A stretch of DNA of 64,000 nucleotides from contig NZ_CP069396.1 of the NCBI RefSeq assembly GCF_016887565.1, positions 7,298,001-7,362,000 on the forward strand, read 5' to 3'. Positions 1-64,000 of this stretch are shown here, one piece after another (positions within the stretch are counted from its first letter, which is position 1; each line of letters opens with the position of its first letter). The notes under the pieces were generated by a model that saw only the letters and a list, made by a program, of their open reading frames with translations, was not told the DNA's origin and ran no database searches. A program made the translations under genes and the position numbers. Source of the stretch: Archangium violaceum. Its GTDB lineage: Bacteria; Myxococcota; Myxococcia; Myxococcales; Myxococcaceae.

Positions 1-38
1 GCCCGCCCCTGGTGTCCTTCACCTGACGTGTCTGGCGT

Positions 39-1574
39 CTACTTGCCCTGGAGCTTCGCCGGGCAGCCACGCTTGAGCGTGTATTGGTAGTAGCCGATCT
101 CGTCGCGCCAGAACTCGCCCTGGAACTTCCAGTAGTTCCAGGACGCCCCCGGCATCTTCGGCCGGTAGATGGACTGGCTCTTGAGCAGCGCCTTCTGATC
201 CACCCCGGCCAGCAGCAGGTCCTTCTCGTCGAGCGCCGTCTGCACGCGGATGATCTCCGCCTGATCCGCGAAGGTGCGCAGGTTCTGCGCGGCCTCCTGG
301 AGGCGGCTCTTGGCGAACCTGCCGCCGATCTGCATCAGCGTGCCGCGCACCTGCTCGAGCGAGGACACCGTCTCCGGCACCAGGCCCGTGCCGCGCCAGA
401 CGCCCAGCTCGTTGGCCATGCGCTTCTCCGCGTCCACCTGGGCGATCATCCGCATCACGTCCTGGATGCGCTCGTTGTCGCGGATCCACAGATAGATGGG
501 GCCCGGCAGCCGCCGGTTCTCCGCCGCCACCAGGTTGTAGGCGCTCAGCAGATCCAGCTCCTCCCCGGCGAACGGCTCGAGCTGCTTCGCCATCGGCTCA
601 TACAGCGTGTCGTAGGCCGCCAGCGTGGTCTTCACCTCGTCGAAGAGGCAGCTGTAATAGTAGACGGTCGCCTTGAGGATCCACGACTCGGGCTGGAAGG
701 CGCCCTCGAACTGGGGCGCGTGCAGCGCCTGGAGGCTGCCCAGCGCACCGCCGAAGTCCTCGCCCTGGAAGCGGGCGAAGCCATTCTCGAAGAGGGCCTG
801 ATCCCAGAAGCGGCCGTAGCGCGGCACGGCCTCGTAGGAGGAGATGGCCGGCGGGTACTCGTGGCGGCCGTAGTGCAGACGCCCCATGCCCAGCAGCGCG
901 AGCTGCTTCACCTCGTCATGGGCGATCTGCGGACCCTTGGCATCCAGGGCGCCCCGGAAGGCGGCCAGGGCGGCGGCGTCCAGCGTGTCCGCCTCGGCGG
1001 GACGGCCCGGGAAGTGGGGATCCGCCAGCACCACGCCCAGCAGGTAGCGGGCACGGGCATAGACGCGGCTGTCGGGCGGCACTGCCTCCAACAGGGCGCG
1101 AGCCTCCTCGAAGCGACCGCGGCGCTGGCTGATGGTGCCCACCATGTAGTTGATGCGGGCGAGCACCTCCTTGGGCAGCTTCACCCACCGGTCCCGCACC
1201 TCGGGCGTGTAGGCCTTGTCGAGGATGTTGGGCACGAGGTTCTGCTCGTTCAGCTTCTGCTGCACGTCCACCAGCCCCTCCAGCGCCTGGAGGTAGTTGG
1301 GATGGCTGGGGCCGGCGTTGACGATCTGCGCGTAGGTGACGAGCGCGCTGACGGGCATGTCCTTCCGGGCGAAGGTCTGCGCCAGGTAGTACTCGGACTT
1401 GGCGCGCACCTCTTCGTCGGCCGCCTTGGCGGACAGCTCGAAGAAGCGCGGCGCGGCGGCGTCCAGCTGGCCCGCGTTGAAGGCCGCGAGCGCCTGATTG
1501 TAGGCGTTCACGTCCTGCGCGGAGGCGGCCAGCGGCGCGAGGACAAGAAAGGTAGCGAGCAGGAGTCGTTTCAT
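39..1574 (-). CDS. Periplasmic TPR protein, GltC/NfsC-like
   Basis: The 511-residue product has a clear signal peptide (MKRLLLATFLVLAPLAASAQ) and then helical TPR-like pairs through about residue 330, with typical A-x-x-x-Y/F-x-x-G spacing such as the segments AYNQALAAFNAGQLDAAAP and EARALLEAVPPDSRVYARA. It is the last gene of a leftward three-gene unit, 9 bp after an outer-membrane barrel gene. Two barrels followed by a TPR protein is the order of gltB-gltA-gltC (gliding motility) and nfsA-nfsB-nfsC (spore coat) in Myxococcus. By analogy it would sit in the periplasm under the outer-membrane complex. Which of the two paralogous machines it belongs to cannot be decided from the window. Confidence 0.75.
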   Translation of the reverse strand: MKRLLLATFLVLAPLAASAQDVNAYNQALAAFNAGQLDAAAPRFFELSAKAADEEVRAKSEYYLAQTFARKDMPVSALVTYAQIVNAGPSHPNYLQALEGLVDVQQKLNEQNLVPNILDKAYTPEVRDRWVKLPKEVLARINYMVGTISQRRGRFEEARALLEAVPPDSRVYARARYLLGVVLADPHFPGRPAEADTLDAAALAAFRGALDAKGPQIAHDEVKQLALLGMGRLHYGRHEYPPAISSYEAVPRYGRFWDQALFENGFARFQGEDFGGALGSLQALHAPQFEGAFQPESWILKATVYYYSCLFDEVKTTLAAYDTLYEPMAKQLEPFAGEELDLLSAYNLVAAENRRLPGPIYLWIRDNERIQDVMRMIAQVDAEKRMANELGVWRGTGLVPETVSSLEQVRGTLMQIGGRFAKSRLQEAAQNLRTFADQAEIIRVQTALDEKDLLLAGVDQKALLKSQSIYRPKMPGASWNYWKFQGEFWRDEIGYYQYTLKRGCPAKLQGK

Positions 1575-1583
1575 GGCGCGGGC

Positions 1584-2681
1584 TCAGAAGAGGTAGGAGA
1601 AGCCGGCGTAGAAGCTGACGTTGTTGAGCACGTCCGAGGAGGGATTGCCGACCAGGTCCTTCCCCAGGACGATGTCCTCGCGGTAGTTCTTGTGCGTCTT
1701 CGGGTCCACGCCGTCGAAGCGCTGGTACTGGCAGCTGCCGCTCAGCCCCAGCTCCGAGAAGGGCCGGCCCGTGCCCCGGCCGTCCTCCAGCTTCTGGAAA
1801 TCCTGCAGGTCGCACCCGTCCACGCGATCCACGCGGGCCGTGTAGACGAGGTCACGCACCTCCAACCGCACGGCCATGGAGTCGCCGAACTGCACGCGGA
1901 AGCCACCGCCCACCGAGCCGAGGAACTTCGTGCCCGTGTCACCGAAGCGCGCCGGGACGGTGAACTGCTCGCCGTCCACCTCGTTGGTGACGTCGGGCCG
2001 GATCAGCACGCGCGTGGAGCCGATGCCCGCTCCGCCGCTGAGCACCAGGCTGAACTGCAGCAGGTGGTTGTCGTAGAAGGCGAACTTGCCGTACAGCGGC
2101 GTCACCTCCACGCCCGCCTGCGCGCCCCACACCAGCAGCAGCGCCGAGGCCGCCTGCGCCTGCTCGCGTACCTTGTCGATGAGCTCCAGGTTGAAGAGGC
2201 TCTCGTTCGAGTACCAGTTGTACTGGGTGGACAGCTGCAGGCCGAAGTTCTCCTGCAGGTGATACGTGTAGTGGAGCGCGCTGCCGGCGTGCTGGGTGAA
2301 CCGGCCGTTCACCTGCGCCACCACCGGGTAGAGCGAGAACTCGTGCCGGCCCTCATCCGCGAAGCGCTTCTTCTGCACCACGTGGACGGCCACGTTCGGG
2401 TTGTGCAGCGGCGCCCCGTTCACCAGCCGCTGCTGGTTCGGATCCGACACCGGTTGCAGCTCGGGCCCCAGGGCCTCGGCCAGTGGTGCGTCCGGCACCC
2501 GCGCTGGCGTCTGGGACTCCTCGGGCACCGGCTCGGGAGAGGGAAGCTCGGGCTCGGGCTGCTTCGGCTCCGGCTTCACGGGAATGGGCGCCGTCTCCGA
2601 GGGCGCCGACGGAATCTCCTGGGCCAGGGCCGGCGCGGCGGCCGCGGCCAGGAGCAACGCGACAAACGAGGTGGATCGCAT
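1584..2681 (-). CDS. Outer-membrane beta-barrel protein, GltA/NfsB-like
   Basis: The 365-residue product has a signal peptide (ends ALAQ near residue 21). A Pro/Glu-rich linker (about residues 24-65) precedes alternating amphipathic strands and a C-terminal FYAGFSYLF. A terminal Phe preceded by alternating aromatics is the BAM recognition signature of outer-membrane barrels. The size and architecture fit the myxobacterial outer-membrane beta-barrel family that includes GltA, GltB, NfsA and NfsB. The gene starts 12 bp after the previous barrel gene and ends 9 bp before the TPR gene, so all three are probably co-transcribed. The proline-rich linker may reach into the periplasm (inference). Confidence 0.75.
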   Translation of the reverse strand: MRSTSFVALLLAAAAAPALAQEIPSAPSETAPIPVKPEPKQPEPELPSPEPVPEESQTPARVPDAPLAEALGPELQPVSDPNQQRLVNGAPLHNPNVAVHVVQKKRFADEGRHEFSLYPVVAQVNGRFTQHAGSALHYTYHLQENFGLQLSTQYNWYSNESLFNLELIDKVREQAQAASALLLVWGAQAGVEVTPLYGKFAFYDNHLLQFSLVLSGGAGIGSTRVLIRPDVTNEVDGEQFTVPARFGDTGTKFLGSVGGGFRVQFGDSMAVRLEVRDLVYTARVDRVDGCDLQDFQKLEDGRGTGRPFSELGLSGSCQYQRFDGVDPKTHKNYREDIVLGKDLVGNPSSDVLNNVSFYAGFSYLF

Positions 2682-2693
2682 GAGACGTCAGCC

Positions 2694-3509
2694 TCAGAAG
2701 ATGAAGGTGTAGCCGAGGTCGAACTGCACCAGGTGCGTCAGGCCCGGATTCCGCGCGGGCTCACCACTCTCCCGCCCCGCCTCCCAGTCCTCGCGCACCA
2801 CGTTCACGCGGTACTGGTCCGTGAAGACCCAGTCGCGCAGCTCGAAGCGGATGGCGTGCCCACTGGCCACGAAGAAGCGGAAGCCCACCGCGCCGGACAC
2901 CACCGGCGCCATGCGCGTCTCGGTGCGCCAGTAGTTCTCCTTCGCGGTGGAGGCATCGAGCGGGTCCGACCGGTCATCGCAGATGCCCAGCTCGCGGTTC
3001 TGCACGCTGGTGCACTGGATCACCGACTGGCGCCGCAGCGAGGCCAGCCCGCCGCCGCCCCAGAGGTACGCCTGGAAGTGCGCCGTCTCGTCGGCCAGCA
3101 GCGACAGCTTGCCGTAGATGGGCGCCCAGCGGGCCCCCACCACGCCGTGGAGATTCATCTCCCACATGTCCTCGAGCTCGTCCGTGATCTTCTTGTCCTC
3201 ACGGTTGAGGAAGCTCTCGGAGATGGAGCGCGCCAGGCCCGTGTGGCGGCTGAGCGCATAGCCGGCCCGTGCCTCCAGGCCGAACGTGTTGAAGAGGTTG
3301 TAGGCCACGCCGACGTTGAGGTTGTAGTGCGCGGTGAGGTACTCGCGCACCGGCAACCCCACCGAAATGGACGCCTCCAGGTGCTCCTCCGGAGAGAAGA
3401 GCCGGTGGCGCACCGCGGCCGGGTCCAACACCTGCTGTTGCGCCGAGGCGGACAACGCCGTCAGCAGCAACGCCAAGGAAGCGGAGAGTGGAAGCGTGCG
3501 TGCAGTCAT
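2694..3509 (-). CDS. Outer-membrane beta-barrel protein, GltB/NfsA-like
   Basis: I take the ATG at 3509 because it opens directly into a signal peptide (MTARTLPLSASLALLLTALS, cleavage after SASA). The upstream in-frame extension lacks signal features. The 271-residue product has alternating-strand character and ends FDLGYTFIF, the terminal-Phe barrel signature. It is the first gene of the leftward unit with the second barrel and the TPR protein. Known relatives form the outer-membrane part of the Glt motility and Nfs spore-coat machines. Here no gltK-like lipoprotein gene lies upstream; an SRPBCC gene does, so the operon starts here. Confidence 0.75.
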   Translation of the reverse strand: MTARTLPLSASLALLLTALSASAQQQVLDPAAVRHRLFSPEEHLEASISVGLPVREYLTAHYNLNVGVAYNLFNTFGLEARAGYALSRHTGLARSISESFLNREDKKITDELEDMWEMNLHGVVGARWAPIYGKLSLLADETAHFQAYLWGGGGLASLRRQSVIQCTSVQNRELGICDDRSDPLDASTAKENYWRTETRMAPVVSGAVGFRFFVASGHAIRFELRDWVFTDQYRVNVVREDWEAGRESGEPARNPGLTHLVQFDLGYTFIF

Positions 3510-3781
3510 AGCCGTGTGGGGCCACGATGTGTGCACGCGATTTCCCACGCACAAGGGATCGGACCTCACCTGTGGCGCGCAGTTCGCATCTCCGGGGCCC
3601 GAGGCGCCCACCAGCCAACGTTTCCGCCGTCAAAAACCCGGGGAGCGAGCGAGGGGCCGCGGATCACGCCCCACGGTCCGTTGGTTGGACAACACTCTCG
3701 AAGGCAGCAGCGTGGCCGTGTGCTGACCGCGGGTTGTCGCGGGGCTGTCGGTGGAGAACCAGGGTTTGTGGCCTGGAGGTC

Positions 3782-4225
3782 TCACTCACGCGCGAGTAAC
3801 GACTGGAGCCGGTCGAGGTTCTGCTCGTTGGCGGTGTCGCTAAGGCGGCGCATCTTCGCGGCGACCTCGGGGCTCTCGAACTCCTGGACCCAAGCCAGGT
3901 GCGTTTTGTCACCGCGAGCGGTCAGTGTCACCGTGAGCCTGAACCATGGCTTTACGACGTGCTCGATCACGATCCTGGTATCTGGCTGAATCTCCCGGAA
4001 GACACTCTCGTTGGGGTAGTTGGCACCATTCGGGCCGTGCATCACAAAGACCCACCGACCGCCGGGCTTGAACTCAAACTGCTCGAACGTGTTCGTGAAG
4101 CCGCTCGGCCCCCACCATTGAGCGAGGCGATCCGGTTGCTCGAACGCGGCGAATACCTGTCGCGGGTTGGCTGGTAATAACCGCTTGGTGCTAACGGCAG
4201 CGTTCGGGTTGTTCGCTTGGGACAT
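3782..4225 (-). CDS. SRPBCC/AHSA1-family protein
   Basis: The product has 147 residues. The start at 4225 is preceded by AAGGAG with 6-nt spacing. The segments RQVFAAFEQPDRLAQWWGP and FEFKPGGRWVFVMHGPNG are the typical N-terminal strand/helix and PGG turn of the AHSA1 (activator of Hsp90 ATPase homologue 1) branch of the START-like SRPBCC superfamily, which bind hydrophobic ligands in a helix-grip fold. Such proteins often sit beside ArsR regulators, but none is present here, and no partner can be assigned. The cellular role is unknown. Confidence 0.85.
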   Translation of the reverse strand: MSQANNPNAAVSTKRLLPANPRQVFAAFEQPDRLAQWWGPSGFTNTFEQFEFKPGGRWVFVMHGPNGANYPNESVFREIQPDTRIVIEHVVKPWFRLTVTLTARGDKTHLAWVQEFESPEVAAKMRRLSDTANEQNLDRLQSLLARE

Positions 4226-4455
4226 CGGCAGCTCCTTCGTGGCCTGACATTGAATGCTGAGACCTTGGATGCGGCCCGGACCGCGCCGATTGAACAGCAA
4301 CGCGACGGTGGACTGCAAGCGAAACGCAGCCGTGAGCGACAGATTCCGGCGCGACGGTTGGCTGGCGCAGCCACGACCAATAGCTCCCTGGCCGTCAGAC
4401 GGATTCCCGGGAGCCCTGGGGCGCTTTTCTTGGCAGGGCCGCACATGTGGCCATT

Positions 4456-4871
4456 GGCAGAGCGTACGTCGTGCAGCACCCCTCCAATCGCGTCTTCCTC
4501 AACACCGTCGACCTCTCCACCATCGTGGAAGAGGGGGAGAGGTGAAGCCGGACGATTCCGTGCTCCGCTTCTGGGACGTGCTCCAGGAACCTCGTTATGC
4601 GTTCTGGTCGTTCGATGACAATTCCACGCTGGAAGAGCTCATGGAGGACCTCTGGCGCAAGACGCTGGAGGCCTGGTGCCCCGGAGGCCCCGCTTCGGTC
4701 CGCGAGCACCTGGCCCTCACCGTGGAGCGCATGGCTCGCGCCACTCGGGAGGCCCGGGAAGTTGCGGCTACTGCCCCATTCGCCCGCCCCTCGTTCACTT
4801 GTGGTGTTTTTCACTACTCTCACAGTGAATTCGCGAGTTTCTCACCCGCGCCGACTTCTTCCAGACCGTGA
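4456..4871 (+). pseudogene. Remnant of an overlapping gene pair, unrecognised
   Basis: Two protein-like stretches overlap by a GTGA junction at 4542-4545. The first ends ...YVVQHPSNRVFLNTVDLS then TIVEEGER and a stop at 4543-4545, and has no intact start. The second can start at GTG 4542 and runs to 4871 (109 codons), with a convincing N-terminal part (DDSVLRFWDVLQEPRYAFWS; acidic-helical to about residue 70) before composition degrades. The arrangement looks like the tail of one gene and the head of its translationally coupled partner. I do not recognise either family. The rest of 4226-5109 shows nothing I can name. Confidence 0.35.
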
Positions 4872-5109
4872 GACAGGCGTTCTCCGGATTCCGGACTCAC
4901 ATTATTTTTCCGGAATCCTATGTTTTCCAATTGACGAGAGCATGAGAGCTCGCGCACACTCCGCGCCGTTGCTTGTTTGGGTGAGCAGTGCTGCGTTGGA
5001 TGGATTCGAGAAAGAAACAACTCAGCCTGCGCGGCTCACCCCACGGCGACAGCAACACGCGGCTTGGACCTCGGGTTCGAGCGCATTCTCGCAACAGGAG
5101 AAGTCAACT

Positions 5110-5745
5110 GTGAATAAGGCAATTGCAGGGATGATGTTCTTGGTGGCGGCGCTGGTGTCTCTCAACGCATCCGCGGCCTCGTACACCCGGAGCATCTCCA
5201 GCCCCAATGGCTTGTATCAGGGCGACATGCTCATCTCGCAAAACGGCCAGTATCGGATGCTGCTTCAGGGCGATGGAAACCTCGTTGTCTCTCGCATTTC
5301 CGACAACTCGCTGGTCTGGGCGAATTACGCGTATGGCACCACGGTCGTCATCGTGCAACCCGACGGCAATTTCGTTGCATATAACACGAGCACCAGCCCT
5401 ACTACGGCGGTCTGGAACACCCAGACGGGGGGCAAGGCGGGCACGGGTTCAACGCCAGTCACGCTCTACCTCGAGGATAATGGGACGCTCAAGCTTTACA
5501 ACACCAGCGGCTCCCTGATCTGGACGACAGCCGTGGTCCAACCGTACTGCGGCGACGGCGTCTGCGGTTTCGGCGAGAATTCCAACACCTGCCGGATCGA
5601 CTGCCCCGCGTACTGCGGCGACGGCATCTGCGGTACCTTCGAGAATTCCAACACCTGCCGGATCGACTGCCCCTCGTACTGTGGCAACGGCTATTGCGAC
5701 ATGTTCGAGTCCCGGAGCAACTGCCCGTTCGACTGCCCGTTCTAA
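5110..5745 (+). CDS. Secreted bulb-type lectin with Cys-rich repeats
   Basis: I choose GTG 5110 because it follows CAGGAG by 9 nt and opens a signal peptide (ends NASAA). The 211-residue product has a bulb-type (mannose-binding, B-lectin) domain, about residues 24-150. It carries three Q/E-x-D-x-N-x-x-x-Y-like strands: LLQGDGNLVV, VQPDGNFVAYN and LEDNGTLKLYN. The C-terminus is three tandem 22-residue Cys repeats of the form Y-C-G-D/N-G-x-C...E...C...D-C-P. The first two repeats are nearly identical in DNA (a shared run of more than 30 bp from 5574 and 5640), so they duplicated recently. The likely role is extracellular carbohydrate binding. The 4872-5109 leader shows no gene. Confidence 0.85.
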   Translation: MNKAIAGMMFLVAALVSLNASAASYTRSISSPNGLYQGDMLISQNGQYRMLLQGDGNLVVSRISDNSLVWANYAYGTTVVIVQPDGNFVAYNTSTSPTTAVWNTQTGGKAGTGSTPVTLYLEDNGTLKLYNTSGSLIWTTAVVQPYCGDGVCGFGENSNTCRIDCPAYCGDGICGTFENSNTCRIDCPSYCGNGYCDMFESRSNCPFDCPF

Positions 5746-6049
5746 AAGTCTGTTTCGGTAGGAGCGCGTGGACCCAGATGATGATGCCTGGCGCGAAGTG
5801 CGGCATCGTCAGAGAGGTGTCCTCGCGCTTCTGCTGGCTCCCCCGGCGCCGGGGCCACCCCAGCAGGTGTGGTGTTGAGCCTGGCGCAGCCCTCCGCCGA
5901 TCTGGTGCGGCCTGGCCGATATGCCAGAAGAGCTTGTTCGTTGATCATCCTGAAGCACGCAAGCCAGGGGCTCTTCACGAATGAGGAGCCCTCTCTCCCA
6001 CCCGGGAGAGAGCTGGCCCGGTACCAACCGCGCTTCAAGAGGATCCACC
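5746..6049 (+). other. Intergenic region with a dispersed hairpin repeat
   Basis: About 300 bp lie between the lectin and the secreted hydrolase. No convincing protein was found in any frame. The only structure is a hairpin at 5991-6012 (separate entry). Confidence 0.5.
5991..6012. repeat. Dispersed intergenic hairpin repeat, copy 1
   Basis: CTCTCTCCC (5991-5999) pairs perfectly with GGGAGAGAG (6004-6012) around a 4-nt loop. It resembles the pyrimidine-arm/purine-arm hairpins at 27458-27502 and 56587-56607. No T-tract follows. Confidence 0.55.
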
Positions 6050-7318
6050 ATGTCTCGTCCTGGTCTGGTAGCCATCGCCGTGATCGTCGCGTGCGCACCC
6101 GCACTTGCGTCCCCCGTCTCGAGCACCGAAGCTGAACAGCTCGCGTCCGTCAGCGCCCCCTTCGCGGTGACGCGCGAGCACGTCACCGACGACATCTATC
6201 ACTACCAATTCGACATCCGCGTCGGTTCCACGCCGAACGCACGCGTGCGCATCCACCGCGTCGTCCGCGAGCTCTCGCCGTGGCGACCACGTCCGACCAG
6301 GCACGCGGTGATGCTGCTGCACGGAGATTTCGCCAATTTCGTCACGAACTTCGTGCCGTCGCTCGGCAATCCCGCGTCGCCGGCCCCTGGGCTCGCCCCC
6401 TATCTGGTGTCCCGTGGCATCGACACATGGGGCGTCGATCGGCGCTGGACGCTGCCCACCGCAGACGGTGATATCTCCGATATGGGTGGGATGGGCGTCG
6501 ACCAGGCGATCGGGGACACCGCTGTCGCGCTCGCCTTCGCGCGGGCGACGCGGACCGTCACCGACCGCGATCCGGGTCGGATCGTCCTCGGCGGATTCTC
6601 GCATGGCGCCCAGCTCACCTACGCATACGCCGCCGCCGATGGTCGCCACGTCTCGGCGATCGCCGCGCTCGACATCTACTACGACATCGCGCCCGAGGAT
6701 GCCGATCTGAGGGCCTTCGCGTGCGCCAATGCCGCGGCGGAGCGCGAGGCTCTCGCCCAGGGAGTGACCGACTCCAGCAACAGCCTCTTCATCACGGCGG
6801 GCCAGTTGGCTCGGAGCGCGCCCGATGAGACCTCTCCCCTGTTCCCGTCCTACACGAATCGCGGAGTATTGCTCACGCTGGCGGGTCTGACCTGGTGGCT
6901 CGCGCCGTACACGCCCGTGTACCACTTGAGCGCGCCCATCCTCGATGCCAACGGCGATGTCTCGGCGATGAGCGAGTCGTCCGAGGACAGCGTGAGCGCG
7001 TGGTTCGCTGGCGCGCCGCCACACCAGTCATTGCGAGAGGCCGCGGATTTCGATGACATCTGGTGCGGCGCTTCGCCGCGGCCCGAGCTCGCGAGGATCC
7101 GCGTCCCGCTCTTCTATCTCGGCGCTGCTGGCGGGTTTGGCGACCACGGTCTGTACTCGACAACGAGGGTCTCGTCGACCGACATCACCACGCGCGTCAT
7201 CCGTCGGTTCGGGCCGGAGCGAGTCGCCGAGGACTTCGGCCATGGCGATCTCTTGTACGCGGAGGACGCGCCGACACTCGCCTGGGGACCGTTCGCGGCG
7301 TGGTTGCTGCGCCACTGA
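6050..7318 (+). CDS. Secreted alpha/beta hydrolase
   Basis: The start at ATG 6050 follows AAGAGG and opens a signal peptide (MSRPGLVAIAVIVACAPALA). The 422-residue product contains the oxyanion-loop region MLLHGDFANFVTNFVPS and the nucleophile elbow G-F-S-H-G in IVLGGFSHGAQLTYAYA, with Ser as predicted nucleophile. A late GHGD segment near residue 400 could supply the catalytic His. It is a typical alpha/beta-hydrolase fold enzyme exported from the cell. The substrate is unknown; esterase or lipase activity is plausible but not shown. It is not in an obvious operon. Confidence 0.8.
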   Translation: MSRPGLVAIAVIVACAPALASPVSSTEAEQLASVSAPFAVTREHVTDDIYHYQFDIRVGSTPNARVRIHRVVRELSPWRPRPTRHAVMLLHGDFANFVTNFVPSLGNPASPAPGLAPYLVSRGIDTWGVDRRWTLPTADGDISDMGGMGVDQAIGDTAVALAFARATRTVTDRDPGRIVLGGFSHGAQLTYAYAAADGRHVSAIAALDIYYDIAPEDADLRAFACANAAAEREALAQGVTDSSNSLFITAGQLARSAPDETSPLFPSYTNRGVLLTLAGLTWWLAPYTPVYHLSAPILDANGDVSAMSESSEDSVSAWFAGAPPHQSLREAADFDDIWCGASPRPELARIRVPLFYLGAAGGFGDHGLYSTTRVSSTDITTRVIRRFGPERVAEDFGHGDLLYAEDAPTLAWGPFAAWLLRH

Positions 7319-7354
7319 CCCGTCGACCTGGTCCGACAAGAACCGGTGTTTCAA

Positions 7355-7911
7355 CTAGGCACCGGGCAGCACGAAGATCCGCACGCGCCCGTAGTTGTCG
7401 GTGTAGGGCTTGTCGACGAGGCGCACCTGCAGCGCGTTGCCGTCCCCCATCAGCTCATAGGTGTATTTGTGGTCCGTCGCGTTGAAGGACGCCGTGCTGG
7501 ACGGGTGCTTCCACGTCTTCCCCCCGTCCAGGCTGACCTCGATGGTGGTCGCTCTCAGGGGAGCAGGCTCCGGGCTCTTCTCCAAGCCGGAGCCCTTTGG
7601 CCACGCGAAGGCGAACTCGGGGTCAAGGCCCACCTGCTGGTTCGCTCCCTTCGGGCTCGGGAACATGGGCGCGGGATCCGCCTTGCCCGAATTCGCGCCG
7701 GGGTTGGCCATGCCTCCCCACGCGCTATAGGTCCCCTTCATCGTGACGAGATACGGCTTCCCCGCTCGAGCACCCTCTCGCTACGGATGGGGGTGCTGCT
7801 CTGGGAGTCGAGCCAGAGCTCTTCCTTCTGCGCCCACGCGGGAGCCGCCGCCAGCATCAGCATGCCGGTGCAAAGCGTGAGGGAAGCCGAAAAACGCCTC
7901 GTGTTCTCCAT
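7355..7911 (-). pseudogene. Secreted hypothetical protein, frameshifted
   Basis: The frame from ATG 7911 encodes a signal peptide (MENTRRFSASLTLCTGMLML, ending PAWAQ) and about 30 more residues to ...TPIRSERVLERGS, then stops at 7738. The next frame picks up at about 7770 as ARAGKPYLVTMKGTYSAWGG and continues to 7355 (128 codons from the internal ATG at 7741). Joining the two near 7765-7772 by a single-base change gives one sensible exported protein of about 184 residues with a Gly-rich middle and a LDGGKTWKH segment. It is either a genuine pseudogene or a sequencing error. I do not recognise the family. Confidence 0.6.
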
Positions 7912-8031
7912 GGTCATCTCCATGGGTGTGGACGAGGGTTGAGCAACAACCATGCCTGCCCGTGGCAAGGTGCTTTTCCTTCGTGGCCAGAGGGAAACAC
8001 CCGTTCGGGCCATGGTCCCCATGGACGGCTT

Positions 8032-8062
8032 CGACGTGTCAGCCAGCACCGCTGACACGTCG
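8032..8062. repeat. Perfect 12-bp inverted repeat
   Basis: CGACGTGTCAGC (8032-8043) and GCTGACACGTCG (8051-8062) are exact reverse complements with a 7-bp spacer (CAGCACC). No T-tract adjoins it, so it resembles an operator or mobile-element site more than a terminator. The right arm core recurs at 21188-21200. Confidence 0.7.
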
Positions 8063-8087
8063 GCCCGTCTTCAGCGCAGGCTGTTGG

Positions 8088-8249
8088 AGGCCGGAAGGCA
8101 GGCTGGCGTGCGGCGAGCGTGTAGAGCTCAAGGGTGAGCACGAGGTCGTCCGGGCCGGTCGTGAGCTCATCGTGCACGAGGTGGACGACCGTCTCGGCCA
8201 GCGCGTCGAAACGCTCTGCCATCTTCCAAGGTCTCGACGGTTCATCCAT
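8088..8249 (-). pseudogene. TetR-family regulator fragment
   Basis: In one minus frame the stretch MAERFDALAETVVHLVHDEL followed by TTGPDDLVLTLELYTLAARQ matches the pattern of the ligand-binding half of TetR/AcrR regulators (DLVLTLELYxLAARxP). No HTH domain is present upstream, and the frame runs into unrelated sequence after about residue 54. It is the middle of a former regulator gene. No target is evident. Confidence 0.5.
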
Positions 8250-8523
8250 TCCTTGCCGGCCTCTTCAGAAAGCCTCAGGGTCCCCCTTTCCATGGAGGAG
8301 AAAATTCGCCAATGCCCTCCCTTGGCAAAGGCATCAATGCTGAGCCTACGATTGCCTGAGGGTTGTGATTTGGCTGTTACGACTTGAAATCGATCAAGGC
8401 CTGGTGGCTTTGTGAAGATAATCTGCGGTGACTTTGATGGTGGGAGCCGCTCGGCTTCGTTGTTTGGCGTCAACCAGCCATAGGCGCGAGACAGATATGC
8501 CTGATGGATGAGCGATGTGTTGA

Positions 8524-8666
8524 GCGCGCTCCAGCGCGGGCCTGCTGTCGGCGGAGGCAAGCGAGCTGGGGCGCGGACTGCCCCGGTACGTGGAGCGCGA
8601 CTTCGCCAGGTACCTGGAGTGCGGCGTGCTCGCGCACGGCTTCGCGCGAGTGCGCTGTGAAAGTGG
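8524..8666 (+). mobile_element. IS91-type transposase N-terminal fragment
   Basis: The plus frame reads LPRYVERDFARYLECGVLAH then GFARVRCESGD. This is the signature just before the zinc-binding domain of Y2/IS91-family transposases (Y-V-E-x-x-F-x-x-Y-L-x-C-G-x-L-A-H-G-F-A-R-x-R-C). Only about 45 residues remain. The zinc-finger Cys residues and the catalytic domain are missing, and the match ends where the neighbouring secreted gene ends (8671). It is a dead remnant. Confidence 0.65.
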
Positions 8667-8670
8667 AGAC

Positions 8671-9399
8671 TTAGCGTCCGGGGATGAGGTCGTCGGGGAC
8701 GTTGCCGCGCAGGAGCAGGCGATTGAGCTCCTCGACACGCTCGCTCTGGAAGGTGTCCGGGCATTCCAGGTAGCCGTCGAGCGGCGTCTGCGGCTCACCG
8801 TCCTGGCCTGGCTCGATGAGGAGCACCTCATCCAGGGAGCCATCCGTCCGCATGAGGGAATCACCAACGGAGAGCTCTCCGGCCCGGAGCATCCACCCCT
8901 CCTGGTTGACGAGCGGATGGGCCGGGCTCACCAGCAGCCGGCCTCCGGACCTCAGGTGGAGTGTCACTCCCTCGCGCGCCGCGAACCCTGGCTCGCACAC
9001 CCCATCATTGATGACGTGCACGGGCTTGTAGATGTACGACAGGGCAATGATCTGATCTCCCGTGTAGTGCGCATTCCAGGTTCCCTTCGCCCCAGGGCCC
9101 AGGAATCGGTTGTAGTTGTCGAGCGAATCCACATACAAGGGGTAGATGTAGTAGCCGAGGGCAGCCGCATCATCCGCTTCGGCATCCAGCAGCTTCATCC
9201 AGAACCTGTTGTCCCTGGTACCAGCAAGGCCGTAGGGATTCTGGGTGGCCCAGTACCGAGCCCAGATCTGGCGGCCCCGAGCCTGGTCCTGATTGATCGA
9301 ATCAAACGTGCACGGATACACGCTGAGCGTCCAGGATGCTTGGGCATTCAATCCCAGCAACAGGGTGAGGGCGGGAATGGCAAGATGCTTTCTCATCAT
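8671..9399 (-). CDS. Secreted protein with partial Hint module
   Basis: The 242-residue product has a signal peptide (MMRKHLAIPALTLLLGLNAQ, then AS-W). Residues about 22-130 are Trp/Tyr-rich and unrecognised. From about residue 150 the pattern LLVSPAHPLVNQEGWMLRAG followed by ELSVGDSL resembles the block-B His and the later half of the Hint fold (Hedgehog/intein), as found in bacterial polymorphic-toxin pretoxin Hint domains. The expected N-terminal block A (Cys-x-x-G-T-x-V) is absent. A lone Cys in GVCEPGF precedes the motif, so self-processing is uncertain. It may be a decayed or truncated toxin-delivery module. Confidence 0.6.
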   Translation of the reverse strand: MMRKHLAIPALTLLLGLNAQASWTLSVYPCTFDSINQDQARGRQIWARYWATQNPYGLAGTRDNRFWMKLLDAEADDAAALGYYIYPLYVDSLDNYNRFLGPGAKGTWNAHYTGDQIIALSYIYKPVHVINDGVCEPGFAAREGVTLHLRSGGRLLVSPAHPLVNQEGWMLRAGELSVGDSLMRTDGSLDEVLLIEPGQDGEPQTPLDGYLECPDTFQSERVEELNRLLLRGNVPDDLIPGR

Positions 9400-9590
9400 G
9401 GGTCCAAGTCGGGAAAATCCAGGTTTCCCACGTGAAAAGTGGATTCATGTGAATATGACTCAATCCACACTGTGAGTAAAGCAGGTTTGCGGAGTGTGTA
9501 TTTTTCCAGGAGCACCCGCTCCGAGTCCCCCTACCCAGGTGGCTGGTGGCTCGGCCGCTTCCGGTATTCGCGCGGCACGGAGCGCCGCGC

Positions 9591-11048
9591 CTACTCCGAC
9601 AGCAGCCCAAGAGAGATGGCCCGCCTCCTCATCTCGGCGGCATGCTCTGAATTCTGGGTGACGCCGCGTCCCATCATGTAGCTCTGGCTGAGGTTGTCGC
9701 ACGCCCTGGCATTTCCGTTGAAGCAGGCCATCTCGAACAATTTGACGGCGCGGCTCGAGTCCTGGACGACGCCCATGCCATTGTCGTAGCACACGCCAAG
9801 GTTGCCACACGCCGAGGCATTCCCCTTGCCGCAGGCCTCGTCGAACAGCTCGGCGGCACGGCTCGGATCCTGGGGAACTCCCGTCCCATTCAAGTAGGCC
9901 GCGCCCAGGTTGCTGCAGCCTTGGGCATCCCCGCTCCTGCACGCCTTGCCATACAGCTCGGCGGCACGGCTCGAATCCCGGGAGACGACGCGACCCTTGC
10001 CGTACAGCGAGCCCAGGTTGCTGCAGGCCCCGGCATCCCCCCCCGTGCAGGCTTTCTCCAGCAGCGCGACGGCACGGGACGGGTTCAGGGCCACGCCGCG
10101 GCCCTCCAGATGGAGCGTGGAAAGAAGGCCGCAACCCTGTGCGCTTCCCCCCGTGCAGGCCTTCTCCAAGAACGCGGCCGCACGACTCGGGTTCTGGACC
10201 ACACCGTGGCCCTCCAGGTAGAGCGTCCCGAGCACATAGCACCCCGGGGCATTGCCGCGTGCGCAGTCCTTCTCGGACACCAGCAGGGCAGCGGCCCGGC
10301 CCCGTTCGACGGCGGCGTCACTGCGGCCGACATCTCGGCCCTCGACGTACAGATTGACCGGAGCGTCCAGCTTCGGCACTTCCGCGTCGGGAATCACCGC
10401 CTGGCCCTGAGCGTCGGTGCGCGCGAGGATCTCCCCGCGACCGTTCGTGCTCACGAGCTTGACCTCGACCTGGCTGGCGGGCACCGGCTCTCCGCACGGA
10501 GCGCGCCCGCGCATCAGGTCGACCTCCACTTCACCGAGATGCTCGCGGCGCTCGCTCGAGGTGAGCTCCTGGTGCACATAGGGACTGCCCAGCAAGACAC
10601 CGAGCAGGCTGAAGCTGATCGCGCCTCCAAGATAGAGGTTCCGATCCTCGCGCGATTCGGTCTGGAATCCCTTGATGCCCATGATGGCGCCCGCGACGAG
10701 ACCCACTCCCCCCACCACGCCCCACAACGGAGGAACCTTGGAGCCCTCGGGCCCCTTCGTGGTGATGAGGGTGCGGTCGAGCACCTGGCGCTCGCGCCGT
10801 TCGCACATCTGTTGTCGGAACGCGCTCACAGAGATGGGCCGGCCGGCATCGGCCGAGAGCCGGGCGCTGTAGACGCTCTCCTGGGTGGGCTTGGACACGG
10901 GTTCCGAGCGCAGCAGCACGTCCTCGTTGCGCGTCTGGGTGACGACGTGGCGGAACGGGTTGCAGCCGTTCGTGGTGATCGCGATACACACCGAGGCTGC
11001 GGTGATACTCCAGCGCCTCGGAAAAGCATTCATTCTCAATAGTCCCAT
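9591..11048 (-). CDS. Sel1-repeat (TPR-like) membrane-anchored protein
   Basis: The start at ATG 11048 has a GAGAGGG site 5 nt upstream. The 485-residue product begins with a signal-like segment followed by a Cys (TTNGC), possibly a lipoprotein. A second hydrophobic stretch follows (PPLWGVVGGVGLVAGAIMGI). The C-terminal 230 residues hold six Sel1-like repeats of about 36 residues (A-x-x-x-x-x-x-A-C-x-x-G-x-x-x-x-C-x-x-L-G-x-x-Y-x-x-G-x-G-V), with paired Cys in most units. Sel1 proteins act as protein-binding scaffolds. The partner is unknown. The flanking 9400-9590 and 11049-11229 gaps show no genes. Confidence 0.85.
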   Translation of the reverse strand: MGLLRMNAFPRRWSITAASVCIAITTNGCNPFRHVVTQTRNEDVLLRSEPVSKPTQESVYSARLSADAGRPISVSAFRQQMCERRERQVLDRTLITTKGPEGSKVPPLWGVVGGVGLVAGAIMGIKGFQTESREDRNLYLGGAISFSLLGVLLGSPYVHQELTSSERREHLGEVEVDLMRGRAPCGEPVPASQVEVKLVSTNGRGEILARTDAQGQAVIPDAEVPKLDAPVNLYVEGRDVGRSDAAVERGRAAALLVSEKDCARGNAPGCYVLGTLYLEGHGVVQNPSRAAAFLEKACTGGSAQGCGLLSTLHLEGRGVALNPSRAVALLEKACTGGDAGACSNLGSLYGKGRVVSRDSSRAAELYGKACRSGDAQGCSNLGAAYLNGTGVPQDPSRAAELFDEACGKGNASACGNLGVCYDNGMGVVQDSSRAVKLFEMACFNGNARACDNLSQSYMMGRGVTQNSEHAAEMRRRAISLGLLSE

Positions 11049-11229
11049 TGTGCCCTCTCGCTGCCGTCAACCTAATCGATCTCGAGCGGAGGGTGTCAAG
11101 CTGAGTGGCATGCCCAGCGCGCCTGAGGTTGAGTCCATCTCCACCCAAGCCCGTGCGCCGCAAGGGTGGAATGCGATCGCCCGGCCGCGAGGCTCAAAGC
11201 CTCGCGGACCCGGTCGCGGCCCACGAAGA

Positions 11230-12165
11230 TTACCGGTCGCGGCCGAGGGGCTCTCCTTCTCGGAATTCCTTCTGGAGTGCCACGGCGACGAACTCGACGA
11301 AGCTTTTGATCCGCAACGGGATGTCCCGCCGCGGGGGCAGCACGATCTGGATCGGTAAGGACTGCGACGTCCAGCCACGGAACACGTGAACCAGTGAGCC
11401 GCTCTGAAGTTCATCCTTCATGAGGAACTCCGGAAGCCATGCGAGCCCCATGCCTTCCATGGCCATGGACTTCAGGATCAGCAAGTCGTTGCTCAGGAAG
11501 AGGCTATTCACCTGGAGCTGGCGCTCATCACCGCCGTTGATCAGTGACAGCCGCTGCTGAAAGGACCCGAAGCCTGAGAAGCCGAGAAAGGGAAGCTCGG
11601 TGAGGTCGACCGGCTCCTTCGGCAGACCGCCGTGCTCGCCAAGAAAACCCGGGCTCGCGGCAAGGAGCAGGTACGTCTCTCCCAGCTTCCTTTGAAGGAT
11701 GGAGCTGTCCTTGAGCCGGCCCACGCGCACGGCGAGATCGAACGAACCGCCGAGCAGGTCGACATGGTCGTTCGAGAGGTGAAGGTCGACCTGCACTCCC
11801 GGATGCAGTTTCAGGAAGTCCCGGCAGACGCGGCTCATGAGAAACTGTCCGATGTCCTCGGCCACGCTGAGCCGGATGGGCCCCGAGACTTCATGGGTAT
11901 TCTCCGTGAGCTCGTCGATGGCCTCGTGCACCTGCTCCATCAGCCCCTGCATCCTCAGATAGAAGATCTGGCCTGCTTCCGTCAGCCGGAAGTGACGCGA
12001 GGAGCGGTGGATGAGCCGCACGCCCAGCTCGGCCTCCAGCGCCGAGATGTTGCGGCTGACACGTGACTTCGGCTGCCTCAGTTTCGATGCGGCCTTGGTG
12101 AAGCTGCCACTGGTGGCGACCTCCCTGAAGATTTCGATGCGGTTGAGGTTGATGTCCCGGGACAA
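11230..12165 (-). CDS. LysR-family regulator of the AHBA-type operon
   Basis: I choose TTG 12165, giving 311 residues, the usual LysR length. It has GGAG about 6 nt upstream and leaves a perfect dyad (12181-12197) outside the gene; longer starts at 12240 or 12309 would bury that dyad. The N-terminal winged helix is clear (INLNRIEIFREVATSGSFTK, AASKLRQPKSRVSRNISALE), followed by a substrate-binding domain from about residue 90. It is divergent from the biosynthetic operon starting at 12300, the classic layout for a LysR regulator activating its neighbour while repressing itself. The inducer is unknown. Confidence 0.9.
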   Translation of the reverse strand: MSRDINLNRIEIFREVATSGSFTKAASKLRQPKSRVSRNISALEAELGVRLIHRSSRHFRLTEAGQIFYLRMQGLMEQVHEAIDELTENTHEVSGPIRLSVAEDIGQFLMSRVCRDFLKLHPGVQVDLHLSNDHVDLLGGSFDLAVRVGRLKDSSILQRKLGETYLLLAASPGFLGEHGGLPKEPVDLTELPFLGFSGFGSFQQRLSLINGGDERQLQVNSLFLSNDLLILKSMAMEGMGLAWLPEFLMKDELQSGSLVHVFRGWTSQSLPIQIVLPPRRDIPLRIKSFVEFVAVALQKEFREGEPLGRDR

Positions 12166-12180
12166 GCGTTCTCCGTCGTT

Positions 12181-12197
12181 GTTCCAGCGTGTGGAAC
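12181..12197. promoter_or_regulatory. Candidate LysR box
   Basis: GTTCCAGCGTGTGGAAC is a perfect 6-bp inverted repeat with a 5-bp spacer and contains the LysR T-N11-A core. It lies between the TTG start of the LysR gene and the operon start at 12300. Confidence 0.65.
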
Positions 12198-12299
12198 GTT
12201 GGGTTGCGGTCCCGTTCCCTCCCTCCGGAGCAGCTTTCATGGGAATCGTCCTCTCACGACTTCCGGGCATGTCGCGGTGCCCGCAGAGAGGGAGCACTG

Positions 12300-13112
12300 A
12301 TGCATACATTCACAGGCCTGGGCGGCGTGAACCGCCGGCAGATCATGAAGTTTGGAGGCGCCGCGCTTGCGACCGCCGCGCACATCCGCAGTGCGGCGGC
12401 CCGCATTCGTGCCGAGTTCTCAAGAGGCCATCAGGTCATCGCCGTGGTGAGCGCCATGGGCGACGAGACGGATCGCCTGGTCGCGCTCGCGGCCCAGCTC
12501 TCTTCCGAGACAGCACACGCCGAGGTCGACGCGGTGCTCGCGGCGGGCGAGCAAGTCTCCGCGGGGCTGATGGCGTTGGCACTCCAACAATCCGGCATCC
12601 GGGCGCGGTCCTTCCTGGCCAGCCAGATCCGCATCCGGACCGACGGATGCTTCGGCAACGCGGGCATCGTCGAGATCGAAACGGCGCGGCTGGAGGCCTC
12701 GCTCTCCCGGGGAGAGTTGCCAGTCATCGCGGGCTTCCAAGGCGTTGACGCGGAGGAACGCCTCGTCACGCTCGGGCGCGGCGGCTCGGACATGACGGCC
12801 GTGGCGCTCGCCGTCAGCCTTCGCGCCGACGTCTGTGAGCTCTTCAAGGATGTCGACGGGGTCTTCGCCGAGGATCCACGCCGCAATCCCCACGCACGGA
12901 AGCTGGAGCGCATCTCCTACGGGCAAATGGACGCCCTCGTGAGAGCCGGGGCCCAGGTTCTCCAGCGCTCCGCCGTGCAGCTCGCGGCCCGTCACGGTGT
13001 CCGCCTCCACGTGCGTTCCGCCTTCCATGAAGAAAGCGGCACCTGGGTCGGCCACGACGAAACCGAGTTTCCCCTGAACCCAACGCATCACATCCAGAAG
13101 GTAGCCATATGA
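12300..13112 (+). CDS. Aspartate kinase, catalytic domain only
   Basis: The 270-residue product starts at ATG 12300 behind a GGGAG site. It has the amino-acid kinase fold: the N-terminal KFGGAAL loop, VIAVVSAMGDETDRLV, and the late signature GRGGSDMTAVALAVSLRA then ELFKDVDGVFAEDPR. Normal aspartokinases have two ACT domains after about residue 270. Here they are missing, so lysine/threonine feedback should not apply (inference). It phosphorylates aspartate toward aspartate-4-semialdehyde, the C4 precursor used by the DhnA-type aldolase two genes downstream. It is first in the operon and overlaps the next gene by ATGA. Confidence 0.9.
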   Translation: MHTFTGLGGVNRRQIMKFGGAALATAAHIRSAAARIRAEFSRGHQVIAVVSAMGDETDRLVALAAQLSSETAHAEVDAVLAAGEQVSAGLMALALQQSGIRARSFLASQIRIRTDGCFGNAGIVEIETARLEASLSRGELPVIAGFQGVDAEERLVTLGRGGSDMTAVALAVSLRADVCELFKDVDGVFAEDPRRNPHARKLERISYGQMDALVRAGAQVLQRSAVQLAARHGVRLHVRSAFHEESGTWVGHDETEFPLNPTHHIQKVAI

Positions 13113-14359
13113 CACACGAACTGACGAACGGATACTCCCGCACCCGGCCAGAGGAACTGGCGGTGCTCCGCAAGCCCATCCGCCTCGAGGCGATGACCGG
13201 AATCTCAACAGCTGGGAAGCAGAACCAGACCCAGATCTGGTTCGACACGAAGGACTTCTCGGCGCCGCAGGACCATCAGGGCCTGTTCCTGCGGCTGGGG
13301 CGCTTCCACTACACGGGCGTCCTGCTGTACCCGCGGAACCTCGAGGCCCTCCTGCCAGCGGTTTCCGGAGGGCAGAGGGCCGCCGTTCGTCTGGAGTCCC
13401 TGGGGGAATTGGAGGCGTTGCTCGCCCAGCGGATCCAGTCCCCGCTGATCGTGGTGTCGGCGGATCAGGACGTCCTGGCTCGCGCGGGTGAAGCGGGCCT
13501 GTCCACCTGCCTCTACCAGTACGTCGACGACGGCGAGTCCCTGCACCGGTCCATCCAGCAGGGCTTCCGCCATCCGTTCCTGATGATCTGCTTCCGCGAC
13601 CCGACGAACATCCCTCTGGAGCTGGTGATCGCCTCCCTGCAAGCCACCGGCACCACCCTCATCAAGGAGATCGCGAACCCTACCGACGTCGACGACGCCA
13701 TCGTCACCCTGGGCGTCATGGAGGTGGGAGCAGATGGCGTGATGTTCTCGCCAGTCGAGCATGAGGTGCTGGAAGGCTTCGCGCGCAGGCTCGCCGAGCG
13801 GGGCCAGGAGCACGTCGCGCTCGAACCGGCCACGGTCACGAAGTCCGAGCCGATCGGCATGGGCTTCCGGAGCTGCATCGACCTGGCGACGCTGTTCGAG
13901 CCGACCGAGGGGATGATCGTGGGCTCCACCTCGCAGGGAGGGGTGCTGTGCTGCCCGGAGGTGTTCTTCCTTCCCTACATGGAGACGCGTCCGTTCCGCG
14001 TCAACGCGGGAGGTGTGCACAGCTACGTCTACAACGCCGCGAACCGGACCCATTACATGAGCGAGCTCAACGCGGGTTCGGCCGTGATGGTGGTTACCTC
14101 CGACGGCAGCACCCGGCAAGCGCCCGTTGGCCGGATGAAGACCGAACTGCGGCCGCTGCGGCTCATCGAGGCTCGCTTCGCCTCGGGAGAGACGATCAAC
14201 GTGATTCTCCAGGACGACTGGCACGTGCGTGTCTTCTCGCCCGAGGCAAAGCCTCTCAACATCACCGAGCTGCGGCCGGGCGATCGGATCCTGGCTCACA
14301 AGGCGGCGCCGGGCCGCCACGTCGGAATCAAGATCGACGAAAACATCAAGGAAAGCTGA
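13109..14359 (+). CDS. Dehydroquinate synthase II-like (GriH-type) enzyme
   Basis: The 416-residue product matches the archaeal-type 3-dehydroquinate synthase II family. It has long signatures in order: GVMEVGADGVMF (about residue 205), EPIGMGFRSCIDLATLF, the EGMIVGSTSQGGVLCCPEVF loop, then ETRPFRVNAGGVHSYVY and YMSELNAGSAVMVV with VGRMKTELRPLRLIEA. In archaea the family makes dehydroquinate from the ADH aldolase product. In bacterial secondary metabolism (GriH, grixazone) a relative converts the C7 aldol to 3-amino-4-hydroxybenzoate. The adjacent aldolase and private aspartokinase favour the second role. It overlaps the kinase gene by ATGA. Confidence 0.9.
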   Translation: MTHELTNGYSRTRPEELAVLRKPIRLEAMTGISTAGKQNQTQIWFDTKDFSAPQDHQGLFLRLGRFHYTGVLLYPRNLEALLPAVSGGQRAAVRLESLGELEALLAQRIQSPLIVVSADQDVLARAGEAGLSTCLYQYVDDGESLHRSIQQGFRHPFLMICFRDPTNIPLELVIASLQATGTTLIKEIANPTDVDDAIVTLGVMEVGADGVMFSPVEHEVLEGFARRLAERGQEHVALEPATVTKSEPIGMGFRSCIDLATLFEPTEGMIVGSTSQGGVLCCPEVFFLPYMETRPFRVNAGGVHSYVYNAANRTHYMSELNAGSAVMVVTSDGSTRQAPVGRMKTELRPLRLIEARFASGETINVILQDDWHVRVFSPEAKPLNITELRPGDRILAHKAAPGRHVGIKIDENIKES

Positions 14360-14373
14360 AAAAGGTCCCTGAG

Positions 14374-15177
14374 ATGAACACGGCGAAGAAGGTACGGCTC
14401 GGGAAGATCCTGGGCGCGAGCAGCCAGCGGGCAGTGATCGTCCCCATCGATCATGGGCTCACCATGGGACCCCTGACGGGAATCGAGTCCACGGCCCGCA
14501 TCGCACGCTGGATCGGCCATCCCGGCGTCGATGCAGTCCTCGCACACAAGGGAATCCTCTCGCGTCTGGCGGACCAGGGCGCCCTGGACCGCAAGGGTGT
14601 CATCCTTCACCTGAACGGGATGAGCAACCTCTCCGATTCGGTCGATGACAAGGAATGGCTGACGAGCATCGAGACGGCCCTGCTGCTCGGGGCCGACGCG
14701 GTGTCGCTCCAGGTCAACTTCAACGGACGGAATGACCGGGCGAACTGGAAGATGCTGGGACAAGCGGTGGATGGAGCGGCCCGCTACGGACTGCCCGTCC
14801 TGACCATGCTCTACGACAAAGTGGGCGAGGAGCCGCGGCGCTTGCACCGGCTCAAGCAGCTGATGCGCACCGCCGTGGAGCTGGGCACCGATGCGCTCAA
14901 GATTGGGATGAGTGAGCGGCCGGAACTGCTCCGCGAAGCGCTCGAGGACGTGCAGAGCGACGCCCTGGTCTTCGTCGCCGGGGGCGAGCTGACGGGCGAC
15001 GAGCCCCTGCTGGAGCACGTCTCGAATGCGCTCCGGGCGGGGGCGCGGGGGGTCTGCATTGGACGCAACATCTTCGTGAAGAAGAGTCCAGCGTTGCTCT
15101 TGGAGCGCCTCTCGGAGCTCGTCCACGGAGAGCCCGCGCGCGGTGAGCGGGAGGTGGCCCTTGCCAGCGTTCGTTGA
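14374..15177 (+). CDS. DhnA-type class I aldolase (GriI/ADH-synthase-like)
   Basis: The 267-residue product starts 14 bp after the synthase gene. It is a DhnA/class I fructose-bisphosphate-aldolase-like TIM barrel. PIDHGLTMGP holds Asp26, YDK147-149 offers the acid/base Tyr, and TDALKIGM holds Lys176, the likely Schiff-base Lys. Family members are archaeal 2-amino-3,7-dideoxyheptulosonate synthase (MJ0400) and GriI, which joins aspartate-4-semialdehyde to dihydroxyacetone phosphate. Paired with the type II synthase upstream, it should supply the C7 skeleton of 3,4-AHBA. The end of the gene overlaps the amidohydrolase start. Confidence 0.9.
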   Translation: MNTAKKVRLGKILGASSQRAVIVPIDHGLTMGPLTGIESTARIARWIGHPGVDAVLAHKGILSRLADQGALDRKGVILHLNGMSNLSDSVDDKEWLTSIETALLLGADAVSLQVNFNGRNDRANWKMLGQAVDGAARYGLPVLTMLYDKVGEEPRRLHRLKQLMRTAVELGTDALKIGMSERPELLREALEDVQSDALVFVAGGELTGDEPLLEHVSNALRAGARGVCIGRNIFVKKSPALLLERLSELVHGEPARGEREVALASVR

Positions 15178-15928
15178 TAGCCACGCCCACCTGTTGGCGA
15201 CGCAGGAAGCTTTCGAGCGGCTCCTTGCCACGATGGATCGGCTTGATGTCGAGCGCTGCATCGTCGTGGGAGGAGGACTACTGCCGCCCCGGCAGCTCTC
15301 CCGGCAGATCCTGAGACAGCCGACGCAAGCGGAGACGCAGGGGTTGACGTGTGACAACCGCTCGGTCCTCTCTCTCTGCGAGCACTCCGGGGGCCGGCTC
15401 GTGCCTTTCTACTTCGCCAATCCCTGGCTGGACCCGAAGGAGTACCGGGAGCTCGGACCGCGCTTCGCGGGCCTGAAACTGGGGCCCGCGGTTCATGGGG
15501 TGCCGCTCGATTCCCCAAGGACCTCGGCCTACCTGGATGTGGCTCGAGAGCACGGGCATCCCGTGTATCTGCATTGCCTGGACCGTGACGGATTCCGGGT
15601 CACGGACCTGGTGCGCCTGGCGGAGCGGTACACCGGGCTCCGGTTGATCCTGGGCCATGGCGGAATCGGCGAGCTCGACTACGACGGGGTCGACGCGATC
15701 GCTGGGTACCCGAACCTTTATTTCGAGACCTCGGGGGCCTTCAAGCACGTGATTCAGTACGCGGCCGACGTGCTCGGTGCCTCTCGGATCCTGTACGGGT
15801 CCGAGTACCCCCTGCAGAGCGCGGCGGCGGAACTCTGCAAGGTCCGGGAGCTCACCCTGAGCGATGCGGAAATGGAGGCAATCACCGGCGGCAACATCCG
15901 GCGTCTCCTCGCGAGAGCCAGCTCATGA
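15143..15928 (+). CDS. Amidohydrolase-family protein (decarboxylase-like?)
   Basis: The start is GTG 15143 (261 residues). TTG 15161 (255 residues) has the better site, GGAGG 6 nt upstream, and may be the real start. It is a small TIM-barrel metal enzyme of the amidohydrolase-2 type: metal-binding FVDSHAHL, VYLHCLD, LILGHGG, and the C-terminal YGSEYPLQ. The family includes hydrolases and aromatic decarboxylases (ACMSD, gamma-resorcylate decarboxylase). The usual metal-site Asp in G-S/T-D-Y/W-P is Glu here. It could decarboxylate or deacylate an AHBA-derived intermediate (inference). It overlaps both neighbours. Confidence 0.8.
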   Translation: MSGRWPLPAFVDSHAHLLATQEAFERLLATMDRLDVERCIVVGGGLLPPRQLSRQILRQPTQAETQGLTCDNRSVLSLCEHSGGRLVPFYFANPWLDPKEYRELGPRFAGLKLGPAVHGVPLDSPRTSAYLDVAREHGHPVYLHCLDRDGFRVTDLVRLAERYTGLRLILGHGGIGELDYDGVDAIAGYPNLYFETSGAFKHVIQYAADVLGASRILYGSEYPLQSAAAELCKVRELTLSDAEMEAITGGNIRRLLARASS

Positions 15929-17196
15929 GCTCACCAGCGCATGCATTTCCCCGGCAGCAGCTGGAAGAGGCCCTTCTGCGCGCCCGGTCCGCTCCCTTCT
16001 ACGAAGGCCGGTTGCCAAGGGCGGAGAAGCTCGACCGGCGGAGCTGGGAGCGGTTGCCACTGACGAGGAAGGAGGATCTGCGAGCGGCCTACCCCTTCGG
16101 GCTTCTCGCTGTCCCGCAAAGCCAGCTCAGCACCTACCACGAGTCCTCGGGAACAAGCGGACATCCCATCTCCTCGTATTTCACCGAGAGCGATTGGGAA
16201 GACATCCTCTCGCGCTTTCTGCGCAATGGCGTGAGGCTTTGCCGGGAAGACATGGTGCTGATCAAGACGCCCTATGCGCTGGTGACGACCGCCCACCAGA
16301 TGCATGGCGCGGCACGCTCCGTGGGCGCCTCCATCGTTCCCGCGGACAACCGCTCGGCCAACATGCCCTACTCCCGCGTGCTTCGGCTGCTGCACGACCT
16401 GCCGGTGACGGTCGCTTGGTGCATGCCTACCGAAGCGCTTCTCTGGGCCTATGCCGCGCGAAGGGCGGGACGGGCCCCCGCGCGAGATTTTCCCCGGTTG
16501 CGAACCTTCCTGGCCGCCGGAGAGCCCCTGAGTGCCGCGAAGCGCGCCCACATCGAGGCACTCTGGGGTGGAAAACGCGTCCTCATCGATTACGGCTCGA
16601 CCGAGACCGGTAGCCTGGCGGGAGAGTGCGAGCAGGGGCGGCTCCACCTCTGGAGCGACCGGCTCTACTTCGAGGTGCGCGATGCCCAGACGGGTGATTT
16701 CCGTGAGGAAGGGGCGGGAAGCCTCGTCGTCACGCCCCTGTTCCGCGAGGCCATGCCCCTCATCCGCTACGATCTGGAGGATGTGGTCGAGATCTCGCAT
16801 GCACCGTGTGGGTGCGGCCGCACGCTGCCAACCATTCGCGTCTTGGGACGGAAGACGGGCGTGATGAACGCTGGCACCCGGGCATTCTCCGCCCTGGAGC
16901 TGGAAGAGGCCGTCTATGCGAACGCCGCGGAGACAGGCTTGTGGTTCTGGCGAGCCCGCGTCCGGGACGGTGCGCTGGAAGCCCAGATCCACGTGGAGAC
17001 GCAGAACGAAGACGCGGCGTGCAGGCGCATCCTGCAAGCCATTGAAGCCACTGTCCCTGGAGTCCGCGTGAGGGTCGCCGCCGTCCCGGCGGAGTGCTTC
17101 GTTCCGGAAGCGCTGCTCTCACGAGAGGTCCCGATGCAGAAGCCCCGTTTTCTCTTCGGCGAAAACGAAGACTGGAAGTCACTGGATTACGCCTGA
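15925..17196 (+). CDS. PaaK-like adenylate-forming ligase
   Basis: The 423-residue product starts by ATGA overlap with the amidohydrolase. It matches the phenylacetate-CoA ligase (PaaK) branch: P-loop YHESSGTSGHPIS near residue 75, the A5-like IDYGSTETGS, then PLIRYDLEDVVEI and a CGCGR metal/structural motif (APCGCGRTLPTIRVLG) common in these ligases. PaaK relatives activate aromatic carboxylates to acyl-adenylates and CoA thioesters. The natural substrate here would be the carboxyl of 3,4-AHBA or a derivative (inference). No carrier protein is encoded nearby. Confidence 0.85.
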   Translation: MSSPAHAFPRQQLEEALLRARSAPFYEGRLPRAEKLDRRSWERLPLTRKEDLRAAYPFGLLAVPQSQLSTYHESSGTSGHPISSYFTESDWEDILSRFLRNGVRLCREDMVLIKTPYALVTTAHQMHGAARSVGASIVPADNRSANMPYSRVLRLLHDLPVTVAWCMPTEALLWAYAARRAGRAPARDFPRLRTFLAAGEPLSAAKRAHIEALWGGKRVLIDYGSTETGSLAGECEQGRLHLWSDRLYFEVRDAQTGDFREEGAGSLVVTPLFREAMPLIRYDLEDVVEISHAPCGCGRTLPTIRVLGRKTGVMNAGTRAFSALELEEAVYANAAETGLWFWRARVRDGALEAQIHVETQNEDAACRRILQAIEATVPGVRVRVAAVPAECFVPEALLSREVPMQKPRFLFGENEDWKSLDYA

Positions 17197-17217
17197 CCCG
17201 TAGGAAAGAGCCATCAC

Positions 17218-18885
17218 ATGACTGCAATGCCATCCACGCTCGTCGCTGACGAGCTCCGTCTCCAACTTGCGAAGGACCCGATGCTGGGCGCCGGCAATTT
17301 CCTGGATTGGGCTCTGAAGGTGAGCCCGGACCCGCGAGTGCCCATTCTCCATCTCGAGCGCGAGCTGGAGACGTTCACGGGAGAGAAGTTCCAGCAACTC
17401 AGCCTCGAGCAGCTCGCCCGCCTCGCGCACCTCTACGCCCGGCTCTACAAGAAGCTGGGGGTACGCACCGCGGATCCCGTCTTTGTCTACCTGGACGACG
17501 GGGTGGAGTACCTCATCCACTACCTCGCGCTCACGCACCTGGGCGCGATCGGAGTCCTCACCAACGGCAACATGGAGCCCCGGATCGCCGCGGCGCATGC
17601 GCGCAACGTCGGCGTGGCCGGCGTCTTCACGGATGCGTCCCACATCCAGGCCCTGCGTCCCCTCGTCCAGGAAAGCGTGACCGGGTTCATCGTGACCGAG
17701 GCCGATATCCGTGGAACCCAGGAGGCATCCCTGCCCACCTACCGGCGGCACGAGTTCTCCGCCGATGACCCGATCATGATCGCGCACTCCTCGGGAACGA
17801 CCGGCATTCCCAAGGCCGTGCTGCTCCAGCACGAGCGCTTCTTCCATGGGGTGCGCTACCGCCTGGGAGTCCCCAGGGTCACCGGAGGCGAGCGCATCCT
17901 GTCATCGCTCCCCCACTCCCATAACTGCGCCATCGCCTACCTCATGCTCGCGCTGCTGAGCGGGACACCGGTCTACATCGCCTCCGATCACTCGGGACGC
18001 GCGGTGCTGCGGCAGATCGATGCGTTCAAGCCCAGCATGGTTGTCTCCTTCCCGCAGACCTACGTCGAGATGACCGAGTGCGAGATGGACGCCTTCGATC
18101 TTTCCTCGGTGAACCTCTGGTTCAATGGCGGCGACGCGGCCCATGAGAGCCATATCCGGGCGCTCATCCGCCATGGCTTCCATGAGCAGAACGGCCAGCG
18201 GCAGCCCGGTTCGGTGTTCATCGACGGCATGGGCTCCTCCGAGATGGGGTTCTCGCTGTTCCGCCACGTCCATACGCTCAAGACCAATCACTACAACCGT
18301 TGCGTCGGGCGGCCGCTCGAATGGGTGGACGCGCAGATCCTCTCCGAAGAGGGGGACAAGCTTCCGCCATTCCAGGTCGGGCGGCTCGGGGTGAAAGCGC
18401 CTTCGGTGACAACGGGGTACTGGAACAACAGCCTGCTCACGTACCGGTCCCGTCTCTCGGGCTACTTCCTCACCGGAGACCTGGCCTACCGCGACGAGGA
18501 GGGCCGGATCTTCCACGTGGATCGCACTCCGGACGTGATCCTCACGCCCAGCGGGCCGGTCTATGGCCTGCAGACCGAGGAGTTCCTGCTGAGCCGCTTC
18601 TCGGCGATCGCGGACTGCGCGGTGTTCGGCCAGCAAGACGGGGCCACGGGTGCCGTCCGCGCGGTGGCCTACGTGCGGATACGGCCGGACTCGGACCTCT
18701 CGGGCCACGACACGTCAGAGCTCGCTGGCCGTTTCAACCAGGAGCTCGCGCGCGCGGGCCTGCCCACGCTGGGAGGCGTCCTGGCCGTCGGTGTGGACGA
18801 CATCCCCCTGGGGACCACGGGCAAGGTCCTGAAGCGGATGCTGCGAATGAATGAGCCCCGGCCCACGCCGCAATCGGCGGCCTGA
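17218..18885 (+). CDS. AMP-dependent synthetase/ligase
   Basis: The 555-residue product starts 21 bp after the PaaK-like gene. It has the adenylate-forming core: IMIAHSSGTTGIPKAVLLQH (A3), the glycine-rich IDGMGSSEMGFS (A5), FLTGDLAYRDEEGRIFHVDR (A7/A8) and the C-terminal PLGTTGKVLKRMLR (A10 Lys). It differs from the preceding PaaK-like enzyme, so the operon holds two unlike carboxylate-activating enzymes. They may activate the two partners of an amide or ester, or one may be a CoA ligase for a fatty acyl or aryl tail (inference). No thioesterase, carrier or condensation domain is present. Confidence 0.9.
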   Translation: MTAMPSTLVADELRLQLAKDPMLGAGNFLDWALKVSPDPRVPILHLERELETFTGEKFQQLSLEQLARLAHLYARLYKKLGVRTADPVFVYLDDGVEYLIHYLALTHLGAIGVLTNGNMEPRIAAAHARNVGVAGVFTDASHIQALRPLVQESVTGFIVTEADIRGTQEASLPTYRRHEFSADDPIMIAHSSGTTGIPKAVLLQHERFFHGVRYRLGVPRVTGGERILSSLPHSHNCAIAYLMLALLSGTPVYIASDHSGRAVLRQIDAFKPSMVVSFPQTYVEMTECEMDAFDLSSVNLWFNGGDAAHESHIRALIRHGFHEQNGQRQPGSVFIDGMGSSEMGFSLFRHVHTLKTNHYNRCVGRPLEWVDAQILSEEGDKLPPFQVGRLGVKAPSVTTGYWNNSLLTYRSRLSGYFLTGDLAYRDEEGRIFHVDRTPDVILTPSGPVYGLQTEEFLLSRFSAIADCAVFGQQDGATGAVRAVAYVRIRPDSDLSGHDTSELAGRFNQELARAGLPTLGGVLAVGVDDIPLGTTGKVLKRMLRMNEPRPTPQSAA

Positions 18886-18912
18886 GCCTGAAACAAGAAA
18901 AGGAATCGTACA

Positions 18913-19638
18913 ATGACCCCTGCTACTCAGCTGTCGGCCCGCTGGGACGGCCTGCTCCCGAAGGAATCCCTGGAGCGGCTCGATGCCACCGAGTTCCTCA
19001 CCCGCTGCCGCCAAGGAACCGCGGCCCGCGGCGTGCTCGAGAGATTCCTCGTGCAGCAGTACCACTACTCCCGCCACTTCACGCGGTACCTCTGCGCCTT
19101 GCTGGCGAACCTGACCAGCGAGACCGACCGCTTCGCCCTGACGGAGAACCTCTTCGAGGAAATGGGGCTCGGCGGCATGGGCGAGGTGCCCCACTCGCAA
19201 ATCTACCGACGGATGCTGGACGCCTTCGGATTGGAGCCCTCGGCCCAGCCGCCGCTCGCGGAGACAACGGCCCTGGTGAGGAACATGTTGCGGCTCTGTT
19301 CGGACTCCGATCCCCTGGTCGGACTCGGCGCGCTCTGCCTCGGCGCGGAGGCCATCGTCCCGCACGTCTACCAGCAAATCCTCACCGGCCTCCTGAGCGC
19401 TGGTTTTCCGGAGCGGGACCTCATCTTCTTTCCCATGCACATCGATGGTGATGATGACCATGCACTGACGATGAAGCACATCATCGAGCGTGAGCTCGCC
19501 GAGCGGCCCGGCAAGCGGGACGTGCTGCGCGCGGCCGCGGAGCAGAGCATCGAAGCGCGCCGCGCGTTCTTCGCGGCCCTCACCGCGTCCGAGGAGCAAT
19601 CCGCTGGCGCTTCGAGGAGGGCCTCCGGTGCACTTTAG
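18913..19638 (+). CDS. Heme-oxygenase-like diiron oxidase (HDO) family
   Basis: The 241-residue all-helical protein has metal-ligand candidates at Glu82/Glu83 (ENLFEEMG), His94 (VPHSQIY), Glu146 (LGAEAIVPH) and the triad His176-x3-Asp180-x2-His183 (MHIDGDDDHAL). The H-x3-D-x2-H spacing matches CADD-type heme-oxygenase-like diiron enzymes. The family includes SznF (N-oxygenation), UndA, BesC and CADD, which use O2 on small amines or carboxylates. In this operon oxidation of the 3-amino group of AHBA to hydroxylamine, nitroso or nitro is an attractive guess. Oxidative decarboxylation is the alternative. The 3' end overlaps the cupin start by 11 bp. Confidence 0.8.
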   Translation: MTPATQLSARWDGLLPKESLERLDATEFLTRCRQGTAARGVLERFLVQQYHYSRHFTRYLCALLANLTSETDRFALTENLFEEMGLGGMGEVPHSQIYRRMLDAFGLEPSAQPPLAETTALVRNMLRLCSDSDPLVGLGALCLGAEAIVPHVYQQILTGLLSAGFPERDLIFFPMHIDGDDDHALTMKHIIERELAERPGKRDVLRAAAEQSIEARRAFFAALTASEEQSAGASRRASGAL

Positions 19639-20083
19639 CTCGAAGGATTTCGCTCAAACGCGGGCGGTGCTCCGCGCTCGAGTGCCCGAACGACTGCACC
19701 ACGCGGGAGTGACGGAGCAGGTCCACGGCGCGTTCTCGGACGAGCGGGGCCACGGCGTGGCGATCGTGGACCTGCCATCGCGAACCCTCAGCCTGACGAT
19801 CGGGCACCTGCGGGCCGGGCAATCCACACGGCTGCACCGGCACAACTACGAGACAATCCTCTACATCCTGAAGGGCCAAGGCTACACGCTCGTCGAGAAC
19901 CGGAAGGTCGAGTGGAAGGCCGGTGATGCCGTCTACGTTCCTGTCTGGGCCTGGCATCGCCACGTCAACACCGACACGCGGCTCGAGGCCGAGTACGTGG
20001 CCTGCGAGAATGCTCCGCTCCTGCAGAACCTTGGCGAGATTGCCCTCCGCGAAGAGGCGCCCCCACAGGAAGGTCACGAATGA
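19628..20083 (+). CDS. Cupin-domain protein
   Basis: GTG 19628 follows a GAGGAGGG site and gives 151 residues. It has both cupin motifs: STRLHRHNYETILYILKGQG (motif 1, with two His and a Glu) and GDAVYVPVWAWHRHVNT (motif 2, His). It is a single-domain metal-binding beta-barrel, either a small dioxygenase or isomerase, or an accessory metal or product binder. It is translationally coupled to the HDO gene upstream (11-bp overlap) and the OsmC gene downstream (ATGA). A tailoring role on the aromatic product is possible but unproven. Confidence 0.85.
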   Translation: MHFSSKDFAQTRAVLRARVPERLHHAGVTEQVHGAFSDERGHGVAIVDLPSRTLSLTIGHLRAGQSTRLHRHNYETILYILKGQGYTLVENRKVEWKAGDAVYVPVWAWHRHVNTDTRLEAEYVACENAPLLQNLGEIALREEAPPQEGHE

Positions 20084-20511
20084 GCCAGACACACATCAAG
20101 GCACGCTGGAAGGGTGGCGCGGGTGGAAGCGGCTTCCTCCAGGCAAGCGAGGGCTTCGAGACCCGCGTGACGCTGCCGAAGGACTTCCAAGGGCTCGGAG
20201 AAGCCGCTACCCCCGAGAACCTGCTCCTGAGCGCCGTCGCGAGCTGCTACCTCATCACCTTCGGAATCATCCTCGACAAGGCGGGGATTGCGTACGAGGG
20301 CCTGGAGCTCGAAGGAGAGCTGCGGATGGACATGGCCCCCCGGCCCTCTGTCCAAGCGATCATGCTCCTCCCGCGCATCGTCTCCAGCGCGAGCGAGGAA
20401 GCCCTCCGGACCCTCTCCGAACGAGCCGAGCAGTTCTGCCCCATTGGCCGGGCCGTGGCGGGAAATGTCGCGAAGTCGGTCCGTCTGACGGTGGTCGCTC
20501 CGGGCTCCTGA
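20080..20511 (+). CDS. OsmC/Ohr-family peroxiredoxin-like protein
   Basis: The 143-residue product has both reactive Cys of the OsmC/Ohr fold: LLLSAVASCYLITFG and ERAEQFCPIGRAV. Members reduce organic hydroperoxides with thiol cofactors. Being last and ATGA-coupled in this operon, it may protect against peroxide by-products of the diiron or cupin oxygenases, or against a redox-active aminophenol product (inference). It ends 12 bp from the convergent AOC-like gene. Confidence 0.9.
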   Translation: MSQTHIKARWKGGAGGSGFLQASEGFETRVTLPKDFQGLGEAATPENLLLSAVASCYLITFGIILDKAGIAYEGLELEGELRMDMAPRPSVQAIMLLPRIVSSASEEALRTLSERAEQFCPIGRAVAGNVAKSVRLTVVAPGS

Positions 20512-20523
20512 GCGGATGCACTT

Positions 20524-20988
20524 CTACTGCTTCGCCTTCAGGAACGTGAGCACCTGGGTGAACGTCCTGTCCCCGTTGGGGGTGGTGGCCAACACCCCGC
20601 TCGCCCCCACATAGGCGCCCGTACCACCCATGATCGGAATCAGGGAGGTGCCGGTTTCGGCCTCCCGGCCCGCGACGGTGATGGTTCCATCGGCCATCGT
20701 GAGCGTCCACTGGCACTCGCTGAACTGGCCGGGCAGCGTCCGGATGCAATAGCCACTGTTGGAGCCGATGTTCTCCTTCTCCGCGTTCAGCAGCGGCTGA
20801 TCAAACACAAACATGTCACCCGGTGAGTCACCCGGCGCTCCCACATCCACCGGCGAGGCAATCCCACTGCGGGCATCAGCGATGGTGGTCAACGTCCAGG
20901 ACTCCTCCGCGTGGGCGTTCTCGACACAGCCCAGCATCGGGGTGGTCAGTGCCACGGCACTCACAGCCACGAACAGGATCTTGCGCAT
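20524..20988 (-). CDS. Secreted AOC/dirigent-like barrel protein
   Basis: ATG 20988 has AGGAAG 7 nt upstream and opens a signal peptide (MRKILFVAVSAVALTTPMLG, likely cleavage after AHA). The 154-residue product has the segment GDMFVFDQPLLNAEKENIGS, then SGYCIRTLPGQFSECQWTL and IPIMGGTGAYVGASGVL. That order, ending in G-G-T-G-A-Y-x-G-A-x-G, is typical of allene oxide cyclase/dirigent-type calycin barrels found in bacteria as exported proteins of unknown role. It converges on the AHBA-type operon. A plant-like catalytic role should not be assumed. Confidence 0.7.
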   Translation of the reverse strand: MRKILFVAVSAVALTTPMLGCVENAHAEESWTLTTIADARSGIASPVDVGAPGDSPGDMFVFDQPLLNAEKENIGSNSGYCIRTLPGQFSECQWTLTMADGTITVAGREAETGTSLIPIMGGTGAYVGASGVLATTPNGDRTFTQVLTFLKAKQ

Positions 20989-21156
20989 CGGGTTCTTCCT
21001 TTTCACTTGCATGAGGCGTCCAGGACGCCGAAATAGCCCCACATGAAGAGAGAGGGGGCCGCTCCGCTCGAGGTCCCGTCACTGCAGGACAGATGCCAAC
21101 GTGGCGGCCCTCGGATTTCAGGCATTTGAGCCCCTGAGAACCAGGTCGGCACGCCC

Positions 21157-21200
21157 ACTGACACGTCAACTGACACGCAGCGGGCGCACTGACACGTCGG
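21157..21200. repeat. Three direct repeats ACTGACACG
   Basis: ACTGACACG occurs at 21157, 21169 and 21188 in the gap between the AOC-like and dehydrogenase genes. Two copies extend to ACTGACACGTC. The 12-bp CTGACACGTCGG at 21189-21200 also forms one arm of the inverted repeat at 8051-8062. They could be regulator half-sites, or relics of a shared mobile sequence. Confidence 0.5.
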
Positions 21201-21225
21201 CTGGACGTGGAGATCGACTGCGACA

Positions 21226-22716
21226 TCAATGGCCGTGCTCGCCCGCCTTGCTTTGTGCCGCGGGTCTTTCCCGAGGCGAGCTCGACTGGGGGGCCGGCAC
21301 GAGCCGCGCGATGCGATCGGGTTCGTTGAAAGCGATGTAGATGTAGCCATCCGAGCCGCTCACGACGTCGCGCACCCGGCCGACGTCCTTGAACAGCACC
21401 TCCTGGTGCACGACCTTGCCGTCCTCGAGCCTCAGGCGCCTCAACTCCTGCTGAGCGAGCGCGCCCACGAACAGGTCGTTCTTCCACTGGGGGAAGCGAC
21501 TGCCCGTATAGAAGTCGATCGCGCTCACGGCGATGGAAGGCGTCCAGTGCAGCACGGGCTGCTCCATGCCCTCTTGCGCGGTGCGGTCGGTCATCGGCGT
21601 GCCGTCATAGTTCATGCCGTAGGTGATGACCGGCCAGCCGTAGTTGAGACCGGGCGCGATGCGGTTCAGCTCATCACCACCCCGGGGGCCGTGCTCCGTC
21701 TCCCAGAGCTCCCCGGTCACGGGGTGCCGCGCCAGGCCCTGCGGATTGCGGTTGCCGTAGCTCCAGATGCTCGCGATGGCGCCCTCGCGGCCGGCGAACG
21801 GGTTGTCCTTCGGAATGCTCCCGTCCTCGTGGATGCGGTGCACCTTGCCGTTGGGCCGCGACAGCTCCTGCGCATCCTCCTTGCGGCCCCGCTCCCCGAT
21901 GGAGAAGAACACGTGGCCCTTGCCGTCGAAGACGATGCGGGAGCCGAAGTGCACGCCTCCGGTGCGGTAATGCTCGGGGCGCGCGCGGAAGAGCGTCTGC
22001 TGCTCCACGAGCCGACCCTCGCGCAGCTTGCCCCGGACGAGCACCGTCATGGCGGAGTCATTCGCGCCAGGGTCGCTGTAGGAGAGGTAGATCCACCCGT
22101 TCCGGGCGTAGTCGGGATGCACCGCGACGTCGAGGAGGCCTCCCTGGTTCCGCGACCAGACCTCCGGCGTGCCGCTGATGGGCTTGGGCAGGAGGCGGCC
22201 CTTCTCCACCACGCGCAACCGTCCGGCCTTCTCCGTCACCAGCATGCGCCCGTCGGGCAGGAACGCCATGGACCACGGCGTCTCGAGTCCCTCGGCGATC
22301 GTCTCGAGCTTGAACGCGTGCCGCTCACTGTTCACGACCTTGTCCGCCACGGGCCTGGCGAAAGAGGTGCTCTCGCTCCGCTTCTTCGCGCCCTGCTCGC
22401 GCAGGTAGATGACGAGTGCGCGGATGTCCTGGGGCGACAGCGTACCCGAGAAGGCGGGCATGCCCTCTGAGAGCCGCCCCTCGCGGATGCTCCGCGCGAT
22501 GCTCTCGTCGTCCGCGCCGGACTTCCAGGTGTCGTCGACCAGGTTCGGACCCAGCCCGCCCTCCAGCTTGGGGCCGTGGCAGTTCACGCAGAGCGAGGCA
22601 TAGATCTCGGCGACGTCGCGCCGGGACGACTGGGGGGACTGGGGCTGCTGCGCGCTCGCGAGGGAGGCGAACACGAGCAGCCCGCACATCAGGGGGGAGC
22701 TGAATGCGTTGGACAT
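21226..22716 (-). CDS. Periplasmic sugar dehydrogenase with cytochrome c domain
   Basis: The 496-residue product has a signal peptide (ends SLASA), then a class I cytochrome c domain with C-V-N-C-H (about residue 43) and a distal Met (GMPAFSGTLS). From about residue 130 it is a six-bladed soluble PQQ-type glucose/sorbosone dehydrogenase: ETPWSMAFLPDGRMLVTEKA, GGLLDVAVHPDY, GGVHFGSRIVFDGKGHVFFS, WSYGNRNPQGLARHP and the EHGPRGGDELN loop. The fused heme would take electrons from PQQ to the respiratory chain. PQQ genes are not in the window. The role is periplasmic aldose oxidation (family inference). Confidence 0.9.
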   Translation of the reverse strand: MSNAFSSPLMCGLLVFASLASAQQPQSPQSSRRDVAEIYASLCVNCHGPKLEGGLGPNLVDDTWKSGADDESIARSIREGRLSEGMPAFSGTLSPQDIRALVIYLREQGAKKRSESTSFARPVADKVVNSERHAFKLETIAEGLETPWSMAFLPDGRMLVTEKAGRLRVVEKGRLLPKPISGTPEVWSRNQGGLLDVAVHPDYARNGWIYLSYSDPGANDSAMTVLVRGKLREGRLVEQQTLFRARPEHYRTGGVHFGSRIVFDGKGHVFFSIGERGRKEDAQELSRPNGKVHRIHEDGSIPKDNPFAGREGAIASIWSYGNRNPQGLARHPVTGELWETEHGPRGGDELNRIAPGLNYGWPVITYGMNYDGTPMTDRTAQEGMEQPVLHWTPSIAVSAIDFYTGSRFPQWKNDLFVGALAQQELRRLRLEDGKVVHQEVLFKDVGRVRDVVSGSDGYIYIAFNEPDRIARLVPAPQSSSPRERPAAQSKAGEHGH

Positions 22717-22890
22717 GGCGCGCGTACTCTACTGAAGTTCTCCTCCAGCACAGCCCACGGCCCTCTTGGCTCGCGGACTGGTTGGTGTCATTGGCTGCGT
22801 CCTATCCGGGAATATCGCCATATGCTCACCGTTCGTGCGCCGGGCTTCGCCAGGTTGCCGGCTGCGCGGACAGAGACAAGGAGGTTCTCG

Positions 22891-24600
22891 GTGAACGCCG
22901 TTCGATCGATTTGCTGTCTGGTAGCCGCCGTCCTGGCCTGGTCCGCGCAAGCGTCTCCGGCCCGGGTGAAGACGGCGGAGGATGCCGACGCCGCCCGGCG
23001 CCACCGACAGGTGGATGCGATCTTCGCGCCGTGGAGCGGCGCGGATACGCCCGGTTGTGCGGTCGGCATCTCCCGCGACGGAGCGCTCGACTACGCGCGC
23101 GGCTACGGAGTGTCGAACCTGGAGTACAACGTACCGATCACGCCGCAGTCGATCTTCTACATCGCCTCCATCTCCAAGCAGTTCACCGCGTTTTCGATCG
23201 GGCTGCTGGCTCAAGAGGGCAAGCTGTCGCTGGACGACGATATCCGCAAATACCTGCCGGAGATGCCCGATCATGGCAAGACGATTACCATCGCGCACCT
23301 GATCCACCACACCAACGGCCTGCGCGAACAGGGCCAGCTGCTGAACCTGGCCGGCTGGCGCGGCGACGACCTGTACACCGAAGCGGACATACTCTGGGCG
23401 TTGACCCGGCAACGCGGTTTGAATTTCGTTCCGGGCACGGAGGTCGTGTACGGCAATGCCGCGTACACGCTGCTGGGGGTGATCGTTCGGCGCGTGTCCG
23501 GCAAGTCGCTGCGGGCGTTCGCCGACGAGCGGATCTTCAAGCCGCTCGGCATGGCCGACACCCATTTCCACGACGACCACACCGAGCTCGTGCCCCGGCG
23601 CGCATCGGCCTACAGCAAACGCGAAGGCGGCGGCTGGCGGATCAGCGTCCCCCATATCGACCATTACGGCTCGACCAGCCTGTTCACCACGGTCGGCGAC
23701 CTGCTGAAGTGGGAGCAGAACCTGCTCGACGCGCGCGTCGGAGGGCAGGCGCTGATAGCGTCGTTGCAAACCTCCGGCAGGTTGAACGACGGCACCGCCA
23801 CCGGCTATGGCGGCGGCCTGCGGCTGTCAGATCATCGCGGCCTTCGCATGGTGAGCCACGACGGCGTGGACGGCGGCTACCGCACGGACGCCATCCTCTT
23901 CCCGGACCAGCGGCTGGCCATCGTTGCGTTGTGCAACGGCGCCACGATCGCGCCCGAAGACCTCACGAGGAAGGTGGCCGAGGTGTATCTGGGCGATCGC
24001 ATGAAGAACACGATGCCGCCCGCCGTCAAGCTGCCGGAGGCGGAGCTGTCGGCGCTGGTCGGCAACTACTGGAGTCCCTTGACGGATGAAGTGGTGCGGC
24101 TGGAGGTCAAGGACGGAGCGCTGCGCCAGGTCGGCATGCCCACGGCATTCGTGCCCATCGGCAATGGCGCGTTCCGTCCGGGCGAGTCGACGCACGTGTG
24201 GCGCTTCTCGGAGCCGGCGGCCGATGGCCCGCGCGGGTTGAGCATCAAGGATGTCTGGCCGACGACGAGGGACTTCATCCGCGTGACCGCGCCCATGCCC
24301 ACGGACTCGGCGTTGGCATCGTTCGCCGGGCAGTACCGCAGCGACGAGGTCGACATGACCTACACAGTGCGGGTCGCGGATGGCAAGCTGGCGATACGTT
24401 GGCCACGCCGGGACGAGGTCGTGCTGGAAGCCGTCGGCGGGGACCGCTTCGTCGGCTCGCTCGGCACGGTCACGTTCACGCGGGCGGCCTCCGGTGGAAT
24501 AGACGGGTTGACGATCAGCAATCGTCGCCTGCGCCGTCTGCGCGCGGAAAGGCTCGTGGCACCGGAGACGCCGCGAATGCGGGTGCCACGTCCTGGCTGA
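22891..24600 (+). CDS. Secreted serine hydrolase (beta-lactamase fold)
   Basis: I choose GTG 22891 because AAGGAGG lies 5 nt upstream and the frame opens a signal peptide (ends WSAQA). ATG 22822 is the alternative. The 569-residue product is a class C beta-lactamase/PBP4*-like serine hydrolase: S93-x-x-K96 (IASISKQFTAFS), Y-x-N (VVYGNAAYT) and H-x-G (VSHDGVDGG). Two smaller beta-rich C-terminal domains follow (about residues 385-560), as in many esterase-like family members. The likely substrate is a peptide or ester, not necessarily a beta-lactam. A second, unlike member lies at 28890-30263. Confidence 0.9.
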   Translation: MNAVRSICCLVAAVLAWSAQASPARVKTAEDADAARRHRQVDAIFAPWSGADTPGCAVGISRDGALDYARGYGVSNLEYNVPITPQSIFYIASISKQFTAFSIGLLAQEGKLSLDDDIRKYLPEMPDHGKTITIAHLIHHTNGLREQGQLLNLAGWRGDDLYTEADILWALTRQRGLNFVPGTEVVYGNAAYTLLGVIVRRVSGKSLRAFADERIFKPLGMADTHFHDDHTELVPRRASAYSKREGGGWRISVPHIDHYGSTSLFTTVGDLLKWEQNLLDARVGGQALIASLQTSGRLNDGTATGYGGGLRLSDHRGLRMVSHDGVDGGYRTDAILFPDQRLAIVALCNGATIAPEDLTRKVAEVYLGDRMKNTMPPAVKLPEAELSALVGNYWSPLTDEVVRLEVKDGALRQVGMPTAFVPIGNGAFRPGESTHVWRFSEPAADGPRGLSIKDVWPTTRDFIRVTAPMPTDSALASFAGQYRSDEVDMTYTVRVADGKLAIRWPRRDEVVLEAVGGDRFVGSLGTVTFTRAASGGIDGLTISNRRLRRLRAERLVAPETPRMRVPRPG

Positions 24601-24621
24601 TGAAACGCTCTCGTGCCGTGC

Positions 24622-25323
24622 CTACTGGTCGAGACGGACGACGTAGTCGATCGCGTTGCCCCAGATCGGTTGGTAGTCGCAGCCTTGGGGAGGCAGGTTC
24701 CATGACAGGATGGAACGCGCCTTGCGCGCTTGCCCGTTCATCGGTTGCACCAGGAATTCGTTTTCGTTCGCGTTGGCCACGACCGCGAACTGCCAGGGCG
24801 GCCTGTTGTTCGAATCCGCCAGGTGCACGCTGTCGCTACCGACCGGCTGGAGCACGCCCGAGGCGTCGGCGATGCAGTGCAGAACGTACTCGCGGCTGCC
24901 CGGCAACGGAGCTCCGCCAAAACCGGAGGTTTGCTTGACCTGCACCGGGCAGGCGAAGGTCCTGCGCTGCGGATCGTAGCCACAGCAAGGCATCTCCTCG
25001 AAGAAGATGCTGCCCACACGAGACACCTTCGCACCGCACCGACGTGCCGCGACGAAGAAGGTGTCGTCGGGCTGCAGCTTCGCGCTGTCGGCGCTCCCGC
25101 ACTGCTTGAACTTCTCGTACAGCGAGTCCTGGAGCTTGACCTGCTCGGCCTTGCTCAGCTTCTCGCTGCCTTCGAGCGCCTTGATCACCTCCTCTTTCAC
25201 CGACGCGTCGCAGGCCGTGGTCTGCTGGGCGTGCGCGGCCAGCGGTGCACCGAGCGCGAGCAGCACAGCCAACGCGAGCTTTCGTACCCTCAATCCGTTC
25301 AGCAGGGACTTCAAGGCGAACAT
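24622..25323 (-). CDS. Secreted Cys-rich hypothetical protein
   Basis: ATG 25323 has GGAGAGGAG upstream and opens a long signal peptide ending AAHAQ. The mature part of about 190 residues contains eight Cys, including a C-C-G motif (EEMPCCGYDPQRRTFACPV), and a Trp-rich C-terminus (SILSWNLPPQGCDYQPIWGN). I do not recognise a domain. Disulfides and extracytoplasmic location are likely. It converges on the serine hydrolase (21 bp apart). The gap to 25544 shows no gene. Confidence 0.7.
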   Translation of the reverse strand: MFALKSLLNGLRVRKLALAVLLALGAPLAAHAQQTTACDASVKEEVIKALEGSEKLSKAEQVKLQDSLYEKFKQCGSADSAKLQPDDTFFVAARRCGAKVSRVGSIFFEEMPCCGYDPQRRTFACPVQVKQTSGFGGAPLPGSREYVLHCIADASGVLQPVGSDSVHLADSNNRPPWQFAVVANANENEFLVQPMNGQARKARSILSWNLPPQGCDYQPIWGNAIDYVVRLDQ

Positions 25324-25544
25324 GGTGGATCTCCTCTCCAGACAGGAAGAGGAGATGTGTGAGGGATGTGATGGGCGATTCCAGGCGCTCACGCGCTTTT
25401 CTTCCTGGAGCGCTTCAGCCTGCATGCCGGGTAATCGTTTACGCGTCAGGCATTGTCGGGGGCGGCCAGGGCTCCATCACACGCCATGCCGGATGACTCC
25501 ACCTGTTGGGGCTCTCCGAGGAGAGCGCCCCGAGGAGGCCAGCC

Positions 25545-25826
25545 ATGAACACAGAGACGATCATCCGTGCGTGGAAGGATCCGGAGTTCCGCGCGCACCT
25601 CCCCTCGGAGCTGCGGCAGGCGCTCCCCGAGAATCCCTCCGGCAGGCCCATGAGCGAGCTCGTGGATGACGACCTGGCGGACGTCGTGGGGGGCGGGACC
25701 CCCCCCAGGCTGATTACGCCTCTGCTCGTCACCCGTGTTGGCAACGCCTGCATCACGCATGGGAGCGCGTTCGACAACTGTCCCAGCGCCCTGTACTGCC
25801 CGATCCCCGTGATTTTTGACCTGTGA
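25545..25826 (+). CDS. Class II lanthipeptide precursor (mersacidin/lichenicidin type)
   Basis: ATG 25545 has GAGGAGG 6 nt upstream and gives 93 residues. The leader (1-50) has the type 2 lantibiotic pattern TIIRAWKDPEFRAHL, ALPENPSG, an acidic ELVDDDLADVV stretch and the double-Gly cleavage site at 49-50 (a third Gly at 51). The 42-43-residue core has Cys69, Cys79 and Cys85 and Ser/Thr at 52, 58, 63, 71, 74 and 81, so up to three (methyl)lanthionine rings are possible. No LanM synthetase or peptidase-exporter gene is in the window, so maturation must use distant enzymes or the gene is a relic. The leader family is confident; the modified product is inference. Confidence 0.8.
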   Translation: MNTETIIRAWKDPEFRAHLPSELRQALPENPSGRPMSELVDDDLADVVGGGTPPRLITPLLVTRVGNACITHGSAFDNCPSALYCPIPVIFDL

Positions 25827-26011
25827 TTTCTTGACGGCCGATGGGGTCAGCGCTTCAGCACCCTGCCCCAAGCTGCCTGGACAGCAGACGGACGGCCATG
25901 ACTGTTCGTTCGCGAACGCCCTGACCTCCCCTACGAACAAAGGTTGCCGCACTTCCCAGCGCACACCGTTCGTAATGCTGGGGCGACTCTGCTCCAGTAG
26001 AGGGGGGAGAC

Positions 26012-27349
26012 ATGAAACGACAAGCCCAATGGATGGGCCTCTGGAGCGTGCTGGCACTCGCGAGCCTGGCAGCGTGTGGTGGCCCGCAGGATCCAGGGGA
26101 GGTGGAGCCAACTCTCGCGGAGCAGGAGGTCTCTGAAATCGAGGGACTCTCGGGTGACACGAAGCACTGGAACCACTCGAGACCTCCGGAGCAGAAGTGG
26201 GTGCGGATGATCTCCGCGACCTCGGAAGCCGAGACGCAGGCCATCGCGCACGATCCGGACCGCAACGTCATCGTGATGATGACCGACGTCGGAGGTCCCA
26301 TCGACTTCGGCACCGGGCCTGTCAGCCCGCCGTTCCCGTCCGGCCGCATCGGCGGGCTCGCCAAGTACTCACCCGAGGGGAGCCTGTTGTGGGCATTCAT
26401 CCTCCCGATCGAGCCCACCGACACCGTCTCCTTTCCTTCCGGCTTCGGCTTCGCGCTGGCGACTGACAGCAAGGGCAACATCCTGCTCTCCCTGGTCGTC
26501 GGTGGGCGGTTCGTCAAGGACGGCCTCACCCTGACGTCGGGGGAGTACCTCCTGAAGCTCGACAAAGACGGGAGAGCGGTCTGGGCGCGCCGGCTGCCTA
26601 CCCGGGCCAGGGCACTCACGGTGGACGACGAGGACAACATCGCCATCACCGGCACCCTCGAGGGCACCACGGGGCCCGTCACCGAGTTCGACTTCGGCAA
26701 TGGCCCCATCATTGGTGCGGACTTCCACGCGTTCGTCGCCCGGTACTCCCCGCGGGGCAAGCTGGACTGGGTCTTCGTCGATGACGAGGTGGTCCGCACG
26801 GCCGCCATCAAGGCGGACTCGCAGGGGAACTTCTACTTCGCGGGCATCCGCTTCCCGGAGATCCCCAGCGGCACCGGCACGCCCTACATTCGTAAGGTAT
26901 CCTGCTCTGGCGAGGGCAGGTGGTCCCGCATGCTCGAAGGGAGCCAGGGCGACATCAGGGATCTCGCGGTGCGTGGCAACACGGTCGTCGTGGTGGGATC
27001 CTTCTTCGGCTCGTTCCACTTCAACGGACGGACCTTCAGCGCTCCGCCAGATGATCCGGACACATTCGTGCTGGCCTTGTCACGCCAGGGCCAGGATCGC
27101 TGGGGGCATCAGACCGAGGAGTCGTTCGCGGCAGTCGAGATAGACAGCCAGGGCGGGGTGCTCGTCGCCGGCGGAAGCGACAACCCCGATCCCCTGCTGC
27201 GCATCACACGCTTCCAGCAAAGCAACGGCCGAAGGATCTGGGCGCGCACCTTCGCCGAGTTCCCGTCGGCCACGGACGCCTCGCTGTCGAGGAAGGATGA
27301 GCTGGCCATCACCGGCGGCCGCATCTACGTCCTCCAGCTCAAGCGCTGA
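26012..27349 (+). CDS. Lipoprotein, beta-propeller (SBBP-like)
   Basis: The 445-residue product starts after GGGGGGAG and has a lipobox (LASLAAC, Cys22). The rest is a repeating beta-strand pattern: D-x-x-G-N-I, I-T-G-x-x-x-G and F-x-F-G-x-G-P, for example DEDNIAITGTLEG and DSQGNFYFAGIRF, typical of SBBP/beta-propeller surface lipoproteins common in myxobacteria. It has no catalytic motifs. Lipid anchoring and a binding or scaffold role are inferred. The gap 25827-26011 upstream shows no gene. Confidence 0.8.
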   Translation: MKRQAQWMGLWSVLALASLAACGGPQDPGEVEPTLAEQEVSEIEGLSGDTKHWNHSRPPEQKWVRMISATSEAETQAIAHDPDRNVIVMMTDVGGPIDFGTGPVSPPFPSGRIGGLAKYSPEGSLLWAFILPIEPTDTVSFPSGFGFALATDSKGNILLSLVVGGRFVKDGLTLTSGEYLLKLDKDGRAVWARRLPTRARALTVDDEDNIAITGTLEGTTGPVTEFDFGNGPIIGADFHAFVARYSPRGKLDWVFVDDEVVRTAAIKADSQGNFYFAGIRFPEIPSGTGTPYIRKVSCSGEGRWSRMLEGSQGDIRDLAVRGNTVVVVGSFFGSFHFNGRTFSAPPDDPDTFVLALSRQGQDRWGHQTEESFAAVEIDSQGGVLVAGGSDNPDPLLRITRFQQSNGRRIWARTFAEFPSATDASLSRKDELAITGGRIYVLQLKR

Positions 27350-27457
27350 GCCACGGAGGGCCTGCCGGATGGGCCTTCACGGCACCGACTCCGGCGGGCC
27401 CTCCGGTCCTCGCCGGTCTGAATACGCTCCTGGATATGCATGGGGGCGAACGTACCG

Positions 27458-27502
27458 CACCCCAGCCCTTCCCCAGAGGGAGAGAGACTGGGGCGTGGGG
27501 TG
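27458..27502. repeat. Dispersed intergenic hairpin repeat, copy 2
   Basis: CCCCAG (27460-27465) pairs with CTGGGG (27488-27493) around CCCTTCCCCAGAGGGAGAGA. The interior matches the reverse complement of the element at 56587-56607, so this is a repeat family, here between convergent genes. Confidence 0.55.
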
Positions 27503-27516
27503 AAGCGGCACTGGAT

Positions 27517-28299
27517 TCAGAAGCAGTAAGCCCTGGCACCAACACCAGTGTGGGCGGAGGTACCGGAGAGATACCAGGACCCAACACTTGAATAGATGCG
27601 GATCATCTCATTCCAGCTATCGAACTGTCCCGCCATTCTCGTCAAGGCACAGGACCGGCCCGAGGTGCTTCCCATATGCGTGGGGTACGTCTGGCTCTGG
27701 TTCCAGGCGTACCCACCGTTGTAGCTACTCTCCGTGATACACCGGGCGCGGGCGAATCCATTGCCAGCCTGGGAGTTCCCAAACAGGAACCACGAGCCTC
27801 CGCTTGGATAGACGTAAACCCAATCCGCTGCGCTGTTGAAGCTACCACCGACGCGCGTGAGGAAGCATACACGGCCCGTTGTCGAGCCCAGGTTCGTTGG
27901 CAACGACTGCCCCGCGGTCCACGACTCCTCGACGGAGAGGGATGTGGTACTGGCCCGGTCCGCGCACCCGGCTCTGGCGCTATGCGCGGTGCCAGAGCCG
28001 CCGATGTACCAGCTTCCTCCCGAAGCGAACACGTGAACGGAGTCGTAGCCGCTGTCGAACGCCCCCTGGATACGGGTCAAGAAGCAGACCCGGTTCGACG
28101 TGGAGCCCAAGGGTGTTGCAGGATAGCCAGCCGTCCAGTCGCCGCCGTTGTTGTAGGGTAGCTCCTGCGTGATGGTTTCCAGAGCCGCTTGGGGGTCGGA
28201 GCCTTCCTCCCCCTGGCCGTCCAGCATGTCATCGGGGCCGCAGCCTCCCAGACTCGCGGTCAAGGGCAGAAGAACGACGAGATGCCTCAGTCTAAGCAC
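27517..28299 (-). CDS. Lipoprotein with three tandem 75-residue repeats
   Basis: GTG 28299 has AAGGAGG 4-5 nt upstream and opens a lipoprotein signal (LRHLVVLLPLTASLGGC). The 260-residue product then carries three tandem units, each with the pattern W-x-x-x-x-x-x-P-x-x-x-G-S-T-x-x-R-x-C-x-L-T-R-x-x-G-x-F and G-S-W-Y/F-x-x-G, ending in an A-R-A-x-C. Two Cys per unit suggest one disulfide each. It may bind ligands at the cell surface; I know no assigned function. The upstream gap 28300-28540 shows nothing convincing. Confidence 0.75.
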   Translation of the reverse strand: MLRLRHLVVLLPLTASLGGCGPDDMLDGQGEEGSDPQAALETITQELPYNNGGDWTAGYPATPLGSTSNRVCFLTRIQGAFDSGYDSVHVFASGGSWYIGGSGTAHSARAGCADRASTTSLSVEESWTAGQSLPTNLGSTTGRVCFLTRVGGSFNSAADWVYVYPSGGSWFLFGNSQAGNGFARARCITESSYNGGYAWNQSQTYPTHMGSTSGRSCALTRMAGQFDSWNEMIRIYSSVGSWYLSGTSAHTGVGARAYCF

Positions 28300-28540
28300 A
28301 GTGCCTCCTTGGATTGGGGGAGAAGCGAGTTCCAATTTGAGGTCATTCCTCAAGGAATCCAAGTGGACATGTCTGATCTGTTTTCCAGCCGCTGCGCATT
28401 CACCCTTCAGGGCAATCAAAAGCCCTCTCGCGCATGAAATCGCTGGGGCCTCTCCGACAGTCTCCGGTGAACATGCCGGTGCTTCACATGGGCAGCACAT
28501 GCGCCCGGACCGGCCCCGTCCTGGAGGGGCCGTGGCGGCG

Positions 28541-28745
28541 TCAGCGCACGCCCAGCATGACGGCGCGGGACTCCTCGAACCGTCCGGCGAGGAAGCCCAT
28601 CAACGCGCGCACCCGTGGCACCTTGTGGGCCTCGCGCGAGGCCACGAGCCACACGTCCTCCAGGGGCAGCTCCATCTACGGGAGCACGGGCCGTAACTCC
28701 GGGTAGAGGCTGGCGAGCGCGCACGGCAGCGCCGCCACGCCCTCG
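28541..28745 (-). pseudogene. LysR-family C-terminal fragment with in-frame stop
   Basis: The minus frame reads GVAALPCALASLYPELRPVL then a stop (TAG) and MELPLEDVWLVASREAHKVP and RVRALMGFLAGRFEES to a stop at 28541. This is the end of the LysR substrate-binding domain (LP-x-x-D-V-W-L-V-x-x-x-x-x-x-x-x-P-R-V-R-A). The HTH and first half are missing. It abuts an epimerase fragment at about 28743. Confidence 0.6.
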
Positions 28746-28872
28746 ACTCGTCCAGGGCCGAGCGCGAGCTGGGACTCCGCTTCCGGCCTCTCGAGGAGAC
28801 CTTCCGGGATGCCGTGGAGTGGTTCGCCACGCACGGGTACGTGGACCGGGCTCGCCTGCCACGGAGCGTGGA
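28743..28872 (+). pseudogene. NAD-dependent epimerase/dehydratase C-terminal fragment
   Basis: The plus frame reads LDSSRAERELGLRFRPLEET then FRDAVEWFATHGYVDRARLP. This is the conserved C-terminal end of extended SDR epimerases (S-x-x-x-A-x-x-E-L-G-x-x-P-x-x-L-E-E-x-x-x-D-x-V-x-W-F). No Rossmann part is left. Together with the LysR fragment it suggests a deleted divergent regulator/SDR pair. Confidence 0.55.
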
Positions 28873-28889
28873 GACCCTGGCCTCCAGGC

Positions 28890-30263
28890 CTACGGCTTCG
28901 ACTCCGCGGGCTCACGGAGGAAGACCTGTGGCGAGCCCCCATCCGACAGACGCGTGACGGCGACGGCCCGTCCGGCCTCCAGCGTGAAGCGCAGGTGCAG
29001 GTCGGAGTTGTCCGGGAAGAAGAACTCCGTCGGGGACAGGGGCTGGATGAGGCCGGGCGGCCCCTCCCCGAGCACGCTGTAGAGGTGACCGTCCCGCAGG
29101 TGAATCGTGCGCACGGCGTCCCCGCTGCGATAGCGCCCGACGAGCGCTTGGAGCGCCTCCGCGGAAACCCCCGCGGGCGTGGGCTCCGTCAGGGGTTGCC
29201 CGATGGCCAGCGCCGCGAGGCGTTTGGCCAGGAACTCCGGTGACACATCCCCCTCCTCCCCGTTCATCAGCACGACCACTGCAACCCTGGACCGGGGCAG
29301 CGCCGCGACCTGCACGTGATAGCCCGGGTTGTCTCCGCTGTGGTGGATGTAGGGCTGCCCGTGCAGCTCGCCAATGCGCATGCCCAGGCCGTAGCGGGTG
29401 TCCTGCCCGTCCTTCAGGTGGAACGGCGTCGTCATGGCCTGGAGGCTCGCGGGCGAGAGGACCTTGCCGCCATGGAGGGCCAGGGTCCAGGCCGCCAGGT
29501 CCTCCGCGTTGGAGACCAGGCCTCCCGCGGGGCTCGGGCTCATGACGGGAGCAGGCCTGGGCCCACTCGAATAGGGCGAGGCCAGCCCCACAACCAGCTC
29601 GCCATGATTGGGAAATGCGGTGTGCGTCAGGCCGAGCGGCTGGAGGAAGCGCTCCTTCAAGAAGGTCTCGTAGGGCTGACCGGAGAGCCGCTCCACCAGG
29701 AGCCCGAGAAGGATGTAGCCGGAGTTGTTGTAGGCGAAGCGTGTCCCGGGCTCGAATTCGAGCGGCCGGCCCTCCAGCCTCGCGATGAGCCCGGCGGGTG
29801 TCACCGGCTCCTGCATTCGGAAGTCCGGCGCGCGGGAGTACTCCCAGAGCCCCGAGGTATGGGTGAGGAGATGCTCGACTGTGATGGCAGCCCAACCCGC
29901 CGGAAGCTCGGGAAGGTAGCGGCGGATGGGAGCCTTCAGGTCCACCCTGCCCTCCTCCACCAGCTCGAGCACGGCCGCGGCGGTGAACTGCTTGGTGGTG
30001 GAGGCAATGCGAAACACCGTGTCTGGTTTGACGGGGACGTCCAGCTCCACGCTGGCCAATCCGTATGCCTTCTGGAACAGCGTCCTGCCATCCTTCACCA
30101 CCAACACCACGGCGCCCGGTTGGTCCGCCCGGAACTTCCCCGCCAGCAGCGCTTCCATCGCGGCGGCGGGAGCGCTTCGCGGAGTCTTCCGCGCCTCCGC
30201 GGACCGGGCGCGGACGGGTGTGACGAGTGCGAGCAGCAGCAGGACGGAGAAGAGGGTTCGCAT
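28890..30263 (-). CDS. Secreted serine hydrolase (class C beta-lactamase-like)
   Basis: ATG 30263 has GGAGGTG 5 nt upstream and opens a signal peptide (MRTLFSVLLLLALVTPVRAR). The 457-residue product has S88-T-T-K91 (RIASTTKQFTAA), Y-x-N (FAYNNSGYILLG) and H-x-G (IHHSGDNPGYHV), the full catalytic set of the beta-lactamase/transpeptidase-like family. A C-terminal beta domain follows (about residues 370-450). Two TetR-like dyads lie about 90 bp upstream of its start. It probably acts on peptides or esters in the periplasm or outside. Confidence 0.9.
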   Translation of the reverse strand: MRTLFSVLLLLALVTPVRARSAEARKTPRSAPAAAMEALLAGKFRADQPGAVVLVVKDGRTLFQKAYGLASVELDVPVKPDTVFRIASTTKQFTAAAVLELVEEGRVDLKAPIRRYLPELPAGWAAITVEHLLTHTSGLWEYSRAPDFRMQEPVTPAGLIARLEGRPLEFEPGTRFAYNNSGYILLGLLVERLSGQPYETFLKERFLQPLGLTHTAFPNHGELVVGLASPYSSGPRPAPVMSPSPAGGLVSNAEDLAAWTLALHGGKVLSPASLQAMTTPFHLKDGQDTRYGLGMRIGELHGQPYIHHSGDNPGYHVQVAALPRSRVAVVVLMNGEEGDVSPEFLAKRLAALAIGQPLTEPTPAGVSAEALQALVGRYRSGDAVRTIHLRDGHLYSVLGEGPPGLIQPLSPTEFFFPDNSDLHLRFTLEAGRAVAVTRLSDGGSPQVFLREPAESKP

Positions 30264-30351
30264 GCGGCACCTCCGGACGATGCACGGCCCCAGGCACGCG
30301 CGCGAAGCGCAGCCCCGACCGAGCGCGGAATGGGATGGATGCACGCTGTAT

Positions 30352-30388
30352 TACGAAAACATTCGTACATGTCAACGAAAACCTTCGT
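30352..30388. promoter_or_regulatory. Two TetR-like dyads, 22 bp apart
   Basis: TACGAAAACATTCGTA (30352-30367) and ACGAAAACCTTCGT (30375-30388) share ACGAA-N4-TTCGT. Their centres are 22 bp apart, two helical turns, a spacing suited to cooperative dimers. They lie in the gap upstream of the serine hydrolase (starts 30263) and past the 3' end of the 30423 gene. Confidence 0.65.
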
Positions 30389-30422
30389 AGCTCGAGCAAC
30401 GAAACGGGGCGATGTCGCGGCG

Positions 30423-30806
30423 TCAGGACGCGGACGTCCGAGGCTCGGAGGCAGGGTCCGCCGCGCGCCATGCCCGGGCGAAACCTCCCGACAGCACGAA
30501 GCGGGGAAATGTCACCCACTGCTCGGCGAGGATGCGCGCGAGGACGTCCCGGGGACCCCGGAAGGGAACAGGCGCGACGTGTTCCATCCGGTGACCGCGG
30601 CCTTGAACCGCCATCGCGCCCACCATGGCCAGGACACCGGGCAACACCCACGTGAGCGAGGTAAAGGGCGCGGCGACGAGGCACAGCGTGCCGAGCTGGA
30701 ACACGGGCACCGACAGCGCGTGCAGCAGCAGGTTGCGGCGCGCGGCGTGGTTGTCCGGGTAGAGCTTCCACTGCCAGGGGAGGAGTTTCTCGGAGCGTTC
30801 CATCAT
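30423..30806 (-). CDS. Small membrane protein, Mpo1/DUF962-like
   Basis: The 127-residue product has WKLYPDNHAARRNLLLHALS, then two hydrophobic segments (about residues 27-65) and QGRGHRMEHVAPVPFRGPRD. The order Y-x-x-x-H-x-x-x-x-N...H...Q-x-x-G-H-x-x-E resembles the Mpo1/DUF962 family of small membrane oxygenase-like proteins with conserved His. The resemblance is moderate. The gene sits 9 bp after the AraC regulator on the same strand, so the regulator may control it. Confidence 0.6.
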   Translation of the reverse strand: MMERSEKLLPWQWKLYPDNHAARRNLLLHALSVPVFQLGTLCLVAAPFTSLTWVLPGVLAMVGAMAVQGRGHRMEHVAPVPFRGPRDVLARILAEQWVTFPRFVLSGGFARAWRAADPASEPRTSAS

Positions 30807-30815
30807 GGGGGAAAC

Positions 30816-31622
30816 CTACGAGCGCCCGGCCCCACGGTCTTGAACGAGCTGGCTACGGCGAGCGCCGCGCAACGCCGACGGCGGCATGCCCAACATGCGC
30901 CGGAAGGTGCGCGACATGTGGGCGGAGTCGGCGAACCCGGCCGCCTGGGCGGCCTCCCCTAGCGGCATGCCCGAGACGATGGCGGTGGCGGCCCGCTGGA
31001 GCCGCAGCCATGCGAGATAGGGCCGCAGGGGCAGCCCGATGGACTCGGTGAAGGCGTGCATCAGACGTCCGGGGGACAGCCCCACCTGGGCCGCGAGCGT
31101 GGCGAGCGAGGCGTCCTCCCCTGGGGGCAGCTCGTGCAGCAGCCGGAGCACGCGCCGGACGCGGGGGTGGATGGACCGGGGAGGAGAAATGACTCCGGCC
31201 CCCAGCACCTCGACGACCCGCCGGGTCCATGCCACGCCCTCGGGACCCATGAGACGCGAGGGCTCGGCGTCCCGGGCGAGGGTGTCGCGCTCGGCGGTGG
31301 AGAGCGCCCGGAAGGGTCCGGTCAGGGTGGCGGCGAGCGCGGCACCGGCCTCGCTCTCCGGATCGAGGAAGACGAGCAGCACCTGACGGCCCTCGGCGTC
31401 CAGGGAGTGGGGCACATCGGGCGCCGTCAGCACTCCGGCCAGGCTCGTCCAGGGCGCATCGGCGACCCGCATCCGCACGGGCCCATCCAGCCCCAACACG
31501 AGGTGCATGGCGTGGTGGGAGTGACCGGTACTGCTCGCTCCGGGGCCTCGCGAGGCCAGCAGGGGCGGCCAGAGCGGAGGAGGTCCTCCGAAAGGGAGAT
31601 GGGGCACTTCGGAGAGGCGCAC
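30816..31622 (-). CDS. AraC-family transcriptional regulator
   Basis: The 268-residue product has a cupin-like N-terminal sensor (HSHHAMHLVLGLDGPVRMRV) and two C-terminal HTH motifs: SLATLAAQVGLSPGRLMHAF and the AraC signature PLGEAAQAAGFADSAHMSRT, then FRRMLGMPPSALR. The start is a GTG with no strong ribosome site, so a later start is possible. It lies upstream of the small membrane protein gene (9-bp gap) and is divergent from the GH5 enzyme gene. The effector is unknown. Confidence 0.9.
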   Translation of the reverse strand: MRLSEVPHLPFGGPPPLWPPLLASRGPGASSTGHSHHAMHLVLGLDGPVRMRVADAPWTSLAGVLTAPDVPHSLDAEGRQVLLVFLDPESEAGAALAATLTGPFRALSTAERDTLARDAEPSRLMGPEGVAWTRRVVEVLGAGVISPPRSIHPRVRRVLRLLHELPPGEDASLATLAAQVGLSPGRLMHAFTESIGLPLRPYLAWLRLQRAATAIVSGMPLGEAAQAAGFADSAHMSRTFRRMLGMPPSALRGARRSQLVQDRGAGRS

Positions 31623-31752
31623 CCGGTGATGCTAACCCCAACTCCCTCAGGCCATCACCTCCTGGCTCAGGTAGCCAACCGGGCGTTCTGGCTGGACTCT
31701 CCTGGTGTTCGGGAGTTCAGTCCCGGCGCCCCTCACCCAGGAGCCGTTCCCG

Positions 31753-33594
31753 ATGAAGAACAGTCTTCTGCTGTTGATGTTGGCAGTGCTCCACCTGTGC
31801 GGCACAGCCGCCCTGGCCCAGACCGGAATCGCGACGCAGTGCAGCCCGCGCGTTCCGCTGAGCACCCGGGGCCGGTACATCGTCGACCGCTGCGGAGAGC
31901 GCTTCAAGCTCAAGTCCGTCAACTGGTTCGGCGCGAGCGATCAGCTCGAGGTGGTGGGAGGCCTGGACAAGCAGAAGCTGTCGGACCTCGTCACAGGAAT
32001 GAAGGCGCTGGGCTTCAACTCCGTCCGGCTGCCGTTCTCCAACAACATGCTGCACCCGGACGACAACAAGCCCGCGGCGCAGCGGTGTCTGGAGAAGTAC
32101 GGCGTCACGTGTATCGACACCACGAAGAACCCGGAGCTGCTGAACAAGACGGCGCTCGAGGTCTACGACGCCGTCGTGGCGGAGCTGACGCGGCAGGGAC
32201 TGGTGGTCATCCTGAACAACCACACGACGAAGTCCATGTGGTGCTGCGGCTGGGATGGCAATGGCTTCTGGGACAGCAGCCAGGCCCTGCAGCGGTGGCA
32301 GGACGACTGGGTGATGATGGCGGGGCGCTACCAGGGCAACAAGTGGGTGGCCGGGGCCGACCTGCGCAACGAGGTGCGTCCGGACGGACTGGACAGTCCC
32401 AACTGGGGTTTGCGCAACCAGCATGACTGGCACATGGCGGCCCAGACGATGGGCAACCTGCTGCTGCGGACGAACCCGGACCTGCTCATCGTCGTCGAGG
32501 CGGTCAACTGGTGGGGACTCCTGGACGGAGAGCGCCCGCAGCTGAAGCCCGTGAGGCAGCGGCCCGTCGCCCTGTTGCGCGGAGACAAGCTCGTCTACGC
32601 CGTGCACAACTATGGCTACACCGGGCCCAATCAGTCGGGAGGCTCGCTGGGCAGCGGCCCGAAGTACAGCGACATGGACAAGTCCACGCTCCACGGCACT
32701 CTGGACCAGGAGTGGGGCTTCGTGCTCGCGGCGAATCAGGCGTACACCGCGCCGGTCTGGATGAGCGAGTTCGGCATCGGCTACAACGAGCAGGCGGCCA
32801 ACTCCCGGGCGTGGTTCAGCAACCTCGCGGACTACCTGATCGACAAGGACGTCGACTGGGCCTACTGGGCCATCAATGCGGCGAAGTTGCAGAGCTCGGT
32901 GCAGGGGGAGGAGGAGACCTACGGCCTGTGGAGCTATCCGGACTGGAGTGGCGTGCACAGCGGTGACTGGCGGCTCGGGACGGGCCCCTTGGGCCGGCTG
33001 CTCGGGGCGGACGGGCGGACAGGCGCCGTGGATGCGACGCGCTTCCTGCCAATGACCGTCCTCCTGAAGAACGGGAGCTCCACCTACTACGTGGACAACA
33101 ACTCGCTGGATTTCGACTGGCACTCGGGCAAGGCGAAGCTCAGCTGTCCGAGGGGCTATCGCGTGGTGGGGGTGAGCGCGAGCTTCTCCATCCTCTGCAC
33201 CAACGCGGGAGCCGTTCCCGCGCAGCAGGGCACGGGGAGCTACCAGACGGTCACCCAGGAGGTCTCACCGCTGCGCTACCCGGGTGACTGGGCCAACCAG
33301 AGCATCAAGTTCGAGTGCCCCACGGGCTCCTACGCGGTGGGCGTCTCCACGGCGAACCCGTTCTGGCTCGAGCTGGCGGGCCTGCTCTGCGAGCAGAACA
33401 CCGGTGGCATCCCTCTCAACAGCAGGTCGGCGAAGGACTTCTGGGGAGGAGACCAGCGCGCATCGCTCTCGGGAGGCGACTGGAGCGTGGGCCAGCACAA
33501 GGGGCAGTGCGCCGACAACCAATACCTCATCGGGTTGGCGCATCGCCGGAGCGGGCTCGCGGACTACCCGTCGGTGGTGCTCTGCTCCAACTGA
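31753..33594 (+). CDS. Secreted GH5-type glycoside hydrolase (cellulase-like)
   Basis: ATG 31753 opens a signal peptide (ends AALAQ). The 613-residue product has a GH5-like barrel: VNWFGASDQLEVVGG, GFNSVRLPFSNNM, LVVILNNHTTKS, the acid/base Glu in ADLRNEVRP, YAVHNYGYTG and the nucleophile Glu in VWMSEFGIGY. The C-terminal 170 residues form a separate Cys-containing beta domain (YRVVGVSASFSILC, YAVGVSTANPFWL), possibly carbohydrate binding. It probably cleaves beta-glucan outside the cell. It is divergent from the AraC regulator, and control by it is possible but unproven. Confidence 0.9.
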   Translation: MKNSLLLLMLAVLHLCGTAALAQTGIATQCSPRVPLSTRGRYIVDRCGERFKLKSVNWFGASDQLEVVGGLDKQKLSDLVTGMKALGFNSVRLPFSNNMLHPDDNKPAAQRCLEKYGVTCIDTTKNPELLNKTALEVYDAVVAELTRQGLVVILNNHTTKSMWCCGWDGNGFWDSSQALQRWQDDWVMMAGRYQGNKWVAGADLRNEVRPDGLDSPNWGLRNQHDWHMAAQTMGNLLLRTNPDLLIVVEAVNWWGLLDGERPQLKPVRQRPVALLRGDKLVYAVHNYGYTGPNQSGGSLGSGPKYSDMDKSTLHGTLDQEWGFVLAANQAYTAPVWMSEFGIGYNEQAANSRAWFSNLADYLIDKDVDWAYWAINAAKLQSSVQGEEETYGLWSYPDWSGVHSGDWRLGTGPLGRLLGADGRTGAVDATRFLPMTVLLKNGSSTYYVDNNSLDFDWHSGKAKLSCPRGYRVVGVSASFSILCTNAGAVPAQQGTGSYQTVTQEVSPLRYPGDWANQSIKFECPTGSYAVGVSTANPFWLELAGLLCEQNTGGIPLNSRSAKDFWGGDQRASLSGGDWSVGQHKGQCADNQYLIGLAHRRSGLADYPSVVLCSN

Positions 33595-33676
33595 GAGCGC
33601 TCAGGGCCTGGCGAGCGTGAGGTCCAACACGGTGATGGACCAGGGCGGGCGCCATCGGTTCTGACAGAAGGGAACG

Positions 33677-33711
33677 AAAAAAGGGGCTGCCCCCTCGCGG
33701 GAGACAGCCCC
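33677..33711 (-). terminator. Rho-independent terminator of the kelch gene
   Basis: On the minus strand GGGGCTG (33711-33705) pairs with CAGCCCC (33689-33683), extended by inner CCCGCGAGGG pairing. A run of six T follows (33682-33677), just downstream of the kelch gene end at 33739. Confidence 0.85.
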
Positions 33712-33738
33712 TGACAGCTCACGCGGTGAAGGCGCGGA

Positions 33739-35817
33739 CTACCGGCTGCTCAGGTCGTACACCTCGCTCGAGTACGAGTTGGCGTTGCTGACGCCCGCGG
33801 TGATGAGCACCCGGCCACCCGGCAGCGGCGTGGCGGTGTGCTCGTAGCGGTCCTGGCCCATGGAGGCGGTGGCGCACCACGTCCCCGAATTCGAGTCATA
33901 CAGCTCGGCGGAGGTGTGGATGCCCGTGGAAGCATCGTAGCCGCCGGACGCCAGCACCAGGCCGCCGCTCAGCGGGGTGAGGGAGTGGCGACGGCGGGGC
34001 GAGGACATGTCCGCCGTGGCCGTCCACGTGCCCGTGGCCGGGTTGTACACCTCGGCGCGGGCACTGGTGGGTCCATCCATGCCGCCGCCCGTCACCAGCA
34101 CCTTGCCATCGGCCAGTACAGCGGCCGCGTGGAAGCCACGCGCCGTGGCCATGCCGCCCGTGGAGGTCCAGGTGCCCGTGGCCGGGTTGTACACCTCCGC
34201 CGAGGCCAGGCAGTTGGAGCCCAGGCACTCGTCCCCGTTGTCCACGAGGCCGCCGGCCACCAGCACCCGGCCATCCGGCAGCGCGGTGGCGATGAAGGCG
34301 CGACGGGGATGGGCCATGCCGCCCGTGGAGGCCCAGGTGCCCGTGGCCGGGTTGTACACCTCGGCCGAGGCCAGCACCGTTCCGCCCTCGTTCGTTCCAC
34401 CCATCACCAGCACGCGGCCGTCCTCCAGCCGCACCGCGGAGTGCTCGCGGCGGTACGTCACCAGATGACCGGTGGCGGCCCAGGAGCCAGTGGCCGGGTT
34501 GTACACTTCCGCCGACTCGCTCGCGCTGGCACCATCGCCGCCGGCCACCAGCACCCGGCCATCGCTCAAGAGAGTGGCCGTGTGGAGGCGGTGGGAGGTA
34601 CGGGGAGCGCCCGTGAAGCTCCAGGTGCCCGTGGCCGGGTTGTACACCTCGGCGCTGGGATAGAAGCCGCCCACCGCCAGCACGCGCCCATCCGCCAGGG
34701 CCGTGGCCGAGTGCTGCAGGTGCAGCGCCGACGTGCTGCCCGAGGGGGAGAACCGGCCCGAGTTGAGCTCGCAACGGGTGGCCTCGTCCGCCACGCCCTT
34801 CACCTCGACGTAGTACCCGGTCCCTCCGCCATGGTCCTCGCGAAGGACCTGCAGGTAGTGCCTGCCCGGCGAGAGGTTCCCGAGCGGGAGGGTGTACTCC
34901 CACGTGGAGGCCGAGCCCGGCGCGAGCGCGCCAAACTTGTAGCTTCCGTCGAGCCAGACGAAGACACCATTGTCCACGCCGAAGCGCGCCACGACGTCGT
35001 GCATTCCCGTCAGGCCCGCGTCGATCGTGTAGACGATCGCCGTCTCGGTATTGACCGCCCAGGTGGCGGGAATCACCGTGGGCGCGCTCCAGTACGGGTT
35101 GAGCGGCAACGGGTTGGCCGACAGCCAGTTGCCGAGGATCGACCCCACCGCGGACAGGTTGGGCTCGGCGGCGGGATTGATGACCGGGTCACCCGAGGCG
35201 CCGTTGGCGAGCGGGAACTGCGGCTGGGTGCCGTCGAGCGCGGTGCCGAGCGCCGCGTTGTAATACGCGGGCGTCGAGCCATTGACGAGGACCGTGGGCA
35301 CCTCCTCCACCACGCGCACGTCATCGATGAGCCCGCCGAGCGCGTCAGGCTGGCTCAGGTCGGCGAACCTGAGCGACGAGCCGTCCCTGGAGGCCGTCAC
35401 CCGCCAGGAGTGGTGGCTCCACACGGAGCCGCCATGGCCGATTCCGTTCCCATCCAGGATGGAGAGCAGCGTGCCCTCCCAATACACGCCGATGCGGTTG
35501 TCCCCCACGCCCGGACGCGGGGAGAAGCCGACGGAGAGCTTGTAGGTGCCCCCCGCCCGGGTCGGCAGTTGCTGGACCATGGCGCTGGGCCCGTGGGAAT
35601 CGAGCTCGACGACCTGTGCCCCTTCCAGCGCACCCCATCCCTGGATTTCGATTCCCGGGCCCGACACGGCCGTCCACCCGGGGATGCCGGAGTAGACCGA
35701 CCAGTTGGGGGCGACCCCCGGAGATTCGAAACCGCCATTGACCACGATGGAACCCGCGGCCAGGGCGGGCGTGCCAGCGGACACGAGCAACAGGGCACCG
35801 AGCAGATGCTTCATCAA
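33739..35817 (-). CDS. Secreted kelch-repeat protein
   Basis: The 692-residue product has a signal peptide (ends PALAA). A DUF642-like carbohydrate-binding beta domain follows at about residues 22-170 ([48 protein letters not shown]), then a second beta domain at about 175-345. Seven kelch repeats follow from about 365, each with D-G-R-V-L-V-x-G-G and [12 protein letters not shown]. The kelch repeats should form one propeller. The repeat DNA is highly similar between units, implying recent expansion. It is exported, with a likely adhesive or scaffold role. A strong terminator follows. Confidence 0.9.
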
Positions 35818-35985
35818 CCTCTCCTTGAGATGGAACGAGCCTGGAATGAGCCTTCGGCCCGTGGCCGAAGCGCGAACACCCTGCCCTGCTCGAAAGTCCG
35901 GGTCTGTGACACAGCTCTCACCGAAGGTGTGAAGCCGTTCACTCCCGGGCCAGTTCCTCGGACCGACGTAGCGCGGGACTCATGC

Positions 35986-36918
35986 TCAATGGATGCTGAG
36001 TACCTGCTGGCACGCCTGGGGCAACAGCCGCGAGGACCTTCCCGCGATGCACGAGATGACAGTCGGCATCCCGCGCACCACCGCACCCGCGAAGTACGCT
36101 TCCCGCCGTTCACTCGAGTCGAGCATGCGCAGGTACGTGCACTCCGTCCTGGCGCCGTCGATGGCGCAGGGAAGGCGCGACTCCAGGTAGCTCGCCCGGG
36201 GGACGTCCTTGAACGTCAGCATGCCCTCCCGCACGGAGTCCCGCAGGCGGGAGGCATCGGGGAGCCGGGTCCAGTCGAGCCGTGAGCCATCGCCGCACTC
36301 AATCCGGCCGCCGCCATTCTCCGCCGTGAGGTTGCACCCGTCGGGCGCGACGAGCTCCCGGCCCGCGAGCGCGGCATCCGATTGCGCCACGGCCACCCCC
36401 TCCTCGGGGAGGGCCCTCCACGGTTGCGCCGCGAGCTGCTCCAGCACCCGCCCACAGCGGGACTGCAGCTCCGGCGTGCCGCGGGCCTTGCAGAGGACCC
36501 GCCGCGCCCCCTTCCCCTTCACCGGCACGACGGCGAACACCGATGCCTCCTGCGCCTCGGGCACCTTCGCGCGCATGCGCAGCAGGCGCACCTTGCGGCC
36601 CGCCAGCGTGGCCTTCACCTCCTTGAAGATCACTCCCCCCTCGGCCTGTCTCTGGAAGGTGCGGCGGCTGCGCTGCCACAGCCTCTGGGCGGAGACGCCC
36701 GCGTGGTCCGAGAGGATGGCACTGAAGTCACCGCACTTGTAGCTCCACCCCTCACCGCCGAACGGCTCCGCCGTACAGCCCGCCAGAAGAGACTGTGGGC
36801 CCGCGTGGGCGGACAGCGGGCACACCACCGCACAGAGCAGAAGGGCCAGGCCCGGCAGGAGACGGATCGAAGGGGCGCGAATCAACGGTGCCCAGCTTAT
36901 CAGGACATCGCCGCACAA
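35986..36918 (-). CDS. Secreted hypothetical protein with duplicated halves
   Basis: The 310-residue product has an N-terminal hydrophobic signal (IRLLPGLALLLCAVVCPLSA). The exact start is uncertain. The mature protein has two similar halves: LLAGCTAEPFGGEGWSYKCG...VIFKEVKATLAGRKVRLLRM and VAPDGCNLTAENGGGRIECG...LTFKDVPRASYLESRLPCAI. Each has a C-x...C-G pair and a later hydrophobic strand followed by a Cys. This suggests an internal duplication with conserved disulfides. The family is not recognised. The gap 35818-35985 shows no gene. Confidence 0.7.
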   Translation of the reverse strand: MCGDVLISWAPLIRAPSIRLLPGLALLLCAVVCPLSAHAGPQSLLAGCTAEPFGGEGWSYKCGDFSAILSDHAGVSAQRLWQRSRRTFQRQAEGGVIFKEVKATLAGRKVRLLRMRAKVPEAQEASVFAVVPVKGKGARRVLCKARGTPELQSRCGRVLEQLAAQPWRALPEEGVAVAQSDAALAGRELVAPDGCNLTAENGGGRIECGDGSRLDWTRLPDASRLRDSVREGMLTFKDVPRASYLESRLPCAIDGARTECTYLRMLDSSERREAYFAGAVVRGMPTVISCIAGRSSRLLPQACQQVLSIH

Positions 36919-36964
36919 GAGAACGCTGGCTCGGCTCCAGAAGGGAGGTCATGCTGATGGAGTT

Positions 36965-37747
36965 TCACGTGTCGGACCTGGTGCGCCCTCGCAGCCGCTC
37001 CAACTCGGCCTGGAGCTCCGCCAGGCGCCGCTCCGCCTCCTCGCGTCCCCGCTCCGCCTCCTGCCTCCGCCGCGCCTCCTCTTCGCGCAGCCGCTGCTCC
37101 TGCTCCAGCAGCTCATGGGACTCCAGCAGCCGCGCGTTGCCCACCCACAGCCGCAGCTTCCCCCCCGCCAACTCGAACTCCAGTCCCAGCACCTCCGAGC
37201 GGTAGCGGCCCTCTTCCAGGGGAATGCGCTCGTACCGCTTCGCCTCGGGAGAGGGCAGCCGGTACGCCTCCAGCCGCTCCCGCGCCCGGTCACAGATGAA
37301 GTACTCGGGAATGCCCAGTCGGGCATAGCGCTCCACGTTGTACTCGGCGTCCTTCTTGCGATCGCCGCCCACGTGGACCTCCATCACCCACTCCAACCCC
37401 TTGCCCTCGTAGCTCACCAACCACTTGTTGCGCGGGTGCGTCTCCACATCCCGCACCACCAGCAGGTCCGGCGCGAAGCGCCTCTCCCCCGGGTAGTACA
37501 CCGGCAGTTCCGTGCCCAGGTACACCTGCCGCCGCTGCCGGGAGAAGAAGCCTCGGAGCATATCCAGCGTCTCCAGCTTCGCCCGGGAGTGCAGGTCCCC
37601 CTCCGGCATCGCCATCTCGTCCCAGGTCACCTCGCCGGGAAGTGACTCCACCACCTGTCCCCGCTCCTCCACACTCATCCGCTCCCACTCTTCTTGCGTG
37701 GGCGCCTGGGGGAAGCGGCCTCCACGCTCCTTTGCGCGCTGTGCCAT
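36965..37747 (-). CDS. Uma2-family (DUF820) nuclease-like protein
   Basis: The 260-residue product starts at ATG 37747. It has the PD-(D/E)xK-like Uma2 core: LGTELPVYYPGERRFAPDLL (Asp in APDLLVV), EWVMEVHVGGDRKKDAEYN (E-V-x-x...K-x-D) and YARLGIPEYFICDRARERLE. The C-terminus (about 195-255) is a Glu/Arg-rich coiled coil. This very abundant family in myxobacteria and cyanobacteria is of unknown role and is often associated with mobile DNA. It is not in an operon. Confidence 0.85.
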   Translation of the reverse strand: MAQRAKERGGRFPQAPTQEEWERMSVEERGQVVESLPGEVTWDEMAMPEGDLHSRAKLETLDMLRGFFSRQRRQVYLGTELPVYYPGERRFAPDLLVVRDVETHPRNKWLVSYEGKGLEWVMEVHVGGDRKKDAEYNVERYARLGIPEYFICDRARERLEAYRLPSPEAKRYERIPLEEGRYRSEVLGLEFELAGGKLRLWVGNARLLESHELLEQEQRLREEEARRRQEAERGREEAERRLAELQAELERLRGRTRSDT

Positions 37748-37976
37748 TGCCCAGAGCCTGGGATGGACCAGCGCGCGCGTCAATCGCCCCCGCCCTGCCC
37801 CCTGAGCAAGTGTCGGGCCGATCACCCTGCCCCCCCTCGCTCCGCGTGCAAGGCGCGCCCGCGACCGTCTCCGGCTTCGTCCTCACCGTCTCCTTCCGCG
37901 AACACATCACTCCAGGGGAGACTGTTCGTGCCCTACGGCACGCGGACTCCCCATCTACAGAATCGAGAGGCTCCCC

Positions 37977-39305
37977 ATGCGTATCGCGCCGGCTCCCTTC
38001 CTCGTGGTCCTGATGCTCTGCGCGTCCGCCTGCGGTGGTGACGGTGACAGAGGTAACAGCGATGGCGGCGACAACCCCACGCCGGTCAAGGCCAGGTCCG
38101 TGGAGGTGTGGTCCATCGACGTCACCATCGGCGCGCCCTATGTCCCCGCGCTCGCGGTGGGCCGAACCCTGGACCTGTCGGCCGCTGCGTTGGACAGCAC
38201 CCCCACCGAGATTCCGGGCTCCGCCTCGGAAATCCGCTGGTCCACCTCCGACCCCACCCTCGCGGCCATCACCCACACCAGCGGAAGGAGCACCCAGGTG
38301 ACGGCGTTGGCACCGGGGCAAGTGACCGTGACCGCTACCTTCAACGGCACCCGCCGAGAAGTTCCATTGGTGGTCGCAAAGGGATACACGCTGACGGAGT
38401 TCAGTTCGCCGCGGCCGTGGGAGCGCATGCGGGTGACGAACCTGAACGAGCACGGGCACGTGGTGGGGAGCCTTGATGGGCACCCGTTCACCGGGAGTGC
38501 CTTCCTCTGGAAGGACGGGGCGGTGATCGAGCTGGGTATTCCCGAGAGCGTGGCGTGGGACGTGAATGACAACGGCCAGGTGGTGGGCTCCTTCAATTCC
38601 AAGCCAAACACGATCCCCAACCTCATCCACCCGTTCTCGTGGCAGGACGGACAGATGACCGACCTGGCGCCAGGCCTCGAGGAACACACACACGCGGTCG
38701 CGCTCAACAATCAGGGCGAGGTGGCCGGCTACACCAACGCCTTGTGGATGACTGGCGGAGAGCCGGCGCGTGCGGTGCTCTGGCGCAACGGCCAGCTGAG
38801 CGAACCCGGTACATTCACGGGACGCGCGGCCTACGCCCTGGACATCAATCCCCAGGGAGACGTCGTGGGTTTCTACACCCCGGCCTCCGGGATTGACGTG
38901 CCATTCCTGCTCCACGAGGGGCAGCTCTCGAGTCTGTCCGTGAAGATGGGCTCGGGCCAGGCGGTGGCCGTGAGCGAGGAAGGCACGATCGTGGGGAACA
39001 ACGAAGACGGCGCCTTCGTGTGGAAGGCCGGGACCATGACGTACCTCCCTCCGAACTTCGATCTGGCCATGCGGGTTTCCGACGTGAACCGGCACGGCCA
39101 GGTGGTAGGCCATGCGGAGGCGCGGGCCGACAGGCCGCTGTCCCCTCCTCGCGCCTTTCTATGGATGGACGGCACCGCGATGGAGCTCTCGGGGCTGGTG
39201 GTTCAGCGGGGAGCGACCCTCCGCTATGCCCGGGCCATCAATGACCGCGGCCAGATTGCCGTGGAGACCGAGCGGGGGGGCGCCCTGCTGACCCCGGTCC
39301 CCTAG
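37977..39305 (+). CDS. Lipoprotein with Ig-like (Big) and HAF repeats
   Basis: The 442-residue product has a lipobox (LMLCASAC, Cys19). A bacterial Ig-like domain follows (about 40-135: SEIRWSTSDPTLAAITHTSG, VTALAPGQVTVTATFNG). At least six HAF-type repeats follow, with N-x-x-G-x-V-V-G and A-F-L-W motifs (NLNEHGHVVGSLDG, VNDNGQVVGSFNS, INPQGDVVGFYTP, VNRHGQVVGHAEA). HAF repeats form propeller-like surfaces. It is a surface lipoprotein of unknown binding partner. The upstream gap 37748-37976 shows no gene. Confidence 0.85.
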   Translation: MRIAPAPFLVVLMLCASACGGDGDRGNSDGGDNPTPVKARSVEVWSIDVTIGAPYVPALAVGRTLDLSAAALDSTPTEIPGSASEIRWSTSDPTLAAITHTSGRSTQVTALAPGQVTVTATFNGTRREVPLVVAKGYTLTEFSSPRPWERMRVTNLNEHGHVVGSLDGHPFTGSAFLWKDGAVIELGIPESVAWDVNDNGQVVGSFNSKPNTIPNLIHPFSWQDGQMTDLAPGLEEHTHAVALNNQGEVAGYTNALWMTGGEPARAVLWRNGQLSEPGTFTGRAAYALDINPQGDVVGFYTPASGIDVPFLLHEGQLSSLSVKMGSGQAVAVSEEGTIVGNNEDGAFVWKAGTMTYLPPNFDLAMRVSDVNRHGQVVGHAEARADRPLSPPRAFLWMDGTAMELSGLVVQRGATLRYARAINDRGQIAVETERGGALLTPVP

Positions 39306-39381
39306 CAGGAGGGAGGCGCACCGCTGGCCGCAACCGGTATGGAAGGTTGGAGCCGAACCACGTGACCACGGCCTCCGGACG

Positions 39382-40161
39382 TCAGTCGTTGGTGAACATT
39401 GGAAACCGGCAGAGCGTCTCGAAGCCGAAACGTTCCAGCAGGGGCGCGGAAGTGCTCGCGCGGGCGTGGCTGGTGGCGAAGGGGATGCCCCGTCCGGCGG
39501 CATGGCCGAGCCGCGTGGTGACGAGGGCCCGGTACAGGCCCCGCCCACGGAAGGCGGGGAGCACGACTCCCCCGAGCAGGTACACGGAGCGCTCGAAGGT
39601 GACGAGCCCCGCCGTGCCCGCGGGCGTACCCCGGTGCCGTGCCAGGAAGAAGTGGTGGCTGCGATCGGGGTGGGTGAGGACCATCCGGTTGAACGCGGTG
39701 ATCGGCGCCGGGTCCATCCCCCACCCCTCGGCCATGGTTCGCGAGTACTCCTCCACCGTACGCTCATCCACCTGCTCCACGGTGATGTCGCCCTCGGCGC
39801 TGGCCGGTACCGATGTCCCGCGAATCATCCCCAGCGTCTCGTTCCGGCGCAGGCCCCGGCGTTCGAGCCGCTCGGCCAGGTCCGCGGGCTGGCTGTCGGG
39901 TCCCACGGTCCAACGGAAGCGCAGCCCGAGGCGGCGGTAGGTCTCGAGCGTCTCGTCGATGACGGCGTCAGCCTCCTTCTCGTCCAGGGCCGAGTACGCC
40001 ACCTCGTTGAGGCCACCCTGGCGCAGCGAGGGCGTGATGAGTTGCAGCCAACCGGGACGCTCGATGACCTGCGTGTCCGGCAGCGGGAGGTAGGCTCTCC
40101 GGGGCGTCTCCATCACCTCACGGAGGCGCTGGGCCCTGGTCTCGAGCTCACTGGTCGGCAT
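39382..40161 (-). CDS. GNAT-family N-acetyltransferase
   Basis: The 259-residue product has the acetyl-CoA binding motif A of GNAT enzymes near the C-terminus (VVLPAFRGRGLYRALVTTRL, i.e. R-G-x-G-L/R), preceded by SVYLLGGV and followed by YATSHARA-like HARASTSAPLLERFGFE, with the F-E-x-L motif. The N-terminal half is a degenerate second GNAT unit (residues about 50-120: EADAVIDETLETYRRLGL). The acceptor substrate is unknown. It is single and monocistronic. Confidence 0.85.
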   Translation of the reverse strand: MPTSELETRAQRLREVMETPRRAYLPLPDTQVIERPGWLQLITPSLRQGGLNEVAYSALDEKEADAVIDETLETYRRLGLRFRWTVGPDSQPADLAERLERRGLRRNETLGMIRGTSVPASAEGDITVEQVDERTVEEYSRTMAEGWGMDPAPITAFNRMVLTHPDRSHHFFLARHRGTPAGTAGLVTFERSVYLLGGVVLPAFRGRGLYRALVTTRLGHAAGRGIPFATSHARASTSAPLLERFGFETLCRFPMFTND

Positions 40162-40337
40162 GGGCGGAAGCTAGCGCATGAGAAGAAATGGGGGCACTGT
40201 TGTCCGCCCTGGCCGTCCTGCCGGCAGGGGCTGCTCACGGGAGCAAGGAGCTTGGGCCCCGTTGTAACAGCTAGCCGTACCCCGTCTGGACGGGGCGAGG
40301 ATGAGCCCGCTCGGTGCCGGGGCAAGACGAGACGGCG

Positions 40338-40545
40338 TCAGTCGGAGTGTGCGGCGATCGCCTGGGCGTTGAGGGTCCGGTTCTCCGGATCGCACTCGAA
40401 GCTGTAAGGTGGGACATCGAGCCGGCCTGCCCGGCGGGCCTCCAGGCGCTCCGCCAGGCCGTGGCCGAGCAACCGCGCCGGGAGTGTCTCCACACCCGTC
40501 GGCTTCAGCCCCAGGGATGATGGCGTAGTGGCGGACGTCCGGCAT
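40338..40545 (-). pseudogene. Arginase-family N-terminal fragment, frameshifted
   Basis: An AGAAGGAG site precedes ATG 40545. The frame reads [10 protein letters not shown], then a one-base shift continues [20 protein letters not shown] and [20 protein letters not shown] to [16 protein letters not shown] and a stop at 40338. This is the N-terminus of a bacterial arginase-family protein (YAIIEAPS-x-LGLxPTGVExLP). The metal-binding domains are absent. It is a decayed gene with 5' end and ribosome site intact. Confidence 0.65.
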
Positions 40546-40657
40546 GGCAGCTCCTTCTCTTTGAAAACCCTCTCGGAGACACCCTCTCGGCCAAGCCCCC
40601 GAGCCAGCCATCGCGTGCCCCCTCGCGCGCACGGGTGGCCTGGGGGACCGTGGCTAG

Positions 40658-40915
40658 ATGAGTTGCGTGACGACTCCTGGCACACCCGAATCTCCGCTCT
40701 CGATCCTCTGCCGCGGCTGCGGCCTGTGCTGCGATGGCAGCCTCTTCAGCCACCTGGGGCTTGAGGCGGACGAGCTGGAGCGTCTGCGCGCCCTCGGTAT
40801 TCCCACGCAGCGGCGGGGGAGCGGGATTGATCGCCGTCGGTGCTCGGACGCTGTGACTTTCCATGGAGCCCGGCTCGCGCCACTGGCTCGACTGGAGCCG
40901 GGCGGCCCTGGATAG
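40658..40915 (+). pseudogene. YkgJ-family cysteine-cluster fragment
   Basis: The frame starts [20 protein letters not shown], then [20 protein letters not shown]. The C-x-x-C-x-x-x-C-C pattern opens YkgJ-type zinc/iron-binding cysteine-cluster proteins. After about residue 50 the sequence degrades and ends at 40915, with the second Cys cluster missing. 40916-41050 holds no gene. It faces away from the arginase-family remnant. Confidence 0.6.
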
Positions 40916-41055
40916 CCGGAGCCTCCCGGCAAAGCGGGGGCGCGGCGGTCGGGTCCAACCCGACGGACAAGGGCAAGCCCGGCTCGAAGCACCACCTCCT
41001 GGTCGACCGGCGCGGCTCTCCTGAATGCTGAGCCTGGTGCCGTTCAGCAGGCGGC

Positions 41056-41108
41056 TTGACAAGCCATCAACGCCTCATTATCTAGCGAACTAGATACTAG
41101 CGCACTAG
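41056..41108 (+). promoter_or_regulatory. MarR promoter with two operator dyads
   Basis: TTGACA (41056-41061), 17 bp, then TATCTA (41079-41084) resembles a sigma-70 promoter. TCTAGCGAACTAGA (41081-41094) and CTAGCGCACTAG (41097-41108) share CTAGCG-N2-CTAG and cover the -10 to the start codon, so the MarR protein probably represses its own unit. Confidence 0.7.
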
Positions 41109-41114
41109 AAGAGG

Positions 41115-41546
41115 ATGACTTTGAAACGGCGAACCGTCGGCACGCAGCTTTCCTTCGCGCTTTATTGCGCGGCGAACCGGATGGTGCGGCTGCACAAGCC
41201 GTTCCTTGAGCCGTTGGGCCTGACCTTCCCCCAATATCTCGCAACCCTGGAGTTGCTGGATGGCGCGCCACTTTCGGTCGGCGCACTGGGTGCCCGCCTG
41301 GACATGGATACGGGTACGATCACGCCGCTACTCAAGCGGCTCGAGGTCGCTGGGATAGTCACGCGAACACGCGACCCCGCCGACGAACGCCGAGTGCTGG
41401 TCGACCTGACACCTGGTGGCCGCGCCCTCGAAGCCGAGCTCCGAGGCATCACCGACAAAATCAAGTCGGCATGCCAGCTTACCGAGAGGGGCTTGGACGA
41501 CCTTCGCCGTACGCTCGAAACGCTCGCGCACCCTGCAGTCGAGTGA
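41115..41546 (+). CDS. MarR-family regulator, OhrR-like
   Basis: The 143-residue product has the OhrR/MarR N-terminus QLSFALYCAANRMVRLHKPF then LEPLGLTFPQYLATLELLDG and winged-helix residues MDTGTITPLLKRLEVAGIVT, RTRDPADERRVLVDLTPGG. A Cys lies three residues after the OhrR sensing-Cys position, in ALYCAAN. ATG 41115 abuts the AGAAGAGG site, and TTG 41121 has better spacing. It is followed 30 bp later by a Rossmann reductase gene, so a redox-responsive repressor of the two reductases is likely. Operators are described separately. Confidence 0.9.
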   Translation: MTLKRRTVGTQLSFALYCAANRMVRLHKPFLEPLGLTFPQYLATLELLDGAPLSVGALGARLDMDTGTITPLLKRLEVAGIVTRTRDPADERRVLVDLTPGGRALEAELRGITDKIKSACQLTERGLDDLRRTLETLAHPAVE

Positions 41547-41576
41547 AGCCTTCACGCGATACAAGGAGATTCGATC

Positions 41577-42320
41577 ATGAAGATTGGCATCATTGGCGCT
41601 GGCCATATCGGGAAGACCTTGGTGCAAAGGCTGAGCGCGGCCGGACACGACGTGAAGGTGGCCAACTCGCGCGGCCCCGACACGATCGAGGCCGACGTGC
41701 TGGCCTCAGGCGGACGCGGGGTTTCGGCGGCGGAAGCCGTGGTGGACGTTGACGTCGTGATCCTCTCGATCCCCCTGAATCGTATTCCGGGGATCGCGCC
41801 GCTGATCGCCAACGTGCCATCCGAGACCGTCGTTATCGACACCTCGAACTACTATCCACAGCGCGACGGTAAGATCGACGCCATCGAAGCTGGTCAGGTC
41901 GAGAGCCTGTGGGTGGCCGAGCAGTTGGGCCGGCCGATCGTCAAGGCATGGAACTCGATCGGTGCCGACTCTTTCGCGAAGAAGGGGAAGCCCGCGGGGA
42001 CTCCGGACCGCATCGCGCTCCCCGTTGCGGCCGATCGCGAAACGGATCGCAAGGTGGGAATGACGCTCGTCGAGGACACCGGGCTCGACGCTTTCGACGC
42101 AGGGACGCTTGCGGAGTCGTGGCGGCAGCAGCCTGGCACGCCCTGCTATTGCACGGACATCACCCGCGAAGAGATGCCGGCAGCGCTGGCGGCGGCAGAC
42201 GCGGCGCGCTCGCCCAAGCGGCGCGACCTGTCGGTAGCGGCAATGAGCGAACGGTTCGGGGCAGGCGAGAACCCGGACGCGGAATATGGCGTCCGTCTGA
42301 CTCGTGCGTTGTTCATGTGA
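41577..42320 (+). CDS. NADP-dependent F420-reductase-like oxidoreductase
   Basis: The 247-residue product starts behind AAGGAG. The N-terminal Rossmann loop is GIIGAGHIGKTLVQRLSAAG, then VANSRGPDTI (the NADP-preferring region after beta2), VILSIPLNRIPGIAPLI, VVIDTSNYYP and VKAWNSIGADSF. This is the NADPH-dependent F420-reductase/NAD(P)-binding family. It probably reduces a small carbonyl or cofactor, and true F420 use is not shown. It lies behind the MarR gene and is followed by a shorter paralogue at 42454. Confidence 0.85.
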   Translation: MKIGIIGAGHIGKTLVQRLSAAGHDVKVANSRGPDTIEADVLASGGRGVSAAEAVVDVDVVILSIPLNRIPGIAPLIANVPSETVVIDTSNYYPQRDGKIDAIEAGQVESLWVAEQLGRPIVKAWNSIGADSFAKKGKPAGTPDRIALPVAADRETDRKVGMTLVEDTGLDAFDAGTLAESWRQQPGTPCYCTDITREEMPAALAAADAARSPKRRDLSVAAMSERFGAGENPDAEYGVRLTRALFM

Positions 42321-42453
42321 GCCCTTGCGCAATCCTTCGCCAAGCATCCCGCGTACATCGAACTTGTAGCGAAGGGGGCAGGCCGAGATCGCCACGCGGC
42401 GTTTGCTCGATGCCAGGCCTCACCTCGGACCAGCAGCGTTGACAGGAGCGAAT

Positions 42454-42879
42454 ATGAAGATCGGGATTATCGGCGCCGGCAACATCGGTGCAACCCTTGC
42501 CCGCAAATTCCGCGCTGCTGGGCACGATGTGCGCCTCGCGAACTCGCGTGGGCCCGACAGCATCAGGGGACTCGCCGATGAGATCGGCGCTTCGGCGGTT
42601 TCGGTCGAAGATGCAGCCAAGCGCATCGTTCTTGGACTCGTTAGCGATGCTGGCTTCGAGGGGATCGACGCTGGCAGCCTTTCGCAGTCTTGGCGGCAAC
42701 AGCCGGGGACGTCCGCATACTGCACGGATTTAACTGCTGACGAGCTTCGTCAGGCCCTCGCCGACGCAGACAAGGACAGCGCACCCCACAAGCGCGACCT
42801 GGCCATCCAGAAGCTGGGGGAAGCGACTTCGCAAATGACGAGCGACGACGTGGTTCGGCTCAATCGTTCCATGTTCTGA
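42454..42879 (+). CDS. Paralogous reductase with internal deletion
   Basis: The 141-residue product (CAGGAG upstream of ATG 42454) is a paralogue of the preceding reductase. Residues 1-55 match its Rossmann start (GIIGAGNIGATLARKFRAAG, LANSRGPDSI). The sequence then jumps at about SVEDAAKRIVLGLVSDAGFE to the paralogue's C-terminal part (DAGSLSQSWRQQPGTSAYCT). About 105 residues of the middle, including the second half of the Rossmann fold and the active site, are missing, yet the frame is open. It is probably non-catalytic or a pseudogene deleted in frame. Confidence 0.75.
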   Translation: MKIGIIGAGNIGATLARKFRAAGHDVRLANSRGPDSIRGLADEIGASAVSVEDAAKRIVLGLVSDAGFEGIDAGSLSQSWRQQPGTSAYCTDLTADELRQALADADKDSAPHKRDLAIQKLGEATSQMTSDDVVRLNRSMF

Positions 42880-42962
42880 AAGCCAGCTAAGTCCTACAGT
42901 CGCACTTCCCTCCAGAGATGGACGCCCCACCCGCCCGTCGGGCCGCGTTTCAGGCACGGGCC

Positions 42963-43589
42963 TTACTTTCCCGTCAGTGATTGCCACGCCTTCATGGCGA
43001 GCCGGACCGTGGCCCGCAGATCCTCGTGGGTCGCTCCGTCACGGGCCTGGATGGACATCGCCTGCTGGACGCCCGCGTAGAACCGGGCGATGGGCAGTGG
43101 ATCCACGTTTCGTGGAAGCTCTCCTTCGGCCATGGCGCGCTCGAGGCGCTCGCGGATGCGCTGAAGCACCTGGGCGCGTTTCGCCACGATGAGCGCCTTC
43201 AGTCCGGCATGGCCCTCGTCCCCCGCGGAGGCGAGCGTCACCATGCACCCCAGGGGTTTTCCGGGCCTGGTCAGCACATGGGCGGACCTGAGCAGCCAAT
43301 CCTCGATCGCGCCATGCGCGGTCGGAGCCTTGGAGAACCCGCCCCAGACGAGGGGACCATGGGTCTCTTCGTACTGTTCCAGGGCCGCCTCATAGAGGGC
43401 TTCCTTGCCGCCGAACGCCGCGTAGAGGCTGGGCGAGTTGATCCCCATGGCCGCGCACAGCTCCGCGATGGACGTCGCGGTGTAGCCCTTGCTCCAGAAC
43501 AGCTCCATCGCGGCGCACAGCGCCGCCTCCCGGTCGAACTCTCTTGGGCGGCCGCGCTTGGGCACCCGCTTTTCTGTAGTGGTCGGCAC
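42963..43589 (-). CDS. TetR-family regulator
   Basis: GTG 43589 has AAGAGG 5 nt upstream, giving 208 residues. The HTH is clear: RGRPREFDREAALCAAMELF, WSKGYTATSIAELCAAMGIN, SPSLYAAFGGKEALYEAAL. It belongs to the branch that often controls a divergent SDR gene, and an SDR gene starts at 43656 on the other strand. An imperfect inverted repeat fills the shared intergenic region (separate entry). It probably represses the SDR gene and itself. Confidence 0.9.
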   Translation of the reverse strand: MPTTTEKRVPKRGRPREFDREAALCAAMELFWSKGYTATSIAELCAAMGINSPSLYAAFGGKEALYEAALEQYEETHGPLVWGGFSKAPTAHGAIEDWLLRSAHVLTRPGKPLGCMVTLASAGDEGHAGLKALIVAKRAQVLQRIRERLERAMAEGELPRNVDPLPIARFYAGVQQAMSIQARDGATHEDLRATVRLAMKAWQSLTGK

Positions 43590-43630
43590 AAAAACCTCTT
43601 GACGCTCCTACCTCCATCAAGGATTTTGTG
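43587..43630. promoter_or_regulatory. Inverted-repeat operator between TetR and SDR
   Basis: CACAAAAACCTCTTGA (43587-43602) and TCAAGGATTTTGTG (43617-43630) form an imperfect inverted repeat (CACAAAA-CC-TTGA arms), overlapping the TetR start codon. It is a likely TetR operator. Confidence 0.55.
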
Positions 43631-43655
43631 TCGACCATCACAGAAAGGGAACAGC

Positions 43656-44396
43656 ATGTCGAAGCTTGCTGGCAAGAAGGCGCTCGTCACGGGAGCCAGT
43701 CGTGGAATCGGTGCGGCGATCGTGCGAAGGCTCGCGGCGGAGGGCGCGGATATCGCCTTCACCTATCAGCGCTCGGCCGAAGCAGCCCAAGCGCTTGCTC
43801 GGGAGATCGAGGCGCTCGGGAGGAAGGTCATCGCTCTGCGGGCCGACAGCGCGGATCCCGCGGCTGTGCAGCATTCCGTCTCGGCGACGGTCGAACAGCT
43901 TGGCGGTCTGGACATCCTCGTCAACAACGCGGGCATCGCCCGGGGGGGTCCGCTCGAGGAGATGGCGCTCGAGGACATCGACGCGCTTCTGAACGTCAAT
44001 ATCCGGGCGGTCGTGCTGGCCACGCGGGCGGCCATCCCGCACCTGCCTCGTGGCGGTCGCATCGTCAACATCGGCAGCAATCTCGCCGAGCGCGTGGCCT
44101 ATGGTGGCGTCACGGTGTACTCCATGACCAAGTCGGCGCTGAGCTCGCTGACCAAGGGCCTGGCTCGAGACCTGGGGTCACGGGGGATTGCCGTGACCCT
44201 GGTCAACCCGGGCTCGACCGACACCGACATGAACCCGGCGCACGGACCGAGAGCCGAGAAGCAGCTCGGACTCAGCGCCTTGGGGCACTATGGCAAGTCG
44301 GAGGACATCGCGGCCGCGGTCTCATTCCTCGTCGGGCCGGACGCCGCTCATGTAACGGGTACCAGCCTCACGGTGGATGGGGGACAGACCGCCTGA
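43656..44396 (+). CDS. SDR-family oxidoreductase
   Basis: The 246-residue product is a classical short-chain dehydrogenase: cofactor loop LVTGASRGIGAAIVRRLAAE, NNAG (ILVNNAGIARGG), a catalytic Ser in IVNIGSNLAE, Y-x-x-x-K (VYSMTKSALSSL) and a C-terminal VTGTSLTVDGGQ. The FabG-like length suggests reduction or oxidation of a carbonyl/hydroxyl; the substrate is unknown. It is divergent from the TetR gene and likely under its control. A strong hairpin follows (44413-44447). Confidence 0.9.
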   Translation: MSKLAGKKALVTGASRGIGAAIVRRLAAEGADIAFTYQRSAEAAQALAREIEALGRKVIALRADSADPAAVQHSVSATVEQLGGLDILVNNAGIARGGPLEEMALEDIDALLNVNIRAVVLATRAAIPHLPRGGRIVNIGSNLAERVAYGGVTVYSMTKSALSSLTKGLARDLGSRGIAVTLVNPGSTDTDMNPAHGPRAEKQLGLSALGHYGKSEDIAAAVSFLVGPDAAHVTGTSLTVDGGQTA

Positions 44397-44412
44397 ACCA
44401 GCAGAAACACGA

Positions 44413-44447
44413 ACGCCCCGCCCGGTGGGTAGACCGGAGCGGGGCGT
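44413..44447. terminator. Bidirectional-type hairpin between SDR and rplC
   Basis: ACGCCCCGC (44413-44421) pairs with GCGGGGCGT (44439-44447), with an inner CCGGT/ACCGG stem and loop GGGTAG. On the minus strand the stem is followed by a T-rich stretch, so it most likely ends the leftward rplC transcript; SDR transcripts also meet it. Confidence 0.75.
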
Positions 44448-44546
44448 CGGAATGGGGGCCCTGTGGCGGTGCCTGGAGGCTCGGTAGGACGAGTGACCCG
44501 GCCCTCCCCCTGGGCGAGGGAGGGAGCACACACGGGGCCTACGGCA

Positions 44547-45230
44547 TTACTTCGAGGCGGCGGCGCGGGCGGCCTTGTGCTGATCGCGCAGGGCGACCTT
44601 GATGCTCGGGCGCACCACGATGATGCCGTCGTTGTGGCCGGGGATGGAGCCCTTGATGAGCAGCAGGCCCTTCTCCACGTCCACGTCCACCACGGTCAGG
44701 TTCTGGGTGGTGACCTGCTCCACGCCGTAGTGACCGGGCAGCTTCTTGTTCGGGTACACGCGGCCAGGCGTCTTACGCTGACCGATGGCGCCCGGGTGAC
44801 GGCGGTACTCGTGGGTACCGCGCGTGGCCGTCTGCGAGCCCTTGAAGCTCCAGCGCTTCATGACGCCCTGGAAGCCACGGCCCTTGGTGATGCCCGTCAC
44901 GTCGACCAGCTGGCCCTTGGTGAACAGGTCCGCCTTCACGGCGTCGCCCACGTTGTAGCCCGCGGCCTCCTCCGCGCTCACCCGGAACTCCTTCAGGTGA
45001 CGGCGCAGCGGGGCATTGCCCTTCTTGAAGAAGCCCAGCTGCGGCTTGTTCAGGCTCTTCTCGCGGATCTCCCCGAAGCCCAGCGTCACCGCCGAGTACT
45101 GATCCTTCTCGGGAGTCCTCTTGCCCACGACCTGGCAGGTGTTGACGTCGACCACCGTCACGGGAACGAGGTTACCCTCCTCGTTGAACACCTGGGTCAT
45201 TCCGATCTTCTTGCCAATGAGACCCTTCAC
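44547..45230 (-). CDS. rplC: 50S ribosomal protein L3
   Basis: The 227-residue product is full-length L3: GLIGKKIGMTQVFNEEGNLV, VTVVDVNTCQVVGKRTPEKD, the core loop VDVTGITKGRGFQGVMKRWS, FKGSQTATRGTHEYRRHPGA, IGQRKTPGRVYPNKKLPGHY and QNLTVVDVDVEKGLLLIKGS. L3 binds 23S rRNA near the peptidyl-transferase centre. It normally sits in the S10 operon between rpsJ and rplD. Here neither neighbour is present, so this is an isolated locus, either the only rplC or a second copy. The start is GTG. It is preceded by a 143-bp gap that can hold its promoter. Confidence 0.95.
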   Translation of the reverse strand: MKGLIGKKIGMTQVFNEEGNLVPVTVVDVNTCQVVGKRTPEKDQYSAVTLGFGEIREKSLNKPQLGFFKKGNAPLRRHLKEFRVSAEEAAGYNVGDAVKADLFTKGQLVDVTGITKGRGFQGVMKRWSFKGSQTATRGTHEYRRHPGAIGQRKTPGRVYPNKKLPGHYGVEQVTTQNLTVVDVDVEKGLLLIKGSIPGHNDGIIVVRPSIKVALRDQHKAARAAASK

Positions 45231-45373
45231 GTCGTCCTCACAACTCGCGCCAATTGCGCGAAAACGTCAATGATTTCAGCAGTTTGCGTCCGACTTCAGT
45301 CCCCGGACGCCAGGAAGCGGCGCAATGTAGCAGCTTGCCCCCCACCGTCAAGCACGGCGGGAGGGTGGCCGCT

Positions 45374-46147
45374 TCACTCCGCGCGATCCAGCCGCGGGTA
45401 GAACGGTGCGAGCTGCGCGTCCTGGATGCGCTGCGCGTACACGTCCTCGCCGAGCAGGAACAACGCCTGGTCCAGATAATCCTCCGCGGCTTTGACCTCG
45501 GCGTCCTTCTCGGCGATCGCCCGGTCGATCTCCGCCATGGCCTGCTCGAACGTCTCCTTGCGGGCGTTCATCTCGTCTTCCATCTCGAGCATGCGCTTGT
45601 GCGCCAGGATGCCTGCGGCGCCGGGCTGACCGGGCTTGGGAGTGAGCGCCTGGGAGACCTCCCGGTCCAGCTCCTCCACCTCTCGGGCCAGCCGCATCTG
45701 CTGGATGCGGTTCTTCTTCAGGTTGTCGCGGGAGACGCCCAGCTTCACCGGATCCTGGGTGGTGAGCTCCAGGTCGGAGTGCTTCTTCTCCAGCTTCCTG
45801 AGCGCGTCCTGGGCATAGCGCAGGTCCGCGCGCCGGGTGGACAGCGTCTTGCGCAGCGTCTTCGTCTGCGCTTCCACGGCGTCCACCGCCTTCTTCCACT
45901 TCTTGACGATCTCGTACTGGACGGCGCGGTCCGCCTCGTACTGGGCGAGTTGGTCCTGCCAGGCCGCGTCCTCGTCGTTCATCTGCTGCTCGAGCGCGGC
46001 CAGCTCGTCGCGCCGTGCCACCACCGCCGCCTCGGCGCGGTAGACACGGTCCATGGTGCGCGGGCAGTTGGGCTTGCCCGGGAGGCGATCCCTCGCGAGA
46101 TCGCCCAGTTGGAAGATCAGATCGTTGTAGCTCTCCGCCTTGGCCAT
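45374..46147 (-). CDS. Coiled-coil hypothetical protein
   Basis: The 257-residue product is largely helical with long heptad-like stretches (AVVARRDELAALEQQMNDED, KTLRKTLSTRRADLRYAQDA, RLAREVEELDREVSQA). It has a short N-terminal MAKAESYNDLIFQLGDLARD and a C-terminal acidic tail. There is no signal peptide and no catalytic motif. It could be a structural or partner-binding protein of the cytoplasm. It precedes rplC on the same strand, with 143 bp between them. I do not recognise a family name. Confidence 0.75.
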   Translation of the reverse strand: MAKAESYNDLIFQLGDLARDRLPGKPNCPRTMDRVYRAEAAVVARRDELAALEQQMNDEDAAWQDQLAQYEADRAVQYEIVKKWKKAVDAVEAQTKTLRKTLSTRRADLRYAQDALRKLEKKHSDLELTTQDPVKLGVSRDNLKKNRIQQMRLAREVEELDREVSQALTPKPGQPGAAGILAHKRMLEMEDEMNARKETFEQAMAEIDRAIAEKDAEVKAAEDYLDQALFLLGEDVYAQRIQDAQLAPFYPRLDRAE

Positions 46148-46179
46148 GCCCCTGTTTTATGCCCAAGGCGAGCGGGCTG

Positions 46180-46656
46180 TCAGCTATCGGCCGGAGCGGC
46201 GACGACCGAAGAGGCGCTGGCCTCGGCGGCGGCCTGGGCAGCCCCTTCCGCCAGGGCGAAGAGCTCCCGGGCGCGATCCTGTTCCTCCGTGCGGTTGAGC
46301 TCGCAGACCCAGGCGCTGGACAGGTCCGCGTGCTGGCGGGCCAGTTCAGCGGTGGACTCGTAACGGGCCGCCGAGGCGCGGGCGAAGGAGCCCTCCCGGC
46401 GCAGCTCCATCACCGTGTCGTCGTCGAGGGTGATCTCCTCGGGCGGCACCGGCAGCGGCCCACGACCGAGCGCCGCCAGGCGGGCCAGCAACCGCGAGGC
46501 ATGTGCCCTGCAAAATGCCGCCAGAACCATCAGCCGCGCCCGCCCGCGGCTATCTCCGAGTCGCTCGGCGAGCATCGTCATTCGACGTGCCGAAACCACC
46601 TCGGACTCCCATGCTGCTGCCAACGCCGCAGCCAAGCGGGTATGCCTTGCGCCCAT
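46180..46656 (-). CDS. Helical, ferritin-like hypothetical protein
   Basis: I choose ATG 46656 (158 residues), since the upstream extension is Arg/Gly-rich and unstructured. The sequence is strongly helical (RLAAALAAAWESEVVSARRM, ELARQHADLSSAWVCELNRT). The Glu/His content (WESE, CRAH, ELNRTEEQ) loosely recalls ferritin-like four-helix bundles, but no E-x-x-H ligand pair is clear. It lies 32 bp upstream of the coiled-coil gene, and the two may be co-transcribed. The function is unknown. Confidence 0.55.
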   Translation of the reverse strand: MGARHTRLAAALAAAWESEVVSARRMTMLAERLGDSRGRARLMVLAAFCRAHASRLLARLAALGRGPLPVPPEEITLDDDTVMELRREGSFARASAARYESTAELARQHADLSSAWVCELNRTEEQDRARELFALAEGAAQAAAEASASSVVAAPADS

Positions 46657-46726
46657 CGGCCCTCCCCAGATCCTGCCCCCTATCCCGCGACGAAAGTAGG
46701 GACGGTTCCTCTGGGATTCAACCGAT

Positions 46727-47803
46727 CTACCCCAAAGCACGCTCCATCAACCAATAGCCGCCGGCCGCGAGGATGAGGAGCGACAGACCACGCACTGTCC
46801 GCAGGTGCACAGCGGGACGACGCTGCACCAGCCGCACCAGCGGCAACAGCACGGCGATGACCGCTGTCTGTCCCAGTTCCACCCCCAGGTTGAAACCAAA
46901 CAGCCCCGTCACCACCGAGTCGCCCAGGCCATAGCCGCTCAGCACGTTGGCGAAGCCGAAGCCGTGCACCAGCCCGAAGAGGAACGTGAGCAGGGCCCGG
47001 TGGCGGTGCTCGCGCAGCACCAGGTTCTCCACCGCCACCCAGATGATGGACACGGCGATGGCCGCCTCCACCCAGCGCGTGCGCACCTCGTCCAGGAGGA
47101 TGAAGCCCAGCGCGGTGGCCCCCAGGGTGAGCGAGTGGGCCACGGTGAAGGCCGTCACCAACAGCAGCACCCGCCGGAAGCTCCCTCCCACCAGCAGCAG
47201 CGCCAGCAGGAAGGTCAGGTGATCGATTCCCTCGAAGATGTGCGAGACGCCCAGCCCCACCCACTCGAGCAGCCCCGAGGGCTCCTCGCCCCGCTCGGAC
47301 CGTCCTGGTTCGGACACCACGAGTGTGGGCTGCTGAGCATCCGCGAAGCGCTGCCCCTGCTCGCCCTGCATGACGGTGCCGAGCACCACCCGGTAGTTGG
47401 CGGGCAACAGGGACAGCAGGGAGAAGCGCTGGCGGAGCTCGCCGGCCGGACAGGAGAAGGTGGCGCCGAGCTCCACGAAGGACGCTCGCACCACGGCGGA
47501 GGCGCCGGTGCGGGTACAGGGCTGGCCTCCGGCCGTCAGGGGAATGGCATCCCAGATGCCCACCGCCAGCGCCTGGGTGCGCGCGTCCAGATCCGCCTGG
47601 GTGAGCGCTCCGTCCCCATCCGCGTCCGCGGGAATGAGGCGGCCGAGCGTGTCCGCGGTGAGCGTGAGCCGCTCGCGCACCTCGGCCCCGCCCGCCTCCG
47701 GACGCCAGAGCTGCGCATAGAGGATGTCCGCGTCGTGAGCGCCCGCGCTCCCCGCAACCAACAGGAGGGCGAGCGGAGCCACCAGTCGGGCCGTCCGCCA
47801 CAT
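46727..47803 (-). CDS. HupE/UreJ-family membrane protein
   Basis: ATG 47803 opens a signal segment (MWRTARLVAPLALLLVAGSA). The 358-residue product has a periplasmic N-terminal half that includes an EF-hand-like loop (DADGDGALTQADLD). From about residue 200 come six hydrophobic segments with the HupE/UreJ_2 motifs GVSHIFEGIDHLTFLLALLL and FTVAHSLTLG, then VEAAIAVSIIWVAVEN and GLVHGFGFANVL. The His-rich H-x-x-x-G-x-D-H motif suggests metal transport (Ni or Co in HupE relatives). Calcium binding by the loop is inference. No hydrogenase or urease gene is nearby. Confidence 0.85.
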   Translation of the reverse strand: MWRTARLVAPLALLLVAGSAGAHDADILYAQLWRPEAGGAEVRERLTLTADTLGRLIPADADGDGALTQADLDARTQALAVGIWDAIPLTAGGQPCTRTGASAVVRASFVELGATFSCPAGELRQRFSLLSLLPANYRVVLGTVMQGEQGQRFADAQQPTLVVSEPGRSERGEEPSGLLEWVGLGVSHIFEGIDHLTFLLALLLVGGSFRRVLLLVTAFTVAHSLTLGATALGFILLDEVRTRWVEAAIAVSIIWVAVENLVLREHRHRALLTFLFGLVHGFGFANVLSGYGLGDSVVTGLFGFNLGVELGQTAVIAVLLPLVRLVQRRPAVHLRTVRGLSLLILAAGGYWLMERALG

Positions 47804-47838
47804 GGCCGGCAAGACTGCCCCCGGTCGCCCTCCGCCGT

Positions 47839-48399
47839 CTACTCCTCGATCAATTGCAGGTGGATCTGCTGCCGACCACTCAAGCCCCCGTGCCGGGTCC
47901 CGCAGCGCGGGCAGTGGAGCGGCCCCTCCCAGTCCCAGAGGGCCTTCACCTCGTCTCCACAGCACAACAGGGGGATGACGCGCAGGTCATCCGTGTCCTG
48001 GGGCATGGGCCCCGGCAGCGCCTCCGGCTCCACGCTGACGAAGGTGGGCCGGGGGTTGAGGGACAGGGTGCGCGACACGTACGCCAGCTGCTCGTAGCGC
48101 ACGTGGTTGGCCCACGCGCGTGCCAGGGCCTCCACGTGGGCCTGCTGCGGCGGGGTGAGCCACTCGTCCCCCGGCGCCCGGTGGCCGCAGTACAGGCACC
48201 ACCACTCCGGCACGTCGTCGAAGCTCTCGTGCGCGTTCTCGAAGGGGAAGAGCGAGGCCAACCGCCGCTGGAGGATGCTCGCGTCGTGGCGGCAGGGACG
48301 CGTCTTGAAGTCCCGATGACACTGCGGACACTCGCGCCGCACGAAGCCGCTCGCGTCCCGCGGCAGTTCCAGATGGATGATCGCGGGTGCCTTGCTCAT
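47839..48399 (-). CDS. Zinc-ribbon hypothetical protein
   Basis: ATG 48399 overlaps the stop of the preceding small gene by ATGA. The 186-residue product carries Cys pairs C-P-Q-C and C-L-Y-C (about residues 24 and 69), then C-C and C-P-R-C near the C-terminus, i.e. two zinc ribbons, plus a helical segment PPQQAHVEALARAWANHVRY. It is probably cytoplasmic, with unknown function. It may bind nucleic acid or protein. Confidence 0.7.
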   Translation of the reverse strand: MSKAPAIIHLELPRDASGFVRRECPQCHRDFKTRPCRHDASILQRRLASLFPFENAHESFDDVPEWWCLYCGHRAPGDEWLTPPQQAHVEALARAWANHVRYEQLAYVSRTLSLNPRPTFVSVEPEALPGPMPQDTDDLRVIPLLCCGDEVKALWDWEGPLHCPRCGTRHGGLSGRQQIHLQLIEE

Positions 48400-48539
48400 G
48401 CCAGCGCCCCGCGCCCCCGCCGCGCCACCGCGAGGATGAGGGTCACCATCGAGAAGAGCAGCAACAGGTGCACCCACCGGCCTTCCGTCGAACCGCTGAT
48501 CAATCCCAGCACCCACAGCACGAACAGGATCGCACTCAT
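48396..48539 (-). CDS. Small membrane protein (Lmo0937/DUF5670-like)
   Basis: The 47-residue product MSAILFVLWVLGLISGSTEG then RWVHLLLLFSMVTLILAVAR has two transmembrane helices and a GxxxG-like turn. The size and pattern match the small lmo0937-type membrane proteins. It is coupled by ATGA to the zinc-ribbon gene. The 48540-48831 upstream gap has no gene and must hold both outward promoters. Confidence 0.65.
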   Translation of the reverse strand: MSAILFVLWVLGLISGSTEGRWVHLLLLFSMVTLILAVARRGRGALA

Positions 48540-48831
48540 CGTCCAGTACACGCCGCCCGCTCCTCTCCCTTGAGCCCCCGGGGACCGGGCGCAAAGCTGG
48601 GGTGTCGGGCGCGACACGGCAAGCCCTCCGATCGCCTCCGGATCCCTCCTTTCGACAGCCTCGCAGTGAGAAGAGATCTACTCAGGTCTGTCTTTTTTTC
48701 CGGCCGGCCGAGTCCCTCCCCTCCAGCCCGCTCGTGATTCCGGGGGTTTGCATCCATGGCACGGTGACTGCTTCGGCGGACGTCGGCCACACGGGGCGCG
48801 CGGCTCGCTCGGAGTGCGCGGGGAGGGCGTT

Positions 48832-49545
48832 ATGAGAGGGTGGACGGTGGCGATGGTGGTGGTGGGGGTGCTGGTGGGAACGGGCGCGCGAGCTTTCCAG
48901 CCCTACATCCCGGGGGAGAACAGTCCCGAGATGGCGGAGCTGAAGATGAAGCTGGCCGAGCGGGAGGCCCACCTGGCGCGGTTGGAGGAGGAGGCGGCCC
49001 TCTACGCGGAGGCCGAGGTGCTGGGCGTGGCGGCGGCGGTGCAGGCCTCGCAGCTCCCGGACCGGCAGCAGCGCCGGCTGGCGATGGCGATCGTCCGCGA
49101 GGCCCGGCGCAACGGGGTGGATCCCATGCTGGTGGTGGCGGTCATCCGCTGTGAGAGCTCCTTCAACAACTACGCGGTGTCCCACGTGGGAGCGATGGGA
49201 CTGATGCAGGTGATGCCGGACACCGGCATCTATCTGGCGGACCGCGCGGGCTTCAAGCTGCAGCGCCACACCAATCTGTTCGATTCGGAACTGAACGTGG
49301 AGCTGGGGACGGCCTATCTGGCGGATCTCATCCAGCGCTTCGGCTCGCCGGAGCGCGCGCTGGTGGCCTACAACGCGGGGCCGGGGCTGGCGAAGAAGAT
49401 CCTCGCCAAGAGGGACGTGCGTGATCGCTTCATGCAGGGCTATCCGGCCAAGGTGATGCGCGAGTTCCGCCGCCTGAAAGCTCAGCAGGCACGCGAGCTC
49501 ACCCGCCTGGAAGAGCAGAAGAAAACATCCGATGGACCGGGATGA
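48832..49545 (+). CDS. Lytic transglycosylase (SLT domain)
   Basis: The 237-residue product starts at ATG 48832 (GGGAGGG upstream) with a signal-like segment. A short coiled coil follows (35-65), then an SLT domain: catalytic Glu108 in IRCESSFNNYAVSHVGAMGL then MQVMPDTG, YLADLIQRFGSPERALVAYN and AGPG. It cleaves glycan strands of peptidoglycan in the periplasm. The mature protein has a coiled-coil arm that may bind a partner. It is monocistronic. Confidence 0.9.
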   Translation: MRGWTVAMVVVGVLVGTGARAFQPYIPGENSPEMAELKMKLAEREAHLARLEEEAALYAEAEVLGVAAAVQASQLPDRQQRRLAMAIVREARRNGVDPMLVVAVIRCESSFNNYAVSHVGAMGLMQVMPDTGIYLADRAGFKLQRHTNLFDSELNVELGTAYLADLIQRFGSPERALVAYNAGPGLAKKILAKRDVRDRFMQGYPAKVMREFRRLKAQQARELTRLEEQKKTSDGPG

Positions 49546-49745
49546 TGGCTGGCCAACACATCGCGAGCCCGCTGTCAGACATTCACGCCGTTTTTTCAGG
49601 GGCGTGACTGCCTTTCCAGAAAATTCGGCTGCACTCTAAGCCGCCGATTGTTGTGCGCCGGGTGGGTGGTTCCACTCCGGACCGGGCGAACCCGACACGC
49701 CCGGCTCCAATGGACGCATGCGGCTTCTAGGGGAGAGACGAAACC

Positions 49746-50069
49746 ATGGTGGGGCTGGAAATTCATCGAGAAGAGCGTGCTGGTCGGTTGACCCTGCGGC
49801 TCATGGGCACTCTGGATGGCCGCACCGCGATGCAACTGCGCAGTTCCCTCGAGGAGTTGGGGACGCGGGAAGTGGTGGTGGACTTCACGCACCTGCGGGA
49901 GTTCAGGGACTCGGCGGTGGGTGTGCTCACCCACGGGCTGAGCGAGCGCAAGGTCCAGTTCCGGGGCCTGGCCGGGCATCACGAGCGGATGTTCCGCTAC
50001 TTCGGACTGACCACCGGCAACGTCGCGCCTCCGCGCGCGTACTACACGCCGGAGGAAGTTCTCGCCTGA
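49746..50069 (+). CDS. STAS-domain protein
   Basis: The 107-residue product fits the STAS (anti-sigma antagonist-like) fold: RLTLRLMGTLDGRTAMQLRS, VVVDFTHLREFRDSAVGVLT then HGLSERKVQFRGLAGHHE. The usual phosphorylatable Ser is in the FRDSAVG loop. It may be a phospho-switch partner for a histidine kinase or a sigma regulator. The multi-PAS kinase gene starts 131 bp downstream. The 49546-49745 gap has no gene. Confidence 0.75.
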   Translation: MVGLEIHREERAGRLTLRLMGTLDGRTAMQLRSSLEELGTREVVVDFTHLREFRDSAVGVLTHGLSERKVQFRGLAGHHERMFRYFGLTTGNVAPPRAYYTPEEVLA

Positions 50070-50200
50070 GGCATCGCGCGAGGAAGAGACGAGGCAGCTG
50101 GCGCGGGGTCCCTCCGTGGGATGGTAGCCTCCCACTGGAGGGAGGGACGCCGGCAGGCGCTCCAGGGAGCAAGAATAGAGGGTGATCCGAGGAGACACCC

Positions 50201-52522
50201 TTGACGCTCTCGTCGCCCCCAGATCCTCCTGTTTCTCCTCTGGGATCATCCACCTTCCCCACCGGCGAGCAGTACCCCGTCGGGATGGACGTCGGGCTGT
50301 ATGATCAGCTGCCCGAGGCGATTGGCATCTACACCCGGGACGGGAGGGTCGTGTACCTCAATCCCGCGGCGGAGCGGTTGCTCGGCAGACCCCTGAAGGA
50401 ACTGATCGGCCGGAGCTTCTGGGAGGAGTTTCCCGGCGCGGTCGACACCCCGTTCCACCAAGCCTTCCACCGGGTGGCCCGGACCGGGCAGAACGAACAG
50501 TTCGAGACCCATTACGCCTACGTCGATTGGGATCGCTGGTTCGCCCACCGCGTCTATGCGAACGGCGAGCTCGTCTACGGCGTCTCGTTCGACATCACCG
50601 ACACGAAGAAGGCCGACGAGACGCTCCGGCTGCACACCCGCATCCTCGAGAGCATGGCCGAAGGTGTCGGCCTCGTGGATGACCAGGGGATCCTCCTCTA
50701 TACCAACCCGGCGTGGGACCAGATGCTCGGGTACGCGCGCGGCGAGTCCCTCGGCACGCACCTGTCCATCGACACGGAGATGCGCGAGCACCTGAACGGC
50801 CAGGGCCATTGGGTGGGAGAGGTCCGCTACCTGCGCAAGGATGGGACCCCCCTCATGACCTGCGTCCGGACGACGACGCTGGAGCTCGGCGGCCGGCGCT
50901 ATTTCGTCTGTGTCCAGGAGGACATCACGGAGCGCAAGCGCGACGAGGCCCAACGGCGTCAGCTCTCGCGAGAGGTGGAGGCCGCGAGGGCCGAGACGGA
51001 AGCCGAGCGTCGCCGCCTCCGTCAGCTCTTCACCGAGGCGCCCGCCGGCATCGCCCTGCTCCAGGGCCCGGAGCACGTCTACGTCCTCTCCAATCCCTTC
51101 AACTCCGAGCTGATCGGCAACAGGCCGGTGCTGGGCAAGCCCGTCCGGGAGGCCCTCCCCAAGGCGGAAGAGCAGGGCTTCATCCGCGTCCTGGATCGCG
51201 TCTACACCACGGGCGAGACCTATGTCGCCAAGGAGGGATTGACGCTGCTTCCCCAGCCGGACGGCACCCTGCGGGCGTTGTATCTCAACCTCGTCGTCCA
51301 ACCGACGCACGACGCCACCGGGCAGATCGACGGCACCGCGGTCTTCATCTTCATCTTCGATGTGACGGACCAGGTGCTGGCGCACAAGAACCTGGAGGTG
51401 CTGGCGGAGGGGTTGCGCCACGGCGAGGAGCGGCTGCGCACCCTGGTGGAAGCCAGCTCCAGCATCCTCTGGTCGGTCGATGCGCGAGGAAGGGTCGTGG
51501 AGGACTCGCCCTCGTGGAGGGCCTACACGGGCCAGACGCGCGAGCAATGGCTCAGCCCCGGAGGCTGGTTGGAGGCGGTGCACCCCGAGGATCGCTCCAG
51601 GACGGCCGAGGTCTGGAATCGGGCCATCACCCAGAAGACGAACTACCAGGTCGAGTTCCGGCTCCACCACCACCCTGACGGCACCTGGCGCTACGTCCAG
51701 TCGCGGGCCGTCCTTCTACGCCATCCCGATGGCAGCCCCCGGGAGTGGTTCGGCGCCATCACCGACATCCACCACCGCAAGCAGGGCGAGCTCCAGCTCC
51801 AGCAATCCATCCGCATGCGCGACGAGTTCCTCTCCGTGGCCAGCCACGAGCTGCGCACGCCGTTGACCTCGCTCAACCTCCTGCTCCATACCCTCCAACG
51901 GGCGGCCAGCACCCAGCCCGACACGCCCTTCACCCAGCTCGTCCACCGCAACGTCGAGACCGGGCGCCGGCAGATCCAACGACTGGTGCGGCTGGTGGAG
52001 GATCTGCTCGACGTGTCCCGGATCGCCGAGGGCCGGCTCCAACCGAGGCTCGAGGAGGTGGATCTGGTGAGCATCACCCGGGAGGTGATGTCCCGGCTCG
52101 AGCCCCGGGCGGCGACGGCGGGCTGCACCCTGGAGCTGCACGCTCCGCGGCCGGTGGTGGGCCAGTGGGACCGGCTGCGCATGGAGCAGGTGCTGATGAA
52201 CCTCGTGGACAACGCGCTCAAGTACGGCCCTGGAAGGCCCGTCCGCGTGCGCGTCGAGACTCGCGAGAACAAGGCGGTGATCCGTGTGAGGGACGAGGGG
52301 CTCGGCATCCCGCCCGAACACCAGGCGCGCGTCTTCGAGCGCTTCGAGCGGGCCGTGTCGGAGCGTCACTACGGAGGACTGGGGCTCGGGCTCTACATCA
52401 GCCAGCAGATCGTCCGGGCCCATGGGGGCAGCATCCGCGTGGAGAGCACCCCCGGGGTCGAGACCACGTTCACGGTGGAGCTCCCGCTCACCCCCGAACC
52501 GGCTGGGATCCACCAGGAGTGA
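50201..52522 (+). CDS. Multi-PAS sensor histidine kinase
   Basis: TTG 50201 has a GAGGAG site about 8 nt upstream, with ATG 50285 as an alternative. The product has 773 residues: four PAS-like units (about 30-130, 145-250, 275-395, 410-530), no transmembrane helix, then HisKA with the phosphoacceptor His in VASHELRTPLTSL (about 560) and HATPase with the N box NLVDNALKYG, G1 DEGLGIPPEH, F box FERF and G2 GGLGLGLYIS. It is a soluble kinase. The signal and response regulator are not in the window. PAS3 has an IALLQGPEHVYVLSNPFN variant. Confidence 0.95.
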   Translation: MTLSSPPDPPVSPLGSSTFPTGEQYPVGMDVGLYDQLPEAIGIYTRDGRVVYLNPAAERLLGRPLKELIGRSFWEEFPGAVDTPFHQAFHRVARTGQNEQFETHYAYVDWDRWFAHRVYANGELVYGVSFDITDTKKADETLRLHTRILESMAEGVGLVDDQGILLYTNPAWDQMLGYARGESLGTHLSIDTEMREHLNGQGHWVGEVRYLRKDGTPLMTCVRTTTLELGGRRYFVCVQEDITERKRDEAQRRQLSREVEAARAETEAERRRLRQLFTEAPAGIALLQGPEHVYVLSNPFNSELIGNRPVLGKPVREALPKAEEQGFIRVLDRVYTTGETYVAKEGLTLLPQPDGTLRALYLNLVVQPTHDATGQIDGTAVFIFIFDVTDQVLAHKNLEVLAEGLRHGEERLRTLVEASSSILWSVDARGRVVEDSPSWRAYTGQTREQWLSPGGWLEAVHPEDRSRTAEVWNRAITQKTNYQVEFRLHHHPDGTWRYVQSRAVLLRHPDGSPREWFGAITDIHHRKQGELQLQQSIRMRDEFLSVASHELRTPLTSLNLLLHTLQRAASTQPDTPFTQLVHRNVETGRRQIQRLVRLVEDLLDVSRIAEGRLQPRLEEVDLVSITREVMSRLEPRAATAGCTLELHAPRPVVGQWDRLRMEQVLMNLVDNALKYGPGRPVRVRVETRENKAVIRVRDEGLGIPPEHQARVFERFERAVSERHYGGLGLGLYISQQIVRAHGGSIRVESTPGVETTFTVELPLTPEPAGIHQE

Positions 52523-52595
52523 AGCAACATTATCGTACACGCACGAGACCTGGGGGGTTCTGGTGCGGCACGGCTGGGGTAGAGTGCGAGCCCAG

Positions 52596-53576
52596 ATGAA
52601 CTCCCCTGCCCGAGCCGTCAGTCCCCTGCCCTCGCCCACGACCGCGCGAGCCACCCTGGAGCGCGTGGCCGCGAATCTCTCCCTGGCGGTGCAGGGCAAG
52701 GAGAAGGAGGTCCGCCTCGCCGTCACCTGTGTGGCCGCGGGCGGACACCTCCTGCTGGAGGACGTCCCCGGGGTGGGCAAGACGACGCTGGTGGAAGCCA
52801 TCGCACGCTCGTTCGCCCTCTCCTTCTCCCGCGTCCAGTTCACCGCGGACCTGATGCCCGCCGACATCCTCGGCGCCCAGGTCTTCCACGCCCAGAGCGC
52901 CACCTTCAACTTCCGGCCGGGCCCGATCTTCCGCCAGCTGGTGCTGGCCGACGAGCTCAACCGCGCCCCGCCGCGCACCCAGTCCGCGCTGCTGGAGGCC
53001 ATGGCCCAGGGCCAGGTGTCCCTCGACGGCGCCACCCACGTGCTGCCCCGCCCCTTCACCGTGGTGGCCACGCAGAACCCGGTGGACTTCTCCGGCACCT
53101 ATCCGCTGCCGGACTCGCAGCTGGACCGCTTCCTCATGCGCCTGTCGCTGGGCCACCCCTCGCCCGAGGTGGAGGCCCGTCTCCTCACCACGCGTGACGC
53201 CAGCTCGCCCATCGAGGCCATCCAGTCCGTCACCTCTCCCGAGGAGCTGGCGGATCTGCGCATGCAGGTGGCCGCGCAGCGCCTGGACGACACGGTGGCC
53301 GAGTACGTGGTGCGGCTGGCCCAGGCCACGCGCGCGCACGGAGACATCGAGCGCGGCGCCTCCACCCGCGCGGTGCTCGCGCTGGGAATGGCCGCCCGAG
53401 CACATGCCCTCTGGGAGGCACGGGACTTCGTGACGCCCGGGGACGTGCGGGCAGTGCTGGGGCCGTGTCTGGCCCACCGGCTCCTGCTGCGCAGCGCCAA
53501 CCAGGGCGCCTACACCCGTGACGAGGCGACGCACCTCCTCGAGGAGGTCTCCCGGAAGGTCCCGGCGCCCCGGTGA
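52596..53576 (+). CDS. MoxR-family AAA+ ATPase
   Basis: The 326-residue product starts at ATG 52596 (other starts upstream give unstructured extensions). Walker A is EDVPGVGKTTLVEAIARSF, with RVQFTADLMPADILGAQVF, Walker B LVLADELNRAPPRTQSALLE, sensor-1 VVATQNPVDFSGTYPLPDSQ and the LDRF motif. MoxR chaperones act with a von Willebrand or DUF58 partner to mature or activate a client. Here it overlaps the DUF58 gene by GTGA and the transglutaminase gene follows, the standard operon. Confidence 0.95.
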   Translation: MNSPARAVSPLPSPTTARATLERVAANLSLAVQGKEKEVRLAVTCVAAGGHLLLEDVPGVGKTTLVEAIARSFALSFSRVQFTADLMPADILGAQVFHAQSATFNFRPGPIFRQLVLADELNRAPPRTQSALLEAMAQGQVSLDGATHVLPRPFTVVATQNPVDFSGTYPLPDSQLDRFLMRLSLGHPSPEVEARLLTTRDASSPIEAIQSVTSPEELADLRMQVAAQRLDDTVAEYVVRLAQATRAHGDIERGASTRAVLALGMAARAHALWEARDFVTPGDVRAVLGPCLAHRLLLRSANQGAYTRDEATHLLEEVSRKVPAPR

Positions 53577-54535
53577 GCACCCCACCCCGCTCGTGGTGGC
53601 GCCGCCTGCGCGCCGCGCTCCGTCCGCCGCGCACCCTCAAGGTGACGCGCATGGGACGCACCTACCTCGTGGTGACGTTCGGCGTGGGCCTGGGCGCGCT
53701 CAACACCGGCAACAACCTCCTCTACCTGGTACTGGGGTTGTTGCTGAGCGTCATCATCCTCTCCGGCGTGCTGTCCGAGCGGTGCCTGAAGGATCTGTCG
53801 GTGCGGCGCCTGGGCACGGAGGGCGCCTTCGCGGGAGAGCCCTTCGCCTTCCGCTGGGGCATCACCCGGCGCCAGGGGCATGCCTTCGCCCTCACCCTGT
53901 CCGAGGTGGACTCGCCCCTCACCGGCGAGGGAGGCGTGGGGTACCTGCCCGCGGGCGCGGAGCACGTGGTGCGGGCGGATCTCACCGCGCCCCGGCGAGG
54001 CCCGGTGAAGCTGTCGGGCGTGCGCGTCACCACCACCTGGCCACTGGGTCTGTTCGCCAAGACGCGCGTCTTCGCGCTGGAGGGCACCCTGCTCGTGTAC
54101 CCGCGGCGTGGCTTCGCCTGCGAGGATCCGCTGGACGCGGCCGTGGGGCACGTGGGCGAGACCAACAACCCGCGCCGGCTGGACGGCACCGGGGACGTGG
54201 CGGGGCTGCGCGAGCTGGGTGAGCACGAGGACGCCCGGCGCGTGCACTGGATGAAGAGTGCCTCGGCGGGGAAGCTGCTCAAGGTGGAGCGCGAGCGCGA
54301 GGAGCGCCGCACCTTCATCCTCGACGTGAAGACGGGGCTGGAAGGTGACGTGCTGGAGCGGCGCTGCGAGGAGGTGGCGGCGCGGGCGCACCGGCTGCTC
54401 GAGGCCGGCCACGAGGTGGGGTTGGAGCTGCCGGGCACCCGGCTGCGTCCGGGAGCGGGCAGCGGACAGGAGCGGGGAATCCTCCGGGCGCTGGCCTGGC
54501 TGGGCTTCGAGGAGCAACGGGAGGAGGCGGCATGA
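53573..54535 (+). CDS. DUF58-family protein, MoxR partner
   Basis: The 320-residue product starts at GTG 53573 inside the MoxR gene end. Two hydrophobic segments near the N-terminus (LVVTFGVGLGALNTGNNLLY, VLGLLLSVIILSG) anchor it. The DUF58 signature is late: GDVAGLRELGEHEDARRVHW then MKSASAGKLLKVEREREERR. It overlaps the transglutaminase gene by ATGA. DUF58 proteins are partners of MoxR ATPases, and their client here is unknown. Confidence 0.9.
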   Translation: MSTPPRSWWRRLRAALRPPRTLKVTRMGRTYLVVTFGVGLGALNTGNNLLYLVLGLLLSVIILSGVLSERCLKDLSVRRLGTEGAFAGEPFAFRWGITRRQGHAFALTLSEVDSPLTGEGGVGYLPAGAEHVVRADLTAPRRGPVKLSGVRVTTTWPLGLFAKTRVFALEGTLLVYPRRGFACEDPLDAAVGHVGETNNPRRLDGTGDVAGLRELGEHEDARRVHWMKSASAGKLLKVEREREERRTFILDVKTGLEGDVLERRCEEVAARAHRLLEAGHEVGLELPGTRLRPGAGSGQERGILRALAWLGFEEQREEAA

Positions 54536-56565
54536 CACGGCCGAACCGGCTGCGGCTCATCCTGCGAGACCTGGGCACGGGCGCAGCCTTCGCCTCCATG
54601 GCCGTGTCCGGCCAGCTGCCCATCTGGGCCCTGGGGCTCTTCGTGGTGGCGCTGGGGGTGGCGCTGACGGGACGGCGCCCCTTCGCCCGCCTGCCGAAGC
54701 TGACGGCGATGCTGCTGGTGCCGCTGGCGGGCGCGCTCTACCTGGCGGTGGCCTCGGGACGGATGGACCTGGTGGTGGCGGCCTGCTCGTTCGCGGGCCT
54801 GGTCGCCGGCCAGCGGTTGCTGTCGGAGACGAGCACGGCCACGGACGGACAGGTGCTGCTGGCCGGACTGCTGATGGTGGCGGGCGGCGCGGCGCTCTCC
54901 GGCGAGCTGTTCTTCGCCGTGTGCCTCATGGCCTTCGCGGTGCTGGCGAGCCTCTCCCTGGGACTGGCGGTGGTGGAGGCGGCGGTGCCCGTGGGCGAGC
55001 CGGTGCCGGTGCGCGCGGTGATGCGCCCACTGGCGGTGGGCACCCTCTTCGCGCTGCTGGGCGCGGTGGCCTTCTTCATCCTCTTCCCGCGCCTGAACTG
55101 GAACGTGGGCGCGCGCCGGGCGTCGCCGGGACTGGGCACGGCCACCAGCGGATTTTCCGACACGGTTCGCCTGGGCGGCTCGGGGACCCTCAAGAGCAAC
55201 CCCCGCGTGGTGCTGCGCGCGACGCTGACGCCGGATCCACTCACCGAGCAGCTCGGCGCCTACTGGCTGGGCCGCACCTACGACACCTTCGACGGCCAGG
55301 AGTGGTCGACGATCGGCGCGCCCAAGAAGCGCGGCCGCACGCGCGTGACCCTGCGCCGGGGCGCCGAGACGCAGGTGTACCAGAAGGTCGAGCTGCTGCC
55401 GGCCTACGGCAGCCGCACGCTGATCGCCCTGGAGACGCCCTCGAAGCTGGGCAACGCCCTGGCGCACACGCCCACGGGCACCCGGCGCACCCTGCTGCAG
55501 GAGCTGGGCGGGGACGAGCTGCGCTTCGTGGAGGAGGGGCTGGGCTACTCCTACGAGGTGTACAGCGTGCCGCCGGGTACGGACACGGATCCGGGGAAGA
55601 TGGAGCAGCTGGAGCATGATCAGCTCCTGGCGCTGCCGGACAACCTGGATCCGCGCGTCACGGAGCTGGCCAGACAGGTGCTGGGTGACGAGAAGGACCC
55701 ACTGACGGCGGCCAACAAGCTGTCGAGCTGGTTGCAGCGGGAGTACGAGTACACGCTGGAGCTGGGCGGAGACGTGACGGATCCGCTGACGGAGTTCCTC
55801 TTCGTGCGCAAGGCGGGCCACTGCGAACACTTCGCCACGGCGCTCACGCTGCTGCTGCGCAGCCAGGGATTCCAGGCGCGGCTGGCCACGGGCTTCTTCG
55901 GCGGAGAGCGGATCGGAGACGAGTACATCCTGCGAGCCGGAGACGCCCATGCGTGGACGCACGTGCTGGTGCCCGGGCGGGGCTTCGTCACGGTGGACGC
56001 CACCCCTCCGGCGTTCCGGGCCAACCAGTCGCTGGAGCTGCTGGAGTCGCTCGTGTCCATCTACGAGGCCATCGAGTCGGCGTGGCGCACGTCCGTGGTC
56101 GACTACTCGTTCCGCGACCAGATGAACTTCGTGAGGGATCTGACGCGTCCGCCGGCGGGGTCGGGAGAGAAGAAGCGGCTCGATCTGCCTCCGCTGCGAG
56201 CCTGGGTGACGGCGGTGCTGGTGGGAGTGGCCGTGTACCAGGCGTGGAGATACCTGTCGCGGCGCAAGCCCCGGACGCGAGCGCTCGAGGCGACCCGCTT
56301 CGTGGACGCGGTGGAGAGGCAGCTCGCGACGGTGGGCGTGCGAGCGGGAGACGGCGAGACACTGGAGGACGTATCGGCGCGACTGACCCGGGAGGCGCAC
56401 CCGCTGGCGCCCACGGTGTCACCGCTCACGAGGCGCTACCTGGAAGCACGTTTCGGGCAGAGAGCGCTCGAGCCCGGCGAGTCCGCCCAATTGCTGAAGG
56501 GTCTGAAGCAAGCGATCGCGGCCCTACCGCCGAAAGAAAAACCGCGGGAAAAGGCCCAAGCCTGA
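54532..56565 (+). CDS. Transglutaminase-like membrane protein (TgpA-type)
   Basis: The 677-residue product has six or so N-terminal helices (about 15-200), then an extracytoplasmic transglutaminase-like domain: Cys in VRKAGHCEHFATALTLLLRS, His/Asp in DAHAWTHVLVPGRGFVTVDA. A further helix (VTAVLVGVAVYQAWRYLSRR) and a C-terminal cytoplasmic DUF4129-like region follow. The catalytic Cys-His-Asp set is intact. It ends the MoxR/DUF58 operon. The physiological substrate is unknown, though relatives are essential in Pseudomonas. Confidence 0.9.
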   Translation: MTRPNRLRLILRDLGTGAAFASMAVSGQLPIWALGLFVVALGVALTGRRPFARLPKLTAMLLVPLAGALYLAVASGRMDLVVAACSFAGLVAGQRLLSETSTATDGQVLLAGLLMVAGGAALSGELFFAVCLMAFAVLASLSLGLAVVEAAVPVGEPVPVRAVMRPLAVGTLFALLGAVAFFILFPRLNWNVGARRASPGLGTATSGFSDTVRLGGSGTLKSNPRVVLRATLTPDPLTEQLGAYWLGRTYDTFDGQEWSTIGAPKKRGRTRVTLRRGAETQVYQKVELLPAYGSRTLIALETPSKLGNALAHTPTGTRRTLLQELGGDELRFVEEGLGYSYEVYSVPPGTDTDPGKMEQLEHDQLLALPDNLDPRVTELARQVLGDEKDPLTAANKLSSWLQREYEYTLELGGDVTDPLTEFLFVRKAGHCEHFATALTLLLRSQGFQARLATGFFGGERIGDEYILRAGDAHAWTHVLVPGRGFVTVDATPPAFRANQSLELLESLVSIYEAIESAWRTSVVDYSFRDQMNFVRDLTRPPAGSGEKKRLDLPPLRAWVTAVLVGVAVYQAWRYLSRRKPRTRALEATRFVDAVERQLATVGVRAGDGETLEDVSARLTREAHPLAPTVSPLTRRYLEARFGQRALEPGESAQLLKGLKQAIAALPPKEKPREKAQA

Positions 56566-56586
56566 TCTCCCTCCCCCGCCTCCTCT

Positions 56587-56607
56587 CCCTCTCCCTCTGG
56601 GAGAGGG
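56587..56607. repeat. Dispersed intergenic hairpin repeat, copy 3
   Basis: CCCTCTCCC (56587-56595) pairs perfectly with GGGAGAGGG (56599-56607) around a TCT loop, followed by TCGGGGTGAGGG. It lies 22 bp after the transglutaminase gene and may act as its 3' end. Confidence 0.65.
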
Positions 56608-56962
56608 TCGGGGTGAGGGTATGAAATCCCCGGGCTCCCCCCGAGTCCCCGCACACATCCCACCAGGCCCCCGTTCCCCCGCCCGGTCTCCGAGTGGGCG
56701 GAACAGCGCGCCCGGCTGAGGATGCGCAGGCTCTTTATTACCGGTTGGGACGAAGGGGGAACGACCTCCCTTCGCATCCCGGTCCCGGCGGGAAAGCCGG
56801 GAACGAAGCCAGGAGGCCATTTGAGGACAGAGGAGCAATTTCAGCCTCAGTCGCCCGGTCCAGCCGATCCACCCCTGTAACTCCTACGGACTTTCCGTCC
56901 ACCGTTGTGCGGTCGCATCGGCCAAGTATGCGTTGCGACTGGTGAAATCCCGCGCGGAGCCC

Positions 56963-56978
56963 TGGCACACCCGTTGCT
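56963..56978 (+). promoter_or_regulatory. Sigma-54 (-24/-12) promoter
   Basis: TGGCACACCCGTTGCT fits the TGGCAC-R-N4-TTGC-W consensus without mismatch; GG and GC are 10 bp apart. It is 80 bp upstream of the sigma-factor start at 57058. An enhancer-binding activator would be required. Confidence 0.75.
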
Positions 56979-57057
56979 CTAGGCACCCTCCATCAAGTTG
57001 TCACGCGGACCCAAACCTCTTCTCACCGGCCCCCCCGGGGCCCTCTCGGGAGAAACC

Positions 57058-57948
57058 ATGCAGCTCTCTACTGAGCAGTCGTCCAACTCGGGCTCGCTCG
57101 CGATGTACCTCTCGGAGATCAACCAGTACGCGCTGCTCACGGTGGAGGAGGAGCAGGCCCTGGCGAGGCGCTTCATCAAGGGTGACCTGGCGGCGGGCCA
57201 CCGGCTGGTGACGAGCAACCTGCGCTTCGTGGTGAAGGTGGCATACGAGTACCGCTCGTACGGCATCAAGATGTCCGACCTGATCCAGGAGGGGAACATC
57301 GGCCTGATGAAGGCGGTGCAGAAGTTCGATCCGGACAAGGGCATCCGCCTCATCTCCTACGCGGTGTGGTGGATCCGCGCCTACATCCAGAACTACATCC
57401 TCAAGAGCTGGTCGCTGGTGAAGCTCGGGACGACGCAGGCGCAGCGCAAGCTGTTCTTCAGTCTGGCGCGGACGAGGCGGGAGCTGGAGAAGTTCGGCGC
57501 GGGCGACGGGGCGGTGGTGAACGTGGATGAGATCGCCAAGCGGCTGCACGTGAAGCCCGGCGAGGTGCGCGAGATGGAGCAGCGCATGGGCGGTCGCGAC
57601 CTGTCGCTGGACGCGCCGATGGGCGAGGACGGTGGCAACAGCCACGTGGACTTCGTGGTGAGCGCGAGCGCGCCGCAGGACGACGAGTTCGCGGACAAGG
57701 AAGAGGCGGGGTTGATCAACGCCCGGGTGCGCACGGCGTTGATGCGGCTGGATCCGCGCGAGCGCTTCATCATCGAGCAGCGCGTGATGAACGAGCGCCC
57801 GATGACGCTCAAGGAGCTGGGCGAGCACTTCGGCTTCTCGCGTGAGCGCGCGCGGCAGCTGGAGATCCGCGCCAAGGACAAGCTGAAGGCCGAGCTGGCC
57901 GCGCTGATGGCCGAGGTGGATCCGGACACCACCGCGTCCATGCAGTAG
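57058..57948 (+). CDS. RpoH-like sigma-70 family factor
   Basis: ATG 57058 has GGGAG upstream; 296 residues. It has region 2 ([60 protein letters not shown]) and the RpoH box-like [18 protein letters not shown]. Region 3 precedes region 4 ([20 protein letters not shown]). It resembles the Myxococcus RpoH/SigB/SigC group, used in heat shock and development. A perfect sigma-54 promoter match precedes it, suggesting a cascade. A terminator follows at 57996-58035. Confidence 0.92.
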
Positions 57949-57995
57949 GCCGGACAAGGGTTCTCCTGGGGAGAGGTATGGGGGAAGTACGGCGG

Positions 57996-58035
57996 GCGCC
58001 GCCACTCCGATGAGGGGTGGTGGCGCTTCGTCTTT
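57996..58035 (+). terminator. Rho-independent terminator of the sigma-factor gene
   Basis: A 13-bp stem (57996-58008 with 58014-58026, two G-U pairs) around a GATGA loop is followed by TTCGTCTTT. It lies 48 bp after the sigma-factor stop. Confidence 0.75.
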
Positions 58036-58128
58036 CCAGGGCCGTACACCGCGCGGCTGGAGCACCTCCACGGGCTGGCGGCGTCTGCTAGAAGGATCGC
58101 TTTCCCCGCAGTGAGGAGGAGCGCCCCC

Positions 58129-60597
58129 GTGTCCCACGGCCAACCGCCGATCTCCGAGGACCGAGTCCCCGTCGCCCAGGCCTCCGCTCCCGCCATCCAC
58201 ACGCCCTACATTCCCGCCAGCGAGTCCCGCCCGGAGCTGACGGCGCGAGGGCTGGTGCTGGGCTCGGTGCTGGGCATCGTCTTCGGTGCCTCGTCGGTGT
58301 ACCTGGCGGTGAAGGTGGGGCTGACGGTGTCGGCTTCCATTCCGGTGGCGGTGCTGTCGATCGCCTTCTTCCGGGCGCTGGGCAACTCCAACGTGCTGGA
58401 GAACACCATCGTCCAGACGGTGGGCTCGGCCGGCGAGTCGCTCGCGTTCGGAGTGGCGGCGGCCATCCCCGCGCTGCTGCTGCTGGGCTACGACATCGAC
58501 CTGATGCACTGCTTCCTGGTGGCGTCGCTGGGCGGAGTGCTGGGCGTGCTGATGATGATTCCCCTGCGCGAGGGCCTCATCGTCCAGGAGCACGGCAACC
58601 TCACCTACCCCGAGGGCACGGCGGCGGCGGACGTGCTGGTGGCCGGAGAGGAAGGCGGGACGAACGCGCGCACGGTCATCCTCGGCTTCGCGGTGGGAGG
58701 CCTCTACAAGTTCGCCTACGCGGGCCTGCACCTCTTCAAGGAGGTGGTGGGCGTGGCGCTGAGCTGGGTGGAGACGACGGCGGCCGGGGTGGCGCGGCGG
58801 GCGGGCTACGCGGGCGGCTCCCTGTCCATGGAGGTGAGCCCGGAGCTGCTCGGCGTGGGCTACATCATCGGCCCGCGGGTGGCGTCCATCACCTTCGCGG
58901 GCGGGGTGCTCAGCTACCTCATCCTCATCCCGCTCATCACCTTCTTCGGCGGTGGGCTCGAGCAGCCGCTGCTGCGGCCGGATGGCACGCTCATCCGAGA
59001 CATGGATCCGGACACGATCCGGGACGCGTACGTGCTGTACATCGGCGCGGGCGCGGTGGCCACGGGAGGGCTCATCAGCCTCATCCGTTCCCTGCCCACC
59101 ATCCTCAGTGCGTTCCGGCGCGGGCTGGACAGCTTGCTGGCCTCGCGCCGCAAGCAGGCGGCTCCGGTGCTGCTGCGCACGGAGCAGGATCTGCCCATCA
59201 CCGTGGTGCTGGTGGGCAGCCTGTTGATGGTGCTGGCCATCTGGCTGGCGCCGCCGCTGCACGTCAACCTCGTCTCCGCGCTGCTCATCGTCGTGTTCGG
59301 CTTCTTCTTCGTGACGGTGAGCGCGCGGATCACCGGGGAGATCGGCTCCTCGTCCAATCCCATCTCCGGCATGGTGGTGGCCACGCTGCTCATCACCTGC
59401 CTCGTGTACCTGATGCTGGGATGGACGGATTCCGAGGATCGCTTCATGGCGCTCACCACGGCGGCCATCGTGGGGATCGCCGCCTCCAACGGAGGCACCA
59501 CGGCGCAGGATCTGAAGACGGCCTTCCTGGTGGGCGGGACACCGAGGCGGCAGCAGATCGCCCTCTTCGTGGGAGTGCTCACCAGCGCGTTGCTGATCGG
59601 GCTGGTGCTGGTGGTGCTCAACCGGGGCGCCACCGCCATCATCCCCGAGTCACACGGCGGCCAGAAGGTGAGCGTGCTGAGCGACGAGACGAAGCCGCAG
59701 TGGACCTATCCCTGGGCGGTCTCGGAGCAGGCACTGGCGGCACGGGGAGTGAAGCTCGGGGAGCTGAAGGGCCCGATGTGGAAGCAGGGCCTGGAGGTGG
59801 TCCAGGAAGGCGGCACCACCGAGCTGCGGGCCTGGAACGACCTGCCGCTGGAGCGCGTGTCGGCCACGGAGGTGCGCCTGCACTCGGGTCAGACGGTGAA
59901 GGTGTCCGATCTGGGCGCGGTGACCCGAGGCGCCCAGCGCACCTGGCGCGTGGGCTACGTCCGGGGTGCGGACACCGCCGTGCCCACGGGCACGTACCTG
60001 GCGGACGACGCGAGCGTCATCCACTACGTGGTGGATCCAGGCATTGGCGGCCGGGTCACCAGCTACGAGGGTCAGCAGCTCACGCGCTACCCCGCGCCCA
60101 AGGCGCAGCTCTTCGCGCTCATCATCGACGGCATCCTGACCCGCAAGCTGCCGTGGGACCTGGTGCTGGTGGGCGTCTTCATCGCGCTGATGTTGGAGCT
60201 GTGCGGGGTGTCCTCGCTGCCCTTCGGAGTGGGCGTGTACCTGCCCATCTCCAGCACCGCGCCCATCTTCATGGGCGGCATGGTGCGCTACGTGGTGGAC
60301 AAGGTGCGAGGGGGCTCCGCGGCCGAGTCCGAGTTCTCCCCCGGCACCCTGCTCTCCTCGGGCTACATCGCTGGAGGGGCCATCGCGGGCGTGCTCATCG
60401 CCTTCCTGGAGATCGCCAGCGATGGGTCATGGACCCGGGCCCTCAGCATCCCCGATCGGCTCGGAGACACGGCCTTCTCCCGCCTGCTGCAGGAGTCCGA
60501 TCTATGGGGCGTGGGCTTCTTCGCCATCCTCACCGTCGTGCTGCTGCTCGCGGGGATCAAGGGTGAGAGCGCCGCACAGCCCCGGCCCGGCAAGTAG
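58129..60597 (+). CDS. OPT-family oligopeptide transporter
   Basis: I choose GTG 58129 because GAGGAGGA precedes it, giving 822 residues. It has the OPT family pattern of many helices, starting ELTARGLVLGSVLGIVFGAS, VYLAVKVGLTVSASIPVAVL, then the conserved NLTYPEGTAAADVL. A soluble loop of about 130 residues sits between late helices (about 510-640: GGQKVSVLSDETKPQWTYP...). It probably imports peptides or metal chelates with protons. The terminator at 57996-58035 separates it from the sigma-factor gene. Confidence 0.9.
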   Translation: MSHGQPPISEDRVPVAQASAPAIHTPYIPASESRPELTARGLVLGSVLGIVFGASSVYLAVKVGLTVSASIPVAVLSIAFFRALGNSNVLENTIVQTVGSAGESLAFGVAAAIPALLLLGYDIDLMHCFLVASLGGVLGVLMMIPLREGLIVQEHGNLTYPEGTAAADVLVAGEEGGTNARTVILGFAVGGLYKFAYAGLHLFKEVVGVALSWVETTAAGVARRAGYAGGSLSMEVSPELLGVGYIIGPRVASITFAGGVLSYLILIPLITFFGGGLEQPLLRPDGTLIRDMDPDTIRDAYVLYIGAGAVATGGLISLIRSLPTILSAFRRGLDSLLASRRKQAAPVLLRTEQDLPITVVLVGSLLMVLAIWLAPPLHVNLVSALLIVVFGFFFVTVSARITGEIGSSSNPISGMVVATLLITCLVYLMLGWTDSEDRFMALTTAAIVGIAASNGGTTAQDLKTAFLVGGTPRRQQIALFVGVLTSALLIGLVLVVLNRGATAIIPESHGGQKVSVLSDETKPQWTYPWAVSEQALAARGVKLGELKGPMWKQGLEVVQEGGTTELRAWNDLPLERVSATEVRLHSGQTVKVSDLGAVTRGAQRTWRVGYVRGADTAVPTGTYLADDASVIHYVVDPGIGGRVTSYEGQQLTRYPAPKAQLFALIIDGILTRKLPWDLVLVGVFIALMLELCGVSSLPFGVGVYLPISSTAPIFMGGMVRYVVDKVRGGSAAESEFSPGTLLSSGYIAGGAIAGVLIAFLEIASDGSWTRALSIPDRLGDTAFSRLLQESDLWGVGFFAILTVVLLLAGIKGESAAQPRPGK

Positions 60598-60691
60598 CCC
60601 GAGGAATCGCGCACAGCCGCCCCTCGCCCGCGGCCCCATGCGGCGGGGGCCGGCCCCCACCCCGCCGCCGTGCGTCACGAGCCTTCCGTCA

Positions 60692-60979
60692 CTACCGGCC
60701 GTTGCCCTCGGCGCACACGTACTCGGTGCGGATGGGGGCCACGATGCCCAGGGTGATGCCGTAGACGAACGGCCCCCACCACGGCCAGTACACGTCCACC
60801 CGCGAGAAGCCCGAGCTGCACTCCGGGGCCGAGGACTGCGCGGTGGTGAGACCCCACACCATGCTGGCCCCCGTATCGCGGTTCTCGGGGCCGCTCGGGG
60901 TGGCGCCGCTCCGCACACTCATGCGGAAGCAGCCGGTCAGGGTGCACATCAGCACTGCGGACACAACGAGGCGCTTCAT
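60692..60979 (-). CDS. Bor-family lipoprotein
   Basis: ATG 60979 has CAGGAGAC upstream. The 95-residue product has a lipobox (LMCTLTGC) and the Bor/Iss pattern: WGLTTAQSSAPECSSGFSRV, then WWGPFVYGITLGIVAPIRTE and a final YVCAEG. Lambda Bor and Iss lipoproteins confer serum resistance in E. coli; here only the fold class is claimed. It is monocistronic, between the convergent OPT gene and the divergent HEAT gene. Confidence 0.7.
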   Translation of the reverse strand: MKRLVVSAVLMCTLTGCFRMSVRSGATPSGPENRDTGASMVWGLTTAQSSAPECSSGFSRVDVYWPWWGPFVYGITLGIVAPIRTEYVCAEGNGR

Positions 60980-61141
60980 CCAGTGTCTCCTGGTGGATAC
61001 AGCGCCTCGGCTCCTAGCATACCCCCCGTCCCCCGCCATTTCCGGGGTGAGCCCCCCTCCGAGGTCCACAAGAGAGGCAAGACGGGAAGAATCGGGGTAG
61101 ACTGAACTCAGGTTCAACCCTGCCCGCGCATCAAGGACTCC

Positions 61142-62899
61142 ATGGCCCAGAACGCCAGCAACGCCTCCCAGGAACCCGCGATGGAACCAGCCACGCGGGA
61201 GAAGGTGGAGGCGGCGCGCAACTTCACGTTCCATCTGCTCAAGGGCATCAAGCAGATCGGCATGTACCGGCACAACGAGGCGCGCTTCCCCGAGTTCCTC
61301 GCCAAGGCCCAGGAGGCGCTCGCCGCGTACACGGACAGGTACGGCCCGCTGTCACTCAAGGTGGAACAGCAGAACTTCATGCTGCACGGCGAGCCGCTCT
61401 TCTCCGAGGACACGCCGCTGCCCTACAAGTTCTTCCGGGACGGCATCCGCCAGCTCATCTTCCGGCCGGGCCTCACCGTGCAGGAGCTGGTGTCGTTCAC
61501 CCTCATCGCCCTGTCCGAGCCGGAGCGTGGCGCCGAGGACGTGATGGCCCAGCTGTGGAGGGCGGCCCTGGAGCACCTCGAGTACGTGATGGTCGAGGGC
61601 TTCAAGATGGACGAGGTCTCCGAAGCGGAGGTGGAGGTCGAGGTCGACAAGGTGGTGGGCTACCTCTACGCGCGCCTGAAGACGAACTCGGACGACTACC
61701 TGCGCTTCGCCCGCGTGAACGCGGACGACCTGGACTCCAAGATGGATGGCGTGGAGCAGATGCGCGGCCTGGTGGTGGCCGGCAACTACGCCTCGGACGA
61801 GCTGAAGGCCCGGCTGCAGAAGGAGATCGGCGAGGAAGAGGGCTCCCGGCTCTTCCCCAAGCTGGTGAGCGCCATCTTCCAGGTGATCGAAGGCGGCGTG
61901 GACGACGTGGCGCTCCTGGAGGAGGTCTTCGTCCAGCTGCTGGATGCCATGCTCATCCAGGACGACTACGCCATCATCAATCAGCTCGTCCTGAAGATGC
62001 GGGCCATGGCGCAGCGGGATACCAGCGGCAACATCAGCAGGCTGCTCGACTACTTCGTCCTGAAGATGGGTGAAGAGCAGCGGGTGATGCGTCTGGCGGA
62101 GATGCTCAAGACGACGCGCCCGCGCAACCCGGTGGACATCACCCGGTACATGCAGGCGTTGGATCCCTCCACCGTCTTCACCCTGCTCAACGCGCTGGAG
62201 ACGATCGAAATCCCCGAGAACCGCGTGCTGGTGTGCGACGTGCTGGCGAGCTTCGCCAAGGACAACCCGCAGCCGTTCGTGCAGCGGCTGGAGGCGGATC
62301 GGCCGCAGACCGTGCGCGACATGGTCTACATCCTGGAGAAGAGCGACCACCCGGACCGGGTGAAGATGTTCGGGCTGGTGCTGCTCAACAAGAACCTCGC
62401 GGTGAAGCTGGAGGTGATGAACATCATCGCCCGCGGCCGCACCAACGAGGCGCGCAAGCTCATCGTCGAGGCGATCAACGACCCCATCGCCCAGGTGCGC
62501 ATGCTGGCGGTGCGCCTGCTGCCCGAGTTCGACCGCGACAAGGCCTACGTGGACCTGACGCGGCTGATGAAGGATCCGAACTTCGAGAAGAAGAGCATCG
62601 AGGAGCGCACGGCCTTCTACAGTGCCCTGGGGTCCACGGCGCTGCCGGGCGCCATCTCGCTGATGTTGCAGATGCTGGCGGTGAAGCCGACGCTGCTCAA
62701 CAAGAAGAAGGTGATGGAGGACAAGCTGCTGGCCGTGGCGGGCCTGGCGGGCGCGTGCTCCATCCAGTCGTACAAGGCGCTGCAGGGCGTGGTGGAGGAC
62801 AAGACCCAGCCGGTCGAGATCCTCACCGCGGCACGCAAGGCCATGTACCAGACGAAGAAGATCCTGTTCGGCGAGACGGCCGCCAACGAGGAGGCGTGA
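61142..62899 (+). CDS. HEAT-repeat protein
   Basis: The 585-residue product has no signal peptide. The N-terminal 150 residues (ARNFTFHLLKGIKQIGMYRH, LSLKVEQQNFMLHGEPLF) resemble the start of the downstream HD-domain protein (about 40-110 of that product). The rest is helical HEAT-like pairs (DRVKMFGLVLLNKNLAVKLE, IAQVRMLAVRLLPEFDRDKA). It ends 6 bp before the HD gene, so the two are coupled. It is probably a scaffold for that partner. Confidence 0.8.
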   Translation: MAQNASNASQEPAMEPATREKVEAARNFTFHLLKGIKQIGMYRHNEARFPEFLAKAQEALAAYTDRYGPLSLKVEQQNFMLHGEPLFSEDTPLPYKFFRDGIRQLIFRPGLTVQELVSFTLIALSEPERGAEDVMAQLWRAALEHLEYVMVEGFKMDEVSEAEVEVEVDKVVGYLYARLKTNSDDYLRFARVNADDLDSKMDGVEQMRGLVVAGNYASDELKARLQKEIGEEEGSRLFPKLVSAIFQVIEGGVDDVALLEEVFVQLLDAMLIQDDYAIINQLVLKMRAMAQRDTSGNISRLLDYFVLKMGEEQRVMRLAEMLKTTRPRNPVDITRYMQALDPSTVFTLLNALETIEIPENRVLVCDVLASFAKDNPQPFVQRLEADRPQTVRDMVYILEKSDHPDRVKMFGLVLLNKNLAVKLEVMNIIARGRTNEARKLIVEAINDPIAQVRMLAVRLLPEFDRDKAYVDLTRLMKDPNFEKKSIEERTAFYSALGSTALPGAISLMLQMLAVKPTLLNKKKVMEDKLLAVAGLAGACSIQSYKALQGVVEDKTQPVEILTAARKAMYQTKKILFGETAANEEA

Positions 62900-62905
62900 A
62901 GCCAT

Positions 62906-64000
62906 GCTGGAGAGCAACCTGAAGGTCACCCAGGGCGCGGCGGAGAACATCAACGAGTTCGGCCGCGGCTACTCGGAGAAGCTGCAGACGCTGGCGCGCG
63001 GGCTCGTGTCGGGTCTCTACATGCTGATCCGCTCGGTGAAGATGTACGACCCGGAGAACTCGGTCTTCGAGAAGCCGCTGCTGCAGCTCCAGGACATCGT
63101 CAATCAGATCATCTCCAAGGAAGGCCGGCTGGAGCTGGTGGGCGTCAAGGAGTCCTTCTATCTCAACAACATGCTGGTGAAGGTGGACCTCAACGCCATC
63201 GACAACCTGCGCTTCCTGTTGGGGGAGATGCGGGCCAAGGACGTGGGAGGCATCTCGCTCAACAAGCCCGTCACGGTGCCGGACCTGAAGAACTTCATCT
63301 GGATCTTCAGCAAGGAACAGTCGGGCGTGGCCGAGGAGGACGGGCTGGCGGGCCGCAAGCTGCTCAACATGAAGGTCGCCAAGTTCTCCAAGCTCAAGGA
63401 GAAGCTGAACCGGGACGACCTGCAGAACCCGGACGACCAGAAGGTGGACCGCAAGAAGTACGCGATGACGGTCTACGCGCGCGCGGTGTTCTTCATCACC
63501 AAGTACCTGGAGTCGGTGCGAGAGGGCAAACCGCTCAACACCAGCAAGGCGCTGCGGCTGGTGCAGGACTTCGTGGACATCTCCTTCGAGCAGAAGACGC
63601 ACTTCCTGGGGATGACCACGATGAAGCGGGAGTCGGACTATCTCGTGTATCACCAGGTGAACGTGTGCCTGATGAGCATCGTGTTCGGGCAGGAGCTGGG
63701 GCTGACGAAGGCCCAGCTGCGGGACCTGGGCTACATCGCGCTCTTCCACGACGCGGGCATGATCACCATCCCCGACGAGCTGGCCACCAAGCGTGGGGCG
63801 CTCAGCGGCGAGGAGAAGGCGCTCATCCAGAAGGCCCCGCTCATCTCCATCCGCAACATCCTGATGGAGAAGGGCTTCTCGCGCTCGACGCTGCTGCGCG
63901 TGGTGACGACGTTCGAGCACAAGGCGGACTTCGGCACGGCGGTGCGCGACGGGCGCGGCACCATCCAGATGATCATCCCGAAGACGAACCTCGGGGTGTA
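62906..64000 (+). CDS. Degenerate HD-GYP-type protein, 3' end beyond window
   Basis: The frame is open from ATG 62906 (AGGAGG at 62891-62896) to the right edge, with 365 codons seen. The N-terminal segment (YSEKLQTLARGLVSGLYMLI, KMYDPENSVFEKPLLQLQ, VGVKESFYLNNMLVKVDL) is shared with the HEAT protein. From about 275 it follows the HD-GYP core: DLGYIALFHDAGMITIPDEL then KRGALSGEEKALIQKAPLIS. HD is present, but I-G-K is A-G-M, the K-x-H-P site is QKAP, and HHE-x-x-D-G-x-G-Y-P is FEHKADFG. Cyclic-di-GMP hydrolysis is therefore doubtful. It may be a sensor or docking version. Confidence 0.85.

What the first reader, a model, noticed from the sequence alone, without database searches (positions are those of the whole stretch)
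18913..19638. Heme-oxygenase-like diiron enzyme as possible arylamine N-oxygenase
The operon encodes an HDO-fold protein with a complete ligand set (E82 or E83, H94, E146, H176, D180, H183) next to an AHBA pathway. HDO enzymes such as SznF N-oxygenate amines, so the product could be an o-nitrosophenol or o-nitrophenol. Known nitrosophenol routes use copper enzymes (NspF), making this a potentially different chemistry.
Basis: inference. Interest (0 to 1): 0.75.

Follow-up and report, generated by a model that had tools for sequence, protein, structure and literature searches.

The report
Diiron oxidase paired with a diazotase
A myxobacterial gene set that builds the aromatic amine 3,4-AHBA also encodes an iron oxidase beside a relative of enzymes that turn amines into diazo groups, and because the usual partner genes that make nitrite for that step were not found, the oxidase may feed it in a way not yet described.

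Summary
It sits in a nine-gene 3,4-AHBA operon plus a divergent LysR gene, conserved in four other genomes.

Two neighbours were missed. The gene upstream belongs to the CreM/Tri17/AvaA6 diazotase family (NF058622 475 bits, next family 189; Tri17 340 bits, 4-coumarate-CoA ligase 98). The gene downstream, overlapping, is a cupin; fused or adjacent HDO-cupin pairs recur in 14 of 16 more distant Myxococcota loci.

In a proteobacterial genome (G272) a 42% HDO again directly follows a diazotase homologue beside AHBA genes. Neither genome gave a CreE match or a CreD above cut-off; the window's genome has NapA-like genes.

Best reading: the operon diazotises 3,4-AHBA and the HDO (with cupin) supplies oxidised nitrogen such as nitrite (0.35). 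Direct N-oxygenation of 3,4-AHBA remains possible (0.27). No activity was tested; both structure models were unusable.

The parts
11230..12309 (-). LysR-type regulator, divergent, conserved with the operon
   Evidence: PF03466/PF00126; present in the 4 orthologous loci at 75-93%
12300..13112 (+). Aspartokinase, catalytic domain only (match ends at about position 245 of 407 in NCBIfam models); precursor supply
   Evidence: PF00696 168 bits, TIGR00657 254.6 bits over its cut-off of 208.7 (queried from 12285); ATG at 12300
13109..14359 (+). 3,4-AHBA synthase of the GriH/BagC/FevH kind (3-dehydroquinate synthase II family)
   Evidence: PF01959 295 bits; NF002625 282 bits, NF041224 BagC_FevH 234.8 bits, below cut-off 750
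14374..15177 (+). DhnA-type aldolase of the GriI/BagB kind
   Evidence: PF01791; NF005556 191 bits, NF041223 BagB_FevI 120 bits, both below cut-off (queried from 14368); ATG at 14374
15143..15928 (+). Amidohydrolase_2 TIM-barrel protein, role unknown
   Evidence: PF04909 93 bits; no NCBIfam family at E<=0.01; no PDB relative at E<=1e-3
15925..17196 (+). FevW/BagE-like aryl-AMP ligase (aryl ester synthetase family)
   Evidence: NF041217 414 bits, cut-off 800, next family 141
17218..18885 (+). ANL-superfamily diazotase homologue (CreM/Tri17/AvaA6 family)
   Evidence: NF058622 474.7 bits (cut-off 975) vs next 189; PDB 8ztz 380, 9xb8 358, Tri17 9bq0/8tf7 340, best 4CL 98 bits; 98/98 supported clade of 9 rows
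18913..19638 (+). Heme-oxygenase-like dimetal oxidase; predicted ligands E83, H94, E146, H176, D180, H183
19628..20083 (+). Single-domain cupin, gentisate-dioxygenase-like, candidate metal ligands H70, H72, H110; overlaps the HDO gene by 11 bases
   Evidence: PF07883 54 bits; PDB 3bu7 91.9 bits alone, 115.9 with a profile; fused or adjacent to HDO in 14 of 16 distant loci; the three His invariant in 12 of 12 aligned cupins
20080..20511 (+). OsmC-family peroxiredoxin-like protein, last gene of the conserved unit
   Evidence: PF02566 59 bits; conserved in the 4 orthologous loci at 89-97%

Best explanation
The operon makes 3,4-AHBA (aspartokinase, DhnA aldolase, AHBA synthase) and most likely diazotises it, or an ester of it, with the CreM/Tri17/AvaA6-type ligase at 17218-18885. 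The HDO, working with the overlapping cupin, most likely uses O2 and a dimetal centre to produce the oxidised-nitrogen co-substrate for that ligase (nitrite or an equivalent) from a common amine such as an amino acid, the job done in actinomycetes by CreE and CreD. Shown by computation: fold family by sequence, ligand set, operon and its conservation, diazotase-family membership, no detectable CreE and no CreD above cut-off, repeated neighbourhood. Inferred: that the ligase is an active diazotase (about 0.55), that the HDO is an N-oxygenase, and that its product feeds the ligase.
For: (1) The ligase is nearest by far to the diazotase family. (2) The characterised members use nitrite and ATP; CreE/CreD-type genes make that nitrite in the actinomycete clusters (PMC11705231 passages; PMC10777205 discussion; PMC11429834 discussion). 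(3) CreE was found (E<=1e-5) in none of the window's genome, its four relatives and G272; CreD-model hits were at most 130-144 bits in the five myxobacterial genomes against a cut-off of 650 and absent in G272 (E<=1e-10), while the control plasmid rang at 788 bits (CreD) and 1525 (CreE, self-match). (4) In G272 the HDO directly follows a diazotase homologue (328.8 bits) in a run with GriH-like, GriI-like and AvaA7-like diazo-reductase genes. Its diazotase groups with the Klebsiella one (100/100), apart from the window's, so HDO and diazotase meet in two diazotase lineages. (5) The HDO recurs with small metal-enzyme partners (cupin, or NF005484 class II aldolase) in settings where no AHBA gene was hit, as expected of a portable donor module. 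(6) In 8 opened plasmid regions with a diazotase match HDO was found in 0 of 8; CreE and CreD flanked the ligase in 2, and part of a CreE lay at the edge of a third. (7) HDO-fold N-oxygenases are known: SznF, HrmI, RohS; with the broad profile HrmI is among the better PDB matches (72.9 bits).
Against: Five of the 8 opened plasmid regions had neither HDO nor CreE/CreD in the stretch read, and in 4 of those 5 the whole record gave no CreE and no CreD above cut-off, so lack of nearby nitrite genes is not special to HDO clusters (one of the 5, Leisingera, scores higher to a CoA-ligase model than to the diazotase model). The window's genome encodes two NapA-like molybdopterin oxidoreductases (partial segments, 389 and 488 bits to NapA; cut-off 904), so nitrite from nitrate is conceivable. 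In the second HDO-cupin-AHBA cluster (G094/G096) the nearest ligase is only 7 bits closer to the diazotase model than to a CoA-ligase model. B. stagnalis and Pantoea have the HDO with no diazotase hit nearby. With the narrower profile the nearest solved relatives are CADD/PabS (55.3), 3bjd/8w1q (47.8; FlcD, as recalled) and BesC (35.3), with HrmI at 22.9 and SznF not listed, so kinship does not point to N-oxygenation. The cupin matches gentisate-type dioxygenases; SznF is not listed for it.
Confidence: 0.35

Rival explanations
1. One reading: the HDO oxidises the amino group of 3,4-AHBA (free or as a FevW/BagE-type ester) to hydroxylamine, nitroso or nitro, giving an o-nitrosophenol or o-nitrophenol; the diazotase-like ligase does something else or acts on another amine.
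For: RohS, an HDO, oxidises 2-aminoimidazole to azomycin. A FevW/BagE-like ligase is in the operon, and FevW is proposed to take 3,4-AHBA and 4-hydroxy-3-nitrosobenzoate. HDO plus cupin recurs with AHBA synthase (60-61% identity) in a second myxobacterial cluster whose ligase is not a clear diazotase.
Against: A diazotase-family enzyme in the same operon would compete for the amine. The HDO of B. stagnalis, 58.5% identical to that of the AHBA cluster in G272, lies in a stretch with no AHBA gene hit. No ferredoxin- or reductase-like redox partner is among the operon's families.
Confidence: 0.27
2. The HDO performs a carbon-centred oxidation (desaturation, C-C or C-N cleavage, or decarboxylation) on an amino acid or other partner that becomes the second half of the product, and the cupin or class II aldolase processes it further. 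Nitrogen oxides are not involved.
For: Most characterised HDOs act on amino or fatty acids, and several cleave or desaturate carbon. The narrower profile ranks CADD, 3bjd/8w1q and BesC above HrmI, with SznF not listed. The Pantoea relative is in frame with an EctB-type transaminase and its plasmid carries a class II aldolase.
Against: Does not explain why HDO directly follows a diazotase homologue in two lineages without a detected CreE.
Confidence: 0.22
3. HDO and cupin act on the aromatic nitrogen or ring after the ligase: for example hydroxylation followed by gentisate-type ring opening by the cupin, or oxidation of a hydrazone/hydrazine-type intermediate to a diazo group as the ferritin-like enzyme Dob3 does.
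For: The cupin's nearest named relatives are gentisate, 5-aminosalicylate and 5-nitrosalicylate 1,2-dioxygenases. PMC13061610 lists HDOs among oxidoreductases in putative diazo clusters that carry hydrazone-forming genes (legend).
Against: 3,4-AHBA is a p-hydroxybenzoate, not a salicylate (chemical knowledge). HDO-cupin fusions occur in loci where no AHBA gene was hit. No gene of the operon matches the MetRS/cupin hydrazine synthetases by name; this was not searched specifically.
Confidence: 0.1
4. The HDO is a self-sacrificing p-aminobenzoate synthase of the CADD/PabS kind.
For: TIGR04305 is the only NCBIfam hit (47 bits, cut-off 200).
Against: The sacrificial Tyr27 and Lys152 of CADD align with L29 and I156.
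Confidence: 0.01

Closest known systems
Cremeomycin (CreM/CreE/CreD), avenalumic/p-coumaric acid (AvaA6, CmaA6) and crexazone (CrxM) pathways
   Same: Diazotase-family ANL enzyme; combined with 3,4-AHBA synthesis in the cma and crx clusters as read, and with an aminobenzoate substrate in cre
   Different: No CreE found and no CreD above cut-off in the genome; an HDO and cupin are present instead; no AvaA7-like family among this operon's hits
Bagremycin/ferroverdin cluster (FevH, FevI, FevW/BagE)
   Same: AHBA synthase, DhnA aldolase and FevW/BagE-like ligase in one operon
   Different: All three score below the models' cut-offs; the amine-oxidising candidate is an HDO, and a diazotase homologue is present
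SznF (streptozotocin HDO-cupin enzyme)
   Same: Order HDO then cupin; in one open frame in 9 of the 16 distant relatives, 3 of which have lost HDO ligands
   Different: HDO similarity is weak (23.7 bits with the broad profile, not listed at E<=0.01 with the narrow one); the cupin matches gentisate dioxygenases and SznF is not listed for it
RohS, HrmI (HDO amine N-oxygenases)
   Same: HDO fold; oxidise amines to nitro groups; HrmI 72.9 bits with the broad profile
   Different: Substrates are 2-aminoimidazole and lysine; HrmI only 22.9 bits with the narrow profile; RohS was not compared by sequence
CADD/PabS p-aminobenzoate synthases
   Same: Among the nearest solved relatives of the HDO; six ligand columns align
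   Different: Sacrificial Tyr and Lys absent
AurF, CmlI, AzoC arylamine N-oxygenases
   Same: Diiron enzymes acting on arylamines
   Different: AurF and CmlI have the ferritin-like fold, not this family

Membership tests
Heme-oxygenase-like dimetal oxidases (HDO) | HDO-family sequence profile | tested here: met
   PF14518 97.1 bits, cut-off 28.9
Heme-oxygenase-like dimetal oxidases (HDO) | Three His and three carboxylate ligands on the core helices | tested here: met
   E83, H94, E146, H176, D180, H183 invariant in 12 of 12 and 8 of 8 aligned sequences; two relatives with lost ligands had been left out of the 12
Heme-oxygenase-like dimetal oxidases (HDO) | Seven-helix fold | tested here: inconclusive
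   AlphaFold model mean pLDDT 47.3 with 2 sequences; no fold search was run on it
Heme-oxygenase-like dimetal oxidases (HDO) | Bound metal and O2 activation | not testable with these tools
   needs protein
SznF-type N-nitrosating enzymes | SznF-type cupin after the HDO domain | tested here: not met
   Cupin profile finds gentisate dioxygenases; SznF not listed at E<=0.1, nor for the cupin alone at E<=5
SznF-type N-nitrosating enzymes | Seventh metal ligand (fourth carboxylate) of the 3H/4C set | tested here: inconclusive
   Only 10 residues lie between E83 and H94; cannot be judged without a structure
CADD/PabS pABA synthases | Sacrificial Tyr and amine-donor Lys | tested here: not met
   L29 and I156 at those positions (residues named)
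CreM/Tri17/AvaA6 diazotases (gene 17218-18885) | Full-length similarity closer to characterised diazotases than to CoA ligases | tested here: met
   340 bits to Tri17 (380 and 358 to two further chains) over residues 2-544 vs 98 bits to 4CL; NF058622 474.7 vs 189 bits
CreM/Tri17/AvaA6 diazotases (gene 17218-18885) | Curated cut-off of the AvaA6 equivalog model (975 bits) | tested here: not met
   474.7 bits: family member, not an AvaA6 equivalog
CreM/Tri17/AvaA6 diazotases (gene 17218-18885) | ATP- and nitrite-dependent diazotisation | not testable with these tools
   assay needed
Aspartate-nitrosuccinate (CreE/CreD) nitrite pathway | CreE- and CreD-type genes in the genome | tested here: not met
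   CreE 0 matches at E<=1e-5 in G000; best NF052556 hit 130.4 bits, cut-off 650; a diverged CreE could be missed
3,4-AHBA biosynthesis (GriH/GriI type) | Adjacent DHQS-II-type AHBA synthase and DhnA-type aldolase | tested here: met
   both below the cut-offs of the bagremycin/ferroverdin exception models; activity not tested

The most novel reading that the evidence does not exclude
HDOs of this subfamily, paired with a small metal-dependent partner (a gentisate-type cupin in myxobacteria, an NF005484 class II aldolase in proteobacteria), form a portable module that makes nitrous acid or an equivalent nitrogen oxide, unrelated to the CreE/CreD pathway, and feed CreM-type diazotases that act on 3,4-AHBA.
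Probability: 0.25. Interest if true: 0.8.

Novelty: new variant of a known kind. Interest (0 to 1): 0.6.

Why it matters
The diazotase pathways in the papers read use nitrite from CreE and CreD. A second biological source of nitrite, built on an HDO, would be new enzyme chemistry and a new handle for finding diazo metabolites, which are reactive and easily missed in isolation. Even if the HDO oxidises 3,4-AHBA directly, that would be an HDO acting on a benzenoid amine next to a diazotase. Either way the operon is compact (nine genes) and makes the question directly testable. I saw no description of an HDO-diazotase-AHBA cluster in the listings (30 of 48, 6 of 6, 18 of 21, 20 of 69, 20 of 177 and 6 of 9 matching papers listed; open-licence papers only). 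The nearest prior note seen is in PMC13061610 (legend): HDOs among oxidoreductases in putative diazo clusters of the hydrazone route.

Tried and rejected
Structure: AlphaFold of the HDO (2 sequences) gave pLDDT 47.3 and of the cupin 33.3. Both were discarded and no fold search was run. A viral-contig scan for HDO relatives found none (29 pattern matches, 0 confirmed). The one genome-contig scan, with the diazotase alignment, gave 2 loci: Hyalangium versicolor (L052, a contig of the same length as that of G100) and an irrelevant 23% Pseudoduganella ligase. The first HDO alignment read minus-strand loci on the wrong strand; its minus rows were not used.

Considered and rejected: pABA synthase (sacrificial residues missing); strict SznF analogue (cupin of another kind); E82 as ligand. 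A seventh carboxylate ligand such as E91 is not decidable without a structure. I first thought the 'aldolases' of B. stagnalis and Pantoea might match the GriI-like aldolase; they gave no hit to it. The B. stagnalis one scores as class II aldolase and the Pantoea one is 51-58% identical to that type. I first took the second myxobacterial cluster (L041/L044) to lack an AHBA synthase; fetching more flank showed one at 60-61% identity, but its ligase turned out not to be a clear diazotase. The AspK and aldolase starts used in early calls (12285, 14368) are not start codons; 12300 and 14374 are.

Limits: the genome search was confined to genomes with handles. HDO relatives were sought in 195 Myxococcota genomes (17 with a match at 1e-15, the window's own included), 399 genomes of the order of G195 (2 at 1e-18) and, with the G272 HDO, 369 genomes of the class of G272 (1 at 1e-30, G272 itself). 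The second match (G451, 36%) was fetched (L065) but not analysed further. At most 6 or 14 candidates were scored per genome. Of 19 plasmid records with a diazotase match I opened 8 (H1, H7, H8, H9, H10, H12, H14, H18); of 4 with an HDO match I opened 3. Of the 21 HDO matches, 5 are the window type and 16 were treated as distant relatives. G096 was searched for CreE/CreD only in the fetched stretches, not genome-wide.

Full report
OBSERVATION. The ORF at 18913-19638 encodes a 241-aa protein of the HDO family (PF14518, 97.1 bits, cut-off 28.9). The alignment to CADD puts E83, H94, E146, H176, D180 and H183 opposite CADD residues 81, 88, 142, 174, 178 and 181; that those are CADD's ligands is recalled. 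All six are invariant in the 12 sequences of one alignment and the 8 of another. Two more distant relatives (L036, L045) lack some of these ligands in the 14-row alignment and were left out of the 12. The first ligand is E83 rather than E82. The exact spacing appeared in 0 of 200,000 shuffles. Metal binding is not shown, and the structure model was too poor to use.

OPERON. The + strand genes are aspartokinase (catalytic part only), AHBA synthase, DhnA aldolase, amidohydrolase, FevW/BagE-like ligase, diazotase-family ligase, HDO, cupin and OsmC-like protein; gaps run from -35 to +27 bases. With the divergent LysR gene, all nine are conserved in four other genomes of the family (LysR 75-93%, the nine 81-98%), while three flanking genes tested had no hit in those loci.

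THE MISSED NEIGHBOUR. The ligase directly upstream of the HDO matches the AvaA6 diazotase model at 474.7 bits, the next model at 189. Its best PDB relatives are 8ztz (380 bits), 9xb8 (358) and 9bq0/8tf7 (340), against 98 bits for 4-coumarate-CoA ligase, aligned over nearly the full length. PMC11705231 (passages) identifies 9BQ0 and 8TF7 as Tri17, which uses nitrite and ATP; what 8ztz and 9xb8 are was not established. A small tree puts the ligase in a supported clade (98/98) with eight relatives from the myxobacterial, G272 and plasmid loci, with three long-branched CoA-ligase-like rows outside; the order within the clade is mostly open. One of the eight, Leisingera, scores higher to a CoA-ligase model (218 bits) than to the diazotase model (203). 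In 193 Myxococcota genomes, matches to the diazotase model at E<=1e-70 occur only in the five genomes that carry the operon (at most 6 candidates scored per genome). The window's ligase is below the model's curated cut-off (975), so it is a family member and not an AvaA6 equivalog. Activity is not shown.

NITRITE SOURCE. Diazotase pathways in the literature read use nitrite made by CreE and CreD (PMC10777205 discussion; PMC11429834 discussion). A Streptomyces CreE-like protein (from L060) found no match at E<=1e-5 in the window's genome, four relatives and G272; the CreD model found hits of at most 130-144 bits in the five myxobacterial genomes (cut-off 650) and none in G272. In the window's genome the two CreD-model hits are two of its only three Lyase_1 genes. 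The control plasmid rang for both, for CreE as a self-match; the same CreE query also recognised two other Streptomyces regions at 65-72% identity. A diverged CreE could still be missed. Against the argument: the window's genome has two NapA-like molybdopterin enzymes (partial segments). Also, 5 of 8 opened plasmid regions with a diazotase match had neither HDO nor CreE/CreD in the stretch read, and 4 of those 5 whole records gave no CreE and no CreD above cut-off (the fifth, L097, was not searched whole).

THE CUPIN. The gene after the HDO overlaps it by 11 bases and encodes a cupin close to gentisate-type dioxygenases (3bu7 91.9 bits alone, 115.9 with a profile; 5-nitrosalicylate dioxygenase 8ch4 33 bits), with H70, H72 and H110 in the usual metal-ligand places (placing recalled; invariant in 12 of 12). 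In 16 more distant Myxococcota HDO loci a related cupin is present in 14: in the same open frame in 9 and in a separate frame next to the HDO in 5. The order is that of SznF, whose cupin forms the N-N bond (PMC11177257 passages), but the cupin is of another kind.

RELATIVES OF THE HDO. Closest outside the operon type are G272 (42%; same order as Pseudoduganella violacea, that is Burkholderiales, order name recalled), a Burkholderia stagnalis plasmid (44%) and Pantoea agglomerans plasmids (41.5%). In G272 the run is GriH-like (32% to the window's), GriI-like (30%), AvaA7-like reductase (NF058621 best, 74.6 bits, cut-off 400), MFS transporter, diazotase homologue (35%; 328.8 bits), HDO, class II aldolase (NF005484, 431 bits, cut-off 261). 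In B. stagnalis the HDO and the same aldolase type (410 bits) lie with an AurF-like enzyme and polyketide genes. In one Pantoea plasmid the HDO is annotated as one protein with an EctB-type transaminase; in the other the EctB call starts after the HDO; the aldolase lies elsewhere on the plasmid. B. stagnalis and Pantoea have no hit to AHBA synthase or diazotase in the stretches read. Above cut-off, NF005484 was found only in G272 among 7 genomes, and in none of the six myxobacterial ones. A second myxobacterial cluster type (G094, G096) has HDO, cupin, aspartokinase, GriI-like aldolase and AHBA synthase (60-61% to the window's), but its ligase is not a clear diazotase (196 against 189 bits).

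KINSHIP. Against solved structures the HDO alone finds 3bjd/8w1q (43 bits) and CADD (36). A broad profile ranks CADD 93.9, PabS 88.9, HrmI 72.9, BesC 72.4, 8w1q 63.6, UndA 33, SznF 23.7. A narrower one ranks CADD 55.3, 3bjd 47.8, 8w1q 47.2, PabS 42.8, BesC 35.3, HrmI 22.9, with SznF not listed at E<=0.01. So kinship alone does not choose between N- and C-oxidation.

INTERPRETATION. HDO plus AHBA synthase occurs in three cluster types (window, G094/G096, G272), and HDO directly after a firm diazotase homologue in two (window, G272), whose diazotases fall in different supported groups. HDO with a small metal-enzyme partner also occurs where no AHBA gene was hit. A donor module feeding the diazotase explains this best (0.35). 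A 3,4-AHBA N-oxygenase (0.27) is supported by RohS, by the FevW/BagE-like ligase and by the G094/G096 cluster. A carbon-centred oxidation (0.22) fits the narrower profile (that 8w1q and 3bjd are FlcD is recalled). No enzyme step was tested.

PAPERS. Read in part: PMC13108848 (outline, sections 4, 8, 10, 11), PMC11429834 (outline, discussion), PMC10777205 (outline, discussion); passages of PMC11705231, PMC13061610, PMC11965152, PMC10724926, PMC11177257 and PMC9221444. All others were seen in search listings only. Literature searches.

Noticed in passing
L036 9186-10469, L037 (open frame 521-3148), L045 8779-10062: HDO-cupin fusions whose HDO part has lost metal ligands (L036: H94, H176, D180, H183 positions; L045: H94, D180, H183 positions; L037 similar by eye), possibly pseudoenzymes or cupin-only enzymes.
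   Followed up: partly
L055 19935-21935; L056 8286-21352: Pantoea agglomerans 38-kb mobilizable plasmid with an HDO in frame with an EctB-type transaminase, plus ThiF, TauD, an ATP-grasp and a PurD-like protein, amidase and class II aldolase: looks like an uncharacterised biosynthetic cluster.
   Followed up: partly
L058 10753-16686: Klebsiella michiganensis plasmid with AHBA synthase, DhnA aldolase, AvaA7-like reductase (82.6 bits), MFS and diazotase homologue; no HDO match for this record in the plasmid search and no CreE or CreD on it.
   Followed up: partly
L054 4228-23186: Burkholderia stagnalis cluster with HDO, class II aldolase, AurF-like enzyme (142 bits), ketosynthase pair, FdxA, ferredoxin reductase and PurU: product unknown.
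   Followed up: partly
L041 8605-15001 with L089 1770-7379; L044 with L091: Second myxobacterial cluster with HDO, cupin, aspartokinase, GriI-like aldolase, AHBA synthase, thioester-reductase-like protein and two AMP ligases.
   Followed up: partly
12300-13112: The operon's aspartokinase ends where the NCBIfam models have about 160 more positions (matches to about 245 of 407), so it may escape feedback control; the G096 homologue is 450 aa and matches the whole model.
   Followed up: no
15143-15928: Amidohydrolase_2 protein with a GSEYP motif where family members commonly have GSDYP (recalled), no NCBIfam family and no PDB relative at E<=1e-3; could be a decarboxylase or hydrolase of unusual kind.
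   Followed up: no
G000:C1:643763-645037 and 4016200-4017528: Two NapA-like molybdopterin oxidoreductases in the window's genome, a possible nitrite source.
   Followed up: partly
22576-24600 and 28890-30344: Two ORFs whose sequences look like serine beta-lactamase/esterase-type proteins (by eye) near the operon; not among the genes tested for conservation with it.
   Followed up: no
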